In this document: positions 1-37,654 of the stretch, one piece after another | How the letters are laid out: every line of letters begins with the position of its first letter | How positions within the stretch are numbered: the first letter of the stretch is position 1 | From: Euzebyales bacterium | Lineage (GTDB): Bacteria > Actinomycetota > Nitriliruptoria > Euzebyales > JAHELV01 | Reading direction: 5' to 3' | NCBI GenBank assembly: GCA_035461305.1 | Contig: DATHVN010000077.1 | Location: 1-37,654 of the forward strand | DNA length: 37,654 bases | Notes under the pieces: generated by a model | Told to the model about the DNA's origin: nothing | What the model saw: the letters and a program-made list of their open reading frames with translations, nothing else | Databases searched by the model: none | Position numbers and translations under genes: made by a program

Positions 1-177
1 CCCGACACCGACCTCGAAGCACGGTTCCTGGCCGAGGCGGCCGAGCACGACTTCGTCGGGCTCAAGGGCCACCGCAGCGTGGGAGGCTGCCGCGCGAGCC
101 TGTACAACGCGATGCCGCAGGACGGCGCCGACGCGCTGGCCACGTTCATGGCCGACTTCCGCCGGCGGATGGGCTGA
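1..177 (+). CDS. serC: Phosphoserine aminotransferase, C-terminal end (partial)
   Basis: Only the last 58 codons are present; the gene enters from outside the window and stops at TGA 175-177. The visible stretch contains [10 protein letters not shown] and RASLYNAMP, which match the conserved C-terminal segment of phosphoserine aminotransferase. That enzyme is PLP-dependent and converts 3-phosphohydroxypyruvate plus glutamate to phosphoserine in serine synthesis. The catalytic lysine and the PLP site lie outside the window, so activity cannot be judged. The next gene starts 4 bases after the stop, which suggests co-transcription. Serine synthesis feeds glycine and one-carbon folate, a theme of the downstream operon, but this link is only contextual. 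Confidence 0.9.
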
Positions 178-181
178 GGCC

Positions 182-1396
182 GTGGTGGCGGAGACGACCG
201 ACCGGCTCGGCATCCGCCCCGCGCACCTGCACGTCGTCGAGCCCGCGCTGGCCGCCCGCGTCGCCGCGCCGGCCTTCGACACGCTGCCGGTCGAGGAGCG
301 CATGGCCCGAGCAGCCGACCCGTTGAGCTTCCTGAACGTGCTCCGCGCACCGGAAGGCGTGGAGCACCTGGCACGCAACCGCCGCGCGCTCGAGCGGCTG
401 CTCGCCGACGGCGTGTTCACCGACGGCACGGGGCCGCGCTTCGCCTGGTACCGGCTGGCCACCGATGACCACGTCCAGACGGGCCTGGTGGCGGAGGTGG
501 CGATCCAGGACTACGACGAGGGGCGCATCGTCCGTCACGAGCACACCCGGGCGGAGCGCGAGGAGGACCTGGCCGCCTTCCAGCGGCGCGTCGCCGCCGA
601 CGGCAGCCCGGTCGCAGTTGCGTACCGCGCCGACCGGCACATGCGCGCGCATGCGCGCAGGGCGACAGCGCGCCCCCCACACCTTCAGTTCACGTCGGAC
701 GACGGCGTCGAGCACACGCTGTGGACGGCGGCCGGAACCGACGAGGTGCGCGCGATCCGTGCAGCCGCGGCACGGCTGCCGCGGCTGTACGTGACGGACG
801 GGCACCACCGCTTCGCGGCGGCCTCACGCATGGCGGCGGCGGGCCGCGCGGAGGGCAGCGGACAGGACGCCGCGGACCAGTGGCTGCTCGCCGCCCTGTA
901 CCCTGACGACGAGCTGCGCATCCTGCCGTTCCACCGGGCGGTCGCCCGGCCACGTGGCCCCACGACCTCGGACCTGCTGAGCGCGCTGGCGACGCACGTC
1001 CACGTCACCCTGCTCGAGCGCCCCGTTCCGCCCGACGATCCGCGCATGTTCACCGCGTTCGTCGATGGCGACTGGTTCCGCCTGGTCGTGCCCTCGGATA
1101 CGGTCGACGTCGATCCGCTCGACGCGCTCGCGGTGAGCGTTCTTCAGGAACACGTGCTTGCACCGGTGTTCGGCGTGCACGAGCCGCGGATCGACCCGCG
1201 CCTGACCTACGTTGCCGGGGACGCCGACGCCGTCGCATCGCACTGCCGGCGGCATCGGGCGGTCGGCTTCATGTTGCGCGCGACGACGATGCACGAGCTC
1301 ATGACGATCGCCGACGCTGACGCCGTGATGCCACCGAAGTCGACCCTGTTCTCGCCCAAGCCCCGCGCGGGGATCGTGCTCCGCCTGATCGCCTGA
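182..1396 (+). CDS. DUF1015 family protein
   Basis: This 404-residue protein begins at a GTG four bases after the serC stop. It matches DUF1015: an N-terminal block with ARVAAPAFDTLP and DPLSFLNVLR, a central LYVTDGHHRFAAASRM segment (a conserved DGHHR motif of the family), and a C-terminal TLFSPKPRAGIVLR ending. DUF1015 proteins commonly sit beside serine-biosynthesis genes, and that is seen here. The biochemical role of the family is unknown to me; the conserved histidines of DGHHR suggest metal or phosphate binding, but this is speculation. No signal peptide or membrane segment is visible. The length is normal for the family and there is no sign of disruption. Confidence 0.88.
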   Translation: MVAETTDRLGIRPAHLHVVEPALAARVAAPAFDTLPVEERMARAADPLSFLNVLRAPEGVEHLARNRRALERLLADGVFTDGTGPRFAWYRLATDDHVQTGLVAEVAIQDYDEGRIVRHEHTRAEREEDLAAFQRRVAADGSPVAVAYRADRHMRAHARRATARPPHLQFTSDDGVEHTLWTAAGTDEVRAIRAAAARLPRLYVTDGHHRFAAASRMAAAGRAEGSGQDAADQWLLAALYPDDELRILPFHRAVARPRGPTTSDLLSALATHVHVTLLERPVPPDDPRMFTAFVDGDWFRLVVPSDTVDVDPLDALAVSVLQEHVLAPVFGVHEPRIDPRLTYVAGDADAVASHCRRHRAVGFMLRATTMHELMTIADADAVMPPKSTLFSPKPRAGIVLRLIA

Positions 1397-1428
1397 CGGC
1401 GGGACGCCTGCGACACCCGATCGGGGGC

Positions 1429-1457
1429 TTGACGGCGCAGTCCGCGCCGGACACACT
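1429..1457 (+). promoter_or_regulatory. Candidate promoter of the demethylase-metF-fhs-folC operon
   Basis: TTGACG (1429-1434) is followed after a 17-bp spacer by CACACT (1452-1457). The -35 box is good and the -10 box is weak. It lies directly before the tandem inverted repeat at 1458-1494, so a protein bound there would cover the start of transcription. The implied leader is about 320 bases long. Confidence 0.45.
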
Positions 1458-1494
1458 GTTGCGCCATAAGCTCCTGCGTTTCACATGCAGCAAC
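1458..1494. promoter_or_regulatory. Tandem 17-bp inverted repeats, candidate IclR-type operator
   Basis: Site 1 is GTTGC-N7-GCTCC (1458-1474) and site 2 is GTTTC-N7-GCAAC (1478-1494). The outer half-sites GTTGC and GCAAC are perfect and the inner ones degenerate. Centres are 20 bp apart, about two helical turns, so two dimers could bind the same DNA face. The same 37-bp geometry occurs before soxB at 22629-22665, and exact single copies of GTTGC-N7-GCAAC occur at 23771 and 29463. The position, just after the -10 box, fits repression. Binding by an IclR protein is inferred, not shown. Confidence 0.6.
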
Positions 1495-1786
1495 AGGCAC
1501 CGCAGTGCATCACACAGCTCCGGTCTCCGGCACCGCCCTCGGCCCCGCTGATCAGCGGGGCGGCACGAGTGGGCTGCGGCGACTGCGGCCTGCAGCATGA
1601 CACAGGTCGCCGCGTCCCCCGACGCAACTACGGCCTGCTGCACGTCCGGTCCGATCAGGTCGGGCCACGACACAGCACTGTCCGGCGCAGCCGGGCCACC
1701 GCACGGACCGCGGTGGTCGGCGCGGCTCTGACACTCACGATCCGGCGACCGCCGGTCCGACATGATCATTTGGAGGAGGAATCGCG
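1495..1786 (+). other. Long 5' leader of the demethylase operon with an 18-bp perfect palindrome
   Basis: No gene is visible in this stretch. It holds CCCCGCTGATCAGCGGGG (1543-1560), a perfect 18-bp palindrome able to form a strong hairpin but without a following T-run. A second small hairpin is GCGTC-N4-GACGC near 1616-1629. The very good ribosome binding site GGAGGAGGA lies at 1772-1780, six bases before the TTG start at 1787. I could not match the leader to a known riboswitch class; it may be an attenuator or simply a long leader. Confidence 0.4.
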
Positions 1787-2986
1787 TTGGCGATCAATGA
1801 GAACCCCGGCATCCTGCTGTACCCCCGGATCCGCCGGACGCCGTACTACTACGCGCACCGCGAGCACGGCGTGAAGCTGTACAGCGTCTACAACCGCATG
1901 TACCACCCGCGGTTGTACACCGACCCGCTGGACGAGTACGACGCGCTGGTCAACCGTGTGACGCTGTGGGACGTCAGCGTCGAGCGCCAGGTGCAGATCA
2001 CCGGGCCCGACGCCTTCGACTTCGCCAACATGCTCGTGCCACGCGATCTGACGAAATGCAGGGTCGGGCAGTGCAAATACGTGTTCATCACGTCGCCGGA
2101 GGGCGGCATCCTCAATGACCCGATCCTGCTGCGGCTGGAGGAGAACACCATCTGGCTGTCCCTGGCGGACAGCGACGTGCTGCTGTGGTGCAAGGGCCTG
2201 GCCTACAGCTCCGGGATGGACGTGCAGATCACCGAGCCCGACGTGGCGCCGGTGCAGATCCAGGGGCCGAGGGCCGCCGCCGTGGCCCACGACCTGTTCG
2301 GCGACAGCATCCTCGAGATCCCCTACTACCACGCCGAGGAGCGGGAGCTCGACGGCATGGACGTCGTGGTGTCGCGCACCGGGTTCTCGGGCGAGGTCGG
2401 GTACGAGATCTACCTTCGCAACGCGACCGGGCATGGCATCAAGCTGTGGAACACCGTGCTCGAGGCCGGCAGACCCCACGAGATCCAGGTGACCGGCCCG
2501 GGCCACATCCGGCGGATCGAGGGCGGCTTCCTGTCGCAGGGCAACGACATGGACTTCGACACCAACCCCTTCGAGGTCGGGTACGGCTTCGAGGAGACCT
2601 GGATGGTCGACCTCGACCAGGAGGCCGACTTCATCGGCAAGGACGCGCTCAAGCGGATCAAGGCCGAGGGCGTCAAGCGCAAGCTGGTCGGGGTGGAGAT
2701 CGGGGGCGGCCACGTCGGCTACTTCAGCGACGGCTCCATGCCGGACTTCTTCCCGGTGTTCGACCCCGCGTCCGGAGAGCCGGTCGGCAAGGTCACCTCG
2801 GCGACGTGGTCGCCCGCGCTGGAGCGCAACATCGGCTACGCCATGGTGCCCGTCCGCTACGAGCCCTACGGCACCGAGCTGGTCGTCGAGACCCAGCACG
2901 GACGCAACCAGGCCGTCATCGTCGAGAAGCCGTTCGTCGATCCGAGGAAGGACAGGCCCAAGCAGGACGCCGCGGCCATCGTCTGA
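1787..2986 (+). CDS. GcvT-family THF-dependent demethylase (DmdA-like)
   Basis: This 399-residue protein starts at TTG, supported by GGAGGAGGA six bases upstream. It belongs to the GcvT/aminomethyltransferase fold, which moves a methyl or methylene group from a substrate to tetrahydrofolate. From memory it resembles DMSP demethylase DmdA more than true GcvT: RRTPYYYAHREHGVKLYSVYN near the N terminus, WDVSVERQVQI, NDPILLRLEEN, LADSDVLLWCKGLA, then RRIEGGFLSQGNDMDFD and NPFEVGYG, followed by a C-terminal barrel domain. It heads an operon with a MetF-like reductase and Fhs. That layout recalls the ligM-metF-ligH genes for O-demethylation of methoxylated aromatics. The substrate could be DMSP, an N-methyl amine or betaine, or a methoxyaromatic acid. 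Context with sarcosine genes favours N-methyl compounds, but this is inference. Confidence 0.75.
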   Translation: MAINENPGILLYPRIRRTPYYYAHREHGVKLYSVYNRMYHPRLYTDPLDEYDALVNRVTLWDVSVERQVQITGPDAFDFANMLVPRDLTKCRVGQCKYVFITSPEGGILNDPILLRLEENTIWLSLADSDVLLWCKGLAYSSGMDVQITEPDVAPVQIQGPRAAAVAHDLFGDSILEIPYYHAEERELDGMDVVVSRTGFSGEVGYEIYLRNATGHGIKLWNTVLEAGRPHEIQVTGPGHIRRIEGGFLSQGNDMDFDTNPFEVGYGFEETWMVDLDQEADFIGKDALKRIKAEGVKRKLVGVEIGGGHVGYFSDGSMPDFFPVFDPASGEPVGKVTSATWSPALERNIGYAMVPVRYEPYGTELVVETQHGRNQAVIVEKPFVDPRKDRPKQDAAAIV

Positions 2987-3015
2987 CCCGGTCCCCGAGG
3001 CCCGCGGGAGGTCAC

Positions 3016-3049
3016 GGCCGGGCGGTGAGCCACTGGCCACCGTCCGGCC
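3016..3049 (+). other. Strong intercistronic hairpin
   Basis: Between the demethylase stop and the metF-like start, arms 3016-3027 and 3038-3049 pair over 12 bp with a single G-U pair. The 10-base loop itself contains GCCA-C-TGGC. There is no T-run. It could stabilise the upstream message or partly terminate transcription, so the first gene may be made in excess over metF and fhs. Confidence 0.5.
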
Positions 3050-3064
3050 CGGCTGGGAGATGCC

Positions 3065-3907
3065 ATGGCAGAGTCCGACAGCGAGCTCGTCCGGGCGTCG
3101 TTCGCGCGACCGCGCTTCGAGATCATCCCGATGAAGGGCGTCGAGGAGCAGCTGGCCCACCTGCCGGCGGACGCGGTGGTCACGGTCACGTCCTCGCCGA
3201 CCAGGGGCATCGACGCCACGCTGGCCCTCGCGGCGCTGCTGCGCCGCGAGGAGCTGCAGGTCGTGCCGCACGTGGCTGCCCGCTCGGTCGCCGACACGGT
3301 GCAGCTCAAGGACCTGCTCCAGCAGGTCTCCGACCTGGGCATCGATGACATCTTCGTGGTGGCCGGCGACGCCCAGGCACCGGCGGGCCAGTTCGAGGGC
3401 ACGGTGGACCTGCTGCGCGCTATGGCCGACCTCCGTCACTCGCTGCGCATCGGCATCACCGGATATCCCGAGAGCCACGCCTTCATCCCGGACGAGACGA
3501 CGATCGCCGTGATGCACGCCAAGGAGCCGTACGCGTCGTACATCGTCTCCCAGATCTGCTTCGACCCGCAGGTCACCGCCGGATGGGTGGCCGCCGTCCG
3601 TGCCAGGGGCACGCGCCTGCCGATCCACATCGGCCTGCCCGGCGCCGTCGACCTGGCCAAGCTCGTGCGCATCTCGATGCGTGTCGGCATCGGCGACTCG
3701 CTGCGCTTCGTCCGCAAGCAGGGCGGGACGGTGGCCAGGCTGATCGGCGGTTACCAGCCCGACGCGCTGGTCGAGGGGCTGCTGCCCACGCTGGCCGACC
3801 CGGCGATGGGCGTCGCCGGTTGGCACCTGTTCACATTCAACGAGATCCGTCGCACCGAGGCCTGGCGGCGGGACCTCCTCACACGGTACGCAAGGAGCGC
3901 ACGATGA
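3065..3907 (+). CDS. Methylenetetrahydrofolate reductase-like protein (MetF family)
   Basis: This 280-residue TIM-barrel protein has ATG at 3065 preceded by GGGAG. It resembles short, non-canonical MetF proteins: FEIIPMKG near the N terminus, VTVTSSPTRGIDATL, VVPHVAARS (VTPHxxAR-like), DDIFVVAGDAQ, and LPIHIGLPGAVDLAKLVR. MetF interconverts 5,10-methylene-THF and 5-methyl-THF. After a GcvT-type demethylase it would oxidise 5-methyl-THF back to methylene-THF so that folate is recycled. It overlaps fhs by four bases (ATGA), so the two are translationally coupled. Cofactor use is unknown; several residues of canonical MetF are hard to place, so a redox role other than classical NADH-FAD catalysis is possible. 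Confidence 0.8.
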   Translation: MAESDSELVRASFARPRFEIIPMKGVEEQLAHLPADAVVTVTSSPTRGIDATLALAALLRREELQVVPHVAARSVADTVQLKDLLQQVSDLGIDDIFVVAGDAQAPAGQFEGTVDLLRAMADLRHSLRIGITGYPESHAFIPDETTIAVMHAKEPYASYIVSQICFDPQVTAGWVAAVRARGTRLPIHIGLPGAVDLAKLVRISMRVGIGDSLRFVRKQGGTVARLIGGYQPDALVEGLLPTLADPAMGVAGWHLFTFNEIRRTEAWRRDLLTRYARSAR

Positions 3908-5604
3908 CCTTTCCCAGTGACCTCGAGATCGCCCGCGGCGCGGACCTGCAGCCGCTGGAGGACATCGCCCGGCAGATGGGCATCCGCCCGGATCTGCTGG
4001 AGCCGTACGGCCACGGTGTGGCCAAGATCTCGCTGGACGCGATCGACGCGCTGGCCGACCGGCCGCGCGCGAAGTACGTCGTGATCTCCGCCGTCACGCC
4101 GACCCCACTGGGCGAGGGCAAGACGACAACGACGGTCGGCCTGGGCCAGGGCTTCGGTCACATCGGCAGGCGCGCCACGATCGCCATACGCCAACCGTCG
4201 ATGGGCCCGACGTTCGGCATCAAGGGCGGCGCCGCCGGCGGTGGCTACAGCCAGGTCGTGCCGATGGAGCAGCTCAACCTGCACCTGACCGGCGACATGC
4301 ACGCGGTCACGGCGGCGCACAACCTGCTCGCCGCAATGATCGACAACCACATCCACCAGAACGACGACTTCTTCTCGACCGACCGCCACAGCATCACCTG
4401 GCGACGCGTGCTCGACGTCAACGACCGCGTGCTGCGCAACATCGTGGTCGGACTCGGTTCGCGGACCGACGGGGTGATCCGGCAGACGGGCTTCGACATC
4501 ACGGCCGCGTCGGAGGTGATGGCGATCCTGGCGCTGTCCACCTCGCTGCGGGACATGCGGGAGCGGATGGGCCGCATCGTGATCGGCAGCACGGTCGAGG
4601 GCAAGCCGATCACCGCCGAGGACCTGCGCGGCGCCGGTGCCATGACCGTCATCATGCGGGACGCCATCAAGCCCAACCTCATGCAGACCCTCGAGGGCAC
4701 GCCGGCGCTCGTGCACGCGGGACCCTTCGGCAACATCGCCCACGGCAACTCGTCGGTCGTCGCCGACCTCATCGGCATCCACGGTGGCGACTACCTGGTG
4801 ACCGAGGCCGGCTTCGGCGCCGACATGGGCGCCGAGCGCTTCTTCAACATCAAATGCCGCACGTCCGGACTGACGCCCGACGCCGCGGTCCTCGTCACCA
4901 CCGTCCGCGCGCTCAAGGCGCACTCCGGACGGTTCAGGATCATCGCCGGCAGGCCGTTGCCGGACGACCTGCTCGCCGAGAACCCGGACCACGTCCACGC
5001 CGGCGCGGCGAACCTGCGCAAGCAGGTCCAGAACATCCGACTCCACGGCGTGTCCCCCGTGGTCGCCATCAACGCCTTCCCGACCGACCATCCCAGCGAG
5101 CACGAGGCGATCCGCGAGATCGCCGCGGAGCTCGGAGCCCGGTCGGCGATCAGCACCCACTTCACCGACGGGGGTGCGGGCGCGGCGGAGCTGGCCGAGG
5201 CGGTCGCCGAGGCGGCGGAGGAGCGAACGGACTTCAGGTTCCTGTACCCCGACAGCGCGAGCCTGCGTGAGAAGATCGAGACGATCGCGATCAGGGTCTA
5301 CGGCGCGGACGGCGTCGAGTACGACCTGGCGGCGTCCCGGCAGCTCGACCGTTACGAGGAGGCGGGCTACGGCAACCTGCCGGTCTGCATCGCCAAGACC
5401 CACCTCTCGATCTCGTCGGACTCCAAGCTGAAGGGCGCACCGACCGGGTGGATGCTGCCGGTGCGGGAGGTGCGGGCGTCAGTCGGCGCGGGATTCATCT
5501 ACCCGATCTGCGGAGACATGCGAACGATGCCAGGCTTGTCGTCGCACCCGGCTGCCGAGCGCATCGACATCGACAGCGACGGCAACATCATCGGCCTCTC
5601 CTGA
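3904..5604 (+). CDS. fhs: Formate--tetrahydrofolate ligase
   Basis: The 566-residue protein has the expected length and motifs of 10-formyl-THF synthetase. These include the P-loop TPTPLGEGKTTTTVGL around residues 62-77, IRQPSMGPTFGIKGGAAGGG, the MEQLNLHLTGDMHA segment, and a long conserved C terminus (TMPGLSSHPAAERID). It forms 10-formyl-THF from formate, THF and ATP, or runs in reverse to make ATP when folate carries surplus one-carbon units. It begins inside the stop of the metF-like gene (ATGA). Together with the demethylase and MetF it would dispose of demethylation-derived carbon. FolD, needed between methylene- and formyl-THF, is not in this window and must be supplied elsewhere. Confidence 0.96.
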   Translation: MTFPSDLEIARGADLQPLEDIARQMGIRPDLLEPYGHGVAKISLDAIDALADRPRAKYVVISAVTPTPLGEGKTTTTVGLGQGFGHIGRRATIAIRQPSMGPTFGIKGGAAGGGYSQVVPMEQLNLHLTGDMHAVTAAHNLLAAMIDNHIHQNDDFFSTDRHSITWRRVLDVNDRVLRNIVVGLGSRTDGVIRQTGFDITAASEVMAILALSTSLRDMRERMGRIVIGSTVEGKPITAEDLRGAGAMTVIMRDAIKPNLMQTLEGTPALVHAGPFGNIAHGNSSVVADLIGIHGGDYLVTEAGFGADMGAERFFNIKCRTSGLTPDAAVLVTTVRALKAHSGRFRIIAGRPLPDDLLAENPDHVHAGAANLRKQVQNIRLHGVSPVVAINAFPTDHPSEHEAIREIAAELGARSAISTHFTDGGAGAAELAEAVAEAAEERTDFRFLYPDSASLREKIETIAIRVYGADGVEYDLAASRQLDRYEEAGYGNLPVCIAKTHLSISSDSKLKGAPTGWMLPVREVRASVGAGFIYPICGDMRTMPGLSSHPAAERIDIDSDGNIIGLS

Positions 5605-5636
5605 CGTCGAGGCGCCCGACCCATGCTGATGCTGCT

Positions 5637-6956
5637 GTGACCATCCTGCACACCACGACCGCCTACGAGCAGGCGATCACCGAGCTGTTCAACCGCCGGC
5701 CCGAGGTCATGGTGCCGGGGCTGCGGCGCATCCAGGCACTCGTGCACTCGATGGGCGAACCGCAGCGGGCGTACGCCGGGATCCACCTCACCGGCACGAA
5801 CGGCAAGACGTCGACCGCGCGCATGATCACGTCGCTGCTGCTGGCGGCCGGCGAGCGCGTCGGCACGTACACGTCGCCGCACCTGCAGGATGTGCGCGAG
5901 CGGTTCCGCATCGACGGTGAGCCGCTGGCAGTGGACGACCTGCTCGCCGGTCTGGACGCGCTGGGCCCACACATCGAGCGGGTCGAGCAGGCGACGGGCG
6001 AGATGGTCACGTTCTTCGAGGCATCGACCGCGCTCTGCCTGTGGGCGTTCGCCCGCGCTCGCGTGGACACGGGAGTCGTCGAGGTCGGCATGGGCGGCCG
6101 CTTCGACGCGACGAACGTGGTCGACGCCCACGTCGCAGTGCTCGGGCGGGTCCAGATGGATCACCCGCAACTGGGTGCCACCGTCGGCGAGATCGCCTGG
6201 GAGAAGGCCGGCATCACTGCCGACGGCGCGACCGTCATCTCGGCGAACACCGCAGGCCCGCCGGCGCATGTGATCGCCGAGGAGGTCGCCGAGCGGGGTG
6301 CCCGGCTGCACGTGCTCGACCGGGACTTCGGCGTGATCGCACGGACGCTGACGCCCCACGGTCAGCGCGTCAGCCTGCGCGGCCTGGGCGGGTCGGTGTT
6401 CACCGTCGACCTGCCCGTGCACGGCGCCCATCAGGCAGACAACGCCGCCTGTGCGCTCGCCGCGGTGCAGGCCCACACCGGCCAACCCCTGGAGTCGGCG
6501 GTCGTCCGTGCGGGCTTCGCAGGGGTCCGCTCCCCGGGCCGGCTGGAGCTGCTGTTCACCGACGACGGGATCCCGGTGCTGCTCGACGGTGCCCACAACC
6601 CCGCCGCGGCCCGGATGCTGGCCCGTTCGCTGCGCGAGCTGCACGGTGACCGGCGGCGCATCGCCGTGCTCGGTGTGATGGCCGACAAGGACATCCCCGC
6701 GATCGTGGACCAGCTGCGCCCGGTCGTCGACGAGGTCGTCGTCACGATGCCCGACAGCCCGCGCGCCGCCACCGCCGAACAGCTCGCCGCGGTGTGCCAC
6801 GCTGGCGGCCTGCCCGTCGCCGCGGGGGTTCCCGACGTCGGCGAGGCCGTCCGTGTCGCGGCGTGGCGTGCGGGCAGTCAGGGCATGGTCGTGGTCTCCG
6901 GCTCGCTGTACACGGTCGGCGACGCCCGCGCCGCGCTGGGTGGCGTCCCCGCCTGA
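5637..6956 (+). CDS. folC: Folylpolyglutamate synthase / dihydrofolate synthase
   Basis: The chosen start is GTG 5637, giving 439 residues, normal for FolC. Motifs: GIHLTGTNGKTSTARMI (Mur-ligase P-loop), TYTSPHLQDVRERFRID, EVGMGGRFDATNVVD, WEKAGI, and DGAHNPAAARML in the C-terminal domain. FolC adds glutamates to folates, trapping them in the cell and raising affinity of folate enzymes. It follows fhs by 32 bases, so folate retention is probably co-expressed with the one-carbon genes. The upstream Shine-Dalgarno is weak, so a somewhat later start cannot be excluded; no ATG in frame occurs close by. Confidence 0.93.
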   Translation: MTILHTTTAYEQAITELFNRRPEVMVPGLRRIQALVHSMGEPQRAYAGIHLTGTNGKTSTARMITSLLLAAGERVGTYTSPHLQDVRERFRIDGEPLAVDDLLAGLDALGPHIERVEQATGEMVTFFEASTALCLWAFARARVDTGVVEVGMGGRFDATNVVDAHVAVLGRVQMDHPQLGATVGEIAWEKAGITADGATVISANTAGPPAHVIAEEVAERGARLHVLDRDFGVIARTLTPHGQRVSLRGLGGSVFTVDLPVHGAHQADNAACALAAVQAHTGQPLESAVVRAGFAGVRSPGRLELLFTDDGIPVLLDGAHNPAAARMLARSLRELHGDRRRIAVLGVMADKDIPAIVDQLRPVVDEVVVTMPDSPRAATAEQLAAVCHAGGLPVAAGVPDVGEAVRVAAWRAGSQGMVVVSGSLYTVGDARAALGGVPA

Positions 6957-6961
6957 GCCGT

Positions 6962-6981
6962 CGACCCTGCGTCGAGGGTCG
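6962..6981 (+). terminator. Hairpin after folC
   Basis: CGACCCT (6962-6968) and AGGGTCG (6975-6981) form a 7-bp perfect stem with a 6-base loop just after the folC stop. There is no T-run, as is common for hairpins in GC-rich actinobacteria. It may end the one-carbon operon. Confidence 0.4.
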
Positions 6982-6992
6982 CATGCGATCGT

Positions 6993-7004
6993 GTACACCT
7001 GTAC
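6993..7004. promoter_or_regulatory. Candidate TetR operator
   Basis: GTACA-CC-TGTAC is a perfect 12-bp palindrome in an AT-richer patch upstream of the TetR gene. TetR proteins often bind such short inverted repeats before their own genes, so autoregulation is plausible. The match is small and untested. Confidence 0.35.
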
Positions 7005-7113
7005 GCAGACGTTGTGGGGCCTGGTTCCACAAATGACTCGCGGACCGGCTCCGCCGGACAGAACGACGCGGCGCCCGCGCCAGGCGGGGACGCACACGGT
7101 ACGGGGAGGGCAG

Positions 7114-7740
7114 GTGGTGCGGCCGGGACGACGCCCACGGCTGTCCCGCGACGGCATCGTCGAGGCAGCGCGGGCGGTCGTCGACGGCGCGGGGATCGAT
7201 GGCCTGTCGATGCGGCGGGTCGCGCGCGAGCTCGGGTGCTCGCCCATGGCCCTGTACCGCCACGTCGAGGATCGGGACGACCTGCTGCGTCTGCTGCTCG
7301 ACCACATCGCCGACAGCCTGCGGCGTCCGGCGACGTCAGCCGACCCCCGGCGCACGATCACGCGCGTCACCACCAAGGTCCACGACTGGCTGGCCGGACA
7401 CCCCTGGGCGATCGACGTCCTCGCCGCCCACCGGTGGTCGGTGGCCTGGATCACCGATGACCTGACCACGGCGTTCCTCGCGGCCGGGCTGTCGCCGGTC
7501 GCGGCGACACGTGCGTGCGAGATCGTGTGGCACCACCTCGTCGGCGAGCTCGTGGCCCGCCACGCCCGCCGGCCCGCGCCGCCGGGGGCGACCCCGGCCA
7601 CGGCCGATCTGGCAGCGCTGGATCCGGCCCTGCACGGCCACGTCGTGACCGCACGCACGCACGACCAGTTCCTGTTCGGGCTCAGCGCGCTGCTCGACGG
7701 CCTGCTCCCTGCGGCCACACGCGACACGATCGCCGTCTGA
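7114..7740 (+). CDS. TetR family transcriptional regulator
   Basis: The start is placed at GTG 7114 (or the adjacent GTG 7117) because GGGGAGGG at 7103-7110 is the only good ribosome binding site; an upstream ATG at 7033 has none. The 208-residue protein has an N-terminal TetR helix-turn-helix, with [21 protein letters not shown] and [21 protein letters not shown], followed by an all-helical C-terminal domain of the TetR_C type. Such proteins are ligand-released repressors. Neighbours are folC upstream and a VOC protein downstream (68 bases after the stop), so the VOC gene may be a target. The ligand is unknown. Confidence 0.85.
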
Positions 7741-7808
7741 TGTGTGCGCAGCGGTCGTGCCGGGTCCGGCATGATGAGCGGACCAACCTCGACACAGGAG
7801 CAGCTGCG

Positions 7809-8219
7809 ATGCCCGGTTCCTCGCACCTCGGCGCGTTCTCGATCAGCCTGACGGTGACTGACCTGGACGTGTCACGTGACTTCTACGAGCGCCTCGGCTT
7901 CGAGGTCACCGGCGGAAGCGCCGACGAGCAGTACCTGATCATGGCCAGCGGCACCGCGGTGATCGGCCTGTTCCACGGCATGTTCGAGCGCAACATCCTG
8001 ACCTTCAACCCAGGTGTCGCGGTGCCGCCCGACGGGTCGCCGTGGGGCCCCACGGATGACTTCACCGATGTCCGCGACATCCAGTCGCGCCTGCAGGCCG
8101 CCGGGCTCGACCTCGAGACGACCACCGACCCGGACGGCACCGGACCCGCGCACATCACGCTGGTCGACCCGGATGGCAACCCCATCCTGATCGACCAGTT
8201 CTTTGACCGCCCGTCGTGA
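7809..8219 (+). CDS. VOC (glyoxalase/bleomycin-resistance) family protein
   Basis: This 136-residue protein starts at ATG 7809 with AGGAG upstream. It has the two beta-alpha-beta-beta-beta modules of the vicinal-oxygen-chelate fold: [21 protein letters not shown] at the N terminus and [17 protein letters not shown] at the C terminus. These proteins bind a metal and act as glyoxalases, dioxygenases, epimerases or drug-binding proteins. Closest in flavour are small stand-alone VOC proteins of unknown substrate. It lies between a TetR regulator and OsmC, which suggests a detoxification setting but not a specific reaction. Confidence 0.82.
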
Positions 8220-8331
8220 ACCGCGCCCTGCGGCGCCCGGGTGAGAAAGTGCCACCACGGGTATGGACCCGCGCAGCGATTCCACGGCACGGGGTCGCTT
8301 CGCGAAGTCTCTCGAACCGAAAGGTCAGTCG

Positions 8332-8760
8332 ATGGCGTTGGAACGCACGTCCTCAGCCCGGTGGGAAGGCAACCTGAAGGAAGGCAAGGGTCGCCTCGAA
8401 CTGGGCAGCGGCCTGTACTCGGGTCCCTACAACTACGTGTCGCGCTTCGAGTCCGGCGACGAGACCAACCCCGAGGAGCTCATCGCCGCCGCCCACGCCG
8501 CGTGTTACTCGATGGCGCTGTCGGCGGACCTCGCACGGGAGGGCCACACGCCCCAGAGCGTGGCGACCGATGCGACGGTCACGTTCGATCCCGGCGGACC
8601 GAGGATCACCACCATTCACCTCACAGTCCGCGGCAGCGTGCCCGGGATCGACGCCGACACCTTCCAGACCTTCGCCGAGGGCGCCAAGCAGAACTGCCCC
8701 GTGTCGCAGGTGCTTGCCGGTGCCGACGAGATCACGCTCGAGGCGACCCTCGAGTCCTGA
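8332..8760 (+). CDS. osmC: OsmC family peroxiredoxin
   Basis: The 142-residue protein starts at ATG 8332. It has both redox cysteines of the family, Cys58 in AAAHAACYSMAL and Cys122 in GAKQNCPVSQVLAG, and the VRGSVPGID segment typical of OsmC rather than Ohr. It reduces organic hydroperoxides with thiols and forms a dimer in the cytoplasm. The spacing of 112 bases from the VOC gene leaves room for its own promoter. A small hairpin, GCGCC-N4-GGCGC, just after the VOC stop may separate the two transcripts. The gene is convergent with the antiporter gene and shares the hairpin at 8777-8812 with it. Confidence 0.92.
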   Translation: MALERTSSARWEGNLKEGKGRLELGSGLYSGPYNYVSRFESGDETNPEELIAAAHAACYSMALSADLAREGHTPQSVATDATVTFDPGGPRITTIHLTVRGSVPGIDADTFQTFAEGAKQNCPVSQVLAGADEITLEATLES

Positions 8761-8776
8761 CCCCACGTCATCCCGT

Positions 8777-8812
8777 CGCCGGTGCCGGGCCGCCGTTGGC
8801 CCCGCACCGGCG
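8777..8812. terminator. Bidirectional terminator between osmC and the antiporter gene
   Basis: CGCCGGTGC (8777-8785) pairs with GCACCGGCG (8804-8812). Inside it, GGGCC (8787-8791) pairs with GGCCC (8798-8802) around a 6-base loop, with one C-C mismatch between the two stems. It sits exactly between two convergent genes, so it can serve both. Confidence 0.7.
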
Positions 8813-8815
8813 TGG

Positions 8816-10951
8816 TCATTGGGGGATGAGGACGAGGGCGACCGTCTGGGACGCGTGCCCGAGCAGGTACTCGGCGTCGTAGCCGATAAAGGCCCGGTCG
8901 CCGGACGTGTGCAGGTCCACACCGGCGACGACCAGGTCGGCCTGCACCCGCTCGGCGTGGCGCAGCAGCTCCTGGCCGAGCATCGTGCCGTGCGCGCGGT
9001 GCAGCGTGGCGGTCTGCCCGAAGCCCGCTGCGATGTCGGCGGACCTCGCGAGCATCTCGTCGCCCGACGTCAGTGACGCCATGCCGGCCGGGTCCAGGCC
9101 CGGCGGCGCAGGGGTTGCCACGACATGGATCGCATGCGCCTGCGCCTGCATCTGCTCGGCGAGCACGAACGCGACGTCCTGGGCCGCCCGACCGCTGCGG
9201 GTGCCGGTCGACGGCACCGCGATGTGGCGGATCGGAGGCTCCATCGACATGGCCGCAGGACTGCGGCTGATCAGCAGCACCGGCACCGTCGACCGCGCGA
9301 TGATCCGCTCGAGGGTCTCCGACATGCCCGAGCCGCCGACGCCGTGGGTCATGCCGAGCGCCATCAGGCCGTACCCCAGGCGCGCTTCAGCCTCGATCGC
9401 CGACGCGGCGTCCTCGTCGATGCGGTCGATCCAGTTGACCGTCGGCCGGTGGATCAGCGATCTGAGCGCGCCCACCGCCGCCTCGCCCTGCCGGCCCGCT
9501 GCGTCGTCGGCCGAACCGTGGACGGTCAGCATCGTCAGGTACGAGCCCGGCTGGAGGATCGCGTCGAGGATCCTCGCCGCGGGGATCGAGTTGGTCCCGC
9601 CACGCGTCGGCAGCAGTGCGGAGGTGGCGCCGACCACGCTGTCGGCGAGCAACGCCTCCCGTGCAAGACGCGCGGACTCGGTCTCGCCGATCCGCTCACC
9701 GCGCAGCAGTGCCTTGAGCGCCGGCCCGGCCGCCAGCGAGGTGACGAGCGCCATGACCACGATCGCGGCGTACGACGTGTCGGTCAGCACGCCGAGGTTC
9801 AGGCCGATGGTCGCGACGACGATCTCGAGCGCACCGCGAGCGTTGAGCGCCGCGCCGAGCGCGGCGCTGTGCGTCGCGCTCAGCCCGCCCGCGCGGCCAC
9901 CGAGGTACGCGCCGACGAACTTCGTGGCCGCCGCCATCCCGATGATCACCACGGTCCACAGCGCAGCGCTCGGCGTGAACAGCAGCGACAGGTCGACCGA
10001 CAGCCCCGCGGTGGCGAAGAAGATCGGCGCGAAGATGCTCTGGGTGACGTCCTCGAGGATCCCCTGGGCGTGCGCGTCGGCGTACCGCGACTGGCCGATC
10101 ACGATGCCCGCGATGAACGCCCCCAGCACGGCCTCGACTCCCAGCCACTGGGTGACGACACCGGCGCCGAGCGCGATGACGGCGATCACGCCCACGAGGG
10201 CGCTGGCGCGTGAGGACCGCTCCCGCACCTCCCGCAGCACTCGGTCGACCGCCCGGCGTCCCACGGTGAACGCCAGGACCACGAACACGATCAGCCCGCC
10301 GATGCTGCGAGCGAGGGTCTCGAGCAGCGCGCCGTCGGCGCTGGCGAGGCCCGCCACGACGCCGAGCAGGATCCACCCGACCAGGTCGTTGGTCATCCCG
10401 GCCGCGATGGTGATCTGCCCCAGGTCGCGGCGCATCAGCTGCAGGTCGTACAGGACCTTCGCGATCACGGGCAGCGCCGAGATCGACAGCGCGACGGCGA
10501 TGAACAGCACGAAGCTGCTGCGCGACGCCGTGTCGCCGACGAACACCTGGGGCAGCAGCCAGCCCAGCACCGCGCCGCCAGCGAGGGGGATGACGAGGCT
10601 GCCGGTCGTGACGCCGGCGCTGGCGCGGCCCAGCCGACGCAGCAGCTTCAGGTCGGTTTCGAAGCCGGTCCCGACGAGCAGCAGCACGACGCCGATCCAC
10701 GACACGGCGAGCAGCAGGCTTTGCTGCAGCGCGTCCTCGGGGAACAGCCACGCGTGCACGCCCGGCGCGACGACGCCGAGCACCGACGGCCCGAGCACGA
10801 TGCCCGCCGCGAGCTCGCCGACGACCGATGGCTGGCCCAACCGCCGGGCCAGGGCACCGAGCCCCTGCGCGACGGCGAGCAGCGCGAGCAGCGACGCCCA
10901 GAAGACGAGCAGCTGATCGGAGCTCAGCCCCGCGCTGGCCAGCAGCGTCAT
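8816..10951 (-). CDS. CPA2-type Na+(K+)/H+ antiporter with C-terminal universal stress domains
   Basis: The 711-residue protein starts at ATG 10951, overlapping the upstream stop by four bases. Residues about 12-415 form a hydrophobic CPA2 exchanger domain. It opens with GQPSVVGELAAGIVLGPS and carries TNDLVGW (187-193) in the position of the ion-binding ND/DD motif. After the membrane part come two regions resembling universal stress (UspA) domains, about 440-555 (PVLLISRSP near its end) and 565-711 (HIAVPSTGT, ending SQTVALVLIPQ). Membrane transport with nucleotide-sensing tails suggests ion or pH homeostasis under stress. The operon partner and the nearby two-component system may set its expression, but that is inference. 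Confidence 0.85.
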   Translation of the reverse strand: MTLLASAGLSSDQLLVFWASLLALLAVAQGLGALARRLGQPSVVGELAAGIVLGPSVLGVVAPGVHAWLFPEDALQQSLLLAVSWIGVVLLLVGTGFETDLKLLRRLGRASAGVTTGSLVIPLAGGAVLGWLLPQVFVGDTASRSSFVLFIAVALSISALPVIAKVLYDLQLMRRDLGQITIAAGMTNDLVGWILLGVVAGLASADGALLETLARSIGGLIVFVVLAFTVGRRAVDRVLREVRERSSRASALVGVIAVIALGAGVVTQWLGVEAVLGAFIAGIVIGQSRYADAHAQGILEDVTQSIFAPIFFATAGLSVDLSLLFTPSAALWTVVIIGMAAATKFVGAYLGGRAGGLSATHSAALGAALNARGALEIVVATIGLNLGVLTDTSYAAIVVMALVTSLAAGPALKALLRGERIGETESARLAREALLADSVVGATSALLPTRGGTNSIPAARILDAILQPGSYLTMLTVHGSADDAAGRQGEAAVGALRSLIHRPTVNWIDRIDEDAASAIEAEARLGYGLMALGMTHGVGGSGMSETLERIIARSTVPVLLISRSPAAMSMEPPIRHIAVPSTGTRSGRAAQDVAFVLAEQMQAQAHAIHVVATPAPPGLDPAGMASLTSGDEMLARSADIAAGFGQTATLHRAHGTMLGQELLRHAERVQADLVVAGVDLHTSGDRAFIGYDAEYLLGHASQTVALVLIPQ

Positions 10952-11595
10952 CGGCGCGACCCGGCCACGGTGCGGCGCAATGGGTGCGGTGCCGTCCGGC
11001 CGGTCGCGGTGTCCTGCGCGTCGGCGGACCGCCGGGCGCTCCGTCGGTCGGCCGCCGCGGCGCGCAGCTGTGGCGCACCCAACGCAAGCGTCGTGATGCG
11101 GGTCCGCACGAGCCAGACCTCGGCCTCGTCGGGGAGGCGTGCGAGCAGGTCGACGGGCACGTCGGCGTCGAGCTCGGCCGCCGGCACCGCCAGGTGCGCC
11201 CAGCCGCCCGTGAGCAGCACGTCGATCTCGTACCTGTCGACATGCTCGGCCGGCAGGACGCGATCGACGCCGTCGACCTCGACGATGCCGCACCCCGCCG
11301 CGCGGATGCGGGCGATGTCGGCGACCGGCGTCGGCGACGTCGGTCGCACGCGTGCGGGTGGCACGGCAGTCTCCGCCAGTGGGACCCCCGCGAGCCGGGT
11401 CAGCACCGCGCAGTCCGAGGCGCGTCGGCCCGCCCAGTGCGCGCCGACGGCGCCGGCGAGCACGACCCAGACGGCTACGGAGGGCCACCTGCCCAGCGCG
11501 AACAGGCCCGCGACGGCGACCACGACGGCCCCGCAGCCCACCAGCGCCCAGGTGCGGCGGCGGCGGTGGGCGGGGGTCGACGTGATCAGCGGCAT
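10948..11595 (-). CDS. Hypothetical membrane protein with two N-terminal helices
   Basis: I do not recognise this 215-residue protein. It begins at ATG 11595, has a basic start (HRRRR) and two hydrophobic stretches at about residues 16-35 and 39-55. A soluble region of about 150 residues follows, rich in valine, alanine and acidic residues (VDGVDRVLPAEHVDRYEIDVLLTGG is its most regular part). A low-complexity Arg/Ala tail ends the protein. It overlaps the antiporter start by ATGA, so the two are coupled, and it may be an accessory or sensing subunit of that transporter. Coding is supported by the overlap and typical codon use. Confidence 0.55.
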   Translation of the reverse strand: MPLITSTPAHRRRRTWALVGCGAVVVAVAGLFALGRWPSVAVWVVLAGAVGAHWAGRRASDCAVLTRLAGVPLAETAVPPARVRPTSPTPVADIARIRAAGCGIVEVDGVDRVLPAEHVDRYEIDVLLTGGWAHLAVPAAELDADVPVDLLARLPDEAEVWLVRTRITTLALGAPQLRAAAADRRSARRSADAQDTATGRTAPHPLRRTVAGSRR

Positions 11596-11690
11596 GCGTC
11601 AAGCATGGTGGACCGACACCGCCGGCTCCTACCCGACGCGGGGGAGATCCTGCTACCCGTGCGGGCTGATGGCGGCGCGTGGGTGAAGGG

Positions 11691-12362
11691 TCAGGGCCCA
11701 GGGTCCTCGTTGTCGGGCGTCACGATCCCCATCCGCAGCGCCAGCGTCACCGCCTCGAGGCGCGAGCCGACACCGAGCTTGCCCAACAGGTTGCGCACGT
11801 GGGTCTGGACCGTGTCCGCTGAGATCACGAGGCGGGCCGCGATCGCATCGCTTCCGTGCCCGGCGGCGAGGAGCTGGAGGATCTCGGTCTCTCGGGGCGT
11901 CAGCGTGTCGCGGATGGTCCGGGCCATCCACGTGCGCTCCCGCTCGGCCGCGAGCGCACGCAGCCACGACGACGTGGGCCCGGCGGCGAGCACCGTCGCC
12001 CCGTGGGCGACGCGGCGGATGACCTCCAGCAGCTCGGTCACGTCGACCGACTTGTGCAGCACCGCCGCCGCACCGGCCTCGACGGCACGCCCCAGCTCGG
12101 CCTCGTCCGTCAGTGCGGTGAGGACGACGGCGGCCGCGGCCGCCTGCCGATCGCGGAGGTCGTCGAGCACGTCGATGCCACTCGCGCCTGGCAGGTCGAG
12201 GTCGACGACGACGACGTCCGCGGCCTGCCGCCCCAGCACCTGGGCCGCCTCGTCGGCCGACTGCGCACGTCCGACGACCTCGATGTCGTCGGTCAGTTCG
12301 ATCACGGCCGCGAGCGCCTGCGCGTAGCTGGTATGGTCCTCGACGAGCACGACCGTGATCAT
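11691..12362 (-). CDS. Response regulator, NarL/LuxR type
   Basis: This 223-residue protein has a CheY-like receiver, with the acidic pair in VEDH (8-9), phospho-acceptor Asp54 in VVVDLDLPG, and the lysine in LHKSVD. A LuxR-type helix-turn-helix follows (LTPRETEILQLLAAG, VISADTVQTHVRNLLGKLG). It would bind DNA after phosphorylation by the kinase encoded directly upstream, with which it overlaps by ATGA. The usual partner of NarL-type regulators is a HisKA_3 kinase, but this kinase has a classical HisKA/HELATP H-box, a less usual pairing. The likely target is unknown; the antiporter operon immediately downstream is a candidate. Confidence 0.9.
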   Translation of the reverse strand: MITVVLVEDHTSYAQALAAVIELTDDIEVVGRAQSADEAAQVLGRQAADVVVVDLDLPGASGIDVLDDLRDRQAAAAAVVLTALTDEAELGRAVEAGAAAVLHKSVDVTELLEVIRRVAHGATVLAAGPTSSWLRALAAERERTWMARTIRDTLTPRETEILQLLAAGHGSDAIAARLVISADTVQTHVRNLLGKLGVGSRLEAVTLALRMGIVTPDNEDPGP

Positions 12363-13891
12363 GCGCGTCCCACCTCGATCACGACCCGAGTGCCCGTCGG
12401 CACGTTCGGTTCGATGCTGATCCGTCCGCCGTGGGCCTCGGTGATCCGCCGGGCGATGTACAGGCCGATGCCGGCACCCTCGACGCCGGCCGCGTTGCGA
12501 CCCCGGCCTGCGAGCGCGAGCAGCGTGCCCGTGGTATCGGGGTCGATGCCGATGCCCTGGTCGACGACGAGCAGCCGGTAGCGGTCCGGGCCCGCCACCT
12601 CGCCGACCAGGTCGATGCGCCCACCGTCGGGCGAGTAGCGCACGGCGTTGCTCGCGACGTTGCGCAGCGCCTGGCCGAGGCGGACGGGATCGGCCAGGAT
12701 CCGCACGTCGTCGGCCCGCACGTCGACCTCGTGGGGGCCGGGCAGCGCACGGGTGAAGCGCGCGACATCGCGTAGCAGCGGCAGCGCGCGCACGGGGCGC
12801 GGCGTGCACGAGAAGTCGGTGGCCTCCAGCGACCTGAGTTCGTCGACGCGCGCGATCAGGACGTGCAGCTGTTCGGCCTCGGCGACCAGCCCGTCGAGCG
12901 CGCCGCGCCAGCGATCGTCATCCGCCTCGGCGCCCTCGAGGACGTGCGCGTACGCGCGGATCGTCGCGATCGGCGTCGCCAGCTCGTGGTGGACGATGGC
13001 GCGGAACGTCTCCTCCCGTGCGACATACCCGCTGAGCGCGTCGACCATCGCATCTCGCTCCTCCAGCTCGCGGCGCTGGAGCCGCACGACACGGACCCGG
13101 TCGCGCGACATCTGGCGCACCTGCAGCGCGGCGCCGACCAGGAGCAGCACGGTGCTGATGACCCGCAGCGCGTCGGTGGTCGTCACGACCGGGCCGAGCA
13201 GCTCGGGCTGACGGATGGCCTGGAACTGGGTGAACACGCCGACCAGCAGGGACAGCGCCAGCCACCGCTCCAGTGGCGCACCGCTGGCGATGGCAAGGCG
13301 TGCGGCCAGCCACGCGCCGAACGCGAACAGCAGCAGCGGCGGCACCTCGAGGCTCGTCAGCCACGTGATGTCGGCTCGGGCACCGGTCAGCTCGCGGGCG
13401 GGCGGCGCGACCGTCGACAGCAGCAGGCCGAGGACGACGAACACCACCAGCGAGCCCACGACGTAGCTGCGCAGGCTGAGGCGGGGCCACTGCGCGCCGG
13501 CGCTGACGAACAGCAGGCCGGCCACGTAGCGCGAGCCGAGCCAGGGGTAGAAGCGGTCGGTCGCTGCCGTGGTCGACCCGCTGACCTCGGCCGCGATCGC
13601 CGGCACCACCGCGAACAGTGCAGAGGCCGCCGCGATCACGGCCAGGGCGGCGACGAACGCGTTGCGCACGACCGACCCGTGCTGCTCGAACGGCAGGCTG
13701 AGCACCAGGGCGGTCAGACCGACCACGCACAGGCGCAGCGTCTCGACGGCGATGCGCGCCGACGGGCTCTCGACGGCGAGCTGCGCTTCCGGGACCGTCC
13801 ACGTCACGATCAGCAGGATCGTCAGGGCCACGGCAGCCACGACCATGTCACGCTGCACGAGGCGTCTGAGGTGTACCGGTGTCGCGGTCAT
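12359..13891 (-). CDS. Membrane sensor histidine kinase
   Basis: The start at ATG 13891 gives 510 residues. About eight hydrophobic helices fill residues 17-260 with little extracytoplasmic sequence, so the sensor probably reads the membrane or a small ligand. A short coiled linker (262-290) leads to the phospho-acceptor His302 in HHELATPIATIRAY. The ATPase domain follows, with N-box ALRNVASNAVRYSP, G1-box VVDQGIGID and G2-box EGAGIGLYIARRI. Its stop overlaps the start of the response regulator. A plausible -10 box (TAGATT on this strand) lies within 13940-13955. The stimulus is unknown. Confidence 0.88.
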   Translation of the reverse strand: MTATPVHLRRLVQRDMVVAAVALTILLIVTWTVPEAQLAVESPSARIAVETLRLCVVGLTALVLSLPFEQHGSVVRNAFVAALAVIAAASALFAVVPAIAAEVSGSTTAATDRFYPWLGSRYVAGLLFVSAGAQWPRLSLRSYVVGSLVVFVVLGLLLSTVAPPARELTGARADITWLTSLEVPPLLLFAFGAWLAARLAIASGAPLERWLALSLLVGVFTQFQAIRQPELLGPVVTTTDALRVISTVLLLVGAALQVRQMSRDRVRVVRLQRRELEERDAMVDALSGYVAREETFRAIVHHELATPIATIRAYAHVLEGAEADDDRWRGALDGLVAEAEQLHVLIARVDELRSLEATDFSCTPRPVRALPLLRDVARFTRALPGPHEVDVRADDVRILADPVRLGQALRNVASNAVRYSPDGGRIDLVGEVAGPDRYRLLVVDQGIGIDPDTTGTLLALAGRGRNAAGVEGAGIGLYIARRITEAHGGRISIEPNVPTGTRVVIEVGRA

Positions 13892-14196
13892 CTGCGGACC
13901 CTGTGGGGCGCCGGGGTCGACGCGCCGGCTGCGCGGACACAATCTATCGTCGCCGCCGGACGATCAGGGTGGCGTCCGACCAGCCAGGCCCGGACGCAGC
14001 GCGGTCTCCAGCTGGTTCCGGACCGCCCCCAGGGCCGCCGGCCGCCACGTCCGCTCTGCCGTGCCGCCGGCCGCCGTGGCCGTGCGGACGCAGCCCTGAC
14101 CTGGGCAGCGGAGCTGGCGATGTGGGCAGCGGTCACCAGCGCGCGAGCGACCGTCTTCGCGTACCGTCCCGATGACTGCGACAGGAGGTCGAAGGC
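13892..14196. other. Intergenic region between kinase and GNAT genes
   Basis: No gene is recognisable in these 305 bases. The region must hold the promoters of two divergent genes. A 12-bp direct repeat, CCGCCGGCCGCC, occurs at 14035-14046 and 14064-14075. AGGAGG lies shortly before the GNAT start. I see nothing else of note. Confidence 0.4.
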
Positions 14197-14742
14197 ATGG
14201 TCACCCGATCGACGCTGCGCCGCGCCGACACCCCCGCCGTCACCGTTCGACCTGGCACACGGACCGACGGGAGCATGCTCACGGCACTCGGTGCGAAGAC
14301 GTTCTACGACACATATGCGCCTGATGTGCCCGCCGACGACCTGGCGACGTTCATCGCTGCCAACTTCCGTCACGACTTCGTCGCGGCGGCGCTCGTCGAC
14401 CCGGACCAGTGCTACCTCGTCGCTGCGGTGGACGGCGCCGACGTCGGCTATGCCCTGCTCCGCCACGAGCACGGTGCCACGCCCGACGGAGGGACACTCG
14501 AGTTGGGGTCCCTCTACGTCGACGAGCCGTTCCAGGGCTGTGGCGTGGGAGCCGCACTGATGTCCGAGAGCATCGCGCGCGCCCGGCGCCACCGGTATCG
14601 GACGCTGAGGCTGACGGTCTGGGAGCACAACGCCAGGGCCATCAGCTTCTACCGGCGCTGGGGGTTCCGCACCGTCGGCGAGACCGCGTTCCTCCTGGGT
14701 CGCGAGGAGCAACGTGATCTGGTGATGGCGTTGGGTGTCTGA
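14197..14742 (+). CDS. GNAT family N-acetyltransferase
   Basis: This 181-residue protein starts at ATG 14197 with AGGAGG ten bases upstream. It has the GNAT fold: LELGSLYVDEPFQGCGVGAALM contains beta-4 and the acetyl-CoA pyrophosphate loop (Q-G-C-G-V-G), and LTVWEHNARAISFYRRWGF is the typical C-terminal motif. It transfers an acetyl group from acetyl-CoA to an amine on a small molecule or protein; the acceptor cannot be told from sequence. It stands alone, with 178 bases before the IclR gene. Confidence 0.88.
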   Translation: MVTRSTLRRADTPAVTVRPGTRTDGSMLTALGAKTFYDTYAPDVPADDLATFIAANFRHDFVAAALVDPDQCYLVAAVDGADVGYALLRHEHGATPDGGTLELGSLYVDEPFQGCGVGAALMSESIARARRHRYRTLRLTVWEHNARAISFYRRWGFRTVGETAFLLGREEQRDLVMALGV

Positions 14743-14920
14743 CGTAAGGGTGTGGTGTCACGGCCGGAGCGCCGAACGGCCGTCGGCCGGTGCGGACCAC
14801 GCTCATCGCCGTGATCCGCTCGCGACCCTCCAGCATCGTGTGGACAGGACCGCCGCCAGCCGGCCAGCCACGGATCACAGCTAAGGTTGCGGCACGTCCG
14901 CCGTCTCAGGAGCCGCCGCC

Positions 14921-15688
14921 ATGTCACGCGCCAAACCGCGCGCCAGCCGGCCCGTCGCCGCCGTCGAACGTGCAGTCGCCGTGCTGGAGACGCTCGCGGA
15001 CGCCGACGGCGACCTGGGCACCAACGAGATCGCCCGGCGGACCAGGATCAACCCGAGCACGGTCTCGCGGCTGCTCGCGACGCTCGGCGGCGCCGGTCTC
15101 GTCGCCCACAGCGCCGAGACCGGCCGTTACCGCCTGGGGCTGCGCATGCTGCACTACGGCAACGCGGTGCTGTCCCGGCTCGATCTGCGCGAGGTCACCC
15201 GCGAGCATCTGCAGATGTTGACGACGGCGACCGGCGAGACCGCCACGCTGTCGGTCGCGGGTGGCGGCACCGCCCTGACGGTCGACTTCGTCCAGAGCCC
15301 AGCGTCGGTGCAGAGCGTGGCGACGCTCGGTCGGCCGAGCGTGGCGCATGCCACCGCAGTCGGCAAGGTGATGCTCGCGTTCACCGACCAGCGCCCCGAC
15401 GCGCCACTGACCGCGTTCACCGACGCGACGATCACCGACCCCGACCGGCTGCATGACGAGGTCGAGCGGACCCGGCAGCAGGGGTGGGCCGACGCGACCG
15501 GCGAGCGCGAGCAGGACCTCCACGCCGTCGCCGTGCCGGTCCGCAACGCCGACGGCGCACTGCTGGCCATCCTCGGCGTCCAGGGCCCGTCATGGCGCTT
15601 CGGCGCCGACGAGCGGCGGGCGGCGATCGAGCACCTTCAGCGTGCCGCACGGCAGATCGGTGCGACGTTCGCGGGACGCCCCGGCTGA
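14921..15688 (+). CDS. IclR family transcriptional regulator (first copy)
   Basis: The 255-residue protein starts at ATG 14921 after CAGGAG. It has an N-terminal winged helix (VAAVERAVAVLETLADADG, LGTNEIARRTRINPSTVSRLLATL) and a C-terminal IclR effector domain (HATAVGKVMLAF, AVAVPVRNADGALLAILGVQGP). IclR proteins sense small metabolites and act as repressors or activators, often as tetramers on tandem sites. It lies close to the sox operon. A single half-site GTTGC (14886-14890) precedes it, so it is a second candidate for binding the GTTGC-N7-GCAAC motif. The second IclR gene at 29471 has the full palindrome and is the stronger candidate. Confidence 0.9.
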   Translation: MSRAKPRASRPVAAVERAVAVLETLADADGDLGTNEIARRTRINPSTVSRLLATLGGAGLVAHSAETGRYRLGLRMLHYGNAVLSRLDLREVTREHLQMLTTATGETATLSVAGGGTALTVDFVQSPASVQSVATLGRPSVAHATAVGKVMLAFTDQRPDAPLTAFTDATITDPDRLHDEVERTRQQGWADATGEREQDLHAVAVPVRNADGALLAILGVQGPSWRFGADERRAAIEHLQRAARQIGATFAGRPG

Positions 15689-15745
15689 CGCGCGTGTGCC
15701 TGCGGGGGGTGCGTGGGCAGGCTCGTCGGCGAGGAGGTGGCGCCG

Positions 15746-16276
15746 ATGGCCACGACGATCGTCCTCCTGCGACACACCGACAACGACGGCGACGTGCTCA
15801 GCGCGGAGGGCGTCACCGCCGCCGTCGCGCTCGGCACCAGGCTGCACGGACCGTTCGATCTCGCGGTGTCGACCGGGGCGCAGCGTGCGACCCAGACCAT
15901 CGCGTGCATCCTCGGAGCGTTGGAAACGATGGTGCCCGGTGGCGTGATCGTCGAGGCCGGCCTGCGGTCCGACGTCGAGGACCGGTGGCGCGCCGCCTAC
16001 GCGGAGGCCGGTGGCGGCGAGCTCGACGACTTCATGCGGGTCGCGCCGGACCTCGTCGACGCCGAGTCGACGGTACTGGCCGCCGGACTGCGGCGGGTGG
16101 CCGACCGGCTGGACGACGGCCAGCGCGCGCTCGTCGTCGGGCACAGCCCCACGACCGAGGCGGCCGTGTACGGGCTCACCGGCGAGCTGATCGCCTCGCT
16201 GGGCAAGGGCGAGGGCGTCGAGATCACGATCGATGGTAGCCGGACGACGGTCGTCCGGCTGATGCACCCGGCCTGA
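15746..16276 (+). CDS. Histidine phosphatase family protein (SixA-like)
   Basis: The start at ATG 15746 is supported by GAGGAGG. The 176-residue protein carries the RH motif in IVLLRHTDND (Arg9, His10) and a second catalytic histidine in LVVGHSPTTEA, with ARATQTIA-like sequence (QRATQTIA) near residue 50. These are the marks of the phosphoglycerate-mutase-like phosphatase superfamily, in which a histidine is phosphorylated during catalysis. The substrate is unknown; SixA-like members act on phosphohistidine proteins. The usual glycine after RH is Thr here. It converges with the bhmt-like gene with only 16 bases between. Confidence 0.82.
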   Translation: MATTIVLLRHTDNDGDVLSAEGVTAAVALGTRLHGPFDLAVSTGAQRATQTIACILGALETMVPGGVIVEAGLRSDVEDRWRAAYAEAGGGELDDFMRVAPDLVDAESTVLAAGLRRVADRLDDGQRALVVGHSPTTEAAVYGLTGELIASLGKGEGVEITIDGSRTTVVRLMHPA

Positions 16277-16292
16277 GCGGCACCCGCCAGAC

Positions 16293-17324
16293 CTACAGCT
16301 GGCCACCGATGTCTACCTCCTGGCGCGCCAGGCGCACGTCCGTGCCCAGGAACGCGTGCTTGGCCATGTCGGGCGAGAACCGCGACGCGGGCGGCGTCCG
16401 CCCGAGTGCCTCGGCCATCGCGCGCACGTGGTGCGGACCGGCGCCGCAGCACAGCCCGAGCCAGCGCACCCCAGTCTGGTGGGCCGCGACTGCGAAGTCG
16501 GCGACCTCGAACCGGTGGCACGTGAACGGATCGAGCGCGGTCGGGAACGGCCGGTCGCCCGGCAGCTCACCCTGGTAGGCGGGGTCGCGCAGCGACTGGA
16601 AGGTCGGCTCGTCGGTCGTCGTGCGGTATGGGACGGGCAGCGCCGCCACCGGCACGTCGACCGCGGCGACGATCCCGTCGAGCAGCGGCAGCATCGTCGC
16701 CGGCCCCCGGATGCAGTTGAGGCCCACGACCCGCGCTCCCGCGTCCTGCAGGCGCCGGCACGTCTCCGCGTAGGTCCACCCCTCCCGGGTCGTGCCCGAG
16801 CGGTGCGGCGCCAAGGTGATCACCGCCGGCAGGCCGGCCGCGGCGACGACCTCCAGGGCGACCAGCGCCTCCTGCCCCCACCAGAACGTCTCGCCGATCA
16901 CCAGGTCGACGCCGGCCTCAGCCATCCACCCGACCTGCTCGGTGAACATCGCGGTCACTTGTCGCACCCGTTCGGCGTCGTCGGGCTCGAACACGTTGGT
17001 GTTGCAGACGTTGCCCGCGAACAGCGTCCCGGTGTCCGCCGCGACCTGCGCGGCGATGTCGAGCGCGGTCCGGTTGAGCGGCTCGAGGTGGTGCTCACGC
17101 CCGATCACCCGCAGCTTCTCGCGATGCGCGTAGTACGTGAACGCCTGGATGACGTCCGAGCCGGCGCGCACGAACTCGGTGTGCAGCTGCGCGACCTTCT
17201 CGGGGTGATCGAGCACCACCTCGGGCACGAACGCGCCCGCCTGCAGGTAGCCGCGCCGTTCGAGCTCGAACAGATAGCCCTCGGCGCAGATGATCGTTGC
17301 GTCGGTCATGCGGTCCAGGAGCAC
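16293..17324 (-). CDS. Betaine--homocysteine S-methyltransferase-like protein
   Basis: The GTG start at 17324 is preferred because AAGGA lies seven bases upstream; an ATG at 17309 is the alternative. The 343-residue protein shows the homocysteine methyltransferase barrel with zinc ligands Cys204 (GLNCIRGP) and Cys292-Cys293 (GLCCGAGPHHVRAMAE). The N-terminal run EGYLFELERRGYLQAG and the QAFTYYAHREKL segment resemble animal BHMT more than MmuM. The reaction would be betaine plus homocysteine to dimethylglycine plus methionine. It is the last gene of the soxB-soxD-soxAG operon, 75 bases after soxAG, so it could deliver dimethylglycine to the same demethylation route. The methyl donor is inferred. 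Confidence 0.82.
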   Translation of the reverse strand: MLLDRMTDATIICAEGYLFELERRGYLQAGAFVPEVVLDHPEKVAQLHTEFVRAGSDVIQAFTYYAHREKLRVIGREHHLEPLNRTALDIAAQVAADTGTLFAGNVCNTNVFEPDDAERVRQVTAMFTEQVGWMAEAGVDLVIGETFWWGQEALVALEVVAAAGLPAVITLAPHRSGTTREGWTYAETCRRLQDAGARVVGLNCIRGPATMLPLLDGIVAAVDVPVAALPVPYRTTTDEPTFQSLRDPAYQGELPGDRPFPTALDPFTCHRFEVADFAVAAHQTGVRWLGLCCGAGPHHVRAMAEALGRTPPASRFSPDMAKHAFLGTDVRLARQEVDIGGQL

Positions 17325-17399
17325 CCGTCGGTCCTTTCGTGTCGCTCAGCGGTTGCAGGACGGTCGGTGTCGGTGGGGCGTACGTCGCCCGGTGTCAGC

Positions 17400-20300
17400 T
17401 CACGGGTTGAAGCCGTCGACGGCCAGGCCGAGCGTACGACCCGCGTGGAAGACCTCGTCGAACAGGTACCGACCCGACGACCACTCGCAGCCCAGAAGAT
17501 ACGAGCGCACGCCGTCCCGGTCGTCTCGGATGAGGTCGGTCGTGACCGCCGCCACCAGGGTGCGCAGCGCGGTTCCGTCGGGGGTGACGGTGTCGTGCAG
17601 ATCGATCGCGCAGATCCCCGCGAGCACCTCGGCGGCCGCGTCGCCGGTCAGCCGGAGCAGCGCACGACCGTGGGTCTGGTCGATCACCGTCACGTGCTCG
17701 TCGAGCTCGGCGGCCCTGTCGGCGAGACGACTGACCACCTCGCGGTCCTCGGGTGGTGCGAGCACGATCCACTCGCCTGGCCCGACGCCGCATGCCAGCG
17801 TGCCGTCCGGTCGCCGCACGGCCCGGCCGGCCGGACCAAGGCCGTGGACCATCGCACCGTCGCGCGGCGCGACGATCCAGACCTTGCGCAGCGGTGTGTG
17901 GTCGGCCAGCCGCAGCGCGGCGGCGCTCCGGCCGGTGCCGATCTCCCAACCGCCGACGTACCCGACCGGTCCGGCCGGCCGGATCGGGGTGCGCGCGACG
18001 GCCGGCGCGGACGGGACCGCCCGAGGGGTGTCCTCCCACGGGTGCTCCGCGCGCAGGCGGTCGCCCTCGGGGTCGACGTGCGCGAGTCGCGCGGTCACAC
18101 GTGCCGGGACACGCCGGCCATCGGGCAGCTTGACCGTGACCAGCGTGTCGGGCGCCGCCAGGTGCGGAGCCACGTGGCCGAGGCAGATCGACCGCTCCAG
18201 CGTCGGGGACATCCGGCTGGACGTGATGCGGCCGACGATCGTGGACGTCCCCTCAACGATCTGGCTCGCCTCGGCCGGCACGATCGACCCGTCGACCGGC
18301 TGCAGGCCGACGAGCCGGTCGTAGTCGCCGCGGGCGCGTTGCCACGCCAGCTCCGGCAGGCCCGCGAAGTCGTCCTTGTCGAGCTTGATGGCCCAGCCCA
18401 GGTCGGCGCCATACGCCTGCGTCAGCCCGTCGGTGTCCTGCCCGACGATGGCGTGCCCCTTCTCGAGCCGCAGGATGCGCTGGGCTTCGACCCCGAAGGG
18501 ACGGCTCCCAAGATCCTGTCCTGCCGCGAGCAGGCTGGTCCACACGTGGAGGCCGTACCCCGAGGGCACGTGGACCTCGTAGCTGAGCTCGCCGGTGAAG
18601 CCGATGCGCCACATGAAGCAGCCGCCGACGCCGGCGACGGTCGCGCGGCGCACCCGCATGTACCCGAACGCGTCCGGACCCACGTCGACGTGGTCGACGA
18701 GCCGCGCCAGGAGCTCACGCGACCGCGGTCCGGCGACGTTCATGCTGGCGTAGGCGGTGGTGACCGGGGTGACGTGAACCTGCCATCCGGGGCGCTCGGT
18801 CTGCAGCCAGTTCTCGACCCACTCCCACACCGTCAGCGCCCCGGACGATGTGGTGGTCATGATGTAGTGGTCGGTGCCGAGCCGGCCAGTGACACCGTCG
18901 TCGAGCACGACACCGTCCTCGGCGCACATGACCCCGTAACGCACGGAGCCGACCGGCAGCTTCGACCACTTGTTGACGTACAACTGGTTCAACAGCCTGG
19001 GCACGTCCGGTCCGCGCAGGTCGAGCTTGCCCAGCGGGGTCACGTCGATGACGCCGACCTGTTCGCGGACATTGCGCGCCTCGCCCTCGGGGTCGCCGTA
19101 ATGGTCGGGTCGGATCCACGCGCCCGCGACCAGCGGGGCCGCGCCGTGCTCCTCGTGCCAATCGTTCATCGGGCTGCGCCTGATCGGTTCATGGATCCGG
19201 CCGGCGAGTGCGCCGAGGCTGACCGGGACGTACGGGGGGCGCCAGACCGTCGTGCCCGTCCGGTCGATGTCGCGGCCGGTCGCCTCGGCGACCACCGCGA
19301 CGGTGTTGACGACCTCGAGCTTGCCCTGGAGCGGCCCCATCGTGGCGGTCGTGTAGCGCTTGGCCAGCTCGATGTGGTCGTAGCCCTCGGCGACCGCGCT
19401 CATGAGCTCCCTGGACGTCACGTCCTCGGAGAAGTCGACGAAGCCGTGCGTGCGCCCCAGGAACAACGGCGGGTGTGGTGCGACGGGCAGGGTCGGCGGC
19501 GGGTCGGCCTCCGCGCCGGCCTCGTGGGCGCCGTCAGCCGCACGATGTGCCGCCTGTGCGACCGCCCGCCGGCCGACCGCGCGGCCGTGCTCGACCAGCT
19601 GCGAGAGCGTGCCATCGCCGGCGATCCCGCCGGCCGCCATGACGTCGTCGGGCATGCCCGCGGGGAGGAACCGGGACGCGGAGTCGTCCCACGTGGGCTG
19701 GCCACCCGACATGTTCAGCAGCGACGTCGGTGCCGTCCACCCCGTCGCGGTGACCAGCAGGTCGCATGTGATCGTGCGCCCGTCGCCGCACTCGACGGCC
19801 TCCAGGCCCCGGCGGCCGCGCGCACGGACGATGTCGCCGCCGCGGCGGGCGTCGAGCACGGCGCGGACGTCGACCCCCGCCCGGGCGAGGTCGGCTGCGG
19901 CGGCGTCGCCCTCGGCGTTCGCGGTCAGCACCACCGCCGACGTGCCGGGCCGCACGGCGTACAGGTTGATCAGGCGTCGGACGCCGGTGGACAGCATCAC
20001 GCCAGGCAGGTCGTTGCCCTCGAACACGTAGGGGCGCTCGATCAGGCCCGCCGCAACGACGAGGGTACCCGCGCGCGCCTTGATGAGCCGCTCGGTCACG
20101 TGCGCCAGGCCGCGCTGGACGACGGCGATCCAGTTGCCGTCGTACCGTCCCGTGACGGCCGCGTCGGTCAGCACCTCGACGCCGGCGGCGGCCACGGCGG
20201 CGCGCAGCTCGTCCGCAGCGGCCCGCCGGTCGGCGTCACCCCAGCGCAGGTGCCCGCCGAGCGCACGCTCCTCCTCGACGAGCATGACGCGCGCGCCGTC

Positions 20301-20864
20301 CTCCGCGGCGGCCGCGGCGGCCGCCATGCCCGCGGGACCGCCGCCGGCGACGAGCACGTCGACGTGGGCGTGGCGGTGGTCGTAGGTCGCGTCAGGGGGT
20401 GACGCAGGCACCGTCCCACCGGCCGCGAATCGGCGCAGCACGCGCTCGTACGCGGGCCACAGTGGCCGCGGCGCCATGAACGTCTTGTAGTAGAAGCCCG
20501 AGGTCAGGAACCTGGCCACGAGCTGGTTGACCGCCTTGACGTCGAAGCGCAGCGACGGCCAGACGTTCTGCGCACGGACGTCCATGCCGTCGGCGACCGG
20601 GCGGTGGGCACCGCGGACGTTCGGCTCTTCGTCCACCTGCACCATGCAGCCGGGCTCGTGGAAGCTCGCGGTCAGCAGGCCGCGCGGGCGGTGGTACTTG
20701 AACGAGCGCGAGAACACCCGCACGCCGTGGGCGGCGAGCGCAGACGCGATGGTGTCGCCCGCGTACCCCCGGTGGGTGGCACCGTTCCACGTGAAGCGCA
20801 CCTGGTGCGCGCGGTCGATCACCTCGCCGGGCTGGACGCCCAGCCGCATGACGTGGTAGCTCAC
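17400..20864 (-). CDS. soxA: Sarcosine oxidase alpha subunit fused to gamma subunit (SoxA-SoxG)
   Basis: This 1154-residue protein starts at GTG 20864 inside the soxD stop (GTGA). Residues 1-130 form the SoxA N-terminal ferredoxin-like domain (RGYAGDTIASALAAHGVRVF, SFKYHRPRG). Next comes an FAD/NAD-binding domain (DVLVAGGGPAGMAAAAAAAE near 170-190), then a GcvT-like folate domain from about 600 (YVNKWSKLPVGSVRYGVM, IGFTGELSYEVHVP, and EAQRILRLEKGH). SoxA normally ends near residue 960. Here about 165 more residues (990-1154) match SoxG: TPLRKVWIVAP, VIDQTHGRALLRLTG, and RSYLLGCEWSSGRYLFDE. SoxA oxidises sarcosine with SoxB and passes the methylene group to THF, giving glycine, methylene-THF and H2O2. 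The fusion fixes alpha:gamma stoichiometry at 1:1. No separate soxG was seen. Confidence 0.92.
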   Translation of the reverse strand: MSYHVMRLGVQPGEVIDRAHQVRFTWNGATHRGYAGDTIASALAAHGVRVFSRSFKYHRPRGLLTASFHEPGCMVQVDEEPNVRGAHRPVADGMDVRAQNVWPSLRFDVKAVNQLVARFLTSGFYYKTFMAPRPLWPAYERVLRRFAAGGTVPASPPDATYDHRHAHVDVLVAGGGPAGMAAAAAAAEDGARVMLVEEERALGGHLRWGDADRRAAADELRAAVAAAGVEVLTDAAVTGRYDGNWIAVVQRGLAHVTERLIKARAGTLVVAAGLIERPYVFEGNDLPGVMLSTGVRRLINLYAVRPGTSAVVLTANAEGDAAAADLARAGVDVRAVLDARRGGDIVRARGRRGLEAVECGDGRTITCDLLVTATGWTAPTSLLNMSGGQPTWDDSASRFLPAGMPDDVMAAGGIAGDGTLSQLVEHGRAVGRRAVAQAAHRAADGAHEAGAEADPPPTLPVAPHPPLFLGRTHGFVDFSEDVTSRELMSAVAEGYDHIELAKRYTTATMGPLQGKLEVVNTVAVVAEATGRDIDRTGTTVWRPPYVPVSLGALAGRIHEPIRRSPMNDWHEEHGAAPLVAGAWIRPDHYGDPEGEARNVREQVGVIDVTPLGKLDLRGPDVPRLLNQLYVNKWSKLPVGSVRYGVMCAEDGVVLDDGVTGRLGTDHYIMTTTSSGALTVWEWVENWLQTERPGWQVHVTPVTTAYASMNVAGPRSRELLARLVDHVDVGPDAFGYMRVRRATVAGVGGCFMWRIGFTGELSYEVHVPSGYGLHVWTSLLAAGQDLGSRPFGVEAQRILRLEKGHAIVGQDTDGLTQAYGADLGWAIKLDKDDFAGLPELAWQRARGDYDRLVGLQPVDGSIVPAEASQIVEGTSTIVGRITSSRMSPTLERSICLGHVAPHLAAPDTLVTVKLPDGRRVPARVTARLAHVDPEGDRLRAEHPWEDTPRAVPSAPAVARTPIRPAGPVGYVGGWEIGTGRSAAALRLADHTPLRKVWIVAPRDGAMVHGLGPAGRAVRRPDGTLACGVGPGEWIVLAPPEDREVVSRLADRAAELDEHVTVIDQTHGRALLRLTGDAAAEVLAGICAIDLHDTVTPDGTALRTLVAAVTTDLIRDDRDGVRSYLLGCEWSSGRYLFDEVFHAGRTLGLAVDGFNP

Positions 20865-21184
20865 GCCGGCCCTCCAGCACGGTCACCACCGGGCGGCTCA
20901 CCGGCGTGAATGCGCACCCCGGACGCGCCGCCCGGTGGCGGCGCCTCACGAACGCCGCGCACCTCGTTGGTCACCGTGTGCCGCTCGACGGCCAGGTAGC
21001 GGCGGCAGCCGCTGCGATGCAGCCAGGTCTCGTCGGTCCATCCCGCCGGGTTCGCCCGCACGTTCAGGTAGGCGCGCCAGGCCGACGGGTCTGCCGTGGC
21101 TGGGTCCGGCCGTACGTGGCGCTCACCGACGTAGCGGAACTCGGCGACGTCACGCGGACCGCAGTTAGGGCAGTCGAGCTGCAT
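20861..21184 (-). CDS. soxD: Sarcosine oxidase delta subunit
   Basis: The start is ATG 21184 (MQLDCPNCGPRDVAEF), giving 107 residues, normal for SoxD. A longer reading frame upstream runs through the duplicated repeat and is not used. The zinc-binding cysteines are in CPNCG (5 and 8) and near the HRSGCRRYL segment, as in known SoxD, and AYLNVRANPAG and HTVTNEVRGV are family-typical. The delta subunit is a small zinc protein at the alpha-beta interface. It overlaps soxAG by GTGA. Its ribosome binding site, GGAGCGAG, lies within the repeat copy at 21187-21232, so the repeat supplies the translation signal. Confidence 0.9.
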   Translation of the reverse strand: MQLDCPNCGPRDVAEFRYVGERHVRPDPATADPSAWRAYLNVRANPAGWTDETWLHRSGCRRYLAVERHTVTNEVRGVREAPPPGGASGVRIHAGEPPGGDRAGGPA

Positions 21185-21186
21185 CA

Positions 21187-21298
21187 CTTGTTCGTCTCGC
21201 TCCGCATGAAGCTCCGCTCGACTCGCAACGGCCCAGGGAGCCTCCGGCACACCTTGTTCGTCTCGCTCCGCATGAAGCTCCGCTCGACTCGCAACGGC
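21187..21298. repeat. Duplicated 46-bp repeat between soxB and soxD
   Basis: Two identical 46-bp copies, 21187-21232 and 21253-21298, are repeated with a 66-bp period. Read on the minus strand, both would encode LRVERSFMRSETNK in a spurious 69-codon frame. Each copy contains the 7-mer GCGGAGC twice with a 5-base gap. The copies are inserted between two genes of one operon and abut the soxD start. I recognise no transposase or target-site duplication. The structure resembles a small dispersed (REP-like) element, possibly shared by other sites in the genome. Confidence 0.75.
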
Positions 21299-21346
21299 TC
21301 GGAAATCCTCCCGCGCATAGTGCTCATCCCTCGTGTCCGTCCCGGC

Positions 21347-22606
21347 TCAGTGTCCGACCGCCGCGGCGCCCTTCTCACCGACCAGCCGGCCATCGGTGAA
21401 GCGGGCGAGGTCGAAGTCCGCGATGAGCTCGGGGGTCTTGCCGGTCGCGATCAGCTCGGCCATCGTCTCGCCCGCGACGGGCCCCGCCTTGAATCCGTAC
21501 GTGCCCCAGCCCACATCGACCAGGAACCCCTCGACGGGTGTCACGCCCATGATCGGGGAGAAGTCCGGGGTCATGTCGCACAGGCCGGCCCACTGGCGCA
21601 GCAGGCGCAGCTGCGACAACGACGGCATCAGCTGCAGGACGTGCCCGGCGAGCCCCTCGGTGAACGCGAGGCTCCCACGGGTCGAGTACGACGCGAAGGG
21701 GTCGACCGACGCGCCGAACACCAGCTCGCCGCGGTCGGTCTGACTCAGGTACACGTGCAGCGTGCCCGACACGATGACGGTCGGCAGGAAGGGCCTGACC
21801 GGTTCAGTCACTGCGGCCTGGAGGGGGAATGTGGTGACGGGCAGGCGCACGCCGGCCATGTCCGACACGAGCGTCGACCAGCCGGCGGTGCAGTTGACGA
21901 CGATCGGCGCGGCGATCTCGCCCTGCGTCGTCGTGACGCCGCGCACCCGTCCGTCGGCGACGGTTACGCCGGTGACCTCGGTGTGCTGGTGGATGCGCAC
22001 TCCGTGTGCGTCCGCGGCTCGCCCGTAGCCCCACACCACGGCGTCGTGGCGGATGATGCCACCGGGCGGGTGATACAGGGCGCCGAGGATCGGGTAGCGC
22101 GCGGCCGTCGAGACGTCCAGCGGCGGTGCGAGGCGCTTGACCTCCGCGGGATCCACGACCTCCGAGTCGACGCCCTGCAGCTTGTTGACCTCCGCCCTCC
22201 AGCGCATGGTCCGCAGCGAGCTGTCGCTGTGGGCGAGCGTCATGTGGCCGCGCTGGGAGAACATGACGTTGAAGTTCAGCTCGGTCGCGAGCCGCTCGTA
22301 CAGCTGCACCGACCGGTCGTAGAACCGTACGCCCTCGGGGGTCAGGTAGTTGGAGCGGATGATCGCGGTGTTGCGACCGGAGCCGCCTCCGCCGATGTAG
22401 CCCTTGTCGAGCACCGCGACGTCGGTGATCCCGTGGTTGGCCGCCAGGTAGTAGGCCGCCGCGAGCCCGTGGACCCCGCCGCCGATGACCACGACGTCGG
22501 CCGTGGAACGTAGGTCCGGTGATCGCCAGACCCTCGGCCATGGCGTCGCCGTCGCGCCCCGCCGGAGCAGTTCGAAGGCCGAGTACCGGGTGCGCGGGCG
22601 TCGCAT
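21347..22606 (-). CDS. soxB: Sarcosine oxidase beta subunit
   Basis: The 419-residue protein starts at ATG 22606. It has the DAO-family Rossmann motif VVVIGGGVHGLAAAYYLA (38-55), the flavin loop GGGGSGRNTAIIRSNYLTPEG, and a C-terminal CDMTPDFSPIMGVTPVEGFLVDVGWGTYGFK. These match SoxB, which holds the sarcosine-oxidising flavin and a covalent FMN at the interface with SoxA. It is the first gene of the operon, with soxD, soxAG and bhmt behind it. A likely -10 box, TACTAG, lies only about 13 bases before the start, so the leader would be very short and no good ribosome binding site is visible. The operator at 22629-22665 is directly upstream. Confidence 0.93.
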   Translation of the reverse strand: MRRPRTRYSAFELLRRGATATPWPRVWRSPDLRSTADVVVIGGGVHGLAAAYYLAANHGITDVAVLDKGYIGGGGSGRNTAIIRSNYLTPEGVRFYDRSVQLYERLATELNFNVMFSQRGHMTLAHSDSSLRTMRWRAEVNKLQGVDSEVVDPAEVKRLAPPLDVSTAARYPILGALYHPPGGIIRHDAVVWGYGRAADAHGVRIHQHTEVTGVTVADGRVRGVTTTQGEIAAPIVVNCTAGWSTLVSDMAGVRLPVTTFPLQAAVTEPVRPFLPTVIVSGTLHVYLSQTDRGELVFGASVDPFASYSTRGSLAFTEGLAGHVLQLMPSLSQLRLLRQWAGLCDMTPDFSPIMGVTPVEGFLVDVGWGTYGFKAGPVAGETMAELIATGKTPELIADFDLARFTDGRLVGEKGAAAVGH

Positions 22607-22618
22607 CAGGGCGACAGC

Positions 22619-22624
22619 CTAGTA
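22619..22624 (-). promoter_or_regulatory. Candidate -10 box of the sox operon
   Basis: TACTAG on the minus strand ends 12 bases before the soxB ATG, implying an almost leaderless message. Its -35 region falls inside the tandem inverted repeat 22629-22665, so a bound regulator would block polymerase. No clear -35 hexamer is visible. Confidence 0.4.
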
Positions 22625-22628
22625 TGCG

Positions 22629-22665
22629 GTTGCCCCTGCACCACCACCATTTCAACTACGGCAAC
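22629..22665. promoter_or_regulatory. Tandem 17-bp inverted repeats before soxB, candidate IclR-type operator
   Basis: Site 1 is GTTGC-N7-CCACC (22629-22645) and site 2 is ATTTC-N7-GCAAC (22649-22665). The outer half-sites are perfect and the inner ones degenerate. Centres are exactly 20 bp apart, and the total length is 37 bp, identical to the element at 1458-1494. The site lies directly upstream of the soxB -10 box and in the shared region with the divergent nudC gene. Together with the exact copies at 23771 and 29463 it suggests one regulator for all these genes. Confidence 0.6.
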
Positions 22666-22757
22666 TGGCCGACCGGACTCATGTCGACCCCGTACGGCCT
22701 GTCGGCGGGCCGGGAGCACTGGCGTGAGGTGCACCGGCGCCGGGGACGATTGCCGGG

Positions 22758-23672
22758 GTGAGCAGCCAACCCCTCCAGTCGCTCGCCCTCGCCCGTGGCA
22801 CGGTCGACCGCGCGGCGCGCCGTCGCTCCGACGACGCCTGGCTCAAGGAACACTGGAACGACCGGTCCACGCGGGTGCTCCTCGTCGACGGCGGAGCGGC
22901 GGCCGTTACCGGAGATCCACCGGCCCTGCTCCTGGCAGCGCCCGAGGACATGCCACCGACCGACTCGGCGCACCGTTGGTTCCTGGGACTGGACGCCGAC
23001 GGCACCGCGCTGTTCGCCGTTCCCGCGCCGGTCGATCGGCGCCGGGCGGCCACCCTGCGGGAGGTCGGCGCACTGCTGTCCGACCGCGACGCCGGTCTGC
23101 TGACCACCGCCGTGGCTCTGGAGGCCTGGCATGCGACCCACGGCCACTGCCCGCGGTGCGGGTCGCCCACGGAGGTCGCGGATGCCGGGATGCTACGGGT
23201 GTGCACGCGGGACGGATCGCTGCAGCACCCTCGGGTGGACCCGGCCGTGATCATGGGGGTCGTCGACGGCGACGACCGCCTCCTCCTCGGGCACCAGGCC
23301 CGCTGGCCCGCACGGCGGTTCTCGACACTGGCGGGCTTCGTCGAACCCGGGGAGTCGCTGGAGCAGGCCGTCACGCGGGAAGTCCGCGAGGAGACCGGGA
23401 TCGTGGTGAGCGCGATGACCTACATTGGGAGCCAGCCCTGGCCGTTCCCTCGCAGCCTGATGCTGGGGTTCTTCGCGGAGGCGTCGAGCACCGAGATCAC
23501 GATCGACGACGTCGAGATCGTCGACGCGCGGTGGTTCACCCGGACGGCCCTGGCCGACCTCGTCGTGGCTGGCGAGGTCGTGCTGCCCCCGCGCGTGTCG
23601 ATCGCACGCCGCCTGATCGAGCGCTGGCACGGCGGACAACTGGACGGACCGTCCGCCCACCGCGACGGCTGA
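22758..23672 (+). CDS. nudC: NAD(+) diphosphatase / NAD-cap hydrolase
   Basis: The GTG start at 22758 gives 304 residues. The protein has an N-terminal variable domain, a zinc-ribbon region with Cys131, Cys134 (CPRCG) and Cys149, and the Nudix box GFVEPGESLEQAVTREVREETGI split over residues 193-215. The NudC-specific SQPWPFPRSLM follows. NudC hydrolyses NADH to NMNH and AMP and removes NAD caps from RNA. The fourth ribbon Cys is not at the E. coli position, which is usual in actinobacterial homologues. The gene is divergent from soxB; the shared region is 151 bases. Confidence 0.92.
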   Translation: MSSQPLQSLALARGTVDRAARRRSDDAWLKEHWNDRSTRVLLVDGGAAAVTGDPPALLLAAPEDMPPTDSAHRWFLGLDADGTALFAVPAPVDRRRAATLREVGALLSDRDAGLLTTAVALEAWHATHGHCPRCGSPTEVADAGMLRVCTRDGSLQHPRVDPAVIMGVVDGDDRLLLGHQARWPARRFSTLAGFVEPGESLEQAVTREVREETGIVVSAMTYIGSQPWPFPRSLMLGFFAEASSTEITIDDVEIVDARWFTRTALADLVVAGEVVLPPRVSIARRLIERWHGGQLDGPSAHRDG

Positions 23673-23727
23673 ACGGGCCCCCACGCGGCAGGATCGTCCC
23701 CGGCATGGCACGCCTGCACCCTCTGGA

Positions 23728-23756
23728 TTGTGGTCACCGGTCACGGCCGATACCGT
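23728..23756 (+). promoter_or_regulatory. Candidate promoter of the FAD oxidoreductase gene
   Basis: TTGTGG (23728-23733) and TACCGT (23751-23756) are separated by exactly 17 bases. The spacer contains GGTCACC-GGTCACG as a 7-bp tandem near-repeat. The GTTGC-N7-GCAAC site follows 15 bases after the -10 box, over the early transcript. Confidence 0.4.
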
Positions 23757-23770
23757 CATGCGGGAACGGT

Positions 23771-23787
23771 GTTGCCATGAGCGCAAC
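23771..23787. promoter_or_regulatory. Exact GTTGC-N7-GCAAC inverted repeat, candidate IclR-type operator
   Basis: GTTGCCATGAGCGCAAC has perfect 5-bp arms around seven bases. It ends 14 bases before the ATG at 23802, just ahead of the AGGGAG ribosome binding site, and lies downstream of the predicted -10 box. Its arms and spacing are the same as at 29463-29479, at the start of the second IclR gene. A bound protein would block elongation or initiation. Confidence 0.65.
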
Positions 23788-23801
23788 GGTCGAGGGAGCA
23801 G

Positions 23802-25142
23802 ATGACGTCGCTGCCACCGTCAAGCCCGTACGTGGTCATCGGCGCGGGCGTGCACGGGCTGTCCACAGCGTGGCACCTGGCCAGGCGCCTGCACGCGTCC
23901 GGCCGTGGGGTCGGTGCCGACGTGCTGGTCATCGACAAGACCGCCGTGGGCGCGGGCGCATCCGGCATCGCCTGTGGTGTCGTGCGCAACAACTACTTCC
24001 AGCCGGCGATGCGGCGCCTCATGGCCCACTCGGTGGGGGTCTGGGAGTCCGACCCGGACGCGTTCGCGTACCACCCGGTCGGCTACGTGCAGATCTCCCA
24101 CGAGACGATGCACGACGACGTCGCCCGCATCCACGCCGAGCAGGTCGACATCGGCTACCCCTCGACCTTCATCGAGGGGGAGCGTGCCAGCGCGCGCTAC
24201 CTGCGCGGCCTGTTCGCCGACTGGCGGGCGCGCAACATCACGAGCGTGCTCCACGAGAAGCGGGGCGGCTTCGCCCACAACACCGCGTCCCTCGAGGGCC
24301 TGGCGGCCAAGGCCACTGCGGAGGGCGTCCGGATCGTCACGGGACCGCGGGTCACCGGCCTGCGCCGCGAGGACGGCGGCGCGGTCGACGCGGTCGAGAC
24401 CGACCGCGGCACAGTCCGCTGCGATCAGGTCGTCGTCGCCGTGGGGCCGTGGGTCCGCGATCTCTGGGCGATGCTGGACCTGCCGGCGACCATCACCGTG
24501 CGCGACGGCGAGGGCGGGCTGCACGACGACGTCACCATGTGGACCTACTGGCTGCTGCAGGAGGGCATGCTCGACGTCGACCCCGGCATCCTGACCGACG
24601 AGCAGGGGCACCTACCCCCGGTCGTCCACGTCGACACCGACGCTCCGTTGCACGACGCGGACGGCGCGCTGGTCACCGACCAGCCGTGGGGGATCTACTA
24701 CAAGCCCGACGGCGCCGTCGGCGGGGTGCAGGGCGGCACCATGCCGGTCCGCGTCGACGCGCCCGCCGGCGGCGTCGCCGTCGATCCCTACGGCCCGGCC
24801 AGTCCCCACTTCGTCGTTGGAGACGACTTCGCACGGATGTGGACCGCTGCACTCGCCCACTGCCACAGTCGCTTCGCCGACGCCGCGGACCACTTCCGGC
24901 GCGAGCGGTCCGGAGGCATCGGCTGTTTCACCCCCGACAGCTTCCCCGTGTTCGACACGTTCCGGGAGAACGCCTACGTGATCGCCGACTCGAACCACGG
25001 CTACAAGATGATCGGTGTGGGCGACCTGGTGGCCGCCGAGCTGCTGGGGGAGCCGCAGGAACTGCTCGAGCCGTTCCGCTTCACCCGGTACGAACAGGGC
25101 CGGCTCCACCCGGTGAGCAGGTCACCGTTCCCGTGGAGCTGA
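23802..25142 (+). CDS. SoxB-like FAD-dependent oxidoreductase (DAO family)
   Basis: The 446-residue protein starts at ATG 23802 after AGGGAG; an ATG at 23777 is in another frame. It has the Rossmann motif YVVIGAGVHGLSTAWHLA (10-27), GASGIACGVVRNNYFQPAM (flavin loop, comparable to IRSNYLTPEG in SoxB), and a C-terminal GCFTPDSFPVFDTFRENAYV and NHGYKMIGVG. This places it with sarcosine oxidase beta and dimethylglycine oxidase flavin domains. It has no folate domain. With its operator shared with the sox genes, a role as dimethylglycine or related N-methyl amine dehydrogenase is plausible, but the substrate is inferred. It is a single-gene unit that converges with the flavodoxin-like gene. Confidence 0.82.
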   Translation: MTSLPPSSPYVVIGAGVHGLSTAWHLARRLHASGRGVGADVLVIDKTAVGAGASGIACGVVRNNYFQPAMRRLMAHSVGVWESDPDAFAYHPVGYVQISHETMHDDVARIHAEQVDIGYPSTFIEGERASARYLRGLFADWRARNITSVLHEKRGGFAHNTASLEGLAAKATAEGVRIVTGPRVTGLRREDGGAVDAVETDRGTVRCDQVVVAVGPWVRDLWAMLDLPATITVRDGEGGLHDDVTMWTYWLLQEGMLDVDPGILTDEQGHLPPVVHVDTDAPLHDADGALVTDQPWGIYYKPDGAVGGVQGGTMPVRVDAPAGGVAVDPYGPASPHFVVGDDFARMWTAALAHCHSRFADAADHFRRERSGGIGCFTPDSFPVFDTFRENAYVIADSNHGYKMIGVGDLVAAELLGEPQELLEPFRFTRYEQGRLHPVSRSPFPWS

Positions 25143-25178
25143 CGTGCCACCACGGCCGCGCTGACCGACCGCGCCGCA

Positions 25179-25904
25179 TCAGCGATGCTCGGGGTTGGGG
25201 TAGTCGAACCGGCAGCCTGCGTCCCACTCCGACCGCTGGTTGCCGTGGGCGGGGATCCCGCCTGCGTCCTTGAGCGTCCGCGCCACGTGCAGCAGGTTCC
25301 ATGTCATGAACGTGGTGTTGCGGTTGGTGAAGTCGTTGTCGGGCCCACCCGAGCCCTCGTCGAGGTACGACGGTCCCGGCCCTGCCTCCCCGATCCAGCC
25401 GGCGTCGGCCTGCGGCGGGATCACGTAGCCAAGGTGCTGGAGCGAGTAGAGGATGCCCATCGCGCAGTGCTTGATGCCGTCCTCGTTGCCGGTCACCAGG
25501 CAGCCGGCCACGCGGCCGTAGTACGCGTACTGGCCCGCATCGTTGAGCAGGTGCGAGTTGCCGTAGAGGCGCTCGATCACCCGGCTGCAGACCGAGGAGC
25601 GCTGCCCGAGCCAGATGGGCGTCGTGACAACCAGGATGTCGGCCTCCATGACGCGCGCGAAGATCTCGGGCCACTCGTCGCGCTCCCAGCCGTGCTCGGT
25701 CATGTCCGGCCACACGCCGGTGGCGATGTCGTGGTCCACGGCGCGGACCTGGTCGACCGTCACGCCCTGTGCCTGCATGATGGCGATCGAGCGGTCCGCC
25801 AACCCCTGGGTGTGCGACCGCTCCGGTGACCGCTTGAGCGTGCAGTTGATGTACATGGCCCGCAGATCGCTGTAGTCGTGCGGAGAAGGTGCGGCGGTGG
25901 TCAT
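25179..25904 (-). CDS. Flavodoxin-like NAD(P)H-dependent FMN reductase
   Basis: The start at ATG 25904 has AGGAG upstream and gives 241 residues. The fold is flavodoxin-like: AMYINCTLKRSPERSHTQGL corresponds to the FMN phosphate loop region, ADILVVTTPIWLGQRSSV to the second flavin loop (the TPIWLG motif is typical), and GNEDGIKHCAMG to the third. These are found in NAD(P)H-dependent FMN reductases and WrbA-like quinone reductases. It could supply reduced flavin to an oxygenase, but no partner is proven. It stands alone, divergent from the ECF sigma gene across 188 bases that hold the palindrome at 25947. Confidence 0.82.
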   Translation of the reverse strand: MTTAAPSPHDYSDLRAMYINCTLKRSPERSHTQGLADRSIAIMQAQGVTVDQVRAVDHDIATGVWPDMTEHGWERDEWPEIFARVMEADILVVTTPIWLGQRSSVCSRVIERLYGNSHLLNDAGQYAYYGRVAGCLVTGNEDGIKHCAMGILYSLQHLGYVIPPQADAGWIGEAGPGPSYLDEGSGGPDNDFTNRNTTFMTWNLLHVARTLKDAGGIPAHGNQRSEWDAGCRFDYPNPEHR

Positions 25905-25946
25905 CTGTGCTCCTGTCGAAGACGGGTCCGGCGGTGTGGTCTCGCC

Positions 25947-25969
25947 TGCTGCGCGTACGTTACGCAGCA
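25947..25969. promoter_or_regulatory. Palindrome between flavodoxin-like gene and ECF sigma gene
   Basis: TGCTGCG-N9-CGCAGCA forms 7-bp perfect arms. Inside it, a second register, GCGTA-CGT-TACGC (25953-25965), is also perfect. It lies in the divergent promoter region, so an operator for one or both genes is plausible; the binding protein is unknown. Confidence 0.45.
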
Positions 25970-26092
25970 CGTCGACAGGGTCGTCGGCGCCCCTGTCCAC
26001 GGCGACGGGACGGTGTCATACTCCACGCGATCACGCGACACTCGGCGCCGACGGGACACGCACGCCACAGGCTGGTCCAGGAGGGGTCGCCC

Positions 26093-26740
26093 ATGGCCTC
26101 GGCCACCACTCCGACGCGGTCACCCGACCCCGACGCCACGGTCGTCGACGCCCTGCGCACCGGCGACGATGCGGCGTTCGGCGCCCTGGTGGCCCGCCAC
26201 CACACGGCGATGGTCGCCGTCGCCATGCGGTACGTGCACGACCGCGCGGTGGCGGAGGACGTGACGCAGGAGACCTGGATCGCGCTGTGGGAGCGGATTG
26301 ACACGTTTGAGGGCCGGTCGTCGCTCAAGACATGGCTGTTCGCGGTGCTGACCAACCGCGCACGCAGCCACTGGCGCCGCCAGGTGCGGGTGGTGCCTGG
26401 CCTGGGGGACGACGATGGTGGGCCAGCCGTCGGCGGCGACCGGTTCCGCAGCCCAGGCGACGGCTGGCCCGGGCACTGGTCGCGACCGCCGATGGAGTGG
26501 GACCTGCCAGCCGCGCTGCTCGAGGCCGACGAGCTGCGGCAGGTCGTGGCGCGCGAGGTCCGCAGCCTGCCGGCCGGCCAGCACGCGGTGATCACCCTGC
26601 GCGACATCGAGGAGTGGACCGCCGCTGAGGTCTGCGAGGCGCTCGATCTGTCGCCCGGCAACCAGCGGGTGCTCCTGCACCGTGCCCGCTCCCGCGTGCG
26701 GGCGGCGCTCGATTGCTACATGACCGGCGGTGGCCGCTGA
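26093..26740 (+). CDS. ECF-type RNA polymerase sigma factor
   Basis: The ATG at 26093 follows GGAGG closely; this gives 215 residues. Region 2 is clear (HHTAMVAVAMRYVHDRAVAEDVTQETWIALW, with DxxTQETW for core binding and GRSSLKTWLFAVLTNRARSHWRR for -10 recognition). Region 4 is at the C terminus (LPAGQHAVITLRDIEEWTAAEVCEALDLS and VLLHRARSRVRAAL). About 40 residues link them, with glycine- and proline-rich sequence. Such factors direct transcription from stress promoters under control of a zinc anti-sigma. The candidate anti-sigma is not in the same operon but converges on it at 26716-26997 with 25 bp of overlap. Confidence 0.92.
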   Translation: MASATTPTRSPDPDATVVDALRTGDDAAFGALVARHHTAMVAVAMRYVHDRAVAEDVTQETWIALWERIDTFEGRSSLKTWLFAVLTNRARSHWRRQVRVVPGLGDDDGGPAVGGDRFRSPGDGWPGHWSRPPMEWDLPAALLEADELRQVVAREVRSLPAGQHAVITLRDIEEWTAAEVCEALDLSPGNQRVLLHRARSRVRAALDCYMTGGGR

Positions 26741-26997
26741 TCCCGCCAGTCGCGGAACGCAGTGGCAAGGCGCCGCAGCATCAGCGGATCGATGTCGTCG
26801 GCACGCAGGCTGCCGGCGAGCGCGACGGTCCGCCGCATCTGGTCGAGATACCTCCTGCAGTCGTCACAGATCCCGACGTGGTCGTCGAAGCGGCGACGCG
26901 TGTCGGCGTCGAGCTCGTCCTCGACGTAGGCGGTCACCAGCTCGACGAGCTTTCTGACACGGCAGGGTCGGCCGTGGACCGTCCTCGCTCCACTCAC
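26716..26997 (-). CDS. Zinc-containing anti-sigma factor (ZAS type)
   Basis: The GTG at 26997 gives a 93-residue protein; longer frames upstream lack support. It shows the anti-sigma pattern LVELVTAYVEDELDADTRRRF followed by the HVGICDDCRRYLDQM zinc motif (H-x3-C-x2-C). ZAS proteins hold an ECF sigma factor inactive and release it on zinc loss or thiol oxidation. Here the gene is on the opposite strand to the ECF gene at 26093, and the two 3' ends overlap by 25 bp. Such pairs are usually co-directional, so antisense regulation between the two messages is possible. The start is less certain than the family assignment. Confidence 0.8.
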   Translation of the reverse strand: MSGARTVHGRPCRVRKLVELVTAYVEDELDADTRRRFDDHVGICDDCRRYLDQMRRTVALAGSLRADDIDPLMLRRLATAFRDWRDQRPPPVM

Positions 26998-27162
26998 CTC
27001 GTCGCCGCCGCGCCCGTGCTGGGTCGGCCAAACCCCCCAAGGACCGCCATGAACAGTGCGGCGCGCGAGAATCCGCACGGCGCTCCACCTGTGACACTGT
27101 TGACACGGACACCGATGCTGTATGAGCGAACGGTGCGCCTGTTGCAGCACGACCAGCGTCGG

Positions 27163-27915
27163 TCAGCGGTCGAGGAAGCGGCGGACGTGCTCCTGCGCCA
27201 CGTCCGACTGGAACAGCCGTGCCGACAACGCACCCATGGCCGGGCCGTCGCGGTCGATCCGCTCGACGAGGGGACTGCTGAGCAGGCGCTTGGTGGCCAC
27301 CAGCCCCTGGCGTGGCGAGGCGGCCAGCCGACCGGCCAGCACCTCGACCGCGTCGTCGAGCTCGTCGGGCGCGACCGCGTCCGACACCAGCCCGACCCGC
27401 GCGGCGTGTGCGCCGTCGAACGCGTCGCCGCCCAGCAGCAGGCGGGCGGCGTCGCGGTCTGACAGGCGCGGGACCACCACCGTCGAGATGACCGCGGGGG
27501 CCAGGCCCAGCCTGACCTCCCCCAACGCGAACGTCGCTTCGGTGGACGCGATCGCTAGGTCGCACGCAGCGACCAGCCCGACGCCCCCCGCGCGCACCGG
27601 GGCGTGGACGACCGCGACGATCGGTACCGGGAGCGCGACCATCGCGCGCAACACGGCGAGCATGCGCGTCGACGTCTCGGCCTGCGCAGCCACGTCCGCC
27701 GTCGCGGCCTCCTTCAGGTCCGCGCCGCCGCAGAACGCAGGGCCCTCGGCGCGGAGCATCGCGACCCGGGCCTCGTCGTCGGCGGCGACGTCGGTGAGCG
27801 CCGACGCCAGCTGGGCGAGCAGGGCCCGCGACAGCGCGTTGCGGTTCGCCGGCGACGACAGCGTGATGGTGTGCACAACGCCGTCGCGGGTCGCGCGGAC
27901 CAGCGCGTCACCCAT
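27163..27915 (-). CDS. Enoyl-CoA hydratase/isomerase family protein
   Basis: The ATG at 27915 gives 250 residues and lies 8 bp inside the 3' end of the Rieske gene (ATG begins before the upstream TGA). The crotonase fold is marked by PAFCGGADLKEA (oxyanion hole), APVRAGGVGLVAACDLAIA, and FALGEVRLGLAPAVIS with the catalytic Glu. The EVRLGLAPA pattern resembles methylglutaconyl-CoA hydratases (LiuC/AUH) and related hydratases. The natural substrate is unknown. Its tight coupling to a Rieske oxygenase suggests shared expression, possibly in catabolism of a carnitine- or betaine-like compound or a branched acid, but the link is speculative. Confidence 0.85.
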   Translation of the reverse strand: MGDALVRATRDGVVHTITLSSPANRNALSRALLAQLASALTDVAADDEARVAMLRAEGPAFCGGADLKEAATADVAAQAETSTRMLAVLRAMVALPVPIVAVVHAPVRAGGVGLVAACDLAIASTEATFALGEVRLGLAPAVISTVVVPRLSDRDAARLLLGGDAFDGAHAARVGLVSDAVAPDELDDAVEVLAGRLAASPRQGLVATKRLLSSPLVERIDRDGPAMGALSARLFQSDVAQEHVRRFLDR

Positions 27916-29206
27916 CGGCGGCCGCCCGCAGCATCGTCTCGGCCGACACCTGCTCGGCGTCGACAACGGCGAACATCGGATCATCGCCGTCGCCGCCGGG
28001 GATCCGGTCGACGCCGACCATGCGGTCGATGACCATGTTCTGGAAGCGGTGCAGGGGCTCCTCGAACCGGAAGCACATGCGCCCGCCGGTGTACGCCTCG
28101 GAGGCGATGCCCTCCTGGACCCGCTCCACGATGGTGATGTCCTCGGTGTTGACGTGATCCCAGAACGCGGCGAGCAACTCGAGCGCGGGACCGGTGGTGG
28201 GGTCGTCGGCGGTGTGGGGCGGCAGGCCGATCGTGGTGCGCTCGATCGTGCGGTCGTGCGCGACCGGCGTCGCGAGCACCGTGAAGACGTGGTTGGGCAG
28301 CACCGACACTGCGAGGTTCGGCAGGATCCAGATGAACCGCCCGCTGACGGCGTCGTCGGCGTCGAGGCCGGGTGGGCTGGTCAGCGCCGTCCAGCCCGAC
28401 GCGGTGTCGGTGTTGATCGGCGACGTCGACATGCCCGTGTAGAGCCCGGGGCCTTGGAAGCGGTGGTGGTCCTCGATGCGCGAGACCTTCACCAGCTCTG
28501 GATGCACCCATGGCAGGTGGTAGTACTCCATGAAGTTCTCCGCAACCAGCTTCCAGTTCGCCGCGACGTCGTAGGACCGCTCGGCCACGACCGTCATGTC
28601 GTCCAGCCCGTAGCCCGCCAGGCGCTGCGGCAGGTCGCCGAGACTGACGTCCAGTGGCGGTGGCTGCTCCTCGAGGCTGACGAACACCACGTTCGCCCAC
28701 GACGTCACGTGCACCGGCAGCAACCCGTAGTCGGCCTTGTCGAATGCCGGCAGGTGGCTGGTGTCGAAGATGGGCCGCTGGTCGTCGGGGATGCCCGAGC
28801 CTTCGAACAGCGGAGCTCCGAGCAAGGTGCCGTCCAGCGCGTACGCCCAGCTGTGGTATGGGCAGCGGAACCGCTTGAGGCGGCAGGACTCCTCGGTCAC
28901 GAGGCGTGACGCACGGTGGCGGCACACGTTGTGGAAGCCGCGCAGCGTGCCCGTGCGGTCCTGGGTGAGGATGATCGACTGGCCGGCGACCGAGACGGTG
29001 CGCACGTCCCCAGGCACCGCCAGATCGGTGACGTGGGCCGCGGCCACCCAGCCGTGGGTGAACACGCGGCGGCGCTCGACCTCGAAGAACGCCGGGGAGC
29101 GGTACGCCTCGGGCACGAGCGTGCCCGCGTACTCGACCGGGGCCCTGGTCTGGGCGTAGGTCTCTTCGTGCAGGTAGTCCTCGGGCGTGAAGCGATCTGC
29201 GGACAT
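27908..29206 (-). CDS. Rieske non-heme iron oxygenase, alpha subunit (betaine/choline monooxygenase-like)
   Basis: The ATG at 29206 follows GGGAGGT; the protein has 432 residues. The Rieske [2Fe-2S] ligands are Cys95 and His97 (NVCRHRAS) and Cys115 and His118 (RCPYHSW). The catalytic domain has NWKLVAENFMEYYH and LPWVHPELV, giving His230 and His235 as iron ligands with Glu227 in the bridge region. In such proteins the third iron ligand is an acidic residue further on. The form recalls GbcA and choline monooxygenases, which remove or hydroxylate an N-methyl group of betaine or choline. Sarcosine, BHMT and folate genes nearby favour this, but the substrate is inferred. The partner ferredoxin reductase (GbcB-like) is not in the window. 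Confidence 0.82.
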   Translation of the reverse strand: MSADRFTPEDYLHEETYAQTRAPVEYAGTLVPEAYRSPAFFEVERRRVFTHGWVAAAHVTDLAVPGDVRTVSVAGQSIILTQDRTGTLRGFHNVCRHRASRLVTEESCRLKRFRCPYHSWAYALDGTLLGAPLFEGSGIPDDQRPIFDTSHLPAFDKADYGLLPVHVTSWANVVFVSLEEQPPPLDVSLGDLPQRLAGYGLDDMTVVAERSYDVAANWKLVAENFMEYYHLPWVHPELVKVSRIEDHHRFQGPGLYTGMSTSPINTDTASGWTALTSPPGLDADDAVSGRFIWILPNLAVSVLPNHVFTVLATPVAHDRTIERTTIGLPPHTADDPTTGPALELLAAFWDHVNTEDITIVERVQEGIASEAYTGGRMCFRFEEPLHRFQNMVIDRMVGVDRIPGGDGDDPMFAVVDAEQVSAETMLRAAADG

Positions 29207-29395
29207 GGCTACCTCCCAGGGTCGGTCCGTGCGGCGGCAGCGTACGCGCCACGCGGATGCCGAGAAACCCCCGGCTGGGCGGCCGCGGTCCATCTGTGGC
29301 GCGTCGCCGTCGCCGCACCACGTCGCCGGTGATGGCATCCTCTGAGTGCGGCGTCGCCTGCGAAGGCGGGCGGACACTCGTCCTCGCCGGTACCC

Positions 29396-29437
29396 AACAT
29401 ACGCCGATCTTTCCAGTATTGTTTCCTACTACGCATT
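29396..29437 (-). promoter_or_regulatory. Candidate promoter and degenerate operator of the Rieske gene
   Basis: On the minus strand, TATGTT (29401-29396) could be the -10 box and GAAACA (29425-29420) a -35 box with an 18-bp spacer. Overlapping the latter is GTTTC-N7-GCATT (29421-29437), which matches seven of ten arm positions of the GTTGC-N7-GCAAC motif. Its centre is 42 bp from that of the exact site at 29463. The Rieske leader would be about 190 bases. Confidence 0.35.
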
Positions 29438-29479
29438 GACTTCGAACCGCCCGTTCGACACCGTTGCATCATGAGCAAC
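29436..29479 (+). promoter_or_regulatory. Promoter and operator of the second IclR gene
   Basis: TTGACT (29436-29441) and a weak -10 box (29459-29464) are separated by 17 bases. That spacer is exactly TCGAAC-N5-GTTCGA (29442-29458), a palindrome. Over the start of the gene lies GTTGCATCATGAGCAAC (29463-29479), exact 5-bp arms around seven bases that include the ATG at 29471. No ribosome binding site is visible and the -10 box is only about 6 bases before the ATG, so the message is probably leaderless. The palindrome over the start suggests autoregulation. Confidence 0.6.
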
Positions 29480-30271
29480 ACTGTCGACCCGAGGCCTGCG
29501 GTCCAGTCGGTCGACCGCGCGCTGTCGATCCTGGAGATCCTCGAGCGCGAGGGCTGGATGGGAGTGACGACGTTGGCCCGCGAGCTCGGCATCCACAAGT
29601 CGACGGCGTTCCGTCTGCTCGCGACGCTGGAGCAGCGCGGCATGGTCGAGCAGCACGTCGAGACCCAGAAGTACCGGCTGGGGTTCGCGCTGGTGCGGCT
29701 CGCCAGCGCCGTCCGCGCGGGGCTCGACCTCACTCGGTCGGCGCGTCCTGTGTGCGAGTGGCTGAGCGAGCAGACCGGTGAGACGGTCAACATCGCCGTG
29801 CTCGAGGGCGGTGAGGTGGTCAACATCGACCAGGTCAACCTGTCGTCGTCGGTCGTCAGCGTTGACTGGCTCGGACGGCGCACCGGCCTGCACGCAACCT
29901 CGACCGGAAAGGTCTTCCTGGCACACCTGCCGGACCGGGTCCGGGACGAGATCCTCGGCGGCAAGCTGCCGCGCATGACCGCGAACACGGTCACCGACCC
30001 GGTGCAGCTGCGGGCACAGCTCGCCGAGATCCGCCTGCGCGGGTGGGCAAGCACGGACGAGGAGCTCGAGCTTGGGCTCAGCGCGGTGGCGGCCCCGATC
30101 CACGGTGCCGACGGCGCGGTCCTCGCGGCGATCTGCGTGTCCGGGCCGGTGTTCCGGCTGACGCCCGCGCGGCTGCCCGACGTCGGCGACCTCGCGGTCG
30201 AGGCGGCGTCACAGATCTCGCGCCGGCTCGGGTTCACGACCGCCGAGGACGCCCTGGTCGAGGCGGGCTGA
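29471..30271 (+). CDS. IclR family transcriptional regulator (second copy)
   Basis: The 266-residue protein starts at ATG 29471, inside the exact palindrome at 29463-29479. The winged helix covers roughly residues 10-75 (VQSVDRALSILEILEREG, VTTLARELGIHKSTAFRLLATL). The IclR effector domain follows (GETVNIAVLEGGEVVNID, GLHATSTGKVFLAHL, LGLSAVAAPIHGADGAVLAAICVSGP). It is divergent from the Rieske gene, the usual arrangement for a regulator and its target. Because its own start carries the same motif found before the FAD oxidoreductase, the demethylase operon and sox, it is the best candidate for the regulator of those genes. The effector could be betaine, dimethylglycine or a related compound; this is unknown. 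Confidence 0.9.
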   Translation: MSNTVDPRPAVQSVDRALSILEILEREGWMGVTTLARELGIHKSTAFRLLATLEQRGMVEQHVETQKYRLGFALVRLASAVRAGLDLTRSARPVCEWLSEQTGETVNIAVLEGGEVVNIDQVNLSSSVVSVDWLGRRTGLHATSTGKVFLAHLPDRVRDEILGGKLPRMTANTVTDPVQLRAQLAEIRLRGWASTDEELELGLSAVAAPIHGADGAVLAAICVSGPVFRLTPARLPDVGDLAVEAASQISRRLGFTTAEDALVEAG

Positions 30272-30342
30272 CGCCGTCGTCACGCCGCCCCGGTGCGACC
30301 CCCGCGACCAGGGGCCACCGTCCCGGTGGTCGGACGGCCCGC

Positions 30343-30557
30343 GCCGCTCAGCAGCCGCTGCGCGTGGTCGAAGCGCGGCATCCTGGCGATGGTCTTTCGG
30401 CGCCAGCACGACCTCGTTCCGGGACTGCGCGCCGAGGTGGCGCCTGCTCCATCCAAGCTCGTCGGCGACCGCGCCGCCAGCGCGCCGAACACCGCCCGGC
30501 ACCCTGCGGTGTCAGCGGCAGCTCGATGCCGAACTGGCTGCTGCCGCAGCCGCCCTG
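30343..30557 (-). pseudogene. Degraded AraC family regulator remnant
   Basis: Three pieces in three different minus-strand frames look like parts of an AraC regulator. FGIELPLTPQGAG (from 30557) resembles the end of the N-terminal domain of such proteins. AVADELGWSRRHLGAQ (around 30472-30425) is a helix-turn-helix segment with the typical LGWSRRHL, continuing to LAPK near 30395. After a frameshift there, TIARMPRFDHAQRLLSG (to 30343) continues the second helix. About 100 residues between the first two pieces are missing. It lies just after the dnaB stop, with 71 bases to the IclR gene end. It is probably not functional. Confidence 0.5.
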
Positions 30558-30560
30558 GCG

Positions 30561-31937
30561 CTACAGCGGGCCGGACGCCGCGCCGCGCGCCATGCTGCCG
30601 AAGCGCGACTGGTGGCCGATGAACGACAGGTCGATCGTGGTCAGCGGACCGTTGCGATGCTTGGCGATGATCAGCGAGGCCTGGCCCTTGTTGACCGCGT
30701 CGGGGTCGTAGACGTCGTCACGGTAGATGAACGCCACGATGTCGGCGTCCTGCTCGATGCTGCCCGACTCGCGCAGGTCCGACAGCTGCGGCTTCTTGTC
30801 GCCGCGATCCTCGGGCTTGCGTGACAGCTGCGACAGCGCGATGACCGGGGTGTCGAGCTCCTTGGCCAGCACCTTCAGGCCGCGGCTGATCTCGCTGACC
30901 TCCTGCACCCGGTTTTCGACCTGTCGATGCGACTGCATCAGCTGCAGGTAGTCGATGACGATCAGGTCCAGGCCGTGGCGCTGCTTGAGCCGCCGGCACT
31001 TCGACCGGATCTCCATCAGGTTGATGCCTGCCGTGTCGTCGATGTAGAAGTTCGCCTCGTGGAGGCGGCCCATCGCCTGGGACAGCTTGGGCCAGTCGTC
31101 CTCACGCAGGCGGCCGGTCCGGATGCGGTTGTTGTCGACGCGGGCCTGGGCCGACAGCACACGCTCGAGCAGTTCCATCTGCGCCATCTCGAGCGAGAAC
31201 ATCACGACGGGCTTGCGCAGTTCGACCGCGACGTGGGTCGCGATGTTGGTCACCAGCGTCGACTTGCCCAGGCCGGGACGGGCGGCCAGGATCATGAGGT
31301 TCGCCGGCTGCAGGCCGCTGGTCAGCTCGTCGAGGTCGGTGAAGCCGGTCGGCAGACCGGTGATGGCCTGCCGGGTCTCCGAGCGCTTCTCGATCAGCTC
31401 GAAGGCCTGCGACAGCAGGTCCTTCATCGGCGACAGCTCGCGACCGTAGCTACGCTGCGCGACCTGGAAGATCGTGGACTCGGCCTTGTCGACCGCGTCG
31501 TCGGCGTCAGTGCCGGCGTCGTAACCAAGGCGGGTGATGTCGGTGCCAGCGTCGATCAGGCGTCGCCGCAGTGCGTGCTCGGCGACGATGCGGGCGTAGT
31601 AGCCGGCGTTCGCGGCCGTCGGGACCTGCGAGATCAGGTCGCTGATCGCGACCAGTCCGCCCACGCTGTCAAGCGTCCCGCGGCGCTGCAGCTCGTCCGC
31701 CAGCGTGACGGAGTCGACCGGCTCCCCGCGGTCGTAAAGGTCGCGGATCGACTCGAACATCGTGCGGTGGGCGCCCCGATAGAACTCCCCGGGGCCCACG
31801 AACTGCACGATCTCTGCGATCGCGTTCTTGGACAGCAGCATGCTGCCCAGCACGCTGATCTCGGCCTCGAGGTTGTGCGGTGGGACGCGGTCATAGCCCG
31901 TCGGCGCGGCGCTGGACAGTTGGAGGTCAGCAGTCAC
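30561..31937 (-). CDS. dnaB: Replicative DNA helicase
   Basis: The GTG start at 31937 gives 458 residues, the usual intein-free length. The N-terminal domain (PPHNLEAEISVLGSMLLS) binds primase. The RecA-like domain has Walker A AARPGLGKSTL, Walker B DLIVIDYLQLM, and ALSQLSRKPEDR and DLRESGSIEQDADIV. DnaB unwinds DNA as a hexamer at the replication fork. In Walker A, GLG replaces the more common SMG, but the catalytic lysine is kept. It is separated from rplI by 130 bases, which hold a hairpin-rich region and the SOS-like box at 31966, so it may have its own promoter besides the ribosomal one. Confidence 0.97.
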   Translation of the reverse strand: MTADLQLSSAAPTGYDRVPPHNLEAEISVLGSMLLSKNAIAEIVQFVGPGEFYRGAHRTMFESIRDLYDRGEPVDSVTLADELQRRGTLDSVGGLVAISDLISQVPTAANAGYYARIVAEHALRRRLIDAGTDITRLGYDAGTDADDAVDKAESTIFQVAQRSYGRELSPMKDLLSQAFELIEKRSETRQAITGLPTGFTDLDELTSGLQPANLMILAARPGLGKSTLVTNIATHVAVELRKPVVMFSLEMAQMELLERVLSAQARVDNNRIRTGRLREDDWPKLSQAMGRLHEANFYIDDTAGINLMEIRSKCRRLKQRHGLDLIVIDYLQLMQSHRQVENRVQEVSEISRGLKVLAKELDTPVIALSQLSRKPEDRGDKKPQLSDLRESGSIEQDADIVAFIYRDDVYDPDAVNKGQASLIIAKHRNGPLTTIDLSFIGHQSRFGSMARGAASGPL

Positions 31938-31965
31938 GTCGGCAGCCTAACCCACATGTCCCTGG

Positions 31966-31979
31966 CGAACGGGCGTTCG
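31966..31979. promoter_or_regulatory. Candidate LexA (SOS) box upstream of dnaB
   Basis: CGAACGGGCGTTCG matches the Gram-positive/actinobacterial SOS-box form CGAAC-N4-GTTCG exactly, and the 14 bases are fully palindromic except the two central G's. It lies 28-42 bases upstream of the dnaB GTG. LexA control of dnaB is inferred from the match only. Confidence 0.5.
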
Positions 31980-32067
31980 TGACGGGTCCGGTGATCACCC
32001 AGGGCGGACGCCACCCAGCAGCGCACGACCGGCCACGGCGTGGCGGCCGGCGTAGGGGTGCAGCGGC

Positions 32068-32514
32068 TCAGCTGCGGGCGACGACGACGCGCAGCGTGGC
32101 ATCCACATCGCGGTGGATGCGGACGCCGACCTCGTGCTCGCCCAGCTCCTTGAGCGGCTTGTCGAGCATGATCTTGCGCCGGTCGATCATCAGGCCGAGC
32201 TGGTCGTTGACGGCCCTGGCGATCGCGGTCGAGCCGATCGAGCCGTACAACGTTCCGTCCTCACCGGCGTTCGCTTGGACCGTGATCGGACGGCGTTCGA
32301 GCTCGGCCCGACGCTCCTCCGCCTCGGCGACGTTGCGTGCCTCGCGCTTGCGGCGTGCGCGTGAGATCGCCTCGGCGTCGGCCAGTGCGCCCTTGCTCGC
32401 GCGCAGGGCCAGGCCGCGGGGCATCAGGAAGTTGTTGCCGTAACCGTCGGCGACCTCGACGACCTCGCCGGCCTCGCCGAGGTTCTCGACGTCGTGGGTG
32501 AGTATGAGCTTCAT
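32068..32514 (-). CDS. rplI: Ribosomal protein bL9
   Basis: The 148-residue protein starts at ATG 32514, overlapping the rpsR stop by four bases. The N-terminal [36 protein letters not shown] is the conserved rRNA-binding domain. A long helix connects it to the C-terminal domain ([32 protein letters not shown]). bL9 binds 23S rRNA at the base of the L1 stalk. It is part of the rpsF-ssb-rpsR-rplI group. A hairpin-prone stretch between it and dnaB (32020-32060) may reduce readthrough. Confidence 0.96.
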
Positions 32515-32747
32515 CGTGTCGTGTACGGCAGCAGCGCCATCTCGCGGGCGTTCTTGACGGCCTGCGCCAGCATGCGCTGGTACTGGGGACGCGTGCCAGT
32601 CACCCGCGCCGACCGGATCTTGCCTCGCTCGCTCAGGAAACGGCGTAGCAGCTCGACGTCCTTGTAGTCGATGTAGGTGATCTTGTTCTTGGTGAAGTAG
32701 CACTCTCTGCGCTTCGGGGGTGCGGAAGGTCCGCTGCGTCTTGCCAT
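32511..32747 (-). CDS. rpsR: Ribosomal protein bS18
   Basis: The 78-residue protein starts at ATG 32747, sharing one base with the ssb stop (TGATG). It has the bS18 core: [60 protein letters not shown]. bS18 pairs with bS6 on the 30S platform, and the encoding genes are kept in the same group as usual. Only one cysteine is present at the N-terminal site. A longer frame reading back into ssb is not used. Confidence 0.95.
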
Positions 32748-33202
32748 CAGAAGGGCACATCCTCTGGTTCGGGTGCACTGGTGGGACTTGGCGCTCCCCA
32801 TGACGTCTCCGAGCCGCCACCGCCGCCACCGCCGCCGCGGGGGTTGCGCTCGACCTTGGCGGTCGCCCAGCGCAGGCTCGGGCAGATCTCGTCCGCCTCG
32901 ATCTCGGTGACCCACCGGGTCTGGCCCTCGCGGTCCTCGTAGGACCGGCTGCGCAGGCGACCGGTCACGACGACGCGCGCGCCCTTGGTGAGCGAGCTGG
33001 CGACGTTCTCGGCCTGGTCGCGCCAGACGTTGCACGTGAAGAACCCGTCGAGGCGCTCGTCCCAGGAGTTGGTCTCCCGGTTGAAGCGCCGCTGGTTGAC
33101 CGCGACGCGGACGCTGGTGACGGCCACGCCGTTGGGGGTGAACCGCAGCTCCGGGTCGTCGGCGAGGTTGCCGGTGATCGTGATGACGTTGTCAGTTGCC
33201 AC
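32747..33202 (-). CDS. ssb: Single-stranded DNA-binding protein
   Basis: The GTG start at 33202 follows AAAGGA; the product has 151 residues. The OB-fold is clear ([67 protein letters not shown]). A glycine-rich linker follows, and the acidic tail EPEDVPF ends the protein (consensus DDIPF), the site that recruits replication and repair partners. It acts as a tetramer on single-stranded DNA at replication forks. It sits between rpsF and rpsR as in most bacteria. Confidence 0.96.
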
Positions 33203-33278
33203 TGCCTGGTCCTTTCTTGGGCGGGTGGACCCCCTGGCGCCCCGGTCAGGGCACGGACCGGCCGGGGCGCCCGACGGG

Positions 33279-33581
33279 CTACAGGTGGCGTACCCGAGCT
33301 GCGGGCTGGACCACCTTGTGGCGGACGACCGCGTCAGCCAGGCGCAGCTGACGCTCGAGCTCGGTCAGCTGCGCGCCGTCGAGCTGGAAGTCGACGACCG
33401 TGTACCAGCCCTCACGCTGGTGGTCGATCTCGTAGGCGAACTCGCGCTTGCCCCAGTGGTCGACCTTGTCGACGCTGCCGCCGAGCTGGCCGATGAGGTT
33501 CGTGAAACGCTCGACGTTGCCCGTGACCGCGTCTTCCGACAACGTGCCGTGGCTGATGATCATCAGTTCGTAGGTGCGCAA
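33279..33581 (-). CDS. rpsF: Ribosomal protein bS6
   Basis: The product is 100 residues. The start is TTG at 33581, the only sensible one, since it places RTYELMIISHG directly after the initiator as in other bS6 proteins. The family core is visible: SVDKVDHWGKREFAYEIDHQREGWYTVVDFQ. bS6 binds bS18 on the 30S platform. The gene heads the group rpsF-ssb-rpsR-rplI. Its ribosome binding site is weak (GGACG). A TTG start with weak signal may keep translation low, consistent with possible autogenous control by the bS6-bS18 pair. Confidence 0.92.
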   Translation of the reverse strand: MRTYELMIISHGTLSEDAVTGNVERFTNLIGQLGGSVDKVDHWGKREFAYEIDHQREGWYTVVDFQLDGAQLTELERQLRLADAVVRHKVVQPAARVRHL

Positions 33582-33966
33582 GGCAGTTCGTCCGATCCTA
33601 TGGTCTGGCGGCCCCCGGATGCGCGGTCGGCTGTGGCGACCTGCGGGAGCAGGTGGACAGTTCAACCGCGCAAGGTAGCACCCCGGGAGGTGCGTCGCAC
33701 CGTAGCGCATGGGCGGCGATCGCGGATCGCGGCTGTGGACACGGACATCGGCTGGCCGGCCATCGGCGACCCGGTCCTGTCGCATTGCGGTGTGGAATGC
33801 GCTGGCCCTTCTATCTTCGCGTGGGCGCCCGAGGGCAGCGAGCCGCACCCGCCTGGCGACAGGCCCCACGAATGCTCGGCCCGCTGACCTCAGGAGGTTT
33901 GGCCACGGCACCGCCGCGCGCGAGATCGGGCACACGGCGGCGCCGCTTGCGGCCGTCGGTGTTCCG
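33582..33966. other. Upstream region of the rpsF group
   Basis: There is no recognisable gene in these 385 bases. An extended -10 box, TGC-TACCTT, lies on the minus strand at 33680-33672, implying an rpsF leader of about 85 bases. The -35 is weak (GTGCGA). A second AT-richer patch at 33790-33825 could hold another promoter. The rest looks non-coding. Confidence 0.35.
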
Positions 33967-34677
33967 TCAGCCGGTGACCGGCCGCACGATCTGGTCGAGC
34001 CAGCGGTCCGCCAGCTCGCGGCCCATCCGGGCGTGTGTGTCGTTGTGCTGCTCGGCCAACGCGATGAGGTCCTGTGGTTCCCAGCCGTGTCGGCGCAGGT
34101 AAGCGCCCGGCTGGTCGGCGTTGCAGTACCGCGCGACTCGGTCGGCGTCCATCTCGGGGTGGAACTGGATGCCGTAGACCCGGGCGCCGGCGCGCAGCGC
34201 GTGCACCGGCGCGCGGTCGCTGTAGGCGAGCACCACCGCGCCGGCGCCGGCGGCGATGTAGTCCCGGTGGGCGTTGAACGTCGGCGTGTCGTCGGCGAAC
34301 TCCGCCATGAGGGGATCGTCGCGACCGGCGTCGGTCAGGCGGACCGGTGCGAAGCCGATCTCGGGGGTGTCGTGGCGTACCGACCCGCCAGTGACCTCGC
34401 CCAGCAGCTGGGCGCCGAGGCAGATCCCCAGGGTGGGCGTGTCAGCGGCAACGCACTTGGCCAGCAGATCCGCCTCGTGGTGCAGGACGGGGTGGGCGTC
34501 CTTCTCGTCGGTGCACATCTGGCCGCCCATGACGATGAGCGCTTCGGGTGGCTCGTCGGGCACGACCCCGTCGGCGTAGACGTGGCGGACATCGAGCTCG
34601 ACACCACGCGTACGCAGCTGGTCACCGATCACTCCCGGCCCGCCCCACGGGCCGTGTTGCAGCACGGTCACGATCAT
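33967..34677 (-). CDS. Class I glutamine amidotransferase domain protein
   Basis: The ATG at 34677 gives 236 residues. The catalytic nucleophile is Cys86 in LGICLGAQLLG, and His173 and Glu175 in GIQFHPEMD complete the triad. GuaA-like stand-alone domains of this kind hydrolyse glutamine or remove gamma-glutamyl groups from amines. There is no synthase domain. It overlaps the LOG-family gene by ATGA. The pair is unusual for me, and the substrate cannot be assigned. Possible roles are a gamma-glutamyl hydrolase in polyamine or amine use. Confidence 0.85.
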   Translation of the reverse strand: MIVTVLQHGPWGGPGVIGDQLRTRGVELDVRHVYADGVVPDEPPEALIVMGGQMCTDEKDAHPVLHHEADLLAKCVAADTPTLGICLGAQLLGEVTGGSVRHDTPEIGFAPVRLTDAGRDDPLMAEFADDTPTFNAHRDYIAAGAGAVVLAYSDRAPVHALRAGARVYGIQFHPEMDADRVARYCNADQPGAYLRRHGWEPQDLIALAEQHNDTHARMGRELADRWLDQIVRPVTG

Positions 34678-35261
34678 CCGGGTGTCCTCTCACGAGGCCG
34701 GCGGCCGGCGACCAGCGCATCGAGCGCCTCGTCGACGGTGCGGGTGTGGGTCCACAGCCGGTTCATCGGCTGGTGCAACATCTGGTGGGCGTCCATGTGC
34801 GCGAGCTGCTGCTGCAGCGGCGCCCAGAAGCCGTCGACGTCGAGCACCACGATCGGCCTGTCGTGGTAGCCGAGCTGCCGCAGCGAGACCATCTCGACCA
34901 GCTCCTCGAGCGTGCCGATCCCGCCGGGCAGGATCAGGAACGCGTCGCTGCGGTCGTCCATCAGCTGCTTGCGCTCCCGCATGGTGGCGGTGTGGATGAG
35001 CTCGGTGACGTCGTGCAGGGCGACCTCGCGGTCCACGAGCTTGTCGGGGATCACACCCGTCACGTGCGCACCACCGGCGAGCGCGGCGCGAGCGGTCACG
35101 CCCATCAACCCGACGGCCCCGCCACCGTAGACCATCGCCCAGCCCCGCGCGGCCAGACCCGTGCCGACCTCCTCGGCGAGGGCTCTGAGGCCGTTGGGGA
35201 CGTTAGTGCTCGACGAGCAGTACACGCAGACCGACAGCGTCGAATCGTTCGGAGTCGTCAC
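34674..35261 (-). CDS. LOG family nucleoside-monophosphate phosphoribohydrolase
   Basis: The GTG at 35261 gives 195 residues. The LOG signatures are the MRERK segment (94-98) and PGGIGTLEE (112-120), the active-site pair of cytokinin riboside 5'-monophosphate phosphoribohydrolases, with MVYGGGAVGLMGVTARAAL as Rossmann-like region. These enzymes cut N-glycosidic bonds of AMP-like nucleotides. A TAGCAT -10 box (35274-35269) lies just ahead, so the message may start at the GTG and be leaderless. It is coupled to the amidotransferase gene by ATGA. The natural substrate in bacteria is uncertain. Confidence 0.87.
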   Translation of the reverse strand: MTTPNDSTLSVCVYCSSSTNVPNGLRALAEEVGTGLAARGWAMVYGGGAVGLMGVTARAALAGGAHVTGVIPDKLVDREVALHDVTELIHTATMRERKQLMDDRSDAFLILPGGIGTLEELVEMVSLRQLGYHDRPIVVLDVDGFWAPLQQQLAHMDAHQMLHQPMNRLWTHTRTVDEALDALVAGRRPRERTPG

Positions 35262-35424
35262 CCCGTCGATGCTAGCTTCGCACCGACTGCGCCCGCCCAC
35301 GCGTGCGCCTCATACGAGCGGGCGGGGCTCGTCCCGAGCGGATCTCCCGCGTGCGGGCCACTGCCGCCGTTCGCCCGTTCGATGTGCACCATCGTCGCAC
35401 CTGCCAGGCCGCGGCCGGCCCGGC

Positions 35425-35829
35425 TCAGGCCGGTGGTTGACGGTCGGGGACGCCGTCCGGCAGCGCACGTGCCATCAGCGGTGCGGCGGTCGCGGCATCC
35501 ATGCGGACCTCGCCGGTGGCGACCCACCACAGACGCGCCACCGTGTCGGCCTCGTCAGGCAGCGTCCGCAGGTGCGCCAGCCATCGCGTGGCGTCGTCGG
35601 CGTGACCATCGCACCAGCCTTGGAGGCCGACCGCGGCTGCGCAGCGCCGTCCCAGGCCAGCCCACTGCGTGGGCCCGCAGGTGGTCACGAGCCGCGCCTC
35701 CGCGCCGCACCGGTCGCACTCACCCGCCTCGACCGCGCGGGGGCCCACGTCGGGATCGGTGATCCACGGGTAGCGCTGGACCAGCGCGGCCTGCAGCGCG
35801 CGGCGGTGCTCGGCGTCGAGCGACCTCAC
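35425..35829 (-). CDS. Cysteine-rich hypothetical protein
   Basis: I do not recognise this 134-residue protein. It begins at GTG 35829, overlapping the MarR stop by GTGA, so coding is likely. It has CDRCGAEARL (a CxxC pair), then TTCGP, RRC and WCDGH, which together could bind zinc in a rubredoxin-like knuckle. The second half (LRTLPDEADTVARLWWVATGEVRMD) is helical. No membrane segment is seen. Its position after a MarR regulator suggests co-regulation with it; no function is assigned. Confidence 0.6.
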   Translation of the reverse strand: MRSLDAEHRRALQAALVQRYPWITDPDVGPRAVEAGECDRCGAEARLVTTCGPTQWAGLGRRCAAAVGLQGWCDGHADDATRWLAHLRTLPDEADTVARLWWVATGEVRMDAATAAPLMARALPDGVPDRQPPA

Positions 35830-36338
35830 CCGTCCGCGTGCTGGCTCGGCGGGTGCAGCAGGACGTGAGGATCGGAGCAGACGCCGCGGCGCTGCAGCTC
35901 GCCCAGCAGGGTCTCCATCGCCTCGAGCAGCGCCTCCTGCTGGGTCGGAGACAGGGCGCGCAGCAGTTCGGCCGCCGCCTCGACGTGCTCGTCGCCCGTG
36001 GTGCCGCACATCCGCTTGCCTGCCTCGGTCAGCTCGATCAGGGTCGCGCGGCGATCGCGGGGGTGGCGGCGGCGCTGGACCAGGCCCTCGTCCTCCATGT
36101 GGTCGATCAGGACCGTGACGTAGCGCGGCGTGATGCCGAGGTCGTTGCCGAGCTCGCTCATGATCTGCGGGCCCCTGCACTGCAGTACGTGCAGCGCACG
36201 GGCGTGCGTGTAGCCGATCTCGCGCTCGGACAGACGCGTCTTGGTCCAACGCTTGTACGCCGGGCCGAACGCCGCGAAGGCATGCGCCAACGCCTCGTCC
36301 GTCGGAGGTTCACCGGAACCTCGGGATTGTGTAGACAT
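35826..36338 (-). CDS. MarR family transcriptional regulator
   Basis: The ATG at 36338 gives 170 residues; longer frames are not supported. The winged helix is in the middle: [47 protein letters not shown], then [20 protein letters not shown] (the wing). MarR proteins are dimeric repressors released by phenolic or oxidative signals. It is divergent from the sigma-70 gene, with 112 bases between. The CGTGT..ACG-rich segment near 36340-36360 is a weak palindrome and could be its operator. The target genes are unknown. Confidence 0.88.
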
Positions 36339-36450
36339 TCGTGTATCACCACGGTACGCTCGGCTCCGACGCAATACTACAGGAGTTCTGCTATCTGGGA
36401 GTTCCGGTTTCTCGGACGACCCGGATGTGACCCGCAGGAGAGAGACACAC

Positions 36451-37338
36451 ATGGCGTTGCAGACCGCCGACCGCTACTTCGACGAACTGGGCAGGCGCAG
36501 CCTGCTGACGGGCGATGATGAGGTGCGGCTGGCACAGCAGATCGAGACCGGGCGTGACGCCGCGGCGCTGCTCGAGCATGCCGACGCGCAGGACCGCGCC
36601 GCACTCGAGCGTGACGTGGCCGACGGTCAGGCGGCCTTCCAGCGATTCGTGGAGGCCAACCTGCGCCTGGTCGTCAGCATCGCGACCCAGTTCATGTCGC
36701 GCACCGACCTCGACCTCGACGAGCTGATCCAGGAGGGCAACCTGGGCCTGATCCGCGCCGTCGAGAAGTTTGACTGGCGGCGCGGCGGGAAGTTCTCGAC
36801 CTACGCGACGTGGTGGATCCGTCAGGCGATCCAGCGTGGCATCGCCCGCGCCGACCGCGCCATCCGCCTGCCCGCGGGCGTCCACCAGGAGCTCGGCAAG
36901 GTGCGGGCCGCTACGGCCCGCCTGCGCGACGAGACCGGCCGCGAGCCGACGACGGACGAGGTGGCCAAGGCGACCCGCCTGACGCCGGACCGTGTCGAGC
37001 GCGCGCGCAACGCCGACTACCGGGTCGACTCGCTGCAGAAGCCGCTGTCGGACGACCCGGACGCCTCGGTCCGCGAGGATCTGGTCGCCGTCGCCGACGA
37101 CGAGCCCGACGAGGAGGTCGCGCAGCGGCTGCTGATCGAGGACATGATGCAGGCCACGAACGCCGCGCTCGACGAGCGCAGCCAGTACATCCTGCGGAGG
37201 CGCTACGGCTTCGACGGCGGCAACGGGGCGTCGCTGCGCCAGATCGGCGAGGAGCTCGGCCTGTCCCGTGAGCGGGTGCGCCGCATCGAGCTGGAGGCGC
37301 TCGCGACCCTTCGCGACGAGGTCGCACTGGCCGCCTGA
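36451..37338 (+). CDS. Group 2 RNA polymerase sigma-70 factor
   Basis: The ATG at 36451 has AGGAGAGAG upstream; the product has 295 residues, short like non-essential group 2 factors. Region 1.2 ([26 protein letters not shown]), region 2 ([50 protein letters not shown]), region 3 ([14 protein letters not shown]) and region 4 ([23 protein letters not shown]) are all complete. It lacks the long acidic N terminus of the housekeeping factor, so it is probably an alternative factor for stationary phase or stress. It is divergent from the MarR gene, which may control it. Confidence 0.93.
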
Positions 37339-37353
37339 TCACGGGAAGTCTCA

Positions 37354-37385
37354 CGACGGGTGGCGGTCGGCGGCCGCCACCGTCG
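37354..37385 (+). terminator. Hairpin terminator after the sigma-70 gene
   Basis: Arms CGACGG-GTGGCGG (37354-37366, one bulged G) and CCGCCACCGTCG (37374-37385) give a 12-bp stem with a 7-base loop. It starts 16 bases after the stop codon. No T-run follows, as is usual in this GC range. Confidence 0.6.
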
Positions 37386-37462
37386 CGTGAAGGCAGTCCA
37401 CCCGCTCACTGCCACTGCCCGCAGCCGTGGATCCCGCAACCGGAGAGGAGTACACGCGGATC

Positions 37463-37654
37463 GTGATCGACACCGACGGCGCGGTCCCATGTGCGACGGC
37501 ACCGTGCTGCGCGCCGACGTCCATCGCCTCGACACGTACGTCCGGCTGCCAGTCCTGCTGCAGCGCTCCCCATACGACAAGGGCGACATCGGCGCTGTGA
37601 CGTACGGCATCGACGTGCTTCGGGCCGCCCGGGCCGGCGACGCGGTCGTCCAGG
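37463..37654 (+). CDS. CocE/NonD (S15) family hydrolase, N-terminal end, possibly frameshifted
   Basis: The gene leaves the window. The conserved part reads MCDGTVLRADVHRLDTY and VLLQRSPYDKGD in the frame beginning at ATG 37489, close to the N terminus of X-Pro dipeptidyl-peptidase and cocaine-esterase-like hydrolases (MRDGTxLxAD, RTPYDK). The ribosome binding site GGAGAGGAG (37441-37450) instead fits the GTG at 37463, in another frame, whose product begins VIDTDGAVP, as homologues do before MRDGT. One base seems missing in the CCC run at 37486-37488. Either the gene is disrupted, the sequence has an error, or translation begins at 37489. The fold has a Ser-Asp-His triad beyond the window. 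Confidence 0.6.

Follow-up and report, generated by a model that had tools for sequence, protein, structure and literature searches.

One class of operators described for the IclR family, GTT-11-AAC, is a 17-bp palindrome of the form GTT-N11-AAC, and tandem copies have their centres 18–22 bp apart, a spacing attributed to tetramers (Suvorova and Gelfand 2021, PMC8222616). Relative to the gene start, published IclR sites are frequent at −20 to −80 and at −3 to +1; extra sites occur about four turns away, and the modal but not obligatory fourth base of the arm is Y, with R on the other arm (PMC8222616). The words betaine, dimethylglycine and sarcosine are absent from the main text of that paper. 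Described regulators of sarcosine and betaine catabolism are SouR of Pseudomonas, the sigma54-dependent SoxR of Bacillus thuringiensis, and the LysR-type SoxR of Arthrobacter (PMC4941409). All three control sarcosine oxidase genes, as is proposed here, but none is an IclR protein. A literature search for IclR together with sarcosine, dimethylglycine or betaine found nothing relevant.

The window, that is the whole 37,654-nucleotide stretch analysed, encodes two IclR proteins, termed here IclR1 and IclR2 (Table 1). The best NCBIfam match of both is BhcR, an IclR-family protein of the same fold but with another gene neighbourhood, and the scores (203 bits for IclR2 and 151 bits for IclR1) lie below the cut-off of 350. 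The recognition-helix residues are HKSTAFR in IclR2 and NPSTVSR in IclR1. Two 37-bp elements, one before a demethylase gene and one before soxB, are very probably IclR-family operators of a betaine regulon, as judged from sequence comparison, and IclR2 is most likely its main regulator.

Table 1. Features of the window discussed in the text
Feature	Position	Strand	Details
Demethylase promoter	1429–1457	+	−35 TTGACG 1429–1434, 17-bp spacer, −10 CACACT 1452–1457
Demethylase tandem operator	1458–1494	+	GTTGC-GCCATAA-GCTCC-TGC-GTTTC-ACATGCA-GCAAC, 37 bp; dyad a 1458–1474, dyad b 1478–1494; centres 20 bp apart
DmdA/GcvT-like folate-dependent demethylase	1787–2986	+	GCV_T domains
MTHFR-like, formate-THF ligase, FolC	3065–6956	+	3065–3907, 3904–5604, 5637–6956
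IclR1	14921–15688	+	HTH_IclR and IclR_C above Pfam cut-offs
BHMT-like gene	16293–17324		after soxA
soxB, soxD, soxA	17400–22606	−	soxB 21347–22606, soxD 20861–21250, soxA with fused soxG-like end 17400–20864
soxB −10 box	22616–22621	−	TAGGCT, 9 nt before ATG
soxB tandem operator	22629–22665	−	GTTGC-CCCTGCA-CCACC-ACC-ATTTC-AACTACG-GCAAC, 37 bp; dyads 22629–22645 and 22649–22665; centres 20 bp apart
Perfect dyad before FAD oxidase	23771–23787	+	GTTGC-CATGAGC-GCAAC
FAD oxidase	23802–25142	+	DAO family, SoxB-like
Rieske oxygenase, GbcA-like	27908–29206	−	divergent from iclR2
Half-degenerate dyad	29421–29437	+	GTTTC-CTACTAC-GCATT; 42 bp (about four turns) upstream of iclR2 dyad
Perfect dyad over iclR2 start codon	29463–29479	+	GTTGC-ATCATGA-GCAAC; putative autoregulatory operator
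IclR2	29471–30271	+	HTH_IclR and IclR_C above Pfam cut-offs

The 17-bp dyad as the repeating unit

The original prediction described the two 37-bp elements as tandem inverted repeats with perfect outer arms, degenerate inner arms and identical spacing, and this description is correct base for base at both sites. It also held that such a pairing is by itself hard to explain by chance, which does not stand. Shuffles predict 0.03 occurrences of the outer-arm pattern GTTGC-N27-GCAAC in the window, and two are present; however, the window contains 120 perfect 5-bp arm pairs with an N27 spacer, and 25 five-base words recur at least twice in this arrangement. Genome-wide, the pattern has 9 matches and its reversed control also 9, and six of the seven further matches lie inside called genes. 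As a genome-wide signature the outer-arm pattern is thus ruled out. What makes the 37-bp pair convincing is its conservation at the same promoters of congeneric genomes together with the two perfect 17-bp dyads elsewhere in the window (Table 1), neither of which was part of the original prediction.

The repeating unit is the 17-bp dyad GTTGC-N7-GCAAC. There are five perfect copies in the 4.24-Mb genome; none of the five is in coding sequence, and four are upstream of betaine-related genes, namely those for the FAD oxidase, IclR2, a dimethylglycine oxidase and a betaine-type ABC transporter, the last three being regulon members that had not been predicted. The dimethylglycine-oxidase homologue matches PDB 1pj5 (E 6e-167), and all four genomes of the genus (the source genome and three congeneric ones, one of them a Nitriliruptorales MAG) retain its site in tandem form, spaced by 18 bp. 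The dyad upstream of the ProW/ProV-type transporter is kept in G003, and in G001 it precedes a related transporter operon. The fifth copy (L162:1502–1518, G000:C164:4101) lies between purM and adenosine deaminase, upstream of the latter, and has no clear betaine link.

Across 20 outgroup regions, the density of near-matches to the dyad is twentyfold higher in non-coding DNA (0.52/kb) than in coding DNA (0.026/kb), and tandems precede a formate-THF ligase gene (G034), an MTHFR-like gene (G047) and others. A further 80 named loci, chosen by IclR similarity alone and including two that repeat genomes already in use, contain 36 non-coding and 6 coding sites, compared with 0 and 3, respectively, for the reversed control. 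Among these loci, many Streptomyces relatives of IclR2 have no perfect dyad in the flanks examined. In G000, G002 and G003, a genome-wide profile search found nothing but regulon sites, with E of only about 1 per site and a profile trained on these same sites. Those matches to GTTKC-N7-GMAAC in the genus that lie within coding regions (G003:C54, G002:C48 and G002:C17 among them) were set aside as chance, judged by gene context. In G057, a perfect dyad (L180:5375–5391) lies between a metK-like gene and a putative glycine/sarcosine N-methyltransferase gene, the latter assigned by eye from the resemblance of its start; this dyad hints that betaine synthesis may be controlled as well.

The original prediction counted random spread over the genome and lack of conservation as arguments against an operator. 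The 17-bp unit is neither randomly spread nor unconserved, whereas the 37-bp outer-arm pattern alone behaves as its control does. That the two elements are coincidental inverted repeats, as the recurring words and the equal genome-wide counts might suggest, is highly improbable given the conservation of orthologous promoters, the start-codon dyads found across the phylum and the 36 non-coding sites against none in the reversed control. For the demethylase and iclR2 sites, conservation refutes chance.

The sites agree in several respects with those in PMC8222616. Among 43 collected GTTGC-N7-GCAAC sites, the arm bases GTT/AAC are present in 98–99%, as in the GTT-11-AAC palindrome. Tandem centres are 20 bp apart at the demethylase and soxB operators, 18 bp at the dimethylglycine oxidase and 18–19 bp in outgroups, all within the published 18–22 bp, and the start-codon position and the extra site about four turns away also have published counterparts. 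Unlike the published consensus, in which the modal fourth arm base is Y, the fourth base here is G in 88% and T in 12% of half-sites. The predicted assignment to IclR-type operators, with a pair of dimer sites spaced as for a tetramer before one-carbon genes, is supported by a geometry that equals that of published IclR operators. Proteins outside the IclR family can also have short dyads of this type as sites, and real operators of another regulator family could look alike. This alternative appears unlikely, in view of the phylum-wide dyad at the iclR2 start codon, the IclR-typical geometry and the presence of IclR relatives in most such clusters.

Probable operators at the demethylase, soxB and iclR2 promoters

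At the demethylase, all four genomes of the genus share the promoter TTGACG-N17-CACACT and, abutting it, the operator, in which 28 of 37 bases are invariant; the predicted transcription start is covered by the operator. Similar tandem dyads, their centres 18–19 bp apart, precede demethylase orthologues in other families (G041, G005 and G019). The encoded protein scores 348 bits against the NCBIfam model of the DMSP demethylase DmdA, below the cut-off of 410, and its nearest solved structure is 3tfh. The MTHFR-like, formate-THF ligase and FolC genes, whose order is kept in the genus, presumably belong to the same operon. A leader of about 290–300 nt (1495–1786) separates the operator from the demethylase gene, and the transcript would begin in the operator. 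Such a long leader could also point to a riboswitch or attenuator acting at the RNA level. An Rfam search of the window, demethylase leader included, matched no RNA family, the leader 3′ of the operator is poorly conserved and diverges within the genus, and the soxB copy lies upstream of its −10 box, outside the transcript; an RNA element is thus scarcely credible.

The soxB operator is positioned differently: it lies over the −35 region. Of the four soxB promoters compared within the genus, three (G000, G001 and G002) have the operator, with 25 of 37 bases invariant, and it is absent in G003. The −10 box is kept as TAGG[CG]T, and the transcript is leaderless or near-leaderless. SoxB scores 512 bits against TIGR01373 (sarcosine oxidase beta), just below the NCBIfam cut-off of 529; the name is supported by the soxBDA gene order, which is kept in the genus. 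The SoxA frame (1154 aa) has a SoxG-like C-terminal part at residues 1023–1118, an apparent alpha–gamma fusion. The dyad before the neighbouring FAD oxidase is conserved in G001 and G002, with variants in G017 and G048.

The four genomes of the genus all have the dyad over the iclR2 start codon in an identical position, and it recurs at iclR start codons in other Actinomycetota, namely G104, Planosporangium, Nonomuraea, Actinospica and Streptacidiphilus. The upstream element GTTTC-N7-GCATT and its exact 42-bp distance to this dyad are likewise kept in four genomes; the element overlaps the −35 region. Relatives of IclR2 are found within betaine and one-carbon gene clusters, and among 78 loci selected for IclR similarity, 58 contain demethylase, dimethylglycine-oxidase, sox or folate genes. 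The divergent Rieske oxygenase scores 164 bits against the glycine betaine monooxygenase model, below the cut-off of 670.

One regulator or two paralogues

According to the original prediction, a single regulator would tie demethylation and sarcosine oxidation together. This is possible but not favoured: there are two IclR paralogues, and the soxB and FAD-oxidase sites differ from the others and track IclR1. Their half-sites read GTTGCC in 9 of 12 cases, compared with 1 of 34 among the other half-sites of the genus and 3 of 53 for the named IclR2 loci; species in this comparison are not independent, so that P ~1e-6 overstates the difference. The remaining sites read GTTGC[GTA]. In G061, IclR1 immediately precedes soxB, and in G048 it is flanked by the FAD oxidase and soxB; both loci have GTTGCC half-sites. 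Within the genus, soxB and FAD-oxidase sites occur only where IclR1 does. G003 represents a natural joint loss of IclR1, the soxB operator and the FAD oxidase, and it keeps four sites, at the demethylase, dimethylglycine-oxidase, transporter and iclR2 genes. Since these sites are kept there without an IclR1 orthologue, IclR2 is the better candidate in that genome.

It is therefore more likely that the paralogue IclR1 reads the soxB and FAD-oxidase operators, which are near-copies of the other sites, with cross-talk possible. A stricter form of this proposal, in which IclR2 would read GTTGC[GTA] (demethylase, dimethylglycine oxidase, transporter and itself) and IclR1 would read GTTGCC (soxB and FAD oxidase), the two being insulated by one base, seems to us evenly balanced between right and wrong. 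Alternatively, IclR2 may bind every site, including those of soxB and the FAD oxidase, while IclR1 does something else. The arms and spacing shared by both 37-bp sites would agree with this, as would several actinobacteria that cluster sox genes with an IclR2 relative, and there are exceptions to the association with IclR1: G017 has a dyad in the interval separating the FAD oxidase from a transporter gene, G104 has one before a DAO gene, and an IclR1 orthologue was not found in either genome. Set against the GTTGCC half-sites, the joint loss in G003 and the adjacency in G048 and G061, a single regulator is a tentative option.

Proposed mechanism and significance

In the preferred reading, each 37-bp operator would accommodate two dimers or one tetramer on the same DNA face, through two 17-bp dyads 20 bp apart. 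The regulon would comprise glycine betaine uptake and stepwise demethylation (betaine, dimethylglycine, sarcosine, glycine) along with folate one-carbon genes. IclR2 would bind the demethylase operator, its own start codon, and the promoters of the dimethylglycine oxidase and the betaine-type ABC transporter. It would mostly repress and be released by a pathway metabolite; repression is proposed as the main mode because the sites are located at −10 boxes or immediately 3′ of them. The sites over the transcription start of the demethylase and the start codon of iclR2 suggest repression at these two genes. At soxB, where it is upstream of the −10 box, the operator could serve for activation or for blocking of the −35 region.

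The mechanism is an ordinary one, the operators are genuine and well conserved, and the regulon is not described in the literature searched, nor is any IclR regulator for glycine betaine catabolism in Actinomycetota. The analysis thus predicts a transcriptional regulator and its operator sequence for glycine betaine catabolism in this phylum. If the two-paralogue split is true, it would be a clean natural case of duplicated regulators with near-identical sites staying apart.
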